Source: a virus
Virus record (IMG/VR): IMGVR_UViG_3300020205_002915
Location: 1-36,092 of that record
DNA length: 36,092 nt
Reading direction: 5' to 3' (one strand)
Shown here: one piece after another, positions 1 to 36,092 of the stretch
Numbering within the stretch: position 1 is the stretch's first letter
Layout of the letters: every line of letters starts with the position of its first letter
Made by a program: the position numbers and the translations under genes
The notes under the pieces: generated by a model
What the model was told of the DNA's origin: nothing
The model's database searches: none
Seen by the model: the letters and a program-made list of their open reading frames with translations, nothing else

Positions 1-276
1 ATTAGCCGCTTGTAAGGCTGCTTTTTGAGCATCCTTATCATTGCCAGCCAGCATGATACCAGATAGAGTACCAGTTAAGAATGTAGCGATAGGAATAATT
101 AACTCAAAGAACTTTTGATCAATAGGACTAATTGCGTTCAATGGCTGTGTTACAAATATAATTGAATAAAGAACAACGAATACGATACCTGTTAATGTAA
201 GAGCCAAGCAAATTCCAATAAAGAATTTCAGTCTCGCCATCAATTGTTCTTCTGTGTACATTGCGTTATTTTCCAC
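1..276 (-). CDS. Small membrane protein, 3' end outside window
   Basis: I do not recognise the family. The visible 92 codons encode a short polar N-terminus and two hydrophobic segments, roughly residues 18-39 and 54-74, joined by a polar loop, then a charged, Ala/Lys-rich tail that runs off the window. I chose a GTG start at 276 because AAGGAG lies 6 nt upstream; the first in-frame ATG (261) has no such site. The start overlaps the end of the upstream gene by 11 nt. Two membrane spans beside lysis genes would fit a holin, but that is inference from position and topology only. Confidence 0.6.
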   Translation of the reverse strand, partial: MENNAMYTEEQLMARLKFFIGICLALTLTGIVFVVLYSIIFVTQPLNAISPIDQKFFELIIPIATFLTGTLSGIMLAGNDKDAQKAALQAAN

Positions 277-565
277 AATTTGCTCCTTGTGCTGTTGGTG
301 CTTGGCATGCCATTGCTGGAGCCACTGGCGTAGGTGTTTGAGTTTGTCCATCTTTTGGGGGTCCTAGTCTAGGGTCACGCTGACCTTTAAAAATATGTTC
401 AGGACAAGTTCTTGTCACATCACATCTTGGTAGTTTACAAATATCCTTTTCCCAGTTATCGGGGTCTTGACAAGGATAACGGAATCTATCTCCGCCACAG
501 AACGCTAATGCAAGAGGCAACGTAAGTAACGCTATAGCTACGTAAAATAGTTTTTTATCATTCAT
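266..565 (-). CDS. Small exported Cys-rich protein, unknown function
   Basis: A 99-residue protein with a clear signal peptide: a Lys-containing start, a hydrophobic run to about residue 22, and Ala-Leu-Ala before Phe-Cys-Gly-Gly. It could be cleaved by signal peptidase I after Ala, or be a lipoprotein if the Cys is accepted, although Phe before Cys is not a usual lipobox. The mature part has seven Cys, some spaced as possible disulfides, and a Pro/Thr/Gln-rich C-terminus. I chose the ATG at 565, which overlaps the TAA of the upstream nuclease gene (TAATG); an upstream in-frame TTG at 577 is possible. Location next to a secreted nuclease suggests a periplasmic or envelope role. Confidence 0.6.
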   Translation of the reverse strand: MNDKKLFYVAIALLTLPLALAFCGGDRFRYPCQDPDNWEKDICKLPRCDVTRTCPEHIFKGQRDPRLGPPKDGQTQTPTPVAPAMACQAPTAQGANCGK

Positions 566-999
566 TATGGGCACCAACTTGTTTTAGCTTCACCGTAATA
601 CTCTCTGGCGTAACCATTAGCTATCAACTGTTGACGCAGGCTCTTACCATCCAGTATAACATCTCCAAGTACACGACCACCATACTTGTCCCAGTCCATA
701 AGAATCATCTGTCTCTTCTGACTTTGGTTGATGAGCTGTTTTGTAAAGGCTGTTGCTGCCTCTCCTCGCTGGGCTTCGGAAGGACATTTGGCTCTAAAGC
801 TTTTTTCAGGAGTATCAACCCCAAAGACTCTAACCGACAACTCTTTTTTAAGGGGATCAGGTAACCAGTTTGCTTGAAACGCTACCGTATCACCATCGAT
901 AACCCTTGTAAGAACGATATCATATATGACACCTTCCTTTTGTTTCTGTGCGATTGCAAAACAAGGTAGTAGCATTAATAATACTAAAAACTTTTTCAT
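565..999 (-). CDS. Secreted staphylococcal-nuclease-like (SNase) endonuclease
   Basis: A 144-residue thermonuclease-fold protein. Residues 1-17 form a signal peptide (MKKF, hydrophobic core, Ala-x-Ala). The SNase motifs follow in order: VIDGDT at 33-38 (D35/D37, calcium site), R57, GVDTPE at 60-65 (D62, T63, E65) and the Arg of GGRVLGD (R109). These match Asp19/Asp21, Arg35, Asp40/Thr41/Glu43 and Arg87 of S. aureus nuclease, so the active site looks complete. The predicted product is a calcium-dependent DNA/RNA endonuclease exported to the periplasm. It sits just downstream of the endolysin gene (1 nt gap) and its stop overlaps the next start. Its target could be host nucleic acid at lysis or incoming DNA in the periplasm. 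The fold assignment is firm, the role is not. Confidence 0.85.
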   Translation of the reverse strand: MKKFLVLLMLLPCFAIAQKQKEGVIYDIVLTRVIDGDTVAFQANWLPDPLKKELSVRVFGVDTPEKSFRAKCPSEAQRGEAATAFTKQLINQSQKRQMILMDWDKYGGRVLGDVILDGKSLRQQLIANGYAREYYGEAKTSWCP

Positions 1000-1000
1000 A

Positions 1001-1624
1001 TTAAGCTCCCATCACATGCAATGCATGTTCGTAATGTTTAATACGATCTTCCAATCCAATTGTACCACCGTTGATACGTTTGGTTAGGGTAAGAATATCG
1101 CCCTTATCTGCCCACTGATTGAGGTTGTTTGTTTCCCAGAACCAGCATGCAGACTGTGCAGCACCTTCAAACGTGGCCATATATTCTGCGGCTTCTTCCA
1201 CAGAAATTTGAAGTGAGCCAGCAAAGAATGTGTAATTGTCTTTACCGGTCAATTGAATTAGACCACGGCCACGGTATCTGTAACCATCACCAGATGATTC
1301 GTCACCGTTACCCATACGAGATGCATAAACTCTATTGGCAATCGCTTCTTGCTTGTTTGGTTTTGCGCAGTACTGAGCTGCTAGATCATCAGTAGGAAAG
1401 TACTTACTAAACAACTTACGTAGAGTTGGTGGTTTGTAGTTTAGATTTTCTTGTAATGCTGTAAAGCCACCTGACTCGTGTGAGCACTGAGCAATGAATG
1501 CAGCAATACGTTGTGGTGTATTGATTTCATAGTCTGGTAATAATTGCTCTAGAGCATGGTGCCAGTGATCCAAATACGGGTTCTTTGGAAGTAGTTGTTT
1601 TAGTTGTTCTTTTGATAATTCCAT
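1001..1624 (-). CDS. GH19 chitinase-like endolysin (lysozyme)
   Basis: A 207-residue glycoside hydrolase family 19 domain without a signal peptide. Visible signatures are HESGGF (E50, the general acid), the following ENLNY segment (E59), the NRVYASRMGNG stretch and the YRYRGRGLIQLTGK substrate-cleft block typical of phage GH19 endolysins. It is expected to cut the glycan backbone of peptidoglycan at the end of infection. Lacking a signal sequence, it would need a holin. A T4-late-type AATAAATA lies about 50 nt upstream of its ATG, inside the end of the preceding gene, which fits late expression. It lies in a lysis neighbourhood with spanins and a candidate two-span membrane protein. Confidence 0.9.
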   Translation of the reverse strand: MELSKEQLKQLLPKNPYLDHWHHALEQLLPDYEINTPQRIAAFIAQCSHESGGFTALQENLNYKPPTLRKLFSKYFPTDDLAAQYCAKPNKQEAIANRVYASRMGNGDESSGDGYRYRGRGLIQLTGKDNYTFFAGSLQISVEEAAEYMATFEGAAQSACWFWETNNLNQWADKGDILTLTKRINGGTIGLEDRIKHYEHALHVMGA

Positions 1625-1629
1625 AATAC

Positions 1630-2409
1630 CTACCTGTAAAATTCAGAGATTTTTATTGTTTTTTTCTGGCTAAATTTATTTATTAATTTATTGTAAGCAC
1701 CTCCACCACTCAGTAGTTGTTTCTTTACTTTTCCACCAGAAAACATCTTTTCTTTGTTTATTTCTCTACTACCATCGACACTTCTTATACTCAAAGCAAC
1801 ACGTGATGTGTTTGTATCCTGTGTTCTGTGAATTATATCACCTCTCAATAATAACAAATCCCCAACGTTCAATTGTGGGGTTATTTTTAAATCTTCAATG
1901 TTTAAATCTAAATCAAATGTCGTATCGTTTTCATCATCGTACACACTTGTTCGACTATCTTGACACTTATAACGTGTTGCTCCTCTTTCTACTAACCTAT
2001 TCATGTTTTCAGGAAATCTATCAAAAGGAATGATACTCAATCCACTCTCGTGTGGAATAGGCTTTTGTATCGGTATCCAGAAATTTAAACTATGGTATAG
2101 ATTCTGCCAAATAAAATAATTTTCATGATCCTGATGCCATTCTAAAGATACTTGATCCGTTGCCCAATAAGCACAATGAGTTTTAAGATCAGCTTTAATA
2201 TCTGTTTGCTGATAAACCAGATCAATCATGTTGCTTATCTTTTGTGATAGCAATTCACGTATTGTTTGCGATGCACCTAGCACAGCATAATTTTTATTCT
2301 TTGGGCCTTTCAGTAAAGATGCTTCATAATCACACATCGCATAATCTATTTCCAAGGAGCTGAGAAAATTAGGTATAACAACAAACCCTTTTGTTAAAAG
2401 GTCATTCAC
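1630..2409 (-). CDS. PhyH-like 2-oxoglutarate/Fe(II) dioxygenase
   Basis: A 259-residue protein of the phytanoyl-CoA dioxygenase (PhyH)-type double-stranded beta-helix family. It opens with the family hallmark in which a short helix is followed by GFVVIPNFLS. The iron facial triad is visible as HQD (H92, D94) and the distal His in GDIIHRTQ (H194). An Arg in the following SRVALSIR would bind 2-oxoglutarate. Such enzymes hydroxylate small molecules or modify bases or proteins; the substrate here cannot be read. It lies between the o-spanin and the endolysin and is overlapped by 4 nt at its start, so it is co-transcribed with late genes. It is one of three unrelated-looking 2OG oxygenases in this window. 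Confidence 0.75.
   Translation of the reverse strand: MNDLLTKGFVVIPNFLSSLEIDYAMCDYEASLLKGPKNKNYAVLGASQTIRELLSQKISNMIDLVYQQTDIKADLKTHCAYWATDQVSLEWHQDHENYFIWQNLYHSLNFWIPIQKPIPHESGLSIIPFDRFPENMNRLVERGATRYKCQDSRTSVYDDENDTTFDLDLNIEDLKITPQLNVGDLLLLRGDIIHRTQDTNTSRVALSIRSVDGSREINKEKMFSGGKVKKQLLSGGGAYNKLINKFSQKKTIKISEFYR
1677..1684 (-). promoter_or_regulatory. Possible T4-type late promoter for the endolysin
   Basis: On the minus strand the octamer reads AATAAATA, one base from the T4 late consensus TATAAATA recognised by gp55. It is inside the 3' end of the oxygenase gene, with an expected start about 45 nt before the endolysin ATG. The surrounding sequence is AT-rich, so chance occurrence is possible. 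Confidence 0.35.
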
Positions 2410-2714
2410 TTTACACTTTCAAAAATATTTTTTTGAACTTGATACCAATCAATAAAAGCATCATGTTTCACAGCGCATTCATAATAAGTCGTATAATTTA
2501 CAGTAATTGTCTTTGATATATCACTTAGTTTTGCATCGTCAGTTACTTTTTGCAATGTAGGACATTTCTCCAATAATGTCACTGGTACAGCAGGAAACTT
2601 AGCTACGACAGGCACAGTCGTGGAACATCCTGTACACATAGCAATAAAGAAGACTGTTGTTACTATTACAAAAAGAATAGTACTGATCCTTTGCTGTTTC
2701 TCAATATCTTTCAT
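2406..2714 (-). CDS. Outer-membrane spanin-like lipoprotein (o-spanin)
   Basis: A 102-residue protein with a positively charged start, a hydrophobic segment at about residues 12-29 and a lipobox-like end (Cys-Thr-Gly-Cys), so it is probably lipidated and exported. The mature part ends in a predicted alpha-helical stretch. I chose the ATG at 2714, overlapping the TGA of the upstream i-spanin gene (ATGA); a longer reading frame to 2771 exists but has no better start. The pairing with a membrane-anchored coiled-coil protein directly upstream is the standard Rz/Rz1 layout. Its role would be to fuse inner and outer membranes in the last step of lysis. Spanins diverge fast, so the call rests on topology and position. 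Confidence 0.72.
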   Translation of the reverse strand: MKDIEKQQRISTILFVIVTTVFFIAMCTGCSTTVPVVAKFPAVPVTLLEKCPTLQKVTDDAKLSDISKTITVNYTTYYECAVKHDAFIDWYQVQKNIFESVK

Positions 2715-3142
2715 TTTGGAGCCTCTGCTGCTTGGTTGTGAGCTTGAATAAATTCTTTTGGTAGCTCGCATTGTCCACCAGGAGCAAACTTTATATCATA
2801 CTTGACAATTTCACGATCAATATACTTTACGATATCCTCACCACGTGTCTTGATGTATTCGGTTTTCTTTACAACCTTTTCAACTATCTTTACGTTTTCC
2901 TGAGCGGATTCAACAGCTGCTGCCTCAACTTTGGCTTCCATCTCTTTTACTCTTGCAACCCATGCATCGTTATCATATATGGCACCAGCCATAAACAATC
3001 CAGCAACGAAAAAAGCCGCACTAGCGGCTTGGATAGCAGTCTTATATGGGCCAGGTATGAATTTACCTACCAGTAGCCCAACAAAACCAATTAAAAGGAT
3101 TGCGTAAAAAATCCAATCAGGTAGAAACTTTAGAACCCACAT
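2711..3142 (-). CDS. Inner-membrane spanin-like protein (i-spanin)
   Basis: A 143-residue protein with two N-terminal hydrophobic segments (about 8-28 and 37-56) followed by a long charged helix, roughly residues 60-110, with heptad-like Ala/Val/Lys/Glu spacing that should form a coiled coil. It ends with GGQCELPKEFIQAHN, a tail resembling Rz-like proteins of T4-like marine phages as I recall them. The next gene starts within its stop codon and encodes a lipoprotein, as expected for a spanin pair. It differs from classical Rz in having two rather than one membrane span. Confidence 0.7.
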   Translation of the reverse strand: MWVLKFLPDWIFYAILLIGFVGLLVGKFIPGPYKTAIQAASAAFFVAGLFMAGAIYDNDAWVARVKEMEAKVEAAAVESAQENVKIVEKVVKKTEYIKTRGEDIVKYIDREIVKYDIKFAPGGQCELPKEFIQAHNQAAEAPK

Positions 3143-3293
3143 TTACAGGCTTTCTTTTAAACATCTTATTCATAATTGCTTTGCGACCTCCAGGCTCACC
3201 CTTTGGTCCAAAACCAATACCCTGTACATTACCAGCTCCCACAGCGTTTATAGCAATACCTGCCTCTTCTACAAACTGTTTAAACGTTTTCAT
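3117..3293 (-). CDS. Small internal-head candidate with capsid-targeting-like N-terminus
   Basis: A 58-residue protein whose ATG overlaps the TGA of the upstream gene (ATGA) and whose end overlaps the i-spanin start by 26 nt. The start MKTFKQFVEE followed by Ala closely resembles the ten-residue capsid-targeting sequence of T4 internal proteins, which is cut after Glu10 by the gp21 prohead protease. The rest is Gly-rich then strongly basic (Arg/Lys-rich near residues 35-50), which fits a DNA-binding internal peptide. No enzymatic motif is seen. Function is inferred; the reading frame is supported by tight overlaps on both sides. Confidence 0.6.
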   Translation of the reverse strand: MKTFKQFVEEAGIAINAVGAGNVQGIGFGPKGEPGGRKAIMNKMFKRKPVNVGSKVST

Positions 3294-3682
3294 ATATCTC
3301 TTAATACTTCTACTATGTTGTCATCCATGTGGATATCTGAGCTGGTAATATTCTTATTCTCTATTCCGATATTATAAACTATATCAGGCATATATCCCAT
3401 CAACACAAGAAAGGGTTTTATGAAATGATAATGACCTTTCAACTTTAAGAACAACATCCGTGTTGCTGGCTCAGCTCCAAAGATGTTATACAGAACAGTC
3501 AAATGATTAACTATTAGTCTTTCCTTTAACTCCCCCGTCTCTTCATACCTATTAAACAAACGTTTTATGTATTTGAAACGATTCAAATCATCGTAAAACT
3601 CAACAGTATCATAGCAGTGTGGGTTATCATAATGTTTCGCTGCATATAACAAAAAATTACTTTCATCAAGTTTTTCACGCAT
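3290..3682 (-). CDS. Conserved T4-like phage protein, unknown function
   Basis: A 130-residue soluble protein rich in aromatic and basic residues. From memory it resembles a small protein conserved in marine T4-like phages (a DUF7207-type protein: start with a Tyr-Ala-x-Lys-His-Tyr-Asp block, then a Tyr-Ile-Lys-Arg-Leu helix and an ELKERLIVNHL helix). I know no function for it. It is 3 nt from the virion-protein gene upstream, and its TGA overlaps the next start, so it belongs to the late operon. It has no signal peptide or membrane span. Confidence 0.65.
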   Translation of the reverse strand: MREKLDESNFLLYAAKHYDNPHCYDTVEFYDDLNRFKYIKRLFNRYEETGELKERLIVNHLTVLYNIFGAEPATRMLFLKLKGHYHFIKPFLVLMGYMPDIVYNIGIENKNITSSDIHMDDNIVEVLRDI

Positions 3683-3685
3683 ATA

Positions 3686-3979
3686 TTAAAAAGTACTAAT
3701 TGCAGCCCTCACCCATGTGTTGTTAGCCACACAGAGATAGATGTGTGATGAACTAAATGTTATTTGACCTTTTGTTCCAGCAGAGTTAGCCAACGCTGGA
3801 ACAGCTTCTCTTACATGAGATGCATAGATGTTCGCGCTATTGGCTCCTAGTAAAGACGCTATTGTTACACTTTTGGTAACAGCATTGCTACTAGGAGCAT
3901 CAACAACAATTGTCAGGTCATCGCCTGACACTGCTGTCAGAGTAGGTAACTCTGTTATTTTCTTAGCGCGATCAGCCAT
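3686..3979 (-). CDS. Small virion/fibre-type structural protein
   Basis: A 97-residue protein with the pattern seen in small virion proteins of T4-like marine phages: an N-terminal KKITELPTLTAVSGDDL block followed by IVVDAPSSNAVTKSV, then an Ala/Ser-rich middle and a C-terminus of short beta strands (TKGQITFSSSHIYLCV, NNTWVRAAI) like the end of fibre or whisker proteins. It is likely a beta-rich trimeric attachment or head-decoration piece; which one is not clear. It is 3 nt downstream of another structural gene and shares its late promoter at 4518. Confidence 0.6.
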   Translation of the reverse strand: MADRAKKITELPTLTAVSGDDLTIVVDAPSSNAVTKSVTIASLLGANSANIYASHVREAVPALANSAGTKGQITFSSSHIYLCVANNTWVRAAISTF

Positions 3980-3982
3980 TTA

Positions 3983-4486
3983 TCAAGTATCCGCAACGGT
4001 TACATCGTCACCAGCATCGCTAGCAACTGCTTGAGTCATGCTACGCATTGCAACAAGTGTCTCAACACGAGTGCGGCCTGCTGTATTATTGATGCGAACC
4101 CATCCTGGTGTTTTGATTCCGTTTGCACGGTTGGCAGCAAGCTGAGCTTCTGTTACGTCAACACCCACATAATCAATAGGACGCATACCAACGTGCGTAC
4201 CAGTGATATACTTTGGACCCGATTGAATCCAAATCGTAGCAGCAACGTTTGATGTTGAAGCATACGTACGGTCTACCGTTAACGACGTACCGTTAGCAAT
4301 AGCAGTTACACGATAACGTGTATTTGCTGCAGCAGCAGTGTTTGCTGTAGAAAGGAAGATGTTATCACCAACATGAATTTCCGTATCAAAAGTAGTTGAT
4401 GAGTTTGCGGTAATAGTAGCACTACCATTTGTCAGTTTTGCAGTTCCCGTAAGGACTGTCTTATCTGTTTTTCCCCATAGTGGCAT
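3983..4486 (-). CDS. Virion structural protein (beta-rich, WGKTD start)
   Basis: A 167-residue protein starting MPLWGKTD, a start I recall in structural proteins of T4-like marine phages. It is rich in Thr, Ala, Asn and short alternating strands (TGTAKLTNGSATITANSST, GDNIFLS), with no charge clusters or membrane spans, typical of virion beta-sandwich proteins. A near-perfect SD (AAGGAG) lies about 8 nt before ATG, and AATAAATA sits 32 nt upstream, so this is a late gene with its own promoter. The exact virion position is unknown. Confidence 0.65.
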   Translation of the reverse strand: MPLWGKTDKTVLTGTAKLTNGSATITANSSTTFDTEIHVGDNIFLSTANTAAAANTRYRVTAIANGTSLTVDRTYASTSNVAATIWIQSGPKYITGTHVGMRPIDYVGVDVTEAQLAANRANGIKTPGWVRINNTAGRTRVETLVAMRSMTQAVASDAGDDVTVADT

Positions 4487-4517
4487 TTTTCTCTCTCCTT
4501 GAGATTATTGTTTTAGT

Positions 4518-4525
4518 TATTTATT
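4518..4525 (-). promoter_or_regulatory. T4-type late promoter for the 4486-3686 structural genes
   Basis: The minus strand reads AATAAATA, one base from the T4 late consensus. Transcription would start near 4512, giving a leader of about 25 nt that contains the AAGGAG ribosome site of the next gene. The box lies at the very end of the preceding gene. Confidence 0.55.
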
Positions 4526-4739
4526 AGTCTTCTAAAGTCAGCATATCAAGGAGATACTGTGACTTTTTACCAATTCTGCGTTCTTTACCGTTAACATATA
4601 GACGAGTCTCGCCATCGCGACCAGCATATTGCTGTGTTGCATTATCTCTTAGACGCTGATTCTCTTTACGCAACTCATCTTCTGAATTACGTTGATTTTT
4701 TACAATCAAGCGCGTTGCATCTGTAACGATAATCGCCAT
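4524..4739 (-). CDS. Small coiled-coil protein, unknown
   Basis: A 71-residue protein with a short hydrophobic start, a charged helical middle (residues 18-36, alternating Glu/Arg/Asn/Leu) likely to form a coiled coil, a beta-like ETRLYVNGKERRIG stretch and an acidic end. No family is recognised. It lies 8 nt after its upstream neighbour, inside a block of late head-associated genes, so a structural or assembly role is likely but unproven. Confidence 0.5.
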   Translation of the reverse strand: MAIIVTDATRLIVKNQRNSEDELRKENQRLRDNATQQYAGRDGETRLYVNGKERRIGKKSQYLLDMLTLED

Positions 4740-4747
4740 GGTAGTCC

Positions 4748-4957
4748 TTATTCAGCTTTTGGTTTGATATGCTTAATCTTAGCGCCCATCTCTGTAGCAT
4801 CATCCAGGTGAGTGTCAGTTAGGTGCTCACCAACTTTGATACCATCACCTAGATGGCTACCAACAGCATGCACCTTATACTTACCACCACCTGCATGAGA
4901 AACATGCAATGCCATAGGATGAACAGTTTCTTCTGTAAAAACTTTAAATGACTTCAT
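4748..4957 (-). CDS. Small internal-head candidate with capsid-targeting-like N-terminus
   Basis: A 69-residue protein beginning MKSFKVFTEE then Thr, with Met1, Phe4, Phe7 and Glu10 placed as in the T4 capsid-targeting sequence. The remainder is rich in His, Gly and Lys and has no catalytic motif. A protein of this size with such a tag would be processed in the prohead and remain in the capsid, possibly being injected. The start is 1 nt past the preceding stop. Function is inferred from the tag and the neighbourhood. Confidence 0.55.
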   Translation of the reverse strand: MKSFKVFTEETVHPMALHVSHAGGGKYKVHAVGSHLGDGIKVGEHLTDTHLDDATEMGAKIKHIKPKAE

Positions 4958-4958
4958 A

Positions 4959-5903
4959 TTACATTGCTTTCTTTTTCTTTTTGTGCATCATGTGATCTTC
5001 GGAAACAAGAACTTCGATGTCTTTTGTCTCTACACGATGGATACCTTCAGCGAACATGACATCATACCATGCAATGTTACCTTGTGCATCTGGTTCTGCA
5101 TGCTGACTTGTTAGCGTACGGCCTTCACCAAACTGCTCAGACTTAACATGGATAGCACACTGGTGTGTACTGTTTCCAGGTGTATCGGTGTTTTCTTCCT
5201 TGACAGCTTTTCTTCTTTCTCTGTCTTGACGTCTCTCATCAGAATCCTTACCAGTTCCATCATCGAAAGTACTTGACTTACGGGTGTACTGTGTAACACC
5301 AGGCTTAATTTCTTTTTTATCAAATTTGCCAGTGCCTTTATTAGCATTGACAGATTTCATCATATCATCCCAGCCCTCTTGAGTCTGTTCTGTTTCTTCT
5401 TTAACACCACCTGCTTTAAGCATAGCAATACGGTCACGATATCCAGCAACACCTGGCTTAATATCTTTTGCAGCCTTCTTTAATGCAGGTGATGCATTAG
5501 GAATGTGTTTCATTGTTGTAGCAGCCTGATGACTCATTGCTTCATCTTGCTGTTCTACTTCTTCTTTCTTCATACCAACACCGCGAGCCTTCATTACATC
5601 GCCAAATGTAATGCGCTTTTTATGACCGTGCATTGCAGCAAGTTCTTTTTCACGTGGTGTCTTAGGAATGCTACCCTCAGCTTCGGTAACAATTTCTTCT
5701 TTGACATTCTTTGTTGTCATCTTCTGAGTGGTTGACGAAGCGGCAGGCTCTGCTTTAGGTGCAGGCTGCGTTGGCATCTTCATTTGTTTACCAGCCATCT
5801 TCTCATGCAAAGCGTTTTGTTCTTCAACAAACTTTGCACGTGACTTTTGGTTAATTTCTGCAGCAGCGGCCACAAGTTTTGCGGATAGGTCCTTAATCAT
5901 CAT
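4959..5903 (-). CDS. Highly charged protein, possible prohead core or internal protein
   Basis: A 314-residue, low-complexity, Lys/Glu/Met/Gln-rich protein: helical N-terminus with many Ala and Glu, a disordered middle with several EE(I/V)-type runs and repeated short blocks (KPGV followed by Y, three times in variant form around residues 145-210), then a better-ordered C-terminus (about 240-300) and a terminal Lys run. This composition is typical of phage scaffold or prohead core proteins. AAGGAG lies 2 nt before the first and 5 nt before the second of two adjacent ATGs, so translation may begin at 5900. No family is recognised. Confidence 0.6.
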   Translation of the reverse strand: MMIKDLSAKLVAAAAEINQKSRAKFVEEQNALHEKMAGKQMKMPTQPAPKAEPAASSTTQKMTTKNVKEEIVTEAEGSIPKTPREKELAAMHGHKKRITFGDVMKARGVGMKKEEVEQQDEAMSHQAATTMKHIPNASPALKKAAKDIKPGVAGYRDRIAMLKAGGVKEETEQTQEGWDDMMKSVNANKGTGKFDKKEIKPGVTQYTRKSSTFDDGTGKDSDERRQDRERRKAVKEENTDTPGNSTHQCAIHVKSEQFGEGRTLTSQHAEPDAQGNIAWYDVMFAEGIHRVETKDIEVLVSEDHMMHKKKKKAM

Positions 5904-5909
5904 TACTCC

Positions 5910-6110
5910 TTATGCGTTATCTATGATTTTTCTTTGAATTTGAATTTTTCTGTTCTGGGCTTGAACAAGCTCTTGATCATTTGGCTCCGCTGGTACAGCG
6001 TTTGCACCTTTACGATCAAAAACTGATCTAATAGCGTGATTCAGTACTTTGTACTGCGAGCGATCTACACTATTACCCATCTCTTGCATTATCGTACGAA
6101 ATGTTTTCAT
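5910..6110 (-). CDS. Small internal-head candidate with capsid-targeting-like N-terminus
   Basis: A 66-residue protein beginning MKTFRTIMQE then Met, matching the pattern Met1, Phe4, hydrophobic 7, Glu10 of the T4 internal-protein targeting tag. The body is basic at first (Arg/Lys) and ends in a Gln/Lys/Ile-rich helix (QAQNRKIQIQRKI). Its ATG overlaps the TGA of the dps-like gene (ATGA), so the two are translationally coupled. Function unknown; packaging in the head is a prediction from the tag. Confidence 0.55.
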   Translation of the reverse strand: MKTFRTIMQEMGNSVDRSQYKVLNHAIRSVFDRKGANAVPAEPNDQELVQAQNRKIQIQRKIIDNA

Positions 6111-6553
6111 TGTTCTATTCCTTTAAGAATGGAACGCAACATCCACTGATGCTTCTTATGAGCAACAATACGGTCTTGTAAGAAATTAGATAATCCAATC
6201 TCTGTATAACGCTCTGCTAATCTAAATGCTTCCATAATACATGTTATAACTTTATTATTATCATTATACAAATTACGGAACATTACCATTGCATCAGGTG
6301 CAACTTCTGTCTCGTCAAGTGTTGTTAGTTCAGCAATACGACGAGGACCCAAAGGAGCATATGCATCCAATGTACGAATGAATTCGCCAATATTATCGAT
6401 AACACCATCAATTTCTACATAGAGGTCACCAAGAAAGTCGTGATACTGAGGAAAATTGTTACCCTCCACGTTCCAGTGGTACTGTTGTGCTTTCATACCG
6501 AACGCAACATTGTCGGCAAGATACACTTTCATTTGTTGAATAAGTTCTTCCAT
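6107..6553 (-). CDS. dps: Dps-like ferritin (DNA-protecting ferroxidase)
   Basis: A 148-residue four-helix protein. The Dps ferroxidase signature is visible in helix A/B: QQYHWNVEGNNFPQYHDFLGDLYVEID, read here in parts as YHWNVEG (His ligand), FPQYHDF (second His) and the Asp/Glu of LYVEID. Length and helix pattern match bacterial Dps, which forms dodecamers, binds or shields DNA and oxidises iron with peroxide. It is embedded between an internal-protein candidate and an unknown late gene, and downstream of a TATAAATA late promoter, so it is made late. It lacks the ten-residue head tag itself. It may protect newly made or packaged DNA from Fenton damage. Confidence 0.85.
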   Translation of the reverse strand: MEELIQQMKVYLADNVAFGMKAQQYHWNVEGNNFPQYHDFLGDLYVEIDGVIDNIGEFIRTLDAYAPLGPRRIAELTTLDETEVAPDAMVMFRNLYNDNNKVITCIMEAFRLAERYTEIGLSNFLQDRIVAHKKHQWMLRSILKGIEQ

Positions 6554-7422
6554 TATTTCTTTTCCTGTGGTTGCTTTGGCTTCAATAATTCTTCGGCACG
6601 CTTCTCCGATGCTTCACGTGATTGCCTAATACGCTCAAGTGCTCTTTGCATTCTAATGGCTGGCGAAGATGCTTCTGCCATTTGCTTTTCCTTCTTATTT
6701 AACACTTTGTTTAGAATCTTTTCACCATCCTTGACTGCTTTTTTGGGTGTGATTATTTTAGCAGAGTATTCTTTTTTGCCGCCTTCATCGTTGCTGCCAT
6801 CACGCCCCGGAGGAGTTTGGCTCTTGTCCATTTCAGATACAATATCTTCTTTCATATAAGAATGATACTTTTGAGCAAGATGTTTCTTTGCTTGCATCTG
6901 ATCACTTGTTGAATGCTTAACTTGGCCTTTAGAATTGACAACATGGAACATTGTCTTACCATTGTATACATTCTTTTCACGTTTGATGTGCGGACGCATT
7001 GCGCCACCAGTACCTTTGATACCAACACGTTCTACAATTGGTAATAAGTCACAGTCTTCTACCATTGCTGCACCACCGGCAATGAAAGAATTGACACGGT
7101 TCATGGCATACTGCTCACGTGTCAGATTTGAATTTAGTGGAAGTGTTTTGTATCCGCGTGTGTAGACTTGTATAACGGTTTCTTCTGGCAATTCAGCACT
7201 ACTGGCTTTTGCGTTGAGAACAATCTCTGTCTTTTTTTCTAGAATTACGGTATGTTTTGCCAACGCAACTTTAAAGCGTTCTTGAAATCCACGTTGTGGA
7301 TCTAGTTTTTCTGGCGGATTGATAATGACCTTAGTATTCTTACCGGTCTTTTTTAGTGAAATTGTTTTTTTGTCATCAGTTGCCGCTGGTGCAGCTGAGT
7401 CTTGATCTTTTACTTTATCCAT
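6553..7422 (-). CDS. Lys-rich late protein, unknown function
   Basis: A 289-residue hydrophilic protein. The first 45 residues look disordered and basic; residues 45-165 appear folded, with short strands and GGAAMVEDCDLLPIV; the C-terminal third (about 190-289) is disordered to helical and dominated by Lys, Glu and Arg. No motif identifies it. It is the first gene after two late-promoter boxes (7459 and 7488) and ends 1 nt into the dps-like start, so it is a late gene possibly in the head or prohead. Its ribosome site GAGGT is part of the palindrome ACCTCGAGGT just before the ATG. Confidence 0.6.
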   Translation of the reverse strand: MDKVKDQDSAAPAATDDKKTISLKKTGKNTKVIINPPEKLDPQRGFQERFKVALAKHTVILEKKTEIVLNAKASSAELPEETVIQVYTRGYKTLPLNSNLTREQYAMNRVNSFIAGGAAMVEDCDLLPIVERVGIKGTGGAMRPHIKREKNVYNGKTMFHVVNSKGQVKHSTSDQMQAKKHLAQKYHSYMKEDIVSEMDKSQTPPGRDGSNDEGGKKEYSAKIITPKKAVKDGEKILNKVLNKKEKQMAEASSPAIRMQRALERIRQSREASEKRAEELLKPKQPQEKK

Positions 7423-7458
7423 TTGTACCTCGAGGTTTACCTTGGCCTAACTCTGGTC

Positions 7459-7466
7459 TATTTATA
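7459..7466 (-). promoter_or_regulatory. T4 late promoter (perfect TATAAATA)
   Basis: A perfect T4 late octamer on the minus strand. The start would fall near 7453, leaving a leader of about 30 nt before the ATG at 7422. It likely drives the head-associated block 7422 to 4524. Confidence 0.75.
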
Positions 7467-7487
7467 ATTTCTTACTATAGACATATA

Positions 7488-7495
7488 TATTTATT
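7488..7495 (-). promoter_or_regulatory. Possible second, tandem late promoter
   Basis: AATAAATA on the minus strand, followed by TATATATG, 29 nt upstream of the perfect late box. It could be a second start for the same operon. It is in an AT-rich gap, so chance is possible. The gap 7423-7521 otherwise shows no gene; no convincing plus-strand promoter for the methyltransferase is seen. Confidence 0.35.
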
Positions 7496-7521
7496 GTATC
7501 TAAACCAAATTAAGGTAAGTT

Positions 7522-8055
7522 ATGCCAAGAAGTTCAAAAAACGGTAAAGTATGGACTAAACAGCGTATTACACAGCTTATTACACAGCCAAGCAACATCC
7601 TTGACATTGGGTGTGGCCAAGGAACTTATAAAAATCTATTCAAAGACAACAAAGTTGTATCAAAGTCTAATTGGGTAGCCGTTGAGGTTTGGGAGCCATA
7701 CATTGAAAAGTATTCATTGACAAAGAAGTATAGTAGTGTAATTAATGAAGACGCCAGACAACTTCGATGGAAAGAGTTGGGAATGTGGGATTTGGTTTTT
7801 ATGGGTGACGTTTTAGAGCATATGACAAAGGAAGAAGCACAACAATTAGTTGCCCAAGCATTGGAATACACACGTTGGATACTAATAAGCATTCCTATTG
7901 TCTATCTACCTCAAGGTAGAGATGACGACAACCAATATGAAATTCACGTTAAACCAGACTGGTCCGATAGTGAGGTACGTGAATCGTTTCCTAATATTGT
8001 AGCATACCACATAGAAGGTATTATAGGAGTATACCTACTGCATGGCCACGCATAG
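7522..8055 (+). CDS. Class I SAM-dependent methyltransferase
   Basis: A 177-residue Rossmann methyltransferase. Motif I reads ILDIGCGQGTY (about residues 26-36), motif II has VAVEVWEPY, and the later WDLVFMGDVLEHM is the post-motif acidic strand and helix typical of small-molecule or sugar methyltransferases. No DNA-recognition domain or DPPY motif is present, so a DNA N-methyltransferase is unlikely. It is one of only four plus-strand genes in the window, ends 2 nt from the convergent stop of the 610-residue gene, and has AAGG about 7 nt before ATG. It looks like an inserted single-gene cargo; the substrate is unknown. Confidence 0.8.
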   Translation: MPRSSKNGKVWTKQRITQLITQPSNILDIGCGQGTYKNLFKDNKVVSKSNWVAVEVWEPYIEKYSLTKKYSSVINEDARQLRWKELGMWDLVFMGDVLEHMTKEEAQQLVAQALEYTRWILISIPIVYLPQGRDDDNQYEIHVKPDWSDSEVRESFPNIVAYHIEGIIGVYLLHGHA

Positions 8056-8057
8056 AT

Positions 8058-9890
8058 TTATTTGTGACCCATCCCTTTACGGACATCATTCATCATTTCT
8101 TTTGCGTGAGCGTCCGAGACGTGCGCCGGGACTCCTTTGCGGAACTCTTTAAAATTACCTTTTGCGGCATGATCTCGCATTTTAGTGCCAGACATTCCTG
8201 TATCACCTTCTGCATCGGCGTCGCGTTCTCCGGAAGAATGAACAGTAATTGATTTGAAGTTGTATTCTCCATGCTTTTCCTTCTTTCCATTATATTTGTC
8301 AAGTAATGCTTGCATCTCGTGTTGACGATCAGAGCCAGCAACGACGTGCAAGTGCTTGATACCAGCCTTGTGCATGTCTGCAGCCTGGTGGAGAATAGTT
8401 GGTTTATCTTTATCAGCAGCAACTACATGAGAGCCTTTAGGGAAAGCTCTAAGTGCATGCTTAACTTTTTCATCTGTGGAGAGAGGATTTTTCTTTGCGT
8501 CTTGTGATGCAGACAGTACAATTTTGTGATCTGCTTTATTACGCTTTGCTACTTCTTGTACTTTTTCAGCAACTTTAGCATGACCAGATGTTGGAGGATT
8601 CATGCGACCGAATGCAAGAACACCGTGCTTCTCTTCTTCTTGTTTCTTTTCCTTAGGAGCATTCTTATCGGCCATTTCTTTTGGTGCATCACCAGGACGT
8701 GGACGAGCAGCAAAGTTAGCAGCACTGAAGTCAGAACGGTCAACAAGTTTGGTAGGACGTCCGTCTACAGTAACGACAGAACCTTCACTCTTTGCTGGTT
8801 GTAACTTACCTTCTTGGTCTGTCTTATATGTTGTGAAGTCACCTTTAACAGCCGGCTCCATTGCATGGATCAATGTATTTTTTGCTTTCTGTATATGGCC
8901 GTGTAACTCAAGAGCGTTGTTAAGATGTTTCTTATGTTGATCAACTTGCTTAACTGATAAATCGAGAGCCCTTTGACGGGTAGCCTTACCAGCTGGTGTC
9001 TTTAGCTTATCAATATCCTTCTGACCTTTTTCTTGAACGTGAGCTTTGTATCCAGCAACTGATGGAGTGCTGCTTTCACGCACTGTCTTGTTAATGTATG
9101 TCTTGAGGTTTTCCTGATGCTGTTGGATTGCATCGTATCCTTTATCCTTACTGATACGCTGATGCACCGCTTCTGCATTGTTCATGTGAGTATGGAATTC
9201 ATCCGATGTCTTCTTATTGAAGGCAGCCTTTGTTGCATCAATAGTTGGCTTAATCATATGAACATCAGAATGTTCTTTGAATTTATTTAAGTCTGGCTTA
9301 AAGTCAGCCTTCATCCCCTCAAGATCTTTACCCTTGTACTGTGTGTGTACAACTAATCCAAACTTTGATTGTTCAATCTTACGACCTTCTGGCGAAGTTT
9401 TCTTTACACCGTATGTAAGTGTGTTTGGTTTAAAGTGATACTCATCACCGTTTGACTTGACATCACCCTTACCCGAGTGCATTACATCACCCTGATACAC
9501 TCCTTTGTCTGGAGCAATCTTTGGAAGATGTTTGAGTGCATGCTTTAGCTTCTCAGCAAGCCCCGGAACGTTTCCGTGATTCTTTTCAATATCTTCAGGT
9601 GTATGATTAATTTTGGGATCTTTATTAAAGGCAGACTTACTTGCAACAAAGAACTTACCTGTCGTTGGATGGTGTCCAAATACAATAGAAGGGGAACCAT
9701 CATACTTTGTTGTGATATGAGCATCCTTCCCTCCACCAGACATTGCCTGGTGCACAGAGTGCAATGTCTTTGCTGCATGAACATAGCCTTCTTTACCAGC
9801 ATTGATATGGTGGTCTTCTGCATGCTCAAGATGCTTTAGTTTGTCTTCCGAAGCCACAGCTTCAGATAAAAAGTATTGAAATGATATCAT
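8058..9890 (-). CDS. Fusion: ligase-like KxDG nucleotidyltransferase plus HxGH adenylyltransferase, head-tagged
   Basis: A 610-residue two-domain protein. The N-terminus MISFQYFLSE then Ala fits the T4 capsid-targeting/gp21 cleavage pattern (Leu-Ser-Glu at 8-10). Residues 55-190 and 365-385 resemble a DNA/RNA ligase nucleotidyltransferase core: TKYDG (K62 as possible adenylated Lys), FFVASK, GVYQGDVMHS, SEGSVV (E369) and KLVDR. After a charged linker (395-420), residues 422-575 form a cytidylyltransferase-like domain: FGRMNPPTSGHAKV (TSGH, 434-437) and MSGTKMR (566-572), as in NMN adenylyltransferase. His/Lys-rich throughout. Its ATG overlaps the stop of the upstream gene (ATGA). I recall similar proteins (DUF6267-like) in T4-like phages, with no known role. 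NAD-related chemistry or nucleic-acid end repair inside the virion or injected into the host are possible. Confidence 0.75.
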   Translation of the reverse strand: MISFQYFLSEAVASEDKLKHLEHAEDHHINAGKEGYVHAAKTLHSVHQAMSGGGKDAHITTKYDGSPSIVFGHHPTTGKFFVASKSAFNKDPKINHTPEDIEKNHGNVPGLAEKLKHALKHLPKIAPDKGVYQGDVMHSGKGDVKSNGDEYHFKPNTLTYGVKKTSPEGRKIEQSKFGLVVHTQYKGKDLEGMKADFKPDLNKFKEHSDVHMIKPTIDATKAAFNKKTSDEFHTHMNNAEAVHQRISKDKGYDAIQQHQENLKTYINKTVRESSTPSVAGYKAHVQEKGQKDIDKLKTPAGKATRQRALDLSVKQVDQHKKHLNNALELHGHIQKAKNTLIHAMEPAVKGDFTTYKTDQEGKLQPAKSEGSVVTVDGRPTKLVDRSDFSAANFAARPRPGDAPKEMADKNAPKEKKQEEEKHGVLAFGRMNPPTSGHAKVAEKVQEVAKRNKADHKIVLSASQDAKKNPLSTDEKVKHALRAFPKGSHVVAADKDKPTILHQAADMHKAGIKHLHVVAGSDRQHEMQALLDKYNGKKEKHGEYNFKSITVHSSGERDADAEGDTGMSGTKMRDHAAKGNFKEFRKGVPAHVSDAHAKEMMNDVRKGMGHK

Positions 9891-10693
9891 ATTACGATTG
9901 TTCCTGATGAGGGCTTACCTGCTAATCTAAAGCTAGCCATTACGTCTATTGATACTGGTTTGTCTGGAGCAGAGAGTCCTCGTGGTTGAATACGGACCTC
10001 AAGATTTGCTTTAAGCGCGTTCATTACTGCAATATTCTGTACGCCAAATTTCTCTGCAACCATTTTTTTCTCTTGAGGTGTTGCATTGCCGCTTTCCTCT
10101 AAGAACCAAATCTCTTTTCCTATCATCATAATTAGTATACTATGATCAGCGTCACTACGCTGCGCTTTTGCAAACTTCGTACTGTAATGGTCAAGTATCT
10201 TCTGGCCCAGCGTTGCATTTTCTATTTTTGCTAATTGATAGTTTGCAGTATTTTGTGTAAACGTTAGCAGTTTCGATCGTCTAAGTTTTTTGTCGTTTTC
10301 TACAGTCAACATACCGGAATATATTTTTGATACTCTCTTATCGAAGTATGTTTTCATATCAGTTAACAAACGAACACCGTTCTTTTTACACTCAGGACTA
10401 GCGTTCATCACAGAAATTAGTGTTTCTTTATCACTTGACGCTTTATCGTTGGTACTGAATGTGCGACCATCAAATACCCAATCACGCATACTGCCCATTT
10501 GTGCTTTTGGATCAGCCTTGTATTCAATATGAACATCAATCTTTTTTTTGTTGACCATCAGTCTAAAACCAAAATCAGGAAACCCAGTAGCAAATCCCGC
10601 AGGCTCAGCAAAAGCCTCCGGGTTTCCTAATTGTTTTTTTATTTTGTGGAAAGCATCCGCTTCCGCCTGCATTGCCTGATTACTTGCTGCCAT
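9887..10693 (-). CDS. Unknown protein, possible PD-(D/E)xK nuclease fold
   Basis: A 268-residue soluble protein. Residues 38-60 read Pro-Asp-Phe-Gly-Phe then, after a strand, HIEYKAD, which resembles the Asp...Glu-x-Lys core of PD-(D/E)xK nucleases; this is a weak visual match. The middle (100-200) is Lys-rich and helical, and the C-terminus is beta-rich. A GATAAATA late-type box ends 25 nt before the ATG. The ribosome site is poor (TAGG). It is translationally coupled to the 610-residue protein. It could be a late nuclease or an internal-head protein; I am not sure of either. Confidence 0.5.
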   Translation of the reverse strand: MAASNQAMQAEADAFHKIKKQLGNPEAFAEPAGFATGFPDFGFRLMVNKKKIDVHIEYKADPKAQMGSMRDWVFDGRTFSTNDKASSDKETLISVMNASPECKKNGVRLLTDMKTYFDKRVSKIYSGMLTVENDKKLRRSKLLTFTQNTANYQLAKIENATLGQKILDHYSTKFAKAQRSDADHSILIMMIGKEIWFLEESGNATPQEKKMVAEKFGVQNIAVMNALKANLEVRIQPRGLSAPDKPVSIDVMASFRLAGKPSSGTIVI

Positions 10694-10717
10694 TGCCTAG
10701 TCCATTTATTACTAGGC

Positions 10718-10725
10718 TATTTATC
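10718..10725 (-). promoter_or_regulatory. Probable T4-type late promoter
   Basis: GATAAATA on the minus strand, differing from TATAAATA at one position, inside the stop region of the preceding gene. Expected start near 10712, about 19 nt before the ATG at 10693. It would drive the nuclease-like and 610-residue genes late. Confidence 0.5.
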
Positions 10726-10948
10726 ACAGCCCGATTGCACGTCCTTCAAACTTTAGCGGTGTACCTTGTTTGTAATCGTGTTCAAGATATTCAGCTAGAC
10801 ATTCAAATGTCACAGCACTTTCCATGTCTTTTGCTTGTTCGAGAGCATGTTGCGCATTGCGCACAAACTTAATCAAAGACTCTACGGTAATAGTTGGGTT
10901 ATCAAATGAACTAAGATGGGGTTTCATTCGAGCAGCACGTTGAAACAT
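10724..10948 (-). CDS. Small early protein, unknown
   Basis: A 74-residue protein, mostly helical, starting with a basic segment and continuing with Glu/Ala-rich helices (residues 23-60). No family is recognised. I chose ATG 10948 because AAGGAG lies 5 nt upstream; a GTG two codons earlier is too close to that site. A sigma70-type promoter (TTGTAA-17-TAAAAT) ends about 20 nt upstream, so it is probably expressed early, unlike the late genes directly downstream. Confidence 0.6.
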   Translation of the reverse strand: MFQRAARMKPHLSSFDNPTITVESLIKFVRNAQHALEQAKDMESAVTFECLAEYLEHDYKQGTPLKFEGRAIGL

Positions 10949-10968
10949 AAACACTCCTTAAAAACTAT

Positions 10969-10997
10969 ATTTTACATCATAGGACAGAGTTTTACAA
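10969..10997 (-). promoter_or_regulatory. Host sigma70-type promoter
   Basis: On the minus strand: -35 TTGTAA (10997-10992), 17-nt spacer, -10 TAAAAT (10974-10969). The start would be near 10962, giving a short leader with AAGGAG before ATG 10948. It overlaps the end of the glycosyltransferase gene upstream. Confidence 0.5.
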
Positions 10998-10998
10998 C

Positions 10999-11742
10999 TT
11001 AGAATATTTGTGTCCATTCAAAGTTGAGGATTTGCTTAGATTTTCTACCTTCTGCTGTTTCATTGCGTTTACCGACCATATTTTTAACCTCATGTCGACG
11101 AACTTCATCACCCCACCATCCTAACGGATGTATCAATGTCTTATCGTCAGGATACAATGTAAAAGGAACGTCATCATATGTTACATCTCTTGCACCACGA
11201 ACGTACTTCACTTTCCACATTTCCATCTGCCTCTTTCTTGCAACCTTTGTTAAAGTTTTAAGAAACATTCTATCACCCCAATGAACATTTACAAATTCTT
11301 CATCGTACCCACCTGTTTTCCAAAAATCTGTTCGATGAACAACATAATCGTTTAGAGATGATTCTTCTGTTTTATCATGCGTGAAAGAATAATACGATCC
11401 CTGTGTAAGATCATCTTCGCCAATGTGTAACATTTTTAAAGTATCATCCGGGTATTGTCGATCGACATCCGACATGAGGTTCCAGTCCGTCTTTGTCGCT
11501 GTCATTAGAAGATTTCTTGTACCGTGCGAATTGAATCCAATATCATTGGTGACGCGAAACAAATGCATGTTTTTAGTAGGCTTGTGTCGTTTAAAAAAAT
11601 TTGTGGCTGGATCTTTCATAGACCCATCATCACCAACATTCAATATAAAATCATACCCCTCATCCTCAAGACGCCTCACCGTCCTGTACCACCACTTCAA
11701 GTAATGGGCTTCATTGTAATATGTAACATTAAGAGAAAGCAT
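10999..11742 (-). CDS. GT2-like glycosyltransferase (GT-A fold)
   Basis: A 247-residue GT-A glycosyltransferase. The start LSLNVTYYNEAHYLKWW is the family-2 nucleotide-sugar strand, followed by NVGDDGS (acidic UDP-binding loop) and MSDVDRQYP, which supplies the metal-binding DxD. The C-terminal half has aromatic acceptor-site residues (VHWGDRMFL). No membrane span is seen, so it acts in the cytoplasm. It is the last of three adjacent sugar-transfer genes, and overlaps the second by 14 nt. Possible acceptors are phage DNA bases, virion proteins or host surface glycans; the sequence does not choose. Confidence 0.75.
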   Translation of the reverse strand: MLSLNVTYYNEAHYLKWWYRTVRRLEDEGYDFILNVGDDGSMKDPATNFFKRHKPTKNMHLFRVTNDIGFNSHGTRNLLMTATKTDWNLMSDVDRQYPDDTLKMLHIGEDDLTQGSYYSFTHDKTEESSLNDYVVHRTDFWKTGGYDEEFVNVHWGDRMFLKTLTKVARKRQMEMWKVKYVRGARDVTYDDVPFTLYPDDKTLIHPLGWWGDEVRRHEVKNMVGKRNETAEGRKSKQILNFEWTQIF

Positions 11743-12427
11743 ACATCATGTAATCTTCATGTTCATCAATCCATCTTTGCGCATACATTGTTTTATCATA
11801 ATCAACAAACCAAGGGCCACCATCTGTGTAGTGAATAGCCTTTGGACGTTCAAGATGATAGTAATCATCGAGTGTGTTCCACTCCATAGTTATACTACCG
11901 ATTTCATCGTCCTGTAACCAATCAAACTGATGCAGCTTACGTCCTGGCGTTACCGTATTGACATACTCTGGTGTCAAGGCTCTGTTAGAAGGATGCGCAT
12001 TATTGAACACCATTAAGCTAGCCCAGTTCTTTCGTGGCATTGAGTGCTGTTCGACACCATCCATTTTTATACCTGTACGTGGTACATATGCTGGATGCTT
12101 TACTACGCTGACAGCTTTGTTCTTATTGACTGTATATACCAGGTGACTTATATCCTCGAGAAACAAAAAGTCACAATCACAGAATACGGAAAACTGCTTA
12201 CCTTGTCCTTGTCCGTACATCTCAATAGACGGAATCATAAACCGAGTGTATGTGAAGTCAGTTGATTGATTCGGTTCTTTGGGACGATTATATGTGTCAA
12301 TATTTTCACTTTTTAAAAACCAAATATCAGGCTCATCAAATAACACTCTTTTTTTAATAGAGTAAGCACACACTTTTGCTGCAATTGCTTCACGCTCATC
12401 ATAACCAATGTATACATTATAATTCAT
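11729..12427 (-). CDS. GT8-like glycosyltransferase
   Basis: A 232-residue protein starting MNYNVYIGYDERE, the first strand of GT8/GT-A transferases, with DCDFLFL supplying the metal-binding DxD (near residue 89), SLMVFNN as the usual acceptor-site strand, and HYTDGGPW near the C-terminus as the family's terminal His/Gly motif. Cytoplasmic, no membrane span. It lies 1 nt from the gene upstream and overlaps the next glycosyltransferase. The donor sugar cannot be read. Confidence 0.75.
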   Translation of the reverse strand: MNYNVYIGYDEREAIAAKVCAYSIKKRVLFDEPDIWFLKSENIDTYNRPKEPNQSTDFTYTRFMIPSIEMYGQGQGKQFSVFCDCDFLFLEDISHLVYTVNKNKAVSVVKHPAYVPRTGIKMDGVEQHSMPRKNWASLMVFNNAHPSNRALTPEYVNTVTPGRKLHQFDWLQDDEIGSITMEWNTLDDYYHLERPKAIHYTDGGPWFVDYDKTMYAQRWIDEHEDYMMYAFS

Positions 12428-12428
12428 A

Positions 12429-13217
12429 TTACTTTGTAAATGTTAAATCTTGAATTAAAGGTGGCACATAATCTTGATAAACTCTATCATATTTTTTTAT
12501 TCGTTTTCTTGCAGTTAAAAATATATTGTCTAATTTATCTAAATGAGTGAGAGGGTCTTTATCTTGACACAAAAACGCAGAGAAAAACGTCAAGTGTGTC
12601 AACGGATCACTACTAGCGTAAATCATAGATGGTATTTTCATAAATCTTGCTGGCCAAGCCGCCGTGCCATGATATCCAATGAACCCCTTCGCCGTTCTAA
12701 GTAGATCGAACAACTCAACAACAGGTGTTTTATAATCTACAATAGCAACATCATGATACTCCTTCACTTTTTGTATGATGTCGGGCCAGTGATCAGCAAC
12801 GGGATCTTTCCAAGCTCTCCCGTAATCTTTTAAAGACATCATGTTACCTTGTGTGGAATTGATGACAATTATATTTGTTTCAGGTTGGTTCGGTTGTTTG
12901 GGATACCAGTGATTATGCATCTTGTCAATTGCGATAAAATAATCCTCATAATTGGTATGACTGGCGTGCATACGTTTTTCGAAGGAATGTACGATTGTGA
13001 CTTCCGTATCCTCCTTCACACACAAATTGGAAATATAGTCAGCTCTTTCCCAAAGCGTCTCTGGATCTAATGGATTTGTTTTATGTGTGCTATCAAATTT
13101 CCATCTAAATTCTAAACGAACAGGTGTCATTAATTTATATGATATATTGTGTGCATAACAAATTGGGGAGACTATATCTCCGTACCCTATCTTTCCTTTC
13201 CACGTAATATCAATCAT
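12429..13217 (-). CDS. Glycosyltransferase-like protein (GT-B, GT9-like C-terminus)
   Basis: A 262-residue protein. The start includes GKIGYGDIVSPI, like the Gly-rich first loop of GT-B enzymes, and the C-terminal half has TAKGFIGYHGTAAWPARFM then IPSMIY, the layout of the GT9 heptosyltransferase nucleotide-sugar site (Gly-x-x-Gly-x-x-x-His/Ala then Leu-Gly-x-Pro). It overlaps the SprT-like gene by 1 nt and continues into the other two sugar-transfer genes, so the three are probably one pathway. The assignment is moderate; it could be a nucleotide-sugar binding protein without transferase activity. Confidence 0.55.
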   Translation of the reverse strand: MIDITWKGKIGYGDIVSPICYAHNISYKLMTPVRLEFRWKFDSTHKTNPLDPETLWERADYISNLCVKEDTEVTIVHSFEKRMHASHTNYEDYFIAIDKMHNHWYPKQPNQPETNIIVINSTQGNMMSLKDYGRAWKDPVADHWPDIIQKVKEYHDVAIVDYKTPVVELFDLLRTAKGFIGYHGTAAWPARFMKIPSMIYASSDPLTHLTFFSAFLCQDKDPLTHLDKLDNIFLTARKRIKKYDRVYQDYVPPLIQDLTFTK

Positions 13218-13657
13218 TATATATTTCCAGCTTTTCTTTCTTGGTAAAGTGCATATAACACAAATTCTAGAGATGAGGCTTCAATCTCCCACGGTAGATC
13301 AGAATACTCAATTGTATCTATATCTACTGCTTCACCCTTCCATTTATCATTTGCTGGGTTCAATTCACCTTTTGCAAATTGTTTGACATGAACCATTTCA
13401 TGGGCTAGTGTAATAAGTGTGTTCTTTAAACTGCGGCGTGATCTAAGTTCTATAACAAACTCTCTTGGTTTATACCAATCATTGTAATACGATATACAAC
13501 AATTTCCTAAATCACTGATAGCCGATTTGACAACAATCTCTATTGTGATGTGCTTCATCATTTTCGATGAAAGTAATTCATTGGCGAAGAAACGAGTACC
13601 GCTGATCAGCTCCTGTTCTACTAAAGGATTTCTGCAACCGGTTACTAGAATTTTCAT
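13217..13657 (-). CDS. SprT-like zinc metallopeptidase
   Basis: A 146-residue protein with HEMVH at residues 86-90 (zinc His86, His90; catalytic Glu87) and a following acidic helix WEIEA (E124 or E126) likely to give the third ligand. Length and layout match the SprT-like domain of Spartan-type proteases, which cut DNA-crosslinked proteins, but the usual zinc ribbon is absent. Its ATG overlaps the TAA of the small membrane gene upstream (TAATG). Its position next to replicative helicase genes fits a role in clearing proteins from DNA, which is inference. Confidence 0.65.
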   Translation of the reverse strand: MKILVTGCRNPLVEQELISGTRFFANELLSSKMMKHITIEIVVKSAISDLGNCCISYYNDWYKPREFVIELRSRRSLKNTLITLAHEMVHVKQFAKGELNPANDKWKGEAVDIDTIEYSDLPWEIEASSLEFVLYALYQERKAGNI

Positions 13658-13821
13658 TAGTCGTCTACTACGGCTTTTTCGATTCCATCACTTAAAACAT
13701 TCCAAATATCGACAGGTGAGTTAAACAAAAACCAAAAGCATGCGAATGCTATGCTAAGTCCAAAGCCTAAAACAACCAATGGATAAACAACTAACCACGC
13801 GAGAGCTTTAACAACAAACAT
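13657..13821 (-). CDS. Small membrane protein, unknown
   Basis: A 54-residue protein with one long or two short hydrophobic segments (residues 3-36, Val/Leu/Phe/Trp-rich) and an acidic tail. Its ATG overlaps the helicase TGA (TGATG) and its TAA overlaps the SprT-like ATG, so it is a genuine coupled gene despite its size. No function is recognised. Confidence 0.65.
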   Translation of the reverse strand: MFVVKALAWLVVYPLVVLGFGLSIAFACFWFLFNSPVDIWNVLSDGIEKAVVDD

Positions 13822-15188
13822 CAGCTAAATCCTTTGAACGCTTCTCTATTAAATTTACCATCACCAGGTTTATCAAAAACAGGTTCATCATTCATCACGC
13901 CTTGTTGAGCAGATTGTTCAACATCGTACAGTCTCATCTTTGGTCTATCAACACCAACAACAAATCGTTTCATGAACGTTGGATCACCATACCGATTCTT
14001 CAACTGCTTAAACATAATCTGATTAAGCTGCTGTAACTCATCAGTCGTGATCATTGCAGCCATAAAATCAACCGTTGCTGGTAAACCAAACGATTCAGAT
14101 GTGTCCTCAAGTCCTACATCCGAATTAGTAAATCCCGATCTCGTTGTCTGTGTCGCAGACACAATTGGCACGTTAAATTCAACTGCAAGACCACGCAACT
14201 CTTCTGCAATTGCCTTGACATATGTGTATGAATTAACATTGGCCCCTTGCTTAAGCCGACTGGACGCACATATATTTAGATAATCAATGTATATGATATC
14301 AGGTGCAAATTTCTTCTTTAAACGAAGCTCGTTCAACAAGTGTCTGAAATTTGCCGATCCTACAGAAGCGGTTGGATATTCTTTAATAATTAACTTACCA
14401 GGCGCTTTTTCTCGAATTTTTTCAATCCGTTTCTCATAAACATCCCGTGGCAACAGAGCTAGCTCATCGAGTGGGGTGTTTAGTAAGTTAGCATCAATAC
14501 GTTCGGCAATTCTTTCCTCAGCCATCTCCATTGTGATATACAAAACGTTTTTGCCAATTGAAAGATGCGAAGCAGCGCAGTGACACATGAACAACGACTT
14601 ACCAACGCCGGTACCAGCAAGAATAACATTAAGAGTTTTCTTTGGCAAACCACCTTTTGTTATTCGGTTCAAGTATTCCAAATCAAAAGGAATCCGTTCT
14701 TCTTTTCTATGATAGAAATCATAACGTGAAGAGGCATCGTCGATAAAGTCATGGCCAATATGAGTGTCAAATGATACAGCAAGAGCTTCTTCTAAAAGAG
14801 AAGGAATCATCCCTGGTGTTGATTTGCCTGTCTTGTCATCAAGAATTTTAATCGAGTCGGATATTGCATTAAAGATTGCCTTGTCCTTACAGAACTTCTC
14901 GGTTTGTGTAACAAGCCATTCCTCGTCAGCTGGCTTATCCTCTAACCCAGCAAGACGCAATTTCAATATAACAAATTCATCATTTGTGAAATGGGCTTGG
15001 TTTTCTATTTCTGTCTCAATAGCAATCTTGTTAGGAAACCTATTATACTGATCGACATAGCCAGTAATCGTTTCGAATATAACTCGATCGCTTCTGTCGT
15101 GAAAATATCTAGTCTGCAAAAAAGGAATGACCTTGCGGCCATATCCTTCATTATGTAGCAGGTTTGAAAGGATCAAGTCCTCAACCAT
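13821..15188 (-). CDS. 41: Replicative DNA helicase, gp41/DnaB family
   Basis: A 455-residue DnaB/gp41-type hexameric 5'-3' helicase. An N-terminal helical domain (about 1-160) precedes the RecA core: Walker A in LAGTGVGKS (near 190-200), then LYITMEMAEE, Walker B in IIYIDYLNIC, and VSATQTTRSG (motif H3). The C-terminus (from about 405) is Lys/Asp-rich and probably flexible. It unwinds DNA at the fork with gp43, gp44/62 and a primase (not seen in this window). It overlaps the following small membrane gene and is 1 nt from the oxygenase upstream. Confidence 0.95.
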   Translation of the reverse strand: MVEDLILSNLLHNEGYGRKVIPFLQTRYFHDRSDRVIFETITGYVDQYNRFPNKIAIETEIENQAHFTNDEFVILKLRLAGLEDKPADEEWLVTQTEKFCKDKAIFNAISDSIKILDDKTGKSTPGMIPSLLEEALAVSFDTHIGHDFIDDASSRYDFYHRKEERIPFDLEYLNRITKGGLPKKTLNVILAGTGVGKSLFMCHCAASHLSIGKNVLYITMEMAEERIAERIDANLLNTPLDELALLPRDVYEKRIEKIREKAPGKLIIKEYPTASVGSANFRHLLNELRLKKKFAPDIIYIDYLNICASSRLKQGANVNSYTYVKAIAEELRGLAVEFNVPIVSATQTTRSGFTNSDVGLEDTSESFGLPATVDFMAAMITTDELQQLNQIMFKQLKNRYGDPTFMKRFVVGVDRPKMRLYDVEQSAQQGVMNDEPVFDKPGDGKFNREAFKGFS

Positions 15189-15845
15189 TTAAACTCCCAA
15201 AGGTAGAAAATCAATATTAAAGGAGAAAGAAATACGATCTTGATCTGTTTCCATTTCCGGAACAAAATGCTCAAGCCACGATGGCCACAAATACAGGAAA
15301 CCTTGCTTTGGTTGAAGCATATAGTTACCAGCTGTGAACGGGGTTTGCTGATTCTGTTTAGGTTGTGGATCATGCATTCGCAACAAATTTGTGGGGTTGA
15401 GAAAAACGAGAGGACTTGTTTTCTCACTTACTAGAGAATAAAACACTCCAGAGAATGTTGAGCGTGGATGATTATGTTGTGGTTGGTACCCACCCTGTTT
15501 CATAACATTCACCCAAAGATCAACAGAACATTTATCTTTATTCAATTCATAATCAGCTTCATCAGCATAATGTACTGCAACAGAGTATATTGCTTGTCGC
15601 AATCCGTTCATGTGAGAAATTTTATCAACGTCTGGTCTATTATAGTATGTCGTAAAACCACCTTCGTAATTTTTCTGATTACCGGCCAATTGCAATGCGC
15701 CCGTATTGATTAAATCTAAAGGTAAATCCAATTCAACTTCACAGGTCAAGACAGGGAAGATTGGGTTATAATTAATAGTGCGTTGCGATTCTGAAGGTCC
15801 ACTATAAGATACAACTTGTTCCGGTACAATTAAATCATTCGTCAT
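15189..15845 (-). CDS. 2OG-Fe(II) oxygenase family protein (TIGR02466-like)
   Basis: A 218-residue protein with the pattern of phage and marine-bacterial 2OG-Fe(II) proteins: a QPQHNHPRSTFSGVFY block (iron His124 or His126), then LWPSWLEHFVPEME with the distal His193, and DRISFSFNID with R204 for 2-oxoglutarate. The usual HxD Asp is not obvious; the motif is HxH followed by Pro, which is typical of this subfamily as I recall it. It lies between uvsX (11-nt overlap) and the helicase. Substrate unknown; such genes are frequent in marine T4-like phages. Confidence 0.7.
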   Translation of the reverse strand: MTNDLIVPEQVVSYSGPSESQRTINYNPIFPVLTCEVELDLPLDLINTGALQLAGNQKNYEGGFTTYYNRPDVDKISHMNGLRQAIYSVAVHYADEADYELNKDKCSVDLWVNVMKQGGYQPQHNHPRSTFSGVFYSLVSEKTSPLVFLNPTNLLRMHDPQPKQNQQTPFTAGNYMLQPKQGFLYLWPSWLEHFVPEMETDQDRISFSFNIDFLPLGV

Positions 15846-16863
15846 TGTTCACTCCATATTTAAATTCTTGCTGCACTGCTTGTTCAAGCAGCGCCATCAC
15901 TGATTCTGTATAATACTTCTCAGGGTCTTCGTTAATATTCTTACCAAAGCAACTTGATCCATCAGGTAACTGGTATCGTGTTGAAACTTTCTTAAAGATC
16001 TTATACTTCTCTGCCAACTCTAAGAGGCCGTAGTACCGATCAAGCCCTTTGGCATAAGTAAGTAGCACTTCGATTTGACTGTTTTCTTTTGAGAGTCTGG
16101 ATTTGTACATCTTAACCCTGATGATATTTCCAATGACGTCTGCACCATCTTTTTCTTTTCGTTTGGAGAGCATAACAATAGTGCTCGCTGCGTACTTGAG
16201 ACCTGTTCCACCACTCAACTCCTTTGTAGGCACGTATGAACCGACTAGCTCATAGACGTGATTAGTCACTAACAACGGTATTTTAACCTTTGCTAGCTTT
16301 AAAGTCAACACGCGAAATGCCGCTTTAATAATTTGAGATTTGGTCATGTCTCTTGTGTCCTTGCCTTCCAAACTATCTTCCATCTCTTTAGATGTAGATA
16401 ACTGGCCAAGACTATCAAGAACGAACATCATAGGTGGACGAGTTTTCTCATCCTGTTTATCATATGCGTCAATCATTTTTAACGCATGTGTTTTGAACTT
16501 TTGAATTGTATCAGGCTCTGCAATGATAACACGTGATGTATCAATATCACGATCATCCATCATTGATTTAGTAATCGCAGCTTCCGTATCGTAGTAGACT
16601 ACTCCTCCGGTTGGATTTTTTTCAAGGAAGGATCGGACGACCCCAAGAATGAAAAAAGTCTTACCAGTAGCGGACTCTCCTGCAAAAGCAGTAACTTTAT
16701 TATCAGGTACGCCGCCATAGAGGCTACCTGAGAGAACAGCATTGAGAGCGTAGCTACCAGTATCAATAAACCCCCCAAACTCAGCGCTACCAGTGCCGTC
16801 AGAGGCCATAGAAGTATCTTCATCTTTAAGCTCTTTCACCAACATTTTAAAAAATTCACTCAT
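15835..16863 (-). CDS. uvsX: UvsX, RecA-like recombinase
   Basis: A 342-residue RecA/RAD51-family strand-exchange ATPase. Walker A AGESATGKT (61-69), YYDTEAA, Walker B-like MMFVLDSLG and TNHVY (the loop preceding L2) are visible; GGTGLKYAAS is the L2 DNA-binding region. It drives recombination-dependent replication and repair. The start overlaps the stop of a small gene upstream; the end overlaps the oxygenase. Confidence 0.95.
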   Translation of the reverse strand: MSEFFKMLVKELKDEDTSMASDGTGSAEFGGFIDTGSYALNAVLSGSLYGGVPDNKVTAFAGESATGKTFFILGVVRSFLEKNPTGGVVYYDTEAAITKSMMDDRDIDTSRVIIAEPDTIQKFKTHALKMIDAYDKQDEKTRPPMMFVLDSLGQLSTSKEMEDSLEGKDTRDMTKSQIIKAAFRVLTLKLAKVKIPLLVTNHVYELVGSYVPTKELSGGTGLKYAASTIVMLSKRKEKDGADVIGNIIRVKMYKSRLSKENSQIEVLLTYAKGLDRYYGLLELAEKYKIFKKVSTRYQLPDGSSCFGKNINEDPEKYYTESVMALLEQAVQQEFKYGVNNDE

Positions 16864-17044
16864 CCTTTAAATCTCCAGCAACTTCTTCATTGTAATTAGT
16901 ATATCCACGTAAAAAGTCATCTGCATCAGCTTCTTGACCTTCTGTTTTAAAATAAGGGTTTGAATATTTTTGATGTGCAGAAGCCTGATCATAACCTTGC
17001 TTATAAGGCGCTTCTGCATATTTTTCAATTTTAGGTGTTTTCAT
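16856..17044 (-). CDS. Small conserved protein, possible RMF-like fold
   Basis: A 62-residue polar protein: KQGYDQASAHQKYSNPYF followed by DDFLRGYTNYNEE. Two short Gly-Tyr helices separated by a Pro/Asn loop recall ribosome modulation factor-type small proteins (RGY...), but this is a weak resemblance. It is coupled to uvsX at one end and to another small gene at the other (4-nt overlap). Confidence 0.55.
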   Translation of the reverse strand: MKTPKIEKYAEAPYKQGYDQASAHQKYSNPYFKTEGQEADADDFLRGYTNYNEEVAGDLKDE

Positions 17045-17223
17045 CTGTCTTGCTCCATTTCTATTTGTTTCATGTAATGATCATATAATCTATTGTATGC
17101 TACCATTATCGATGGTGATATTGTATGGAACTGATCATGCTCTTGTCCAATTGCATCAGCAAGAGCTCGCGATAATCTAAGCTCCGTTGTTGTACCAATT
17201 GGATGTACTTCAAAATCTTTCAT
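17041..17223 (-). CDS. Small conserved T4-like phage protein, unknown
   Basis: A 60-residue protein starting MKDFEVHPIGTTTEL, a start I recall among small conserved proteins next to uvsX and gp43 in marine T4-like phages. It is helical and charged with no motif. It sits 1 nt after the methyltransferase gene and overlaps the following gene. Confidence 0.6.
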   Translation of the reverse strand: MKDFEVHPIGTTTELRLSRALADAIGQEHDQFHTISPSIMVAYNRLYDHYMKQIEMEQDR

Positions 17224-17224
17224 G

Positions 17225-17842
17225 TTAGACCTTTATTAAAGTTAGGTAGAATGATGATTGTCTTACCATTTGATCTTCTGTAAATAATTCCTCGCTACTC
17301 GGTAATAGTTTAAATTTTGCAAACTCTTTCAGCCACCATTCTTTTGGACGTAATGTTACATGATGTGGTTCATCAAGAAACGTTGCTATACTGCAAACAA
17401 ACAAACCATTGAATTTTAAATTGTTACGAATGTTCATGATTAAACCAGAGACATCAATTTCCGGAATGTGTTCTAATACATCCCATGCTGTAATCAGATC
17501 ACATAGTCCTGTCACTTTGTTATCTTCAACAATAAAGAAAGGTTTTGTGATATCCGCTGTAAAAAGGTTATCTGGTATAGTTGCCCACTCTGCTCTTTTC
17601 TGTTTCAATGAGAAATCACTACCCTCAATGCCTACTGCTTGGTGACCATCATCGAGCATATCTTTTACTAGGCCACCACCTGAACATCCAAGATCAGCCA
17701 TAACAATTTTCTTACCCTCAGCAATCTCGTTAAGTCTTGCAACAAATTCTGGCTTGTGTGTGTTGTCGACCATAGTACCTTTTGGTTCTATGTGATCGTG
17801 ACTCTCATATGCAATAGGGAAGTCAGTTATAACTGTTATCAT
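17225..17842 (-). CDS. Class I SAM-dependent methyltransferase
   Basis: A 205-residue methyltransferase with motif I MADLGCSGGGLV (about 47-58), motif II GIEGSD, and CDLITAWDVLEHIPE (motif IV plus helix), then a C-terminal FVCSIATF strand. This is the small-molecule/ubiquinone type rather than a DNA base methyltransferase. Its first codon overlaps the TGA of the upstream small gene. It is unlike the plus-strand methyltransferase at 7522 apart from the fold, so the two do not look like recent duplicates. Confidence 0.8.
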   Translation of the reverse strand: MITVITDFPIAYESHDHIEPKGTMVDNTHKPEFVARLNEIAEGKKIVMADLGCSGGGLVKDMLDDGHQAVGIEGSDFSLKQKRAEWATIPDNLFTADITKPFFIVEDNKVTGLCDLITAWDVLEHIPEIDVSGLIMNIRNNLKFNGLFVCSIATFLDEPHHVTLRPKEWWLKEFAKFKLLPSSEELFTEDQMVRQSSFYLTLIKV

Positions 17843-18138
17843 AGGTTCTTTTTCTTTATATAAGTGCTACCAATGCCGTCGAGCTTAGTTTTAAACTGAC
17901 TAATCTTCTGACTCCGGTTAGGCCATTTTATAATATCCATATCTGGATTTGCATTGAGGTTCTTAAGAAGAGGTATAACCGCATCATACATCTGTTGAAG
18001 CTTTGTAGTCAACACGTCAATTTCGGTTTGATGTGTTTCTTTTTCTTCTTCTGCAATTGATGTGAGTTCTTTTTCATCGATGATTGTGAATCCGAAATCG
18101 TCATCATCAAAAGAAGTTATCGATTGTTTGCTGGTCAT
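17839..18138 (-). CDS. Small coiled-coil protein following DNA polymerase
   Basis: A 99-residue protein with an acidic N-terminus (FDDDDFGFTIIDEKE), a helical middle (30-60, with Glu/Gln/Leu heptads) and a basic C-terminus. The DDFGF start is one I recall beside gene 43 in T4-like marine phages. It overlaps the polymerase 3' end by 32 nt. Function unknown; a polymerase or fork accessory role is only a guess from position. Confidence 0.6.
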   Translation of the reverse strand: MTSKQSITSFDDDDFGFTIIDEKELTSIAEEEKETHQTEIDVLTTKLQQMYDAVIPLLKNLNANPDMDIIKWPNRSQKISQFKTKLDGIGSTYIKKKNL

Positions 18139-20839
18139 TTTGTTCTTCCCACTGTATAGCTTGCATAATTGTTCTCAACGGCTCGAGGAATGCTTTATCA
18201 AACTGAGTATCGTAGTCAAGGTAATTGTCCATTCCCAGTTCTTTGGGAAGCTTTCCTGGCGTTGCAATAACGTTTGTAGGTAGTGGTGATGATTCGAGGA
18301 TATAACAAAACTTGATCTTCTCGCCTTCACCAATTGGTACATATTTTGCTCCGAGTTGTTTTATTCGAAGCAGATGATTATATATCAAAGCACCTTTCAC
18401 ATGAATTGGCGTTCCTTTAAGAAAGCTGAGCGTACCCGTGTTGTACGATTTCTGAGTTAGTACACCGCCAGTGTATACATCTTTTGTAAGCAATCCTCTC
18501 ACACTTCGTGGAAAAGCAACCTCTTCAAACGGTAACTTCTTAAAATCTTTACGATATTGTTTAATAAACTGTTGGAGATCATCTTCTTCTTTGTTCATAA
18601 TAATGTGGAAAGCATTCTTTAGATTTTCCCTACAAGTAGCTGGTGTAGATGAACGAACAGACTCAATACCCATAATCTTGAGCTTTGGTTCACTATAACG
18701 AACACCCTCCAAGTCCCATACATTAAGAATGTAATGTTTCTTGCCTGTCCATATTCCTTTGTTTGCAATCGCCTCTCGCTTCATTTTCATCTTCTGTTCA
18801 TAGGCAGAGACGTAGTTAGCAAGAGCTTGATAACACCTATCAATATATGGCTCAAAATGTGATTGACATGACCGATCAATAAAATCAACAATCTGTTCTT
18901 GCGACATCTTTTCAGTAGCAGGACCGTAAACTTTTTCTACAAACCTATCCAATGTGATATACATCGAATCGGTATCAACAGCAATTACATAATCGTAGTT
19001 ATCTGTTTTTAGTAGATTGTTGAGATACTCATTTATCTTTCGTTCCATCCAACGAATTGACAGCTGTCCAGACTTTGTGATAGATTCAGCCAACCTATTA
19101 TCAAACCATCTAAAGAACTGATTGGATAAAGCTCCATAAGCAGAGTTCAGTTGAATCTTTTTGGCAAGCTGCATATTGTGACAGCGAGCAATTTCATTAA
19201 CAAGAGCTTGTGAAGGTGCTTGCTCGTATGCTTTCTTTGCGTCGATCATTCGCTTCTTCCAAGCTGAACGATCGTTATACATCTTCTCCATCAGTGTAGG
19301 AAGAAAGCCACGCTCTGTCTTATCAAACAAACAACCTGTAGGCGTGATTGTACAGTTATGTTTATTCATAACATCTTTAACTGTTTCGAATCGTAAGAAG
19401 TAGTCAGCTTGTTTGAGAGTGAAGTCTTGCTTGCTATGCTCGACAATCTCTTGCTCAACCAAGCCATGGATCTGTGACTTGATTGCTTCGTATGTATCAG
19501 TAACTTCATCTGTTGAACGTGGACGATCGAGCTCACCATCCAAGAACATATCGACGCTACGTGAAGTGACAGCAAGATCATACTCAAGCATTTGACCCTT
19601 CAACGTCTCTGGTGAGATGTTGTACTGCATGATCAAATGTGGGTACAAACTATTCAAGTCAAATGATACGACCCATTTGTACATACCAGGCTTCGGATCT
19701 TTAACAAACGCTCCTTCAATCTGACGTGGTTTATCTCCACGCTCTTTAAGAGGAATGACAATCTTACGCTCAAGAAGATAGTTATGGATAATAACATCCC
19801 ACATACTCACAGTCGTGAGACTATCAATCATGTTAACTTTACCATCATATGCAATAGCATATACTTGATCAAGCAACTTCATCTTCTGGTCGAGTTTATA
19901 CACCAGGTCCACATCTCGGATGTTATAGTTGATGTAATTACGGAAGTCACCCTTATAGAATTCATCTAGCGTCTCAAATCCCAGCTCTGTGTAATCAAGT
20001 TTACGTTCACCAAGCTCAACAAACGCAATGTGATCTAATTTGAAACTCTCTTGGTTTTGGAAAGAAAATTTCTTATACAACTGGAGGTAATCAAGGACAT
20101 TAATACCAGCAGGTATGTTCATGTACTCACCTGTTTGAGAAGTGGGGTTACGCCTTTGTTCCCACAGATTCCACGGTGATAGTCTCTTTGCCATCTTTTC
20201 ATCAAACAACCGAGTGATACGGTTTATCAAGTAAGGAATATCAAAGAACTCGATGTTCCATCCCGTAACAACATCTGGTAGCCATGCTTCCGAACGCCAT
20301 GTGTTGAGAAACTTCTCAATCATATCTCTTTCACTTACACACTCGATATATGATACGTAACTAAGCTCAGGTGTATATGGTTTGAGACCAAATGTAATTG
20401 CACGTTGATCCTTGCGAATCGTGATTGCAGTAAGTGCCTTATCAGCAGTCTTGATATTAGGGAATCCACCTTCTGAGTCGGTTTCAATATCAAGTGTGAC
20501 GACACTTATAAGAGTTGGGTCGTAATTAACTTCGCCAGGAAAAGCATCGTTAATATACTGGTAATGAAATGACTCGGGACCATACCCGAACATTTCGTGG
20601 CCCACAACAGGCTCTTTTTTATATTGATTGATATATTGCGAGGCGGCTCGCATCGATTCTTGAGGTACTTTGGATACACCTCTTCCATCAAGAGTCTTGT
20701 ATCCTTCCTCACCAGAGTTACCCGTCAACACAAATATGTATGGCGAGTATTCAATAACGTCTTGGTATCTACGTCCGTCTTCATATCCACGGACATAGAT
20801 CTTGTCAAATGCTTTAAATACGTGTGTGTAAAATTTCAT
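18107..20839 (-). CDS. 43: DNA polymerase, family B (gp43)
   Basis: A 910-residue replicative polymerase with proofreading. Exo I reads TLDIETD, exo II GWNIEFFDIPYL, then Pol A SFDLNSLYPHLIMQYN, Pol B KIQLNSAYGALSNQ and Pol C VIAVDTDSMYI (catalytic Asp residues present). The last residues, QQTIDNFF, are a clamp-binding peptide for the gp45 ring encoded at 27953. There is no Shine-Dalgarno sequence before ATG; the -10 box of a strong promoter ends 7 nt upstream, so the transcript may be leaderless. In T4 gp43 represses its own translation through an upstream hairpin; none is obvious here. Confidence 0.97.
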   Translation of the reverse strand: MKFYTHVFKAFDKIYVRGYEDGRRYQDVIEYSPYIFVLTGNSGEEGYKTLDGRGVSKVPQESMRAASQYINQYKKEPVVGHEMFGYGPESFHYQYINDAFPGEVNYDPTLISVVTLDIETDSEGGFPNIKTADKALTAITIRKDQRAITFGLKPYTPELSYVSYIECVSERDMIEKFLNTWRSEAWLPDVVTGWNIEFFDIPYLINRITRLFDEKMAKRLSPWNLWEQRRNPTSQTGEYMNIPAGINVLDYLQLYKKFSFQNQESFKLDHIAFVELGERKLDYTELGFETLDEFYKGDFRNYINYNIRDVDLVYKLDQKMKLLDQVYAIAYDGKVNMIDSLTTVSMWDVIIHNYLLERKIVIPLKERGDKPRQIEGAFVKDPKPGMYKWVVSFDLNSLYPHLIMQYNISPETLKGQMLEYDLAVTSRSVDMFLDGELDRPRSTDEVTDTYEAIKSQIHGLVEQEIVEHSKQDFTLKQADYFLRFETVKDVMNKHNCTITPTGCLFDKTERGFLPTLMEKMYNDRSAWKKRMIDAKKAYEQAPSQALVNEIARCHNMQLAKKIQLNSAYGALSNQFFRWFDNRLAESITKSGQLSIRWMERKINEYLNNLLKTDNYDYVIAVDTDSMYITLDRFVEKVYGPATEKMSQEQIVDFIDRSCQSHFEPYIDRCYQALANYVSAYEQKMKMKREAIANKGIWTGKKHYILNVWDLEGVRYSEPKLKIMGIESVRSSTPATCRENLKNAFHIIMNKEEDDLQQFIKQYRKDFKKLPFEEVAFPRSVRGLLTKDVYTGGVLTQKSYNTGTLSFLKGTPIHVKGALIYNHLLRIKQLGAKYVPIGEGEKIKFCYILESSPLPTNVIATPGKLPKELGMDNYLDYDTQFDKAFLEPLRTIMQAIQWEEQNDQQTIDNFF

Positions 20840-20846
20840 AAGAGAT

Positions 20847-20875
20847 ATTATATATCACACAACGAAGAAAAGCAA
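20847..20875 (-). promoter_or_regulatory. Sigma70-type promoter for DNA polymerase
   Basis: On the minus strand: -35 TTGCTT (20875-20870), exactly 17 nt, -10 TATAAT (20852-20847). The -10 ends 7 nt before the ATG at 20839, so the expected start is at or next to the A of ATG. Confidence 0.6.
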
Positions 20876-20878
20876 CGA

Positions 20879-20965
20879 TCAATAGTATTGTCTCAATCTG
20901 TTGCTTGCACGTGCATCAGCGTACTCTACAAGGAAATCCCAGCATGCAGAAAAGAATTTCTTCAT
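20879..20965 (-). CDS. Very small basic protein (28 aa)
   Basis: A 28-codon frame whose ATG overlaps the TGA of the preceding gene (ATGA). It starts MKKFFSACWDFLVEYADAR and ends in Arg-Leu-Arg-Gln-Tyr-Tyr: a short amphipathic helix with aromatic residues and a basic tail. I recall similar tiny proteins in T4-like phages. Its small size limits certainty; the coupling to the preceding gene is the main support. Confidence 0.5.
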   Translation of the reverse strand: MKKFFSACWDFLVEYADARASNRLRQYY

Positions 20966-21120
20966 AGCATATTCCTTCTCTGTAACGCAACCAAAGTACG
21001 TTCTACGTCTGCACCATCAACGCAGTGTTGAAAGTAATGATCAATTTGCTCTTGATAGGAAGGAGCAAAGGTTCTTCGAACCCACTTCCATAAATTTTCT
21101 ATATGCATGTTTGTACCCAT
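20962..21120 (-). CDS. Small DUF3563-like protein
   Basis: A 52-residue protein. The second half, with Tyr-Phe-Gln-His-Cys then ADVERTLVALQRR, resembles the DUF3563 pattern (a short helix, then Asp-x-x-Asp-Leu-Glu-Arg-Arg-x-x-x-Leu) known from proteobacterial small proteins; function unknown there too. The first half (ENLWKWVRRTFAPSYQEQI) is amphipathic and basic. A second ATG at 21108 is possible. It lies after the Hsp20 terminator, so it should need its own promoter, which I do not see clearly. Confidence 0.5.
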   Translation of the reverse strand: MGTNMHIENLWKWVRRTFAPSYQEQIDHYFQHCVDGADVERTLVALQRRNML

Positions 21121-21133
21121 ATGTCTTTTGAAC

Positions 21134-21160
21134 AAAAAAATGCCGGCACGATGGCCGGCG
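21134..21160 (-). terminator. Rho-independent terminator after hsp20
   Basis: On the minus strand a perfect six-pair stem GCCGGC (21159-21154) / GCCGGC (21147-21142) with a 6-nt loop is followed by seven T (21140-21134). It begins 9 nt after the Hsp20 stop and should end the transcript carrying rubrerythrin, phasin-like and Hsp20 genes. Confidence 0.85.
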
Positions 21161-21168
21161 CGATCACA

Positions 21169-21654
21169 TTAGTCTTGTGAACTTTCTGTGAGTAACTGCT
21201 TCTCAGCTTTTTTATCAGCTTTGATTTCAATTTTCTTCGGCTTCTTATGCTCAGGAATAATACGCTCAAGGAAAACCTTTAGCATACCATTGAGCATTTC
21301 AGCATCTTTAATTTCAATTTGATCTTCAAGAGTGAAAGTGCGAGTGAAGTTACGATTGGCAATTCCTTTGTATAAGAAATTGTTCTCTTCTTCCTCGTTC
21401 TTAGCACTACCTCTGATGATCATGTTACCATTATCAAGTTCGATTTCAATATCCTGTCTCGCAAAACCGGCCACGGCAATTTCGATAACGTATGTGTTAT
21501 CGCCAGTTTTCTTAATGTTGTACGGAGGATAGTTGGGAATGTTTTTCGTCAGGTCGTCATGCATCTTAGCAATGCGATTGAACTGATCATCAAAACCAAC
21601 AAAGAAACGATCAAAGTCCTTGAACCCAGGACCAAATACTGATAGATGTGTCAT
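21169..21654 (-). CDS. Small heat shock protein, Hsp20/IbpA type
   Basis: A 161-residue alpha-crystallin-domain chaperone. The N-terminus (FDRFFVGFDDQFNRI) matches IbpA-type proteins, the core runs from about residue 45 (YPPYNIKKTGDNTYVIEIAV, with AGFARQDIEIEL) to NGMLKVFLERIIPE, and the tail is Lys/Glu-rich. It holds unfolded proteins in soluble form. Phage hsp20 genes are common in T4-like cyanophages and related marine phages, where they may assist virion assembly. GGGAGG lies about 6 nt before ATG. Downstream is a strong terminator. Confidence 0.9.
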   Translation of the reverse strand: MTHLSVFGPGFKDFDRFFVGFDDQFNRIAKMHDDLTKNIPNYPPYNIKKTGDNTYVIEIAVAGFARQDIEIELDNGNMIIRGSAKNEEEENNFLYKGIANRNFTRTFTLEDQIEIKDAEMLNGMLKVFLERIIPEHKKPKKIEIKADKKAEKQLLTESSQD

Positions 21655-21668
21655 TATAAACCTCCCAG

Positions 21669-21884
21669 TTACTTCTTTGCAGTAAATAACTTTGATACTG
21701 CAACTTCTGCTGCGGCACCAGTCACGTCCCAGTAAGTCTTAGCGACCTGCTTGGTAAATGCGGTTTGTGCATCAACGAATTGTTGGAGGGGTTTACGGAC
21801 TTGTTCGTCAGTGACGAATGTTTTGAGCCAAGATGTCTTGGATGATTGAATGGCGTCAATAGCCATGTCTGCGTATAATAGCAT
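21669..21884 (-). CDS. Small helical protein, phasin-like
   Basis: A 71-residue Ala/Thr/Gln-rich helical protein. The pattern QQFVDAQTAFTKQVAKTYW with conserved-looking Gln/Thr/Lys spacing resembles phasin-type proteins that coat polyhydroxyalkanoate granules, but the match is visual and short. An AAAGGAG site lies 7 nt before ATG. It is the first gene after a late promoter and a structured RNA with a terminator-like hairpin, so its expression may depend on read-through. Confidence 0.5.
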   Translation of the reverse strand: MLLYADMAIDAIQSSKTSWLKTFVTDEQVRKPLQQFVDAQTAFTKQVAKTYWDVTGAAAEVAVSKLFTAKK

Positions 21885-21911
21885 AATTGCTCCTTTAATA
21901 AGCGAGTTGAT

Positions 21912-21937
21912 AAAAAACCTACCCTAAAAGGCGTAGG
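21912..21937 (-). terminator. Terminator-like hairpin upstream of the phasin-like gene
   Basis: On the minus strand CCTAC-G-CCT, loop TTT, AGG-GTAGG: eight pairs with one bulged G, followed by six T (21917-21912). It could end the structured RNA or act as an attenuator. Confidence 0.6.
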
Positions 21938-21992
21938 CCCGAGGAATTTGTATACAGCCTTTCCTCGGACTGCTGTTTCCCATCTCTGGGAC
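21912..21992 (-). ncRNA. Structured late RNA: GNRA hairpin, H-type pseudoknot, terminator
   Basis: Read 5' to 3' on the minus strand from the predicted late start (about 21992): hairpin UCCCA-GAGA-UGGGA (21991-21978) with a GNRA tetraloop; then ACAGC (21976-21972) pairing with GCUGU (21958-21954), and CCGAGGAA (21968-21961), inside that loop, pairing with UUCCUCGG (21946-21939). This crossing of 5-bp and 8-bp stems is an H-type pseudoknot with loops of 3, 2 and 7 nt. A 3' hairpin with a U-run (21937-21912) follows. I recognise no known riboswitch or phage RNA class. It may be an independent small RNA of about 80 nt or a regulatory leader for the gene at 21884. Confidence 0.6.
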
Positions 21993-21997
21993 ATATC

Positions 21998-22005
21998 TAT
22001 TTATA
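21998..22005 (-). promoter_or_regulatory. T4 late promoter (perfect TATAAATA)
   Basis: A perfect octamer on the minus strand, placed just after the rubredoxin stop. By T4 spacing the start is about 21992, one base before the first stem of the structured RNA. Confidence 0.7.
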
Positions 22006-22008
22006 TAA

Positions 22009-22140
22009 TTATTCCATTAGGACGTAGTCTTCTTTTGACACCCCACACTCCGGGCAACTAACGGAATCGGGTAAGCTCAGATAATCAGCTTCCGATAAGG
22101 TGTGACCGCAGACAATACAAACGTAAATTCTTTCAGACAT
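22009..22140 (-). CDS. Rubredoxin-like iron protein
   Basis: A 43-residue protein with CIVCGH (residues 8-13) and CPECGV (29-34): the two Cys-x-x-Cys knuckles of rubredoxin, with the usual short spacing between them seen in minimal rubredoxin domains. It would bind one iron by four Cys and carry single electrons. Its ATG overlaps the TAA of the rubrerythrin gene (TAATG), so the two are coupled and together match the two domains of classical rubrerythrin. Confidence 0.85.
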   Translation of the reverse strand: MSERIYVCIVCGHTLSEADYLSLPDSVSCPECGVSKEDYVLME

Positions 22141-22589
22141 TATAGACCTCCTAGGACTTGTTTATAAGCATCGGCATGACGCTCTTCAACTTTCTTCAAA
22201 GCAGCGAAGCGCTTTTCAGCTAAAGCTAAAACCTTTTTGAACTGCTGAGCATGTTCGTTCGACTCACGGCCTTGCTCATTAAATTCTTTTACAGCTTCAA
22301 TGTTTGACTCTGCCTTTGCCTGACGTTCAAACTGAGGATACATTGTTGTAAACTCATACGTCTCACCTTCAATAGCAAGCTCCAGACACTTACGTGTATC
22401 TGGTTTACCGACTAACAATTCCAAATGTCCCCATGCGTGCAAGATCTCTTGATCTGCTGTATGCTCAAAATGTTTTGCTACATCCTCAAACCCCTCTTCA
22501 CGGGCAATCTTTGCAAAATAGCGATATTTAATATGAGCCATTGACTCACCAGCCAATGCGCTTTCTAAGTTTTCAATTGTTACTGACAT
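22140..22589 (-). CDS. Rubrerythrin-like diiron peroxide reductase
   Basis: A 149-residue ferritin-like four-helix protein. Helix A has AGESMAHIKYRYFA, helix B HFEHTADQEILHAWGHLE, helix C EGETYEFTTMYPQF and helix D GRESNEHAQQF; these carry the Glu/His diiron ligands in rubrerythrin order. The C-terminal rubredoxin domain of classical rubrerythrin is missing here and is instead encoded by the next gene. It should reduce hydrogen peroxide with electrons from that rubredoxin. AAGGAG lies about 6 nt before ATG. It is unlike the Dps-like protein at 6107. Confidence 0.9.
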   Translation of the reverse strand: MSVTIENLESALAGESMAHIKYRYFAKIAREEGFEDVAKHFEHTADQEILHAWGHLELLVGKPDTRKCLELAIEGETYEFTTMYPQFERQAKAESNIEAVKEFNEQGRESNEHAQQFKKVLALAEKRFAALKKVEERHADAYKQVLGGL

Positions 22590-22599
22590 ATAAACTCCT

Positions 22600-22640
22600 T
22601 TTCAATCAGTCCTATTATTATATATTTCTATTAGTCAAAA
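22600..22640 (-). promoter_or_regulatory. Possible promoter for rubrerythrin operon
   Basis: The gap 22590-22660 is AT-rich. On the minus strand TTGGTT is followed after 17 nt by TATATA, and a TATAAT is two bases further on, but no arrangement gives both good boxes and ideal spacing. A weak promoter is likely; exact boxes are unclear. Confidence 0.3.
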
Positions 22641-22660
22641 AAACCAATTGATATTTTGAA

Positions 22661-23080
22661 TCAGAGTAATAGTAATTCAACGCCAGCTTCATTGAGCATA
22701 ATTTTTGAAGTTTCAAAGTTAAATCGTTTGGATTTTTCTTCGTTTGGTTGTGTTGTAACTACACACCTGATACCACGCTGGATAATTCCCTTTGCACAAT
22801 CTGTACAAGGAAATAGGGTGCTATAGAGTGTAGCACCTCTAACATCTGCCGCATTATCCAGTGCATTACGCTCTGCATGTGCGACAAATTGTAGTTTCAA
22901 ATTCCGATCATTGTATCTTTCCGCACAATCGTAGACACCACGAGGAAACCCGTTGTATCCAAGACCGAGCACTTGCTTGTCATCATTAACGATAACAGCA
23001 CCGACTTTAGTAGAAGGGTCTTTGGACCAGCCGGCTACGTGCTCAGCTAGATCCAAAAACCGTTTATTCCAATCTGTCAT
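22661..23080 (-). CDS. Deoxycytidylate (dCMP) deaminase
   Basis: A 139-residue zinc-dependent deaminase. HAE at 68-70 (zinc His68, proton shuttle Glu70) and PCTDC at 91-95 (zinc Cys92, Cys95) are present, with the family GYNGFPRG loop at 41-48. It makes dUMP from dCMP for thymidylate synthesis (no thymidylate synthase in this window). It overlaps the upstream phosphoesterase by 4 nt. Confidence 0.93.
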   Translation of the reverse strand: MTDWNKRFLDLAEHVAGWSKDPSTKVGAVIVNDDKQVLGLGYNGFPRGVYDCAERYNDRNLKLQFVAHAERNALDNAADVRGATLYSTLFPCTDCAKGIIQRGIRCVVTTQPNEEKSKRFNFETSKIMLNEAGVELLLL

Positions 23081-23892
23081 ACTTCAATCACCTTTGCTGG
23101 ATCAAACTCTGGATTCTCTTCGTACCCATGGTAACCACGTGGGTTTGCAACAATACGGCATGTATTGATCATGTAGTCTGATGATGTATGAATGTGACCA
23201 TGTGTCCAAAGTTTGATCATTGGATGATCGACAATGAAGTCAGTTAGATCAGATGCATACGCACCGTTCAACTTATCACCAACATACCGTCCACTGATAG
23301 ATTGGAACGATGGAGCATGATGACCAACGACTACCATCTTACGAGGCGCCTCTGGACTCCATGTCTCTTTGATGTACATGGCATCAATATATGCGAGCAT
23401 GTTTTTGTGATACATGACAGCATCATCTGGATGAAACTTGCAACCCGGAGTACCAATTGCAACTTCACCGTTGTAAACACCACGGTAGTCGTTCATCATC
23501 CTCTGTGCATCCCATTTGACTACTGGGTCATCACGCAAGAAATCTGTCCATAACGTCCCACCCACAAACACAATATCGTCGATAACCACACTGTGAGTGT
23601 CGAGTATATGTAAATTAGAAAGATGCGCATACTGACGGGAAAGTACATCATAGGTATAAGCATAATTCCCATGATAATGCTCATGGTTACCAAGAACATA
23701 TATAACATTTTTAAAATCCCTACAAACTTGTTCAAACAGGTTTTGTGTGTTCTCTGTCGTTACACTTCGAGGCATCTCTAAGTCAGCAGCAACAGTAATG
23801 TCACCTGACAAGATTAGGACATCAGCACCAGCGTTGGGGATTTTAATATCCCCAAACTCAAGATGCAGATCACTGACTATTTGTATCTTCAT
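23077..23892 (-). CDS. Calcineurin-like metallophosphoesterase
   Basis: A 271-residue phosphoesterase with all metal-site blocks in order: SDLHLE (7-12), ILSGDI, LGNHEHY, VGHHAP and THGHIH. It belongs to the Ser/Thr phosphatase/nuclease superfamily; the substrate may be a nucleotide, nucleic acid or phosphoprotein. No DNA-binding domain is attached. It overlaps genes on both sides within an early operon driven by the promoter at 24459. Confidence 0.85.
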   Translation of the reverse strand: MKIQIVSDLHLEFGDIKIPNAGADVLILSGDITVAADLEMPRSVTTENTQNLFEQVCRDFKNVIYVLGNHEHYHGNYAYTYDVLSRQYAHLSNLHILDTHSVVIDDIVFVGGTLWTDFLRDDPVVKWDAQRMMNDYRGVYNGEVAIGTPGCKFHPDDAVMYHKNMLAYIDAMYIKETWSPEAPRKMVVVGHHAPSFQSISGRYVGDKLNGAYASDLTDFIVDHPMIKLWTHGHIHTSSDYMINTCRIVANPRGYHGYEENPEFDPAKVIEV

Positions 23893-24166
23893 TATAATCT
23901 ACCTTATGAATTAGTTTGTCGCCCATCCAATGGCAACACAGCTCTTCTTTGTTTTGTTTAAGACGTTCAAGTTCTTTTTGCAACTCCTCATATGTTATCT
24001 CACGACCATCAATAATTTGCTCACCTAGATGGCGCTGTGAGATTTCTTCGAAGTCGCGATTATGTTCTGACATAACCAGTTCATCGTAAGCATGTTCCAA
24101 CGTTTGTGCTTCGATCGCATACTTCATACGAAAAGTGCTAGTGGTATCAATTAGGAAGATTGGCAT
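23870..24166 (-). CDS. Small charged helical protein, unknown
   Basis: A 98-residue protein: a beta start (MPIFLIDTTSTFRMKYAIEA) followed by an acidic, helical region with EITYEELQKELERLKQNKEE. I chose the ATG at 24166, preceded by AGAGG at about 6 nt, rather than a longer frame from 24256 that lies wholly within the preceding gene. It overlaps that gene by 20 nt. No family is recognised. Confidence 0.6.
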   Translation of the reverse strand: MPIFLIDTTSTFRMKYAIEAQTLEHAYDELVMSEHNRDFEEISQRHLGEQIIDGREITYEELQKELERLKQNKEELCCHWMGDKLIHKVDYNEDTNSQ

Positions 24167-24452
24167 GAAAAACCTCTTTAGGCATGTTAATGAGATTGGG
24201 ATTGTCTTTGAAACGACCCATGTTATCAACTGGTCTGGAAGGCTTAGTAAACACATCCATAGTTTGCTGACTTGCTATTTTAGGCTCATAAATCGACTTA
24301 AGATGTATGTATGCTTGCATAGCATTGCCAAATTTAGTCATATTTTCATTGTGAACAAGGAAAAAACCTTCGCTTTCTTGTACACCAAGTGCAATAGCAC
24401 CATCTGCATTTGTAAAAACGAAGCCGTCAGGAGTGGTAGAAAAAGTAATCAT
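24147..24452 (-). CDS. Early protein, unknown function
   Basis: A 101-residue protein with an N-terminal beta pattern (MITFSTTPDGFVFTNADG, then ALGVQESEGFFLV) and a helical middle, ending in a Pro/Asn-rich stretch. Not recognised. It is the first gene of the operon 24452-22661. The start codon is 6 nt from the -10 box and there is no ribosome site, suggesting a leaderless mRNA. Confidence 0.6.
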   Translation of the reverse strand: MITFSTTPDGFVFTNADGAIALGVQESEGFFLVHNENMTKFGNAMQAYIHLKSIYEPKIASQQTMDVFTKPSRPVDNMGRFKDNPNLINMPKEVFHANLPN

Positions 24453-24458
24453 TGGGCT

Positions 24459-24487
24459 ATTGTACTCTCAAACAAAGTTATAGTCAA
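24459..24487 (-). promoter_or_regulatory. Strong sigma70-type promoter, leaderless arrangement
   Basis: On the minus strand: -35 TTGACT (24487-24482), exactly 17 nt, -10 TACAAT (24464-24459). The ATG at 24452 begins 6 nt after the -10, at the expected start point. Confidence 0.65.
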
Positions 24488-24493
24488 CATTAG

Positions 24494-24500
24494 CTAAATA
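24494..24500 (+). promoter_or_regulatory. Possible late promoter (CTAAATA) for the plus-strand operon
   Basis: CTAAATA on the plus strand, 25 nt before the ATG at 24526. As I recall, a CTAAATA-type variant serves as late promoter in some marine T4-like phages. It overlaps the divergent early promoter region, so early and late transcription could interfere here. Confidence 0.4.
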
Positions 24501-24525
24501 GTTACTGGTTCTATCAAGAAAGCAA

Positions 24526-25353
24526 ATGGATCCGCTAACACTGCTGGCCCTTGCAAATGGGGCAGTTGCAGCCATAAAAAAGGGCTGTCAACTTTACAAA
24601 GACATAAAAAGTGCAGCTGGTGATGTAAAAGGTGTTATACAAGATATGGAAAAGCAGTTTGCTAAGCAGACTGAGGGTAAGCCACCGACCAAAGAACAGA
24701 AACAACAGTTCGAACAAAAGAAAAAAGAAGTAAAAGAAAATCTTTCGAAAGATCCTAATGATATCATGTCGATCATTGGAGACCAGTTAGGAACATTCTT
24801 CGATGCAATGGACAAAATTGAAGAGCTGTTCTACGAGGAAGAAAGAAAATCAAAAGAGGTGTACACAGGTGATGTATCACTGAGCCGTAGAGCACTACAA
24901 CGTGTACTGATTCGTTCTAGACTTGAGCAGATGGAAGTCGAATTACGCGAGCAGATGATTTACCATGTACCGGCAGAATTGAAAGATTTGTGGACACGTT
25001 TCCAACAAATGCGTGTGCAAATTATAGAAGAGCAAAAGATTGCGAGAAAAGTTAAGGAAAAAGAAGATGCTATCAAGGCAGCCAAGAGAGCAAAGCGAAT
25101 GGAAACGCTCTCACTGGAGATTTCACTTGTTGTCGGAATAATAATGATTTTTGTCGTAATGGGTGCTTTGTTCACATGGATACATTTTGATAAGAAAAAG
25201 AGATGGCCAGAACTAGAACAGAAAACATATCAACAAGAGCTAGAAGCAGATAAAAAACTTAGAAAAGAAAAGATTCTTGAAGCGATCCGGTATCTCGATG
25301 AAAAGAATTACGAACAAAACAAAAATTTAATAACATCAAATGAAGAAAAATAA
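24526..25353 (+). CDS. Membrane-anchored coiled-coil protein
   Basis: A 275-residue protein, nearly all helical. The start MDPLTLLALANGAVAAIKKG is weakly hydrophobic, residues 20-190 are Lys/Glu/Gln-rich with heptads (coiled coil), a single strong membrane span lies at about 200-222 (Leu/Ile/Val run then TWIHF), and the tail is charged. I recall related proteins in marine T4-like phages but no function; a virion, tail-tube or infection-channel protein is possible. It is the first gene of the only multi-gene plus-strand unit here, and overlaps the next gene by 14 nt. Confidence 0.65.
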   Translation: MDPLTLLALANGAVAAIKKGCQLYKDIKSAAGDVKGVIQDMEKQFAKQTEGKPPTKEQKQQFEQKKKEVKENLSKDPNDIMSIIGDQLGTFFDAMDKIEELFYEEERKSKEVYTGDVSLSRRALQRVLIRSRLEQMEVELREQMIYHVPAELKDLWTRFQQMRVQIIEEQKIARKVKEKEDAIKAAKRAKRMETLSLEISLVVGIIMIFVVMGALFTWIHFDKKKRWPELEQKTYQQELEADKKLRKEKILEAIRYLDEKNYEQNKNLITSNEEK

Positions 25354-25480
25354 ATACACATTTTTGGAATGGGTATTTGATAGAGTTGGTTTTGGCAGGT
25401 TCATTTTAATATTGTACATATTCCTTCTTCTCGTTGCAGCAGGAGTACTAGGTATAGTGGCCTTATTCACTAGGCACTGA
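25340..25480 (+). CDS. Very small membrane protein (46 aa)
   Basis: A 46-codon frame: basic/aromatic N-terminus (MKKNKYTFLEWVFDRVGFG) then one hydrophobic span at about 20-41. It overlaps the gene before by 14 nt and its TGA overlaps the next ATG (TGATG), which supports it as real. Function unknown. Confidence 0.6.
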   Translation: MKKNKYTFLEWVFDRVGFGRFILILYIFLLLVAAGVLGIVALFTRH

Positions 25481-25779
25481 TGTCAAATAAGATTGTTTGG
25501 TATGCGGTAGCAGCTGTTGCTATAGCTATTCCAATAGTGCCTGACAAATATAAGATCAGTATTAACGTCTCTCCACCAACGTCTACTCAGCCAAGAAAAA
25601 CAAACAATGAGACAATCGTGGCTTCTTGTAAACTTGTACGAGAATCTACAACGCCTCAAGGAATGCACGTATGCGAGTACAAATGTGAGGGATCAACATC
25701 CTCGCTCTATAAAACCTCGATGACTAATAATTATGTTTGCGAGAAGAAAATTAAAGAGCGTATACGACCTGGCAAATAG
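25480..25779 (+). CDS. Small membrane-anchored or exported protein
   Basis: A 99-residue protein with a hydrophobic N-terminus (residues 5-20, Ala/Val/Ile) that serves as signal or anchor, then a polar domain with four Cys (CKL, CEYKC, C) and a basic end. Not recognised. It ends 1 nt before the convergent regA stop with no visible terminator between them. Confidence 0.6.
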   Translation: MSNKIVWYAVAAVAIAIPIVPDKYKISINVSPPTSTQPRKTNNETIVASCKLVRESTTPQGMHVCEYKCEGSTSSLYKTSMTNNYVCEKKIKERIRPGK

Positions 25780-25780
25780 A

Positions 25781-26176
25781 TTAATTCTTACGGCCAATGT
25801 TATACTTGGTCACTAGCTCCCATTGGTCTTTCTCTTTGAACGGGATAATTTTTATCTGTGACATAGGAGCAACAGGCTCTTTGCTCTTTTGAGCATCAAC
25901 AAGAGTAACAAGGCCCCACTCTGCGATCAAATTAGCTATTGTGTTTCTACGACTTATATCTTCTTCAGAAAAATTTGAAGGCTTGCCGTCCAGACCAAAC
26001 AACTCTTTAAAGTGAACAATGTAGTATAAACCCTGCTTATGGAGAATATGACATGACTGAAACAGTCGTTGTTCTTTCTTTGATGCAACACCAATCCTTG
26101 TAAGTGTCTCTCTTACTTTAAGGAAGTCTTCGTCAATCTTGAGTTTCACCTCTACTAGCGATTCGAGTTTGGTCAT
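25781..26176 (-). CDS. regA: RegA translational repressor
   Basis: A 131-residue protein matching T4 RegA over most of its length: DEDFLKVRETLTRIGVA, FQSCHILHKQGLYYIVHFKELFGLDGK, EEDISRRNTIANLIAEWGL and ELVTKYNIG. RegA binds the start regions of early mRNAs and blocks ribosomes. I placed the start at ATG 26176; an in-frame GTG at 26188 and one further inside are possible, as T4 RegA begins about seven residues later. It overlaps gene 62 by 44 nt. Confidence 0.93.
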   Translation of the reverse strand: MTKLESLVEVKLKIDEDFLKVRETLTRIGVASKKEQRLFQSCHILHKQGLYYIVHFKELFGLDGKPSNFSEEDISRRNTIANLIAEWGLVTLVDAQKSKEPVAPMSQIKIIPFKEKDQWELVTKYNIGRKN

Positions 26177-26546
26177 TGTCTTCACCACGTTGTAATTTTT
26201 GTTTTATGTAGTGTAGGTTTTCCGACGAAAGTATAGACAGTGCCTGTGTTGCTTTTTCTGTGCTGTAACCATAAAATTGTTTAACTGCCGCAACATCTTC
26301 TATATTCTCACGTTTCACCCACTTTGCAAACCTTTTTGCAGGTCGAATACTATTTAGAAGATAGTGGTATTGGAGTTTATTGTCAACATTCACCCTATTC
26401 ATTTCGTTGGCGTAAAGAATCGTATCGGCAAAATACGATAATGATTTATTCACAACAAATGGGACGTAATCCGATTCGGATATGTCTTCTTTAAACAAGT
26501 CTTGTTTATTATGTGTCACGCTATTAACAAAGTCAAATGGAGTCAC
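26133..26546 (-). CDS. 62: Clamp loader small subunit, gp62
   Basis: A 137-residue protein with the gp62 N-terminal block (MTPFDFVNSVTHNK, then DYVPFVVNKSLSYFADTI and YANEMNR). With gp44 it loads the gp45 ring. The start is GTG at 26546, whose last bases overlap the TGA of the membrane protein gene upstream (GTGA). It is shorter than T4 gp62 (187 aa), as I recall is common in marine T4-like phages. Confidence 0.88.
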   Translation of the reverse strand: MTPFDFVNSVTHNKQDLFKEDISESDYVPFVVNKSLSYFADTILYANEMNRVNVDNKLQYHYLLNSIRPAKRFAKWVKRENIEDVAAVKQFYGYSTEKATQALSILSSENLHYIKQKLQRGEDNDQTRIASRGETQD

Positions 26547-26830
26547 GTCAACATCCTTATAAGGCCAATGGTATCAATAGATGTGAGCAAGATGTAGTTA
26601 GCCAGCATGCCAAAAGATTTCCTAGACCAAGAAGCCCAAGCATACAAGGCACAACCAGTAATCCAAACAGGATAGAGAGTAAGAAGAGGTGGGGTTGGGA
26701 CTGTGGCAGCCATAGTAACCGAGCAACCAATACTGATAGCCCAAGCAAGCAACTCAATAGCAAAGCGAATTCTGTTAGACTTATAATCATCTCTGATCCA
26801 TTCAAACGTTGGTCTCAATAAATTTAACAT
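26543..26830 (-). CDS. Small polytopic membrane protein between clamp-loader genes
   Basis: A 95-residue protein with a basic start (MLNLLRPTFEWIRDDYKSN) and three hydrophobic segments at about 22-41, 45-63 and 72-92. The start at 26830 overlaps the TAA of the preceding gene (TAATG). I recall the same kind of protein in marine T4-like phages. Its place between the two clamp-loader subunit genes suggests a conserved role, perhaps tying replication to the membrane, but this is inference. Confidence 0.65.
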   Translation of the reverse strand: MLNLLRPTFEWIRDDYKSNRIRFAIELLAWAISIGCSVTMAATVPTPPLLTLYPVWITGCALYAWASWSRKSFGMLANYILLTSIDTIGLIRMLT

Positions 26831-27012
26831 TACCAGTGCCTTATTACACCTGCAACAATAAAACAATTAGTAACAAGATAGCTAACAACAATTAATGTTC
26901 TAATCATGGCAATCTTATCTGCTTGCCGATCGTTTGGATGCGCTTTTTCTCCAAGCGCTCGTACCCATAGAGTCCAGTAATATTTTACGTATGCACGCAA
27001 CTTATACTTCAT
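26830..27012 (-). CDS. Small single-span membrane protein
   Basis: A 60-residue protein: a basic and aromatic N-terminus (YKLRAYVKYYWTLWVRAL), a Lys/Asp-rich loop and a hydrophobic span at about 36-57. Its ATG overlaps the TGA of gene 44 (ATGA). Function unknown; it is co-translated with the clamp loader. Confidence 0.65.
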   Translation of the reverse strand: MKYKLRAYVKYYWTLWVRALGEKAHPNDRQADKIAMIRTLIVVSYLVTNCFIVAGVIRHW

Positions 27013-27947
27013 TTAAACGAGCACTCCACCATTACTTCAGTCATACAAGCAGCAATGTTGATTTCCTGATCAGCAACAAATGCAGCCTGATACTGATACT
27101 TTGCAAGGATGAGAACGAGGTGAGCAGCAGATGATGGATCCATCAACTCAAACGTCTGGTCATAGAACTTTCTAAAGAAGGTAGCAGTATCAACATCTGC
27201 ATTTTCACCGACCCATTTACGAACATTGGAAAATTCTTTATTCTTAAGACATCCAATCAAATGTTTAAACGATTCTTCCTGCAAATCAGAAAGGATACCA
27301 ACATCAATCTTACCCGACGCAGCATAGCGCTGCAACTCGTTGAGAACACGTCTCCAATCAGGAAAGTGTTTTGTTATAACATTTGCAACAGCTTTCGGGT
27401 CATACTCAACGCCTTCTTTTGTAAGAACGGTACCGACACGTTTAAAAAACTGAGCAGCCAGCTGTGACTTCTCTTCTTTGGGAATAACAAAGTCAATGAC
27501 ACTCATTCGAGACCAAAGAGGCTCGATCAACTTGTTCTTAAAGTTGCATGTGAGAATGAAACCACAATTCTTACTGAATTGTTCTATGAAACCGCGCAGT
27601 GCAGGTTGTGTACTGTTAGCGTTCAAGTAATCAGCTTCGTCTAGAATAACGTACTTACGCCCACCGGTAAAGCTAACAGTAGATGCAAAATTAAGAATAT
27701 CATTGCGGAGAGTATCAATATTGCCGTGTAGACTGCCATTGATAAGAATATAATCAGCACCAAGCTGATCAAGCATAGCGCGAGCCACAGTGGTTTTACC
27801 AACACCAGCACGACCAGTAAGCAAAAGATTAGGAACAGTATCATCATTAACAAATTGTTGGAATACCGTCTTAAGATGATGAGGAAGAATTGTATCCGCA
27901 ATTGTATGTGGGCGGTATTTCTCCACCCAAAGAAAATCTTCTCTCAT
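27009..27947 (-). CDS. 44: Clamp loader large subunit, gp44 (AAA+ ATPase)
   Basis: A 312-residue AAA+ protein. EKYRP near the start is the RFC/gp44 signature; Walker A is GRAGVGKT (45-52), Walker B KYVILDEADYLN, then sensor/Arg-finger region LWSRMS in place of the usual Ser-Arg-Cys. A helical collar domain follows. It hydrolyses ATP to open gp45 and load it on primed DNA with gp62. It is 5 nt after gene 45. Confidence 0.95.
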   Translation of the reverse strand: MREDFLWVEKYRPHTIADTILPHHLKTVFQQFVNDDTVPNLLLTGRAGVGKTTVARAMLDQLGADYILINGSLHGNIDTLRNDILNFASTVSFTGGRKYVILDEADYLNANSTQPALRGFIEQFSKNCGFILTCNFKNKLIEPLWSRMSVIDFVIPKEEKSQLAAQFFKRVGTVLTKEGVEYDPKAVANVITKHFPDWRRVLNELQRYAASGKIDVGILSDLQEESFKHLIGCLKNKEFSNVRKWVGENADVDTATFFRKFYDQTFELMDPSSAAHLVLILAKYQYQAAFVADQEINIAACMTEVMVECSFK

Positions 27948-27952
27948 ATAGT

Positions 27953-28615
27953 TTAATTACTGAAGGTTGAATGATTTGAATCCGCCATTATCCAATATTC
28001 TACATCGCTTCCTTTAAAGTGTGAGATATTCTTTGATGAAATCTCTACATCATAGTCACCAGGCAAGATCTTAATGTTTTCTGCTTTGAAAGCAAACTTG
28101 AATGTGTGATTGCTCATACCAACATCAATCTTAAAAGTGTCGCTGGTTGGGTCTGATGGTTTGCCAACACCAATTGTTACATTCTCTCCATCCCCTTCAA
28201 CAATAATATGTGTTGACTGCAATGCACCTAAAGCTCTCATTGCTGATTGCAAGTTTTCTGCTGTCAGCTTGAAAGCAATCTCCGGCTCTGATACATTTGG
28301 TGTCTTCGAAGGAGGAGCAACAATCAGTTCAGGATCAGCAAATGTATATGCTACTTTTTGACGTCCCTGACTAATCAATACCTTTGTATCATCATATTCA
28401 ATTTCAGGCTCATTGAATAATGATAGTACTCCGAGAAATCGTGACAAATCGAAGATGGCAAACTCTTTAGGAAAGCTCTCTCCGATTGTTGTTCTTGCTA
28501 AAATGTTTCTCTGTGGCCCGATAGTAGTTTGTACGCTACCTTCGCGAAACAGCATCGATGGATTAATCATAGCAAAGTTTTTCAGTATCTGCATCGTGCG
28601 GTTTTCAAGTTTCAT
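27953..28615 (-). CDS. 45: Sliding clamp, gp45
   Basis: A 220-residue ring-forming processivity factor. The pattern of gp45 is seen in the start (ILKNFAMINPSMLFREG), DLSRFLGVLSLFNEPEI, and the C-terminal FKGSDVEYWIMADSNHSTF. It tethers gp43, whose C-terminal FF peptide fits this ring; in T4 it also activates late transcription with gp33 and gp55. AGGAAAAG lies 7 nt before ATG. Confidence 0.95.
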   Translation of the reverse strand: MKLENRTMQILKNFAMINPSMLFREGSVQTTIGPQRNILARTTIGESFPKEFAIFDLSRFLGVLSLFNEPEIEYDDTKVLISQGRQKVAYTFADPELIVAPPSKTPNVSEPEIAFKLTAENLQSAMRALGALQSTHIIVEGDGENVTIGVGKPSDPTSDTFKIDVGMSNHTFKFAFKAENIKILPGDYDVEISSKNISHFKGSDVEYWIMADSNHSTFSN

Positions 28616-28616
28616 T

Positions 28617-29471
28617 TTACTTTTCCTTTTTTCTCAACATACCAGCATCAGCAGTTGCTGGTGCACCAATAGCAGCAAGATCTGCTAAGCTACCACCGAA
28701 GATATAACTACCAACGTGATTCATACTCATCCAAGGACACAACCAAACTTTCATATTAGCTTTGTCGACATTATAACAGAACATATAGTCCTCTGATAGA
28801 TAGCGCTTACTTACTGGATCAATGATACAATCGAAGTATGCGTGAATCTCTCGTGAACCATCGAACGCCTCTGTACGAACGTGGTCAGGTTTGTATGACA
28901 GCTCAGGGAACTTTTCTTTATACTTGTCAAATGTTTTACGACGAATCATCATAAAGCCAGTACCCATTTCCATCACCTCAACAGGCTGTCCAATAGGAAT
29001 CTCTTTCATCCCACCTTTAGGATTAAAAACATAGTCGCCGACAAACTTTTCCAGCTTACCAGGATCTTCGTCAGCAAATCCTTTATCAACAGCAATTTTA
29101 ATCTTTTCCCAGCTAATACACTTCTTAGGATATGGACCACCAATAACATCATAATCACTTTCCTCTGTCTGCAAGGCAAGTAAAGCAATAACGTCTTGAG
29201 GATTGAAACCAATGTCACTATCGATAAACATTAGGTGTGTCGCATCGCTGCGTAGAAACTCGTCTACGCAATAGTTACGTGCACGTGTGATCAATGATTC
29301 GTTAAACAAGTAATACAATTGCAACGGGATCTGATACTTGGCGCAGATTGCAGCAAGGTCAGCAACAGAGCGAGCGTACATACCTGCGCACTGGCCACCA
29401 TACATTGGAGTAGCGAGGAACAGCTTCTTTGTCTGCAACTCGGATATGGGTACTTTAATTTCAAAAGTCAT
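28617..29471 (-). CDS. GT-A glycosyltransferase-like protein
   Basis: A 284-residue protein with the strand LFLATPMYGG, an ITRARN motif typical of GT2-type phage proteins, and FIDSDIGF supplying DxD (84-86). The C-terminal region has CPWMSMNHVGSY, a typical acceptor/His block. I chose ATG 29471; a longer frame to 29543 overlaps the upstream gene and has no site. Placed between gene 45 and the dUTPase-like gene, it could glycosylate phage DNA, but this is not shown by sequence. Confidence 0.72.
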   Translation of the reverse strand: MTFEIKVPISELQTKKLFLATPMYGGQCAGMYARSVADLAAICAKYQIPLQLYYLFNESLITRARNYCVDEFLRSDATHLMFIDSDIGFNPQDVIALLALQTEESDYDVIGGPYPKKCISWEKIKIAVDKGFADEDPGKLEKFVGDYVFNPKGGMKEIPIGQPVEVMEMGTGFMMIRRKTFDKYKEKFPELSYKPDHVRTEAFDGSREIHAYFDCIIDPVSKRYLSEDYMFCYNVDKANMKVWLCPWMSMNHVGSYIFGGSLADLAAIGAPATADAGMLRKKEK

Positions 29472-29472
29472 A

Positions 29473-30099
29473 TTAGTCTTTCTTTTTTGTTGTGCCAAAT
29501 GGTCGGCCGGGTTTACGTTTTTCTGGTTCTGGTGGCTTCTCAACAGCCAATTCCTCTGATATAGGAATACCTAGCTGCTTAAGAGCTTGCTGTTGGGCAT
29601 ATGCTTCTTGTTGGTATTTCAAATCGTGCTGTTTGTTTTTCCCATACGATCCATCGTAGCTATGCAATGCTTCAGCATTGAACGATAGGTACTGACCAAT
29701 CCGGGTACCTCTTTGAATACGCATCGGTCCACACGTAACGTGCATTACACCAGCCATCACACCGTCATATCCTGTATCATATAGACCAGATGTGAGGAAT
29801 ACACCGTTACGGTTGAGAGTAGACCGTGTAATGACCCAACCAGCCTCACCCTCTCCGACTACAATCATGTTCTCCATAACGACCTCATAGTGGCCTTCAG
29901 GAAGATTGAAGTATCCCAATGGATCAGGTTTCATTTCATAAGATCCACGATGGACCTTTTCTTTCTCGTCAATCTTGAATGTAGATTGAGACATCTTAAA
30001 TACTTTACCTAATCTTAAATCAACTGCATTAGGTTGCACATCACCTTCTTTAACATTCGTCAGAGATGAACGACTATTAGGTCCCATAATATGTTTCAT
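29473..30099 (-). CDS. dUTPase/dCTP-deaminase superfamily protein with AT-hook-like tail
   Basis: A 208-residue protein. The trimeric dUTPase/DCD fold shows in QPNAVDLRLGKVF, TRSTLNRNGVFL, SGLYDTGYDGVMAG and RIGQYLSF. The catalytic Glu expected in dCTP deaminase is not seen at GVMHVT, so dUTP hydrolysis is more likely. The last 30 residues are disordered and contain EKRKPGRPFGTTKKK, with Pro-Gly-Arg-Pro flanked by basic residues, close to an AT-hook. I chose ATG 30099, with AAGGAG 5 nt upstream and ATGA overlap with the kinase gene; an in-frame GTG lies two codons before. Confidence 0.8.
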   Translation of the reverse strand: MKHIMGPNSRSSLTNVKEGDVQPNAVDLRLGKVFKMSQSTFKIDEKEKVHRGSYEMKPDPLGYFNLPEGHYEVVMENMIVVGEGEAGWVITRSTLNRNGVFLTSGLYDTGYDGVMAGVMHVTCGPMRIQRGTRIGQYLSFNAEALHSYDGSYGKNKQHDLKYQQEAYAQQQALKQLGIPISEELAVEKPPEPEKRKPGRPFGTTKKKD

Positions 30100-30668
30100 T
30101 GCCACTCCTTCATTATACTATCCATAACATATCTAACTCTTTGCTTTAGATAATCCATATCACCATCATTCATAAGCACCTTATCAACTAAGTGATCATC
30201 AAAAGCTCTTTCTGTAATATGACCATCATACTGGTATTGAGGTCTGATTATTTTAATGATCTTTGCACCAAGGCCTTTGAGTACACTATATTCATTATCA
30301 AAACGTAGATCCGTTACAACCCACAAATCAGAAGGTAGGTGTCTGATCTCATTGACAACATAATTAGTGAACTGCTTCTCATCATATCGACGCATCAACA
30401 TACCAATTTCACGAACTATATGTCTTCCCGCAACAACACGAGAAACAGACTCATCAATATTGAAGTAAGATGATGTCCGTTTAAAAGCATCATACTGATC
30501 ATTGTCTGTCGAGTCCAAATCAAAGATATGCTGTACTTCCTTTTTAATAGGATCAGCAAATGCAATCGTATGTACGTTGTACTTGAAATACATTTCTTTA
30601 ATCAACTGACCAACAGTATCCTTACCGGATCCCTTTGGTCCAGTAAGAGCAATAATCTTTAAACTCAT
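30096..30668 (-). CDS. Deoxynucleoside monophosphate kinase (gp1-like)
   Basis: A 190-residue P-loop kinase with Walker A GPKGSGKDT (10-18), a helical lid and WVVTDLRFDNEY (Walker B region), as in T4 gene 1 dNMP kinase. It phosphorylates dNMPs for DNA synthesis and could act on modified nucleotides. It is coupled at both ends (ATGA). Confidence 0.88.
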   Translation of the reverse strand: MSLKIIALTGPKGSGKDTVGQLIKEMYFKYNVHTIAFADPIKKEVQHIFDLDSTDNDQYDAFKRTSSYFNIDESVSRVVAGRHIVREIGMLMRRYDEKQFTNYVVNEIRHLPSDLWVVTDLRFDNEYSVLKGLGAKIIKIIRPQYQYDGHITERAFDDHLVDKVLMNDGDMDYLKQRVRYVMDSIMKEWQ

Positions 30669-31516
30669 TTCTTCCTACTTAGAGCATCGATATAGTTAAT
30701 GTTGCTAAACACATTGGCTATATTATGCGGCTGCAAGTGAGAAAAGTCAACTTCTTTTTCAAATTTACCATTCATCAAACCAGTAGGCGAGTCATCAAAC
30801 AATACATCGTTGATACCAGCCCATACTGCAGCACTCGAATCCCATGAGAAGATATACCTGTGGTATTCACGTAACAGGTCAATCTCTTTAGGACCATCAA
30901 CCATTCCCAAGCAATGAAAACGCTTATCAGCCAAAGGACCAAGTAGGTTACGTTTTTCGAGCTCTCTAAAGATATTCAAACGAGACAGATAACGTTGCAT
31001 CTTGTATGCATCACTACGCTTGCCACCTTCAAATGTTGACTCGTCAACACCGCATGCAATAGGTGCACCAAGAATTGATAACCCAATTATATCAATCGAT
31101 TCGTGATTCAATCCCCACTCAATGCAATTGATATAGTCACTCATATCACCAAGATTACTTTGCGGAACAAAGAATGTATCGAACCCTGCAGCTTTAAATT
31201 CAGGAATCAACCTCTTAGCTGCATCTGTTGTACGTTGAGAGTGTTGCTTGGGATAGTCAGATAGAACAATACAATCTGCCTTACATGCAGTGCCCATCTC
31301 AATCAGCTTATCCGATTCATACATATCGCGACCGAGCTTAAACATCTCAAAAGCACTGTTGTCCATAATCTTATACTTACCGTCATCAAGATTAGCATAG
31401 TATTCACAGTACTCTGGATCTTCTTCAACAAGATGAGCCAACAGCAAGTGAGCACCATTCGTATTGGTATATCTTTGTAGATAGGGTGTGGGGGAGATAT
31501 GACAAAAATTAAGCAT
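30665..31516 (-). CDS. DpdA/TGT-like guanine transglycosylase
   Basis: A 283-residue TIM-barrel protein that reads like a tRNA-guanine transglycosylase without the zinc domain. MDNSAFE (51-57) aligns with the TGT DSGGFQ block (D52 as base-binding Asp), GLSILGA (145-151) with GGLAVGE, and CLGMVDGPKEIDLL followed by FSWDSSA places D226 where TGT has its nucleophile. Phage DpdA enzymes exchange guanine in DNA for preQ0-type bases. Genes folE, queD, queE and a precursor transporter nearby support that role. I chose ATG 31516 over one at 31540, which lacks a site. A tRNA substrate is less likely but not excluded. Confidence 0.7.
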   Translation of the reverse strand: MLNFCHISPTPYLQRYTNTNGAHLLLAHLVEEDPEYCEYYANLDDGKYKIMDNSAFEMFKLGRDMYESDKLIEMGTACKADCIVLSDYPKQHSQRTTDAAKRLIPEFKAAGFDTFFVPQSNLGDMSDYINCIEWGLNHESIDIIGLSILGAPIACGVDESTFEGGKRSDAYKMQRYLSRLNIFRELEKRNLLGPLADKRFHCLGMVDGPKEIDLLREYHRYIFSWDSSAAVWAGINDVLFDDSPTGLMNGKFEKEVDFSHLQPHNIANVFSNINYIDALSRKK

Positions 31517-31919
31517 TATAAATTCTCCAACTAATTTCATCTTTCATAGGGAAGTACATACGACATCCATTCTCACCGTCTTCGGATACTTCAATCACAT
31601 AATCGCGGCCAGGCCACTTTTCAATTACTTTACTGTAAAGATCCTTTGACATCATTTCACACGACTTATAGTCCAAAGAAAGTGTGCCATCTTTATACCA
31701 GCTCTCAAGCCAACGTTTGAACTGAATAAACTCAACATCCCTGTCATCATGAAACACTTCCATCTCTACACGAAAATGGAAAATATGCCTGTGTGGTGTC
31801 CCGAGGAAGCTGACATCTAACCAGTCACCCGTGGCAAGCGTTGGATCAGTAGCAGCTGCAGGGTACCTGTGAATACCTTCTTTCTGAAACGTCACCCAAA
31901 TAAAACTTTTACTTTCCAT
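31509..31919 (-). CDS. Possible T-fold (QueD/PTPS-like) protein
   Basis: A 136-residue protein. PHRHIFHFRVEMEVFHDD recalls the His-x-His strand of the tunnelling fold of QueD and GTP cyclohydrolase, and SCEMMSKDLYSKVIEKW then DYVIEVSEDGENG recalls the later helix and Glu-bearing strand. It lies between the DpdA-like gene and an oxygenase/folE, so it may be a second pterin or deazapurine enzyme. The family call is tentative. Confidence 0.45.
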   Translation of the reverse strand: MESKSFIWVTFQKEGIHRYPAAATDPTLATGDWLDVSFLGTPHRHIFHFRVEMEVFHDDRDVEFIQFKRWLESWYKDGTLSLDYKSCEMMSKDLYSKVIEKWPGRDYVIEVSEDGENGCRMYFPMKDEISWRIYNA

Positions 31920-32466
31920 TAAATAGCTCCCAATGATTTGAAGTAAACCTGAACGAGGCGGTTATCCTAACTCTATCTGTCTCGTTCACAACCGCATGTA
32001 GTATATCATATCTGACAGCGGTTGGCAAGTTAATTTTAATTCTATGTGTTTCCACAACATCGCTGTACTTGTACTTTTTGTATGGGCAACCATTAGGTAA
32101 TTTTAAAATCTCAGGTGTGGCATCATTCTTTTCCTCAAAGAATGCTGTAAATGTTTCTTCGCAGTTGAATACAGGCCAGTTGATTGCAATCTTTTGATCT
32201 GGATTAGGCATTACGTCAGTATGAGGAAAGTTGGGAGCAACACTTACTGGCAACGCCCTTATAACAGCCATTGAATAGAAGTCTATCAAGTTATGACGAA
32301 CGAATAAATCCTTCAGGCTAGGTATTGCTTCATACACACGTGCAGCACTTATCGGATTAAAGAATGTACCCCTTTCAATAAGCCCTGTCGATTTAATAAA
32401 CCGTTGAAGTTCTTTTGTATAAACATCCCACGGCTCATCCCAATCTAAATGATTGAATGGTTTCAT
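31909..32466 (-). CDS. 2OG-Fe(II) oxygenase-like protein
   Basis: A 185-residue protein with a cupin-like core: FPHTDVM (H82, D84), AINWPVFNCEETFTAFFE, and DILHAVVNETDRVRITASFR with H157 and R165/R167. This is the HxD...H...R layout of 2OG-Fe(II) oxygenases. It overlaps folE by 4 nt and the T-fold-like gene by 11 nt, so it may act on a deazaguanine or other modified base; that is inference. No close family is recognised. Confidence 0.6.
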   Translation of the reverse strand: MKPFNHLDWDEPWDVYTKELQRFIKSTGLIERGTFFNPISAARVYEAIPSLKDLFVRHNLIDFYSMAVIRALPVSVAPNFPHTDVMPNPDQKIAINWPVFNCEETFTAFFEEKNDATPEILKLPNGCPYKKYKYSDVVETHRIKINLPTAVRYDILHAVVNETDRVRITASFRFTSNHWELFNGK

Positions 32467-33137
32467 TTCATACGCGCCGAGTTTAAGAACTCGCGACGCA
32501 GCTCAGAGTCGATAGTCGCAAATGCACCACGCGTAGCCAATGTCATTGTAGATGATGTAACGTCTTGGATTCCTCGCGATTTAACACAATAGTGGACTCC
32601 TTCGATGTATACAGCAACATCCTCAGAGCCAGTAATAAACATAATTGTTTCTGCAATCTGCTCAGTCAAACGTTCTTGCACTTGAGGACGCTTAGAGAAG
32701 AATTGAACAATACGATTCAACTTAGACAAACCAAGAATGGTCTTCTTGGGAATATATGCAACAGTAGCTCTACCATCAATCACCACAAAGTGGTGCTCAC
32801 AATTAGACTGAACATTAATGTTACGCTCAAGAACAAAACTGTTGTTCTCTCCCATCTTGTTTTCAATTTTTGTGCACTTAGGAAAATTATCATAGTTTAA
32901 ACCAAGAAAGATTTCACGGGTGTACATTTTAGCAACACGGTTGGGGGTGTCTATCAACGAGTCATCGGTAAGATCCAATCCTAACTCTTCCATAATTGCA
33001 GTGAAGTGCTTTGCAATATTTTTAATCTTTTTTTCTTCTTTTGCCTGCACTTGCTCATAGTTCATAGGTGTCTCAAGTCCTACACTAACCAAATGCTCAT
33101 GTACCTGTTGTCCTAGTGCTGCGTCTGTTTTTTCCAT
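32463..33137 (-). CDS. folE: GTP cyclohydrolase I
   Basis: A 224-residue FolE. Signatures: TPNRVAKMYTRE, NCEHHFVVIDG (zinc Cys and His), ILGLSKLNRIV, and GVHYCVKSRGI with the second zinc Cys. It makes dihydroneopterin triphosphate from GTP, the first step to preQ0/7-deazaguanines (also folate). In this setting, with queD and queE nearby, the deazaguanine route is likely. GAGG lies about 6 nt before ATG. Confidence 0.95.
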   Translation of the reverse strand: MEKTDAALGQQVHEHLVSVGLETPMNYEQVQAKEEKKIKNIAKHFTAIMEELGLDLTDDSLIDTPNRVAKMYTREIFLGLNYDNFPKCTKIENKMGENNSFVLERNINVQSNCEHHFVVIDGRATVAYIPKKTILGLSKLNRIVQFFSKRPQVQERLTEQIAETIMFITGSEDVAVYIEGVHYCVKSRGIQDVTSSTMTLATRGAFATIDSELRREFLNSARMK

Positions 33138-33149
33138 TTTGATCCTCGT

Positions 33150-33734
33150 TTAAAAATGTAAGCCTGGATAGGCATTTACGATTTGTGATTTGTGTATCAT
33201 TTCGTTAATGAAATGTCTAACCTTATCTCTGTGCTTATAGCTTGAAAATGATTTATATCGTCCTTCGCGATAATACACACTTTCTTCATAGAAGTCAATT
33301 TCTTTATTGAATTTTTTACAATAATTGAACATACAAACAGCTTGATAGACATGCGTCTTAATATAGATACAAAGTATATCAAAGGGGGTATCCATTTGTA
33401 TCAAAAGATTAGCAAAAGAAAGTAACCATTGTTTTTGATTTTTTCTTGCTACGAAGTAATCTGCTTTCTCGTATATCCAATGTGAGTTAGTACCATTGAC
33501 AAGGACTACAATATCCTTTGAATAAATTTTGTGCAGGTTATCAAAGAAACTATCCATAGTAAACATTGGTTGGTTACCAAGTTCGTGTATGGTGTTTTTC
33601 CAATTATTACCTGCCAAGTTGAAAGGCTCAATATAAAGAGGCATCAACTCATTGATAAATGTTGCATTGTGTAGCCTTGCAATGTCTTGTGCAAATATTG
33701 TACCACCAGAGCGAGGGGTTGCACATACTATCAT
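33150..33734 (-). CDS. Sulfotransferase-like P-loop protein
   Basis: A 194-residue protein starting MIVCATPRSGGTIFAQDI, where PRSGGT (7-12) is the 5'-phosphosulfate-binding loop of PAPS-dependent sulfotransferases. A KADYFVARKNQKQW region follows and the C-terminus is basic/aromatic. It could move sulfate from PAPS to an unknown acceptor. It is the gene after the CysC-like fusion and a small gene, so donor synthesis and use may be linked. The rest of the fold is too divergent to be sure. Confidence 0.6.
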   Translation of the reverse strand: MIVCATPRSGGTIFAQDIARLHNATFINELMPLYIEPFNLAGNNWKNTIHELGNQPMFTMDSFFDNLHKIYSKDIVVLVNGTNSHWIYEKADYFVARKNQKQWLLSFANLLIQMDTPFDILCIYIKTHVYQAVCMFNYCKKFNKEIDFYEESVYYREGRYKSFSSYKHRDKVRHFINEMIHKSQIVNAYPGLHF

Positions 33735-33940
33735 TTTTTTGCGGGCTTCGGAGGAAAGTTAGGAAATGTGCCCCATGGCTGTCTCAATTCATCAGACACA
33801 TCATCAGGCCCACCGATATCAACCCACATTTTAGATATAACTCTTGTGGAGTTACCGTTAACAATAACATAACGAACCAAGTATTCTTCATAATCGTAGG
33901 TACCATCAGGTACCCACTTAAATTGCTGAAACGTTGTCAC
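33731..33940 (-). CDS. Small protein, unknown
   Basis: A 69-residue protein starting at GTG 33940, overlapping the TGA of the CysC-like gene (GTGA), and ending in ATGA overlap with the sulfotransferase-like gene. It has a beta-rich start with several Tyr and a Pro-rich basic tail. Not recognised; its tight coupling suggests a role with these neighbours. Confidence 0.55.
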   Translation of the reverse strand: MTTFQQFKWVPDGTYDYEEYLVRYVIVNGNSTRVISKMWVDIGGPDDVSDELRQPWGTFPNFPPKPAKK

Positions 33941-34728
33941 TCTATGCCCAAATCTTTTCTAATCTTTGTGGCACTAATATCAGTGACACTTTTATCAAAG
34001 CTTTCCTGTTCAATCTTGTACCCAACATCACGTCCATATGTAATATTAACAATGTTTGGAACAACTTGAATAATGTACTGTCCCTGATAAAGAGGGTCAA
34101 GATCTCTCCTAATAAAGGCCTCGACCTTTGCAATCTCAAATGGATTGCTATTTTGCCATCCCTGACAATCACGAATTTGAATGACTACCTGACCAGTCTT
34201 TGCTATTGCTCTTTCAAACAACGCCCTATGACCCTCATGCCATGGCTGCCAACGACCGAGCATTTGAACAGTTTCTTTTTGCCAGTTGAATGAGGGTCGT
34301 CTACGATTATCAATAAGATGATCGGAAATAAACATGGACCATTTTACAGAATCTTGTTCATTGATTCTGAAATCATACACCACGGGTTCAATGAACGCTT
34401 TGTTAGTATCAGCGTAGCGTCCTTCACGAATAGTATCAACCCAAATGATCCAATCAGCCTTGTAGATGTTTCGCATCTCAACTAATGGAGCAACGAAGTC
34501 AGCAATAACAAAATCGTAATGCTGAAACCTGTCAGCCATCTCACGCATTCGTTTTGCTTGCCTGATGCGCCCGGCCTCTGAGAAGTCCCAATCGTTGTAT
34601 TCTTCTCGTACTTTATCAGCATTAAGCCAGCCGACTATCTTACCTGCTGACTCTAATTGTTTCTTTAAGTCCAATGCCAGAGTCGTTTTACCCGACCCTG
34701 GCAAACCCATGATAAGGATACGTTGCAT
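33937..34728 (-). CDS. Fusion: APS kinase-like (CysC) plus HxGH nucleotidyltransferase
   Basis: A 263-residue two-domain protein. Residues 1-115: P-loop GLPGSGKTT (8-16), NADKVR (37-41), DFSEAGRIRQ and FVIADFVAP, the order of APS kinase blocks, though the usual Asp-Gly-Asp is Asn-Ala-Asp. Residues 156-263: LGRWQPWHEGH (HEGH, 164-167), PNIVNITYGRDVGY and ISATKIR (251-257), a cytidylyltransferase/ATP-sulfurylase superfamily site. It may make PAPS, or another activated nucleotide, for the nearby sulfotransferase-like protein. It lies 2 nt after the transporter gene. Confidence 0.75.
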   Translation of the reverse strand: MQRILIMGLPGSGKTTLALDLKKQLESAGKIVGWLNADKVREEYNDWDFSEAGRIRQAKRMREMADRFQHYDFVIADFVAPLVEMRNIYKADWIIWVDTIREGRYADTNKAFIEPVVYDFRINEQDSVKWSMFISDHLIDNRRRPSFNWQKETVQMLGRWQPWHEGHRALFERAIAKTGQVVIQIRDCQGWQNSNPFEIAKVEAFIRRDLDPLYQGQYIIQVVPNIVNITYGRDVGYKIEQESFDKSVTDISATKIRKDLGIE

Positions 34729-34730
34729 TG

Positions 34731-35354
34731 TTATACAGCTTCCGTTGGTTTATTAAGTTTATTTTGCAAATGATTTAGTAGCAGACCGTAAGCTGGGAGA
34801 ATAACTACCAAGCTGACAAGGATTTTACTAATGCTGTTGTTTGTTGCAACAATGTGCCAGTTAGCGGCCATGAATTCGTTTGCGCCATATGCAAATGCTG
34901 TAAAGAAGAAAACGTAAGTATCAATAAACGTAGATGCTACCGCACTAATTGTTGGTGCATACCACCACGTCGAATACTTCTCTCTGATATACTGGAATAC
35001 ATACACATCGAGTAAGTTACTAATGAAATATGCCATACCAGAACCAAGACCAATTCTGAATGCAACTGAGTCCGGTGCGCCACCTAACTTAACAACAACC
35101 ATTGATACAATGATAGCTGGAAGGAAAGCCAATGCAATTACAGCTCGCCCTGTTTCCTTACCTAATAACCTTACAGTCAAATCAGTAAGAACAACTACAA
35201 GTGGAAATGTAAAAGCAGCCCATGCAAGCGGTGCTCCAAATACACTAAACTTAAATTGTACAATATAATTGCTAACAGCAATAATTAAAACATGAGCAAG
35301 CATCAACTTAAAAGCTAACGCACGATCTACACCATTTAAAATTTTATCTAACAT
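34731..35354 (-). CDS. yhhQ: Queuosine-precursor transporter, YhhQ/VUT family
   Basis: A 207-residue membrane protein with about six hydrophobic spans and family signatures: VVVLTDLTVRLLGKETGR and SNLLDVYVFQYIREK, then an ASTFIDTYVFF span. YhhQ imports preQ0/preQ1. In the phage it would raise the deazaguanine supply made by FolE/QueD/QueE. It lies 2 nt from queD and from the CysC-like gene. Confidence 0.88.
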   Translation of the reverse strand: MLDKILNGVDRALAFKLMLAHVLIIAVSNYIVQFKFSVFGAPLAWAAFTFPLVVVLTDLTVRLLGKETGRAVIALAFLPAIIVSMVVVKLGGAPDSVAFRIGLGSGMAYFISNLLDVYVFQYIREKYSTWWYAPTISAVASTFIDTYVFFFTAFAYGANEFMAANWHIVATNNSISKILVSLVVILPAYGLLLNHLQNKLNKPTEAV

Positions 35355-35356
35355 TA

Positions 35357-35896
35357 TTAAACTCCTTCAAATAAATCTTCATTCCACTCACGATGGCCTT
35401 CACGGAAAGCCATATTGGATTGGGTCTCGCGCACTTCAACACGGAAGCACCATAGTCGTTCAGCCTCACTAGGACCCCAATGGTCGGGAATATAAACACC
35501 ATTGACAAACTTATACAATTGATCTGCAAGACCTTCACATCCCAATTTAGGGAGGATTGTCAACTTTGCAAGCTTCCGACGCTCAAGCTCTTTGTATATT
35601 TCAAGCTCAGGATCATCTTCTGCGACTAGCAACGTATGATCAAATTGATCTTCAAGTATACCCTTAAGATCTTTGAGGCCACCATAATCTGCCGCCCAAT
35701 TACGAACGTCCAGATTATCTGTTCCAAAATAAAACTTCATAGAGAAGCTGTATCCATGAATCAAGTTGCAATGACTATCCGCCCTCCATTGACGATACGC
35801 ACAAGGAAAAGAGTCGTGATACTCCTTCGTTGAAACATATTTGTACTGGCGAGCTGAGCGCCAAGGATGTGTTTTGTATTCGTCTTCTGTATTCAT
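35357..35896 (-). CDS. queD: QueD-like 6-carboxytetrahydropterin synthase
   Basis: A 179-residue T-fold protein. SHCNLIHGYSF (41-51) is the Cys/His catalytic-zinc block, YGGLKDLKG (71-79) the substrate strand, FDHTLLVAED (85-94) the LDH-type block, and VRETQSN the late Glu. It should turn dihydroneopterin triphosphate into 6-carboxytetrahydropterin. Odd: two positions where canonical QueD has zinc His (FxAAH and HGH) read PCAY and HGY, so zinc binding may be through another set, as in a subfamily I recall in phages. I placed the start at 35896, 1 nt after the queE stop; a longer frame is inside queE. Confidence 0.85.
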   Translation of the reverse strand: MNTEDEYKTHPWRSARQYKYVSTKEYHDSFPCAYRQWRADSHCNLIHGYSFSMKFYFGTDNLDVRNWAADYGGLKDLKGILEDQFDHTLLVAEDDPELEIYKELERRKLAKLTILPKLGCEGLADQLYKFVNGVYIPDHWGPSEAERLWCFRVEVRETQSNMAFREGHREWNEDLFEGV

Positions 35897-35897
35897 T

Positions 35898-36092
35898 TTA
35901 AGTACCCATTGTGTTACCCCAGATGTGGACGTGCACTCGTGAGGTATAGTTGTAACCACGCTTAAATGCCTCTGTGGCAATATGCGCTTCGCCGATATAA
36001 CCAGCTTCGGTTCCTTTTTGAGCCTCAAGTGTTGCACCAACACCCATCACCCACACAGGATATGTCACGCCTGCTTCACGGAACTTAGCTAA
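35898..36092 (-). CDS. queE: QueE-like radical SAM protein, C-terminal part only
   Basis: The last 64 codons of a gene whose start lies outside the window. The end SRVHVHIWGNTMGT matches the C-terminus of 7-carboxy-7-deazaguanine synthase (compare B. subtilis QueE, which ends in LHTLLWGNKRGV). The stretch GYIGEAHIATEAFKRG fits the preceding helix. The radical SAM Cys motif is not in the window. It precedes queD by 1 nt, the expected pathway neighbour. Confidence 0.75.
   Translation of the reverse strand, partial: LAKFREAGVTYPVWVMGVGATLEAQKGTEAGYIGEAHIATEAFKRGYNYTSRVHVHIWGNTMGT

Follow-up and report, generated by a model that had tools for sequence, protein, structure and literature searches.

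The window, as we call the whole 36,092-nucleotide stretch of viral DNA analysed here (IMG/VR record IMGVR_UViG_3300020205_002915), raises the question of why four of its genes start with nearly the same ten residues. Our preferred answer, to which we give a probability of about 85%, is that the shared starts are a T4-type capsid-targeting tag that loads cargo.

Four genes of the window start alike

The starts MKTFKQFVEE, MKSFKVFTEE, MKTFRTIMQE and MISFQYFLSE, which a sequence-only reading had pointed out, are present where it placed them, at the first ATG of four minus-strand frames encoding 58, 69, 66 and 610 residues. The layout described there (Met1, Phe4, a hydrophobic residue 7 and Glu10, within about ten N-terminal residues) is found in all four proteins.

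3117..3293, minus strand: 58-residue tagged protein, MKTFKQFVEE then AGIAINAVGAGNVQGIGFGPKGEPGG... (sequence)
3264..3293, minus strand: tag MKTFKQFVEE of the 58-residue protein (codon comparison with locus L003; peptide match in L098)
4748..4957, minus strand: 69-residue tagged protein, MKSFKVFTEE and a small domain (MALHVSHAGGGKYKVHAVG...) (sequence)
5910..6110, minus strand: 66-residue protein MKTFRTIMQE..., the weakest tag candidate (sequence)
8058..9890, minus strand: 610-residue tagged enzyme, MISFQYFLSE then A (open reading frame, Pfam, PHROGs)
9861..9890, minus strand: tag MISFQYFLSE (F4, F7, L8, E10) of the 610-residue protein (sequence, homolog N-termini, AlphaFold)

The T4 sequence MKTYQEFIAE, with which the sequence-only reading had compared these starts, is correct: the T4 ipII and ipIII genes start MKTYQEFIAEA, while ipI starts MKTFKEFTST. 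The propeptide of T4 gp23 ends in FGSFLTE followed by A, and the candidate cleavage sites in the MCPs of two relatives, G001 and S-CREM2, read LFE then A and LLTE then A. Mutagenesis in T4 showed that positions 4 and 7 matter for targeting and positions 8 and 10 for processing (PMC9026906). Among the four window tags, only MISFQYFLSE has the classical gp21-type [L/I]-x-E ending; position 8 is V in MKTFKQFVEE, T in MKSFKVFTEE and M in MKTFRTIMQE.

The window encodes T4-type gp43, gp44, gp45, UvsX and a DnaB-like helicase, which places the phage in the T4 superfamily. No head genes were found in the 36-kb record; the relative G001 encodes homologs of gp21, gp22, gp23 and the portal.

The pattern is far more frequent than expected by chance

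The pattern M..F..[FIL]..E starts 4 of the 59 called window genes, where 0.032 are expected from the N-terminal composition (binomial P = 4e-8), and with looser residue classes P is 5e-5. The pattern was partly defined after the data were seen, and independent sets therefore weigh more. When the search was extended to relatives, as the sequence-only reading had proposed, the pattern appeared at 28 N-termini among 1285 non-redundant genes of related loci. Shuffling residues 2-25 gives 0.8 on average, and of 5368 internal methionines 5 show the pattern. These loci had been retrieved together with tagged proteins, a choice that enriches the count of 28. In the whole S-CREM2 genome the exact pattern occurs at 4 of 219 annotated genes and at none of 846 internal methionines; in SPO1 (50 kb) it occurs at none of the 51 genes.

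By clustering, the tag sits on ~16 unrelated body families in the relatives, almost always at the gene start, and a gp21-type [L/I]-x-E closes most of these tags. One of the families is a pectate lyase that is probably a chance match; its start, MNFKKWFKE, fits a relaxed pattern, and virions showed no trace of the protein. A match inside nrdA was rejected as it is not at a gene start.

The N-termini could also be alike for a general reason, such as a bias at translation starts, chance, or descent of the entire proteins from one ancestor. All of them begin with Met, Lys is a frequent residue, the pattern was noticed only afterwards, and the window UvsX also shows FKMLVKE near its start (16863), a match that we judged to be due to chance. 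We consider a general reason very improbable, given the excess over shuffled starts and internal methionines, the unrelated bodies and an association of the tag with virion proteins in three phages. In addition, 7 of the 10 codons of the 58-residue protein's tag are synonymously changed relative to L003 without a single amino-acid change; as the peptide stays constant over differing codons, translation-initiation bias is rejected.

The small tagged proteins and their gene slots

3290..3682, minus strand: DUF7207 gene (phrog_407), just upstream of the cargo slot (Pfam/PHROGs)
7459..7466, minus strand: TATAAATA, a T4-type late-promoter-like site ~37 nt upstream of operon 7422-4524 (DNA search)

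The seven closest relatives of the 58-residue protein keep MK[TS]FKQF; a phage-record search with this protein found no relatives. The identical peptide MKTFKQFVEE is attached to a different body in L098, and the similar MKTFKQFFNE to an ART-like body in Cr30. The 58-residue gene directly follows the DUF7207 gene, and a comparison of this slot showed that the gene after DUF7207 is tagged on several different bodies.

The domain of the 69-residue protein is tagged MKSFSQFIAEA in the relative L051, while most of its relatives lie inside longer proteins that lack the tag. A sequence search for relatives of the 66-residue protein found none, and its counterparts at that slot in relatives begin MSYKSLISTIR..., without F4, F7 or E10, so that MKTFRTIMQE could match by chance.

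Operon 7422-4524 contains two tagged genes. The position of TATAAATA is suggestive of a late promoter; in the window, sites like it with one mismatch allowed are no more frequent than chance. Searched as DNA, the whole region matched Cr30 and cyanophages over short stretches only.

The small proteins of 58, 69 and 66 residues might instead be scaffold or core parts that are destroyed or lost in maturation, with the tag as a docking and protease site. In T4, gp21 indeed cleaves the core proteins gp22, gp67 and gp68, which are for the most part lost (PMC9026906), and the 69-residue domain elsewhere forms the end of longer glutamate-rich proteins. We regard this as unlikely, since tagged enzymes of relatives have been found in purified virions, as have T4 internal proteins that are equally small.

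The 610-residue protein joins a tag, DUF6267 and a cytidylyltransferase-like domain

The 610-residue protein consists of DUF6267 (residues 19-395; Pfam E 2.6e-93, 313.8 bits vs a cut-off of 27) and a cytidylyltransferase-like domain (residues 425-508; Pfam CTP_transf_like E 2e-4), and it matches phrog_455, phrog_3041 and the cytidyltransferase family phrog_395. In the AlphaFold model, residues 1-13 have pLDDT <50 and include a short helix. F/L..F/Y..E is present at the tag position in 25 of 32 distinct DUF6267 N-termini, which were picked by body homology, and the linker that follows the tag varies in length. In loci that encode DUF6267 and the cytidylyltransferase as two genes, the tag can occur on both (L006, L021, L024). 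Many cyanophage DUF6267 proteins lack the tag, indicating that the function of the DUF6267 enzyme does not require packaging.

The DUF6267 body contains ligase-like motifs in order: K63-x-D65-G66, Q134-x-D136 (mostly QGD) and P360-E361-G362, invariant in a 17-row alignment, and K373/R377, nearly so. Judged by motifs, they would fit the KxDG, GD/E, EG and K..R elements of the covalent nucleotidyltransferase (RNA/DNA ligase) superfamily. A Foldseek search with two AlphaFold models placed T4 RNA ligase 2 and REL1 among the top matches, none with a significant score (E >= 0.25 and low TM); hhalign of DUF6267 against relatives of T4 RNA ligase 2 (Rnl2) was negative, and a PDB sequence search returned nothing relevant.

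Tagged enzymes are present in published virion proteomes

We matched published proteomes of relatives to the gene sequences; we found no proteomics of this phage. In the S-CREM2 virion proteome (Table 3 of PMC10665884), the tagged proteins are a SAM lyase (MKDFDSFLEE), a kinase (MKRFDAFLTE), a cytidylyltransferase (MKNFSSFLTE) and gp136 (MQTFSMFFSE), with near-matches in gp13 (MKDLHSFLTE) and gp15 (MNFSEFNES) and an embedded ..FASFMAEA in the Cas9-annotated gp12. By this table, 4 of 52 S-CREM2 virion proteins carry the exact pattern against 0 of 167 others (p = 0.0029). With the relaxed pattern, which also fits a few undetected proteins, the counts are 5/52 and 2/167 (p = 0.009). S-CREM2 gp175, a relaxed match, was set aside as it was not detected in virions.

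Among the proteins reported in other virions, the cytidylyltransferase of S-SM1 (PMC3037559) starts MKKFSAFLNEA, the NMNAT of S-SCSM1 (PMC9602691) starts MKSFLQFLKEA and the kinase of S-CRM01 starts MISFDQFLSEK. The S-PM2 ortholog has no tag and does not appear among the detected S-PM2 virion proteins. That the virion enzymes of relatives carry the same tag suggests that it probably marks particle-carried proteins. Head targeting is thus well supported by these tagged enzymes, by the untagged, undetected S-PM2 ortholog and by the fit at the positions critical in T4.

Virion association by mass spectrometry can include co-purified protein, as PMC10665884 and PMC9602691 themselves point out. The tagged enzymes might then be abundant contaminants of virion preparations, and the tag might have another intracellular role, for example in binding a factor of the host or the phage. 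This seems highly improbable, as contamination would not favour, in each of three separate studies, proteins with a common N-terminal motif. The published proteomes are also those of whole virions (PMC10665884), so the tag might attach proteins to the neck, tail or baseplate rather than the head interior. We find such an attachment quite improbable because the tag matches the T4 head tag and the gp23 propeptide end in sequence and position, and most tags end in the gp21-type [L/I]-x-E.

A probable tag for loading cargo into the head

We show here that the tag exists, that it recurs on unrelated bodies, that it varies between presence and absence, and that it is associated with proteins reported in virions. 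The tag is strong in the 610- and 58-residue proteins, fair in the 69-residue protein and weak in the 66-residue protein. The packaged cargo set predicted by the sequence-only reading has gained from the tagged virion enzymes in three independent proteomes and has lost ground for the 66-residue protein, whose same-slot relatives lack the pattern. Packaging is most probable for the 610-residue enzyme and the 58-residue protein, probable for the 69-residue protein and possible for the 66-residue protein.

We propose that the core F-x-x-[F/Y]-[I/L/V]-x-E, positioned at the N-terminus or close to it, would act as a T4-type capsid-targeting sequence. Late in infection, while the shell is still open, the tag would dock the cargo on the prohead core, and a gp21-type prohead protease would then cut after the Glu in most cases. 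The mature cargo would remain alongside the DNA inside the head and would probably be delivered at the next infection. We infer the head interior location and the cleavage after Glu10; injection is predicted by analogy with T4.

We lean slightly towards a broader reading, in which FxxF[I/L]xE near the N-terminus is a general loading code common to T4 and its cyanophage-like relatives, that is, an exchangeable address label. If so, the cargo of a gene slot would change under a constant label, and a phage-specific set of enzymes would be delivered with the DNA. The cargo under the label would range from the 58-residue peptide here to an ART-like protein in Cr30 and to a kinase, SAM lyase, NMNAT and Cas9-annotated protein in cyanophages. 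Cyanophage proteomes repeatedly report virion NMNAT-like enzymes and kinases, and these reports could not decide if such proteins are genuine cargo. With a tag readable from the sequence, the entry of these enzymes would be explained and more packaged proteins are predicted in many uncultured phages. Abundant aquatic phages and large enzymes would thereby join a mechanism for which coliphage T4 has been the main example.

Comparison with known systems

Like the window tags, the capsid-targeting sequences of T4 IPI, IPII and IPIII are ten-residue N-terminal tags with aromatic residues at 4 and 7 and Glu10. Most have [I/L] at position 8, and they stand on small late proteins with unrelated bodies, as here; MKTFKQF of the 58-residue protein is one residue apart from MKTFKEF of IPI. 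In contrast to the T4 internal proteins, large enzymes also carry the tag in relatives (755 residues in S-CREM2, 821 in S-CRM01). In the relatives, the stretch ahead of the first Phe can further differ from T4 by one residue in either direction, or the tag can sit ~18-25 residues inward, and the cleavage is a prediction here.

T4 Alt, a packaged and injected ADP-ribosyltransferase, is a virion-carried enzyme as proposed here, and the tagged ART-like bodies of Cr30 and of some relatives, identified through weak Pfam matches, recall it. However, the Alt propeptide has 7 residues (PMC9026906) and the 610-residue enzyme matches no ART family. In the phiKZ-like SPN3US, head proteins have N-terminal propeptides that are removed by a prohead protease; these are mostly far longer (PMC5694885), and the likeness to the tag is by description, not sequence. 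Further parallels are the virion enzymes of S-SM1, S-SCSM1, S-CREM2 and S-CRM01, which are homologous or similar enzymes and carry the same tag; the available parts of the proteome papers name no targeting signal. Unlike those cyanophages, the window phage has its cytidylyltransferase-like domain fused behind DUF6267 under one tag.

Four tag-like starts in the window

The 36,092-base IMG/VR record carries the T4-superfamily replication genes gp43 DNA polymerase, gp44 clamp loader, gp45 clamp, UvsX and a DnaB-like helicase. The sequence-only reading had claimed four starts resembling the T4 capsid-targeting peptide, and both their sequences and their positions were confirmed on the minus strand; composition predicts 0.03 such starts among the 59 called genes.

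Tag-like starts in the window (each the first ATG of its frame)
3293, minus: MKTFKQFVEE, 58-aa protein
4957, minus: MKSFKVFTEE, 69-aa protein
6110, minus: MKTFRTIMQE, 66-aa protein
9890, minus: MISFQYFLSE, 610-aa protein

The comparison with the T4 peptide MKTYQEFIAE is correct: ipII and ipIII of T4 start with MKTYQEFIAEA and ipI with MKTFKEFTST.

The tag on published virion proteins

The strongest support for a virion link came from matching gene starts to published proteomes. In the S-CREM2 proteome (52 virion proteins in Table 3 of PMC10665884; record OR473000), the pattern M..F..[FIL]..E opens 4/52 virion proteins (SAM lyase, kinase, cytidylyltransferase and gp136) and 0/167 others (Fisher p=0.0029). 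With the pattern relaxed, the counts were 5/52 versus 2/167 (p=0.009). The Cas9-annotated S-CREM2 virion protein contains ..RFASFMAEA embedded ~18-26 residues in, and its relatives retain GFSNFLKEAE, GFSSFLKEAE and GFSSFIAEAD, with an N-terminal SRWSRW-type motif ahead. This protein (gp12, L044:7704-10313), reported in virions, has no Pfam or NCBIfam match, and its Cas9 annotation looks doubtful.

Tags also open the S-SM1 cytidylyltransferase (MKKFSAFLNEA; PMC3037559) and the S-SCSM1 NMNAT (MKSFLQFLKEA; PMC9602691), both reported in virions, and the S-CRM01 kinase (MISFDQFLSEK), whose virion detection is cited in PMC10665884. The S-PM2 member of the S-SM1 cytidylyltransferase cluster is tagless and was undetected in the S-PM2 virion (PMC3037559), in an older proteome that also missed several true structural proteins. 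Scanning stretches of T4, S-SM1 and S-SCSM1 gave matches at these annotated starts only: ipII, ipIII and the S-SM1 and S-SCSM1 virion enzymes.

A separable element on diverse bodies

The tag is a separable element, as seen in DUF6267 N-termini, in separate-gene loci and in the 16 body families that bear it after clustering. One of these, a pectate lyase, is probably a chance match. We counted an F/L-x-x-F/Y-..-E layout in 25 of 32 distinct DUF6267 N-termini picked by body homology; a variable-length linker and a conserved HLEHAED follow, and all 17 rows of an alignment of tagged and tag-like members keep the tag Glu. The P-HM2, S-MbCM7, P-RSM6, S-PM2 and S-CAM1 members are tagless and start straight at the body.

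Where DUF6267 and cytidylyltransferase genes are separate, each can bear its own tag: MKFKTFILTEA (one residue longer) and MDFKTYISEK in the related locus L006, and MRFKTFLVEE and MDFKTFLQES in L021 and L024. In L027 the cytidylyltransferase has a clear tag (MDFKTFLIES) and DUF6267 a divergent one (MKSLKHFKEE), and in P-RSM6 the cytidylyltransferase is tagged (MITFHVFITEA) and DUF6267 is not; L030, L010 and L014 show the reverse, a clear DUF6267 tag with a cytidylyltransferase whose tag is divergent or absent. In the window the two domains are fused behind a single tag. Another window protein (33937-34728), in which an APS-kinase-like domain is followed by a fused cytidylyltransferase-like one, is tagless.

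In AlphaFold models the tag is predicted to form a short helix outside the folded body (pLDDT <50 for residues 1-13 of the 610-aa protein and 1-26 of a DUF6267-only relative), the arrangement that a removable tag would be expected to show. In the 610-aa protein, DUF6267 (E 2.6e-93) is fused to the cytidylyltransferase-like domain. The DUF6267 motifs KYDG, QGD, PEG and KLVDR follow a ligase-like order, and we propose a ligase-like nucleotidyltransferase; this proposal is motif-based, since Foldseek ranked RNA ligases top for one DUF6267 model without significance and profile comparison with relatives of T4 RNA ligase 2 gave no match.

Elsewhere, tagged 180-aa proteins (MSFKRWLTEQ) upstream of DUF6267 (L012:8497-9036, L014:8144-8680, L032:2560-3099) have weak ART-PolyVal/PARP matches and are possibly packaged ADP-ribosyltransferases. 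A tagged HAD-like protein (METFKSFILEQ, L035:8030-8626) has a late-promoter-like site, ATTATAAATAAG, just upstream.

Proposed cargo exchange behind the DUF7207 gene

The DUF7207 gene directly precedes the 58-aa gene, and in relatives this slot often holds a tagged gene with a differing body. The same peptide family occupies it in L003, L087, L091, L051, L066 and L074, and a different 85-aa protein with an identical tag in L098. The Caulobacter phage Cr30 protein in this slot opens with MKTFKQFFNES and continues with an ART-like body (weak PARP, KptA and ART-PolyVal matches, below curated cut-offs); untagged genes fill it in some others. L051 has MKTFKQFSED, and Asp at position 10 of the T4 tag blocks processing while targeting is kept (PMC9026906). 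L066 and L074 keep MK[TS]FKQF without Glu10, with Glu-rich sequence further downstream, recalling T4 IPI, whose ITE lies further along, apart from MKTFKEF. Across the 10 tag codons, the 58-aa gene and L003 differ by 7 synonymous and 0 amino-acid changes; therefore, the tag peptide is under selection there. The other two tags compared showed only 1 and 0 synonymous changes against L003, the DNA being too similar to inform.

Strength per protein and predicted processing

The case for a tag is strong for the 610-aa protein, from the family-wide tag and homologous cytidylyltransferases in virions, and targeting of the 58-aa protein is strongly supported by its conserved MK[TS]FKQF and slot. For the 69-aa protein it is fair: L051 has MKSFSQFIAEA on the same domain, and most other relatives are tagless. 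The 66-aa protein is a weak candidate, as its slot, behind the Dps-like gene, is filled in relatives by proteins that begin MSYKSLISTIRVRPVTE.. and lack the pattern.

In T4 IPIII, tag residues 4 and 7 direct entry into the prohead core, and processing is directed by residues 8 and 10; the protease, gp21, cleaves after [L/I]-x-E (PMC9026906). By analogy, the tagged proteins would dock on the prohead core, the prohead protease would cut the tag, and the proteins would stay with the DNA and probably be delivered. MISFQYFLSE|A holds a full gp21-type site and MKTFKQFVEE|A comes close; the 69-aa and 66-aa proteins have no I/L at position 8, so they may undergo targeting alone or be cleaved at another site.

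A queuosine/7-deazaguanine-type cluster in the window suggests modified DNA or nucleotides.

Other genes in the window
4959-5903 and 6553-7422: a pair of long proteins rich in Glu and Lys, no family match, containing for example IVTE|A and IVSE|M; possibly prohead-core-like
6107-6553: Dps/ferritin-like protein in the late operon, conserved across relatives; may protect DNA as a virion or late protein
30665-36043: queuosine/7-deazaguanine-type cluster
30665-31540: 291-aa protein, DpdA-like by eye, no Pfam or NCBIfam match
32463-33137: GTP cyclohydrolase I (cluster)
34731-35354: Vut_1 transporter (cluster)
35357-36043: PTPS/QueD-like (cluster)

Comparison with T4

Within the open-access literature searched, DUF6267 is not mentioned, and among the fifteen papers there that name a capsid targeting sequence no title or opening abstract concerns cyanophage cargo; the single one of them that also names cyanophage does so within a reference title. 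The same motif as the tag, FGSFLTE, ends the 65-residue propeptide of T4 gp23. The principle of the tag is that of T4; what we count as new is that it extends to large enzymes in cyanophage-like phages and that cargo is exchanged within a single slot.

Follow-up and report, generated by a model that had tools for sequence, protein, structure and literature searches.

The stretch of viral DNA analyzed here (36,092 nucleotides of IMG/VR record IMGVR_UViG_3300020205_002915; henceforth the window) codes on its minus strand for an Hsp20 small heat-shock protein. Between this gene and a structured segment further upstream sits a 71-aa ORF with no Pfam match above the cut-off and no good PHROG match, so that the first gene behind the segment is not hsp20 itself (Table 1). 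We interpret the segment as most likely being the leader at the 5' end of a phage mRNA that covers the 71-aa ORF and Hsp20. Judging by the sequence comparisons presented below, it is quite probable that in this leader a 5' hairpin (HP1) and an H-type pseudoknot precede a ROSE-type element, whose two hairpins include one that sequesters the SD of the first gene. Genes for rubredoxin and rubrerythrin lie directly upstream of the leader (22009-22589, minus strand), and a 90-aa ORF (21722-21994), whose start codon is missing in the closest relative, L003, overlaps the leader region.

Table 1. Features of the leader and of the genes that follow it in the window
Feature	Position (strand)	Basis or remarks
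T4-type late promoter motif TATAAATA	21998..22005 (-)	sequence; same place before the leader in many relatives
HP1, 5' hairpin UCCCA-GAGA-UGGGA	21978..21991 (-)	GGGAUGGGA-type 3' strand recurs in relatives
H-type pseudoknot	21939..21976 (-)	sequence and covariation (S1), arm swapping (S2)
Pseudoknot stem S1	ACAGC 21976-21972 / GCUGU 21958-21954 (-)	
Pseudoknot stem S2	CCGAGGAA 21968-21961 / UUCCUCGG 21946-21939 (-)	
Pseudoknot third loop, A-rich	21953-21947 (-)	
Hairpin I of the ROSE-like element, bulged G 21932	21917..21938 (-)	fold and covariation
U6 tract, linker to the SD hairpin	21912..21917 (-)	not conserved; first U also able to pair
Hairpin II (SD hairpin), CUC-G-CUU / AAG-GAG	21890..21906 (-)	UCGCU anti-SD, bulged G 21903 opposite SD
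71-aa ORF, first gene after the leader	21669..21884 (-)	start codon at 21884
Hsp20 small heat-shock protein, second gene	21169..21654 (-)	PF00011 E=1.6e-18; phrog_432 E=2.4e-44

A first-pass annotation of the window had listed a late promoter motif, a hairpin with a GNRA loop, two crossing stems, a third hairpin and a run of six U, and all of these are present, on the minus strand. The promoter motif and HP1 are both there, the former being at chance level when taken alone (two copies of TATAAATA in the window against 2.55 expected) and the latter folding by itself at -6.4 kcal/mol; most relatives lack the GNRA loop that HP1 has in the window. The geometry of the pseudoknot, with loops of 3, 2 and 7 nt, is also as described. 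The second copy of the promoter motif (7459-7466, minus strand) has, by eye, no comparable leader structure behind it. Taken alone, the folds of the window depart only a little from chance expectation (z -1.7 to -2.3); plain folding of 21938-21888 returns both hairpins of the ROSE-like pair, including the bulged Gs, at -13 kcal/mol (z -1.69). The 8-pair hairpin and the six U likewise exist, but the description had missed the bulged G in that hairpin, which is hairpin I of the ROSE-like element. Moreover, the element runs past the claimed end of a terminated RNA of about 80 nt, as far as hairpin II. The latter lies outside the annotated interval and changes the reading of the element. Among the three options offered, that of a leader for the 71-aa gene is upheld.

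The option of an 80-nt terminated sRNA, or of an attenuator before the 71-aa gene, draws on the combination of hairpin I and U6 in the window and on the U-rich tails that are common in its own clade. However, the closest relative keeps hairpin I without the U6, a run of at least five T follows hairpin I in just 15 of 95 distinct leaders, and hairpin I belongs to a unit extending as far as the SD. An intrinsic terminator would combine a hairpin with a conserved U tract; here the tract is not conserved, and the terminator scan skips hairpin I. We rejected this reading as very improbable, given the poor conservation of the U tract and the extension of the ROSE-like unit to the SD; because of the U-rich tails, some termination at hairpin I may nevertheless occur in the window's clade.

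The ROSE-like pair itself recurs widely. Across the leaders of contigs encoding the 71-aa ORF, the SD region CUCGCUU...AAGGAG hardly varies; the anti-SD is UCGCU in the window and UUGCU in Mosig, HTVC008M, C48C1, Melnitz, S-CRM01 and G005. Scanning viral contigs for CTCGCTTAN{0,8}AAGGAG recovered at least 119 stretches, which together with the loci found earlier make up at least 146 sites, not deduplicated (L115, for example, repeats the contig of L005). Hsp20 is encoded within 1.5 kb downstream at 111 of these at least 146 sites, 85 of them among the scan matches listed. Among the sites thus listed, hairpin I with its bulged G accompanies 100 of the 111 sites with Hsp20 and 12 of the 35 without it; a comparable CC hairpin arises in 0.05-0.4% of letter shuffles. 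In an alignment of 98 rows, 79.3% of the hairpin I cells are paired, versus 56.5% after shuffling, and 216 cells show a double change, versus 90 after shuffling (216 was reached in 0 of 500 shuffles, with slid controls at 72 or below); eight of its nine pairs have changed on both sides. The first-pass annotation had made its structured RNA depend on covariation in relatives, and both hairpin I and stem S1 of the pseudoknot (see below) covary strongly in comparison with shuffles. The predicted hairpin II is almost devoid of covariation, since its anti-SD and SD are fixed by the search pattern, and the case for it is one of conservation, apart from a C/U alternation at one position. A bulged G opposite the SD is a feature of ROSE-type RNA thermometers.

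A covariance model (R1) was built from 24 leaders, including those of phages S-H35 and S-SM1 and leaving out the window. It matches the window at 48.1 bits (E=2e-13), as the sole site in that record, and finds one strong site in each of eight phage records. Outside the training set, R1 has a match ahead of hsp20 in 18 of the 19 loci from named phages, 17 of them at E<=2e-4 and HTVC008M at 0.031, with S-TIM54 giving none. Among metagenomic phage loci picked by Hsp20 alone, 78 of 80 have a match (77 full length, one truncated), some of these contigs being training contigs as well and several loci sharing contigs across searches; the contigs of the two misses (L263, L268) start at the first ORF. 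The number of phage records that match the window's Hsp20 is 507. On the bacterial side, R1 matches 77 of 80 hsp20 loci picked by Hsp20 (none in L386 and L420, a weak one in L404), a highly redundant set of mostly near-identical SAR11 loci. The phage elements in this respect resemble the hsp20 leaders of SAR11 and marine gamma- and alphaproteobacteria. Within the 8 kb around E. coli ibpAB the best R1 match is the ibpB leader (E=8.4e-5), and both it and the phage elements contain ACUCGCUU...AAGGAG. The ibpB leader is itself a tested thermometer.

Known Rfam models capture these elements poorly. At gathering thresholds, the window and 17 loci yielded a single tRNA (in L026), which agrees with the first-pass annotation in its remark that no Rfam class was recognized in the window. 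The ROSE_3 model (RF02523; gathering threshold 43) reaches 13.4 bits (E=1.9) on the window, 19 and 15.2 bits on the S-H35 and S-SM1 leaders (the best matches of those records), E=0.013 on L185, and at most, among the phage leaders, 35 bits (E=1.3e-6) on the hsp20 leader of G005, a 194-kb record. Searched across the genomes of eight phage records, it found nothing in three of them, the window's included, and its matches in G003 and G004 (E 1.04 and 0.289) lie away from the R1 and pattern sites. For comparison, E. coli ibpA matches ROSE_2 at 100.4 bits, and the phage elements come nowhere near it. As all the ROSE_3 scores are below 43, we call the phage elements ROSE-type by virtue of their architecture and the bacterial link, and not as members of RF02523.

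In this broad sense the class assignment appears sound on sequence and modeled structure: the elements lie in small heat-shock protein leaders, adjoining the start codon of that gene (in the window, with the 71-aa ORF in between), are predicted to pair a U(U/C)GCU anti-SD with the SD, have a bulged G and are preceded by hairpin I. They share with ROSE_3 and with the short ROSE-like thermometers of Pseudomonas ibpA, as presented in the accessible text of PMC3669281, the two hairpins before a small heat-shock gene, the SD in the second of these and the U(U/C)GCU anti-SD; in cmscan alignments, hairpin I also follows the ROSE_3 order of stem, unpaired G, CC, loop and GG. Unlike these, the phage elements are often driven by a late promoter, going by the motif, fall below the Rfam cut-off and have a weaker SD hairpin, and the window's clade adds HP1 and the pseudoknot in front and a small ORF between the element and hsp20. 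The SD hairpin of the window is predicted at about -3 kcal/mol at 37 C as a 39-nt piece, which is predicted to fold otherwise at 30 C or below; the values given for the Pseudomonas elements in the same text are -4.1 to -7.6 kcal/mol (PMC3669281).

The bacterial and phage copies also differ in their promoters. A CTTGA (sigma32-like) site is found within 60 nt upstream in 69 of 77 bacterial but 3 of 77 viral leaders, whereas strict TATAAATA is found within 110 nt upstream of the element in 30 of 77 viral but 6 of 77 bacterial ones. A short late-like motif within 45 nt in fact occurs more often in the AT-rich bacteria (23 of 77, versus 10 of 77 viral leaders), which leaves the longer motif and the sigma32-like site as the sole features that distinguish the two groups. 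The bacterial copies are mostly behind a sigma32-like promoter and the phage copies often behind a T4-type late promoter motif. With late-type motifs rather than sigma32 sites preceding the phage copies, heat is not an obvious transcriptional trigger.

The 71-aa ORF is encoded in 26 viral contigs, and comparison of their leaders (L025 has no upstream sequence) revealed that the hairpins are kept and, in most, also the pseudoknot, with very different stem sequences. In L001, L004 and L006 only the last two hairpins follow TATAAATA, HP1 and the pseudoknot being absent. Stem S1 is paired in 94.7% of cells across 25 sequences, versus 70.5% when shuffled; double changes affect six of six pairs and total 30 cells, versus 7.3 in shuffles, none of 500 of which reached that number (slid controls, 13 or below). 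As the register of S2 differs between groups, it could not be counted in the same alignment, and arm swapping was used instead: native arms give 16.1 and swapped arms 9.3 (0 of about 2000 permutations), with the native arms strictly best in only 6 of 16 cases and the arms picked by eye or by a finder, which favors native pairing. By these comparisons the structure is an H-type pseudoknot, with two crossing stems kept by compensatory change.

A pseudoknot search anchored on HP1 gave 36 non-redundant matches from 189 anchors, against none from 75 anchors in reversed sequence; the window, being without the exact HP1 anchor (GAGATGGG), is not among the 36. Twenty-nine matches directly precede a ROSE-like SD hairpin, two (L185 and L195) are followed by an extra domain and then such a hairpin, one (L246) belongs to another gene, and four (L036, L216, L228, L238) resemble chance matches in coding sequence. 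An unanchored finder had a false rate of 14.7% at -14 kcal/mol. The strict pseudoknot search had matches in 15 of 77 viral leaders and in one of 77 bacterial leaders, the latter probably by chance, which adds to the CTTGA site as a difference between the two. HP1 and the pseudoknot constitute an additional module, observed only in a subset of phages. The module has no Rfam match in the window. Another 5' pseudoknot in a T4-like phage mRNA is that of the T4 gene 32 leader, which belongs to a different gene and has no ROSE-like element.

The extra domain is a conserved RNA of about 100 nt between the pseudoknot and the ROSE-like element (L185 2908-3012, L026 1836-1934, L195 456-566; also L186). 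Its ends are complementary in L185 and L026, double changes affect 7 of 25 predicted pairs in three sequences, and the L185 copy has no convincing Rfam match at a permissive threshold. The other gene preceded by the pseudoknot is a small one coding for FEIR..ELL proteins (L220 1281-1597, without HP1; L246 3850-4179, with HP1); in L246, hsp20 comes after it with its own promoter and ROSE-like pair.

SD sequestration follows from the structure and most likely serves the translational control of Hsp20. Closed hairpin II would keep translation low and would open as the temperature rises. The predicted SD exposure is lower than that of control SDs and its rise from 15 to 37 C is steeper (log10 1.79 versus 0.90; n=95 and 105), but this is weak evidence, as a stronger hairpin alone yields the same pattern. 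By analogy with E. coli IbpA, Hsp20 may also bind its own leader, and hairpin II would possibly open, too, when Hsp20 is drawn off by aggregated protein. Taken further, this analogy suggests a leader that is mainly an Hsp20-binding operator, an aggregation sensor rather than a thermometer, where free Hsp20, acting through the ROSE-like hairpins, represses its own translation and the repression is lifted by unfolded late phage proteins. The E. coli precedent, as described in the available portion of PMC10474464, is that IbpA represses itself via its RNA-thermometer leader and needs R93 to bind it. The aligned residue is Arg in the window's Hsp20 and invariant across 17 phage Hsp20s (a wide alignment too diverse to serve as a search query), and the late-type promoter motifs fit this reading as well. 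Against it, the position equivalent to K98, a residue on which repression by IbpA likewise depends, is occupied by T, G or V in the three aligned phage proteins, and the Arg may have been kept for folding. We regard a mainly operator-like leader as somewhat doubtful; IbpA-like self-repression is still a serious alternative or addition to the thermometer.

The added module would either stabilize the late mRNA or hold S1/30S near the hidden SD. As a 5' stabilizer blocking 5'-end-dependent decay, a role that the accessible text of PMC3669281 suggests for 5' hairpins, it would be aptly placed next to the predicted transcription start; the conserved A-rich loop is left unexplained by this proposal, which we hold to be possible at somewhat below even chances. 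As an S1/30S standby site, it would help ribosomes to capture a transiently open SD. A 5' pseudoknot has been proposed as such a site in E. coli tisB (PMC7708055, in the part available), and the order there, with an H-type pseudoknot, a linker and a sequestered SD, is the same, albeit with unrelated sequence and other stem and loop sizes. The A-rich third loop, a fold kept while its stems vary, and the presence of the module before a gene lacking the ROSE pair (L246, and L220 for the pseudoknot) are in line with a standby site, the last implying that the module acts independently of the pair. On the other hand, many phage leaders that carry this ROSE-like pair lack the module (L001, L004 and L006; all but 15 of 77 in the strict search), and we consider a standby site rather unlikely. 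For the pseudoknot, the two roles are equally possible.

In evolutionary terms, an element common to bacterial hsp20 genes would have exchanged its sigma32 promoter for a late promoter in phages, and some lineages would have added HP1 and the pseudoknot. We tentatively propose, at less than even odds, that the hsp20 of marine and freshwater T4-like phages is equipped with a ROSE thermosensor of host type in which this promoter exchange has taken place, and that some lineages went on to assemble a composite riboregulator: its 5' pseudoknot would attract S1/30S, and entry would be gated by the ROSE hairpin in response to heat or Hsp20 titration. Such a riboregulator, if real, would be a viral proteostasis sensor. 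The known thermometer-like case in phages is lambda cIII (PMC4166951, accessible part). No phage ROSE element or hsp20 thermometer was found in the literature searched, bioRxiv preprints and most subscription text aside, and "thermometer" does not occur in the available text of PMC3827213 and PMC5028025, both on cyanophage small heat-shock proteins. Many cyanophages and related T4-like phages carry hsp20. If a ROSE-type leader is indeed common to these phages and marine bacteria, the phages would have taken over a post-transcriptional stress sensor of their hosts and replaced its promoter. The leader makes it possible to test concretely at what point, and to what end, phages produce Hsp20. The pseudoknot module, which covaries cleanly, is separable from the ROSE-type pair as a second element.

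The position of the R1 element further suggests that some annotated hsp20 starts are wrong, namely in S-T4 (L167; element 647-692, start 776) and P-HM2 (L171; element 443-487, start 423). In HTVC008M (L160, about 430-590), several hairpins precede the hsp20 leader, two of them with similar CTCGTAAAT loops.
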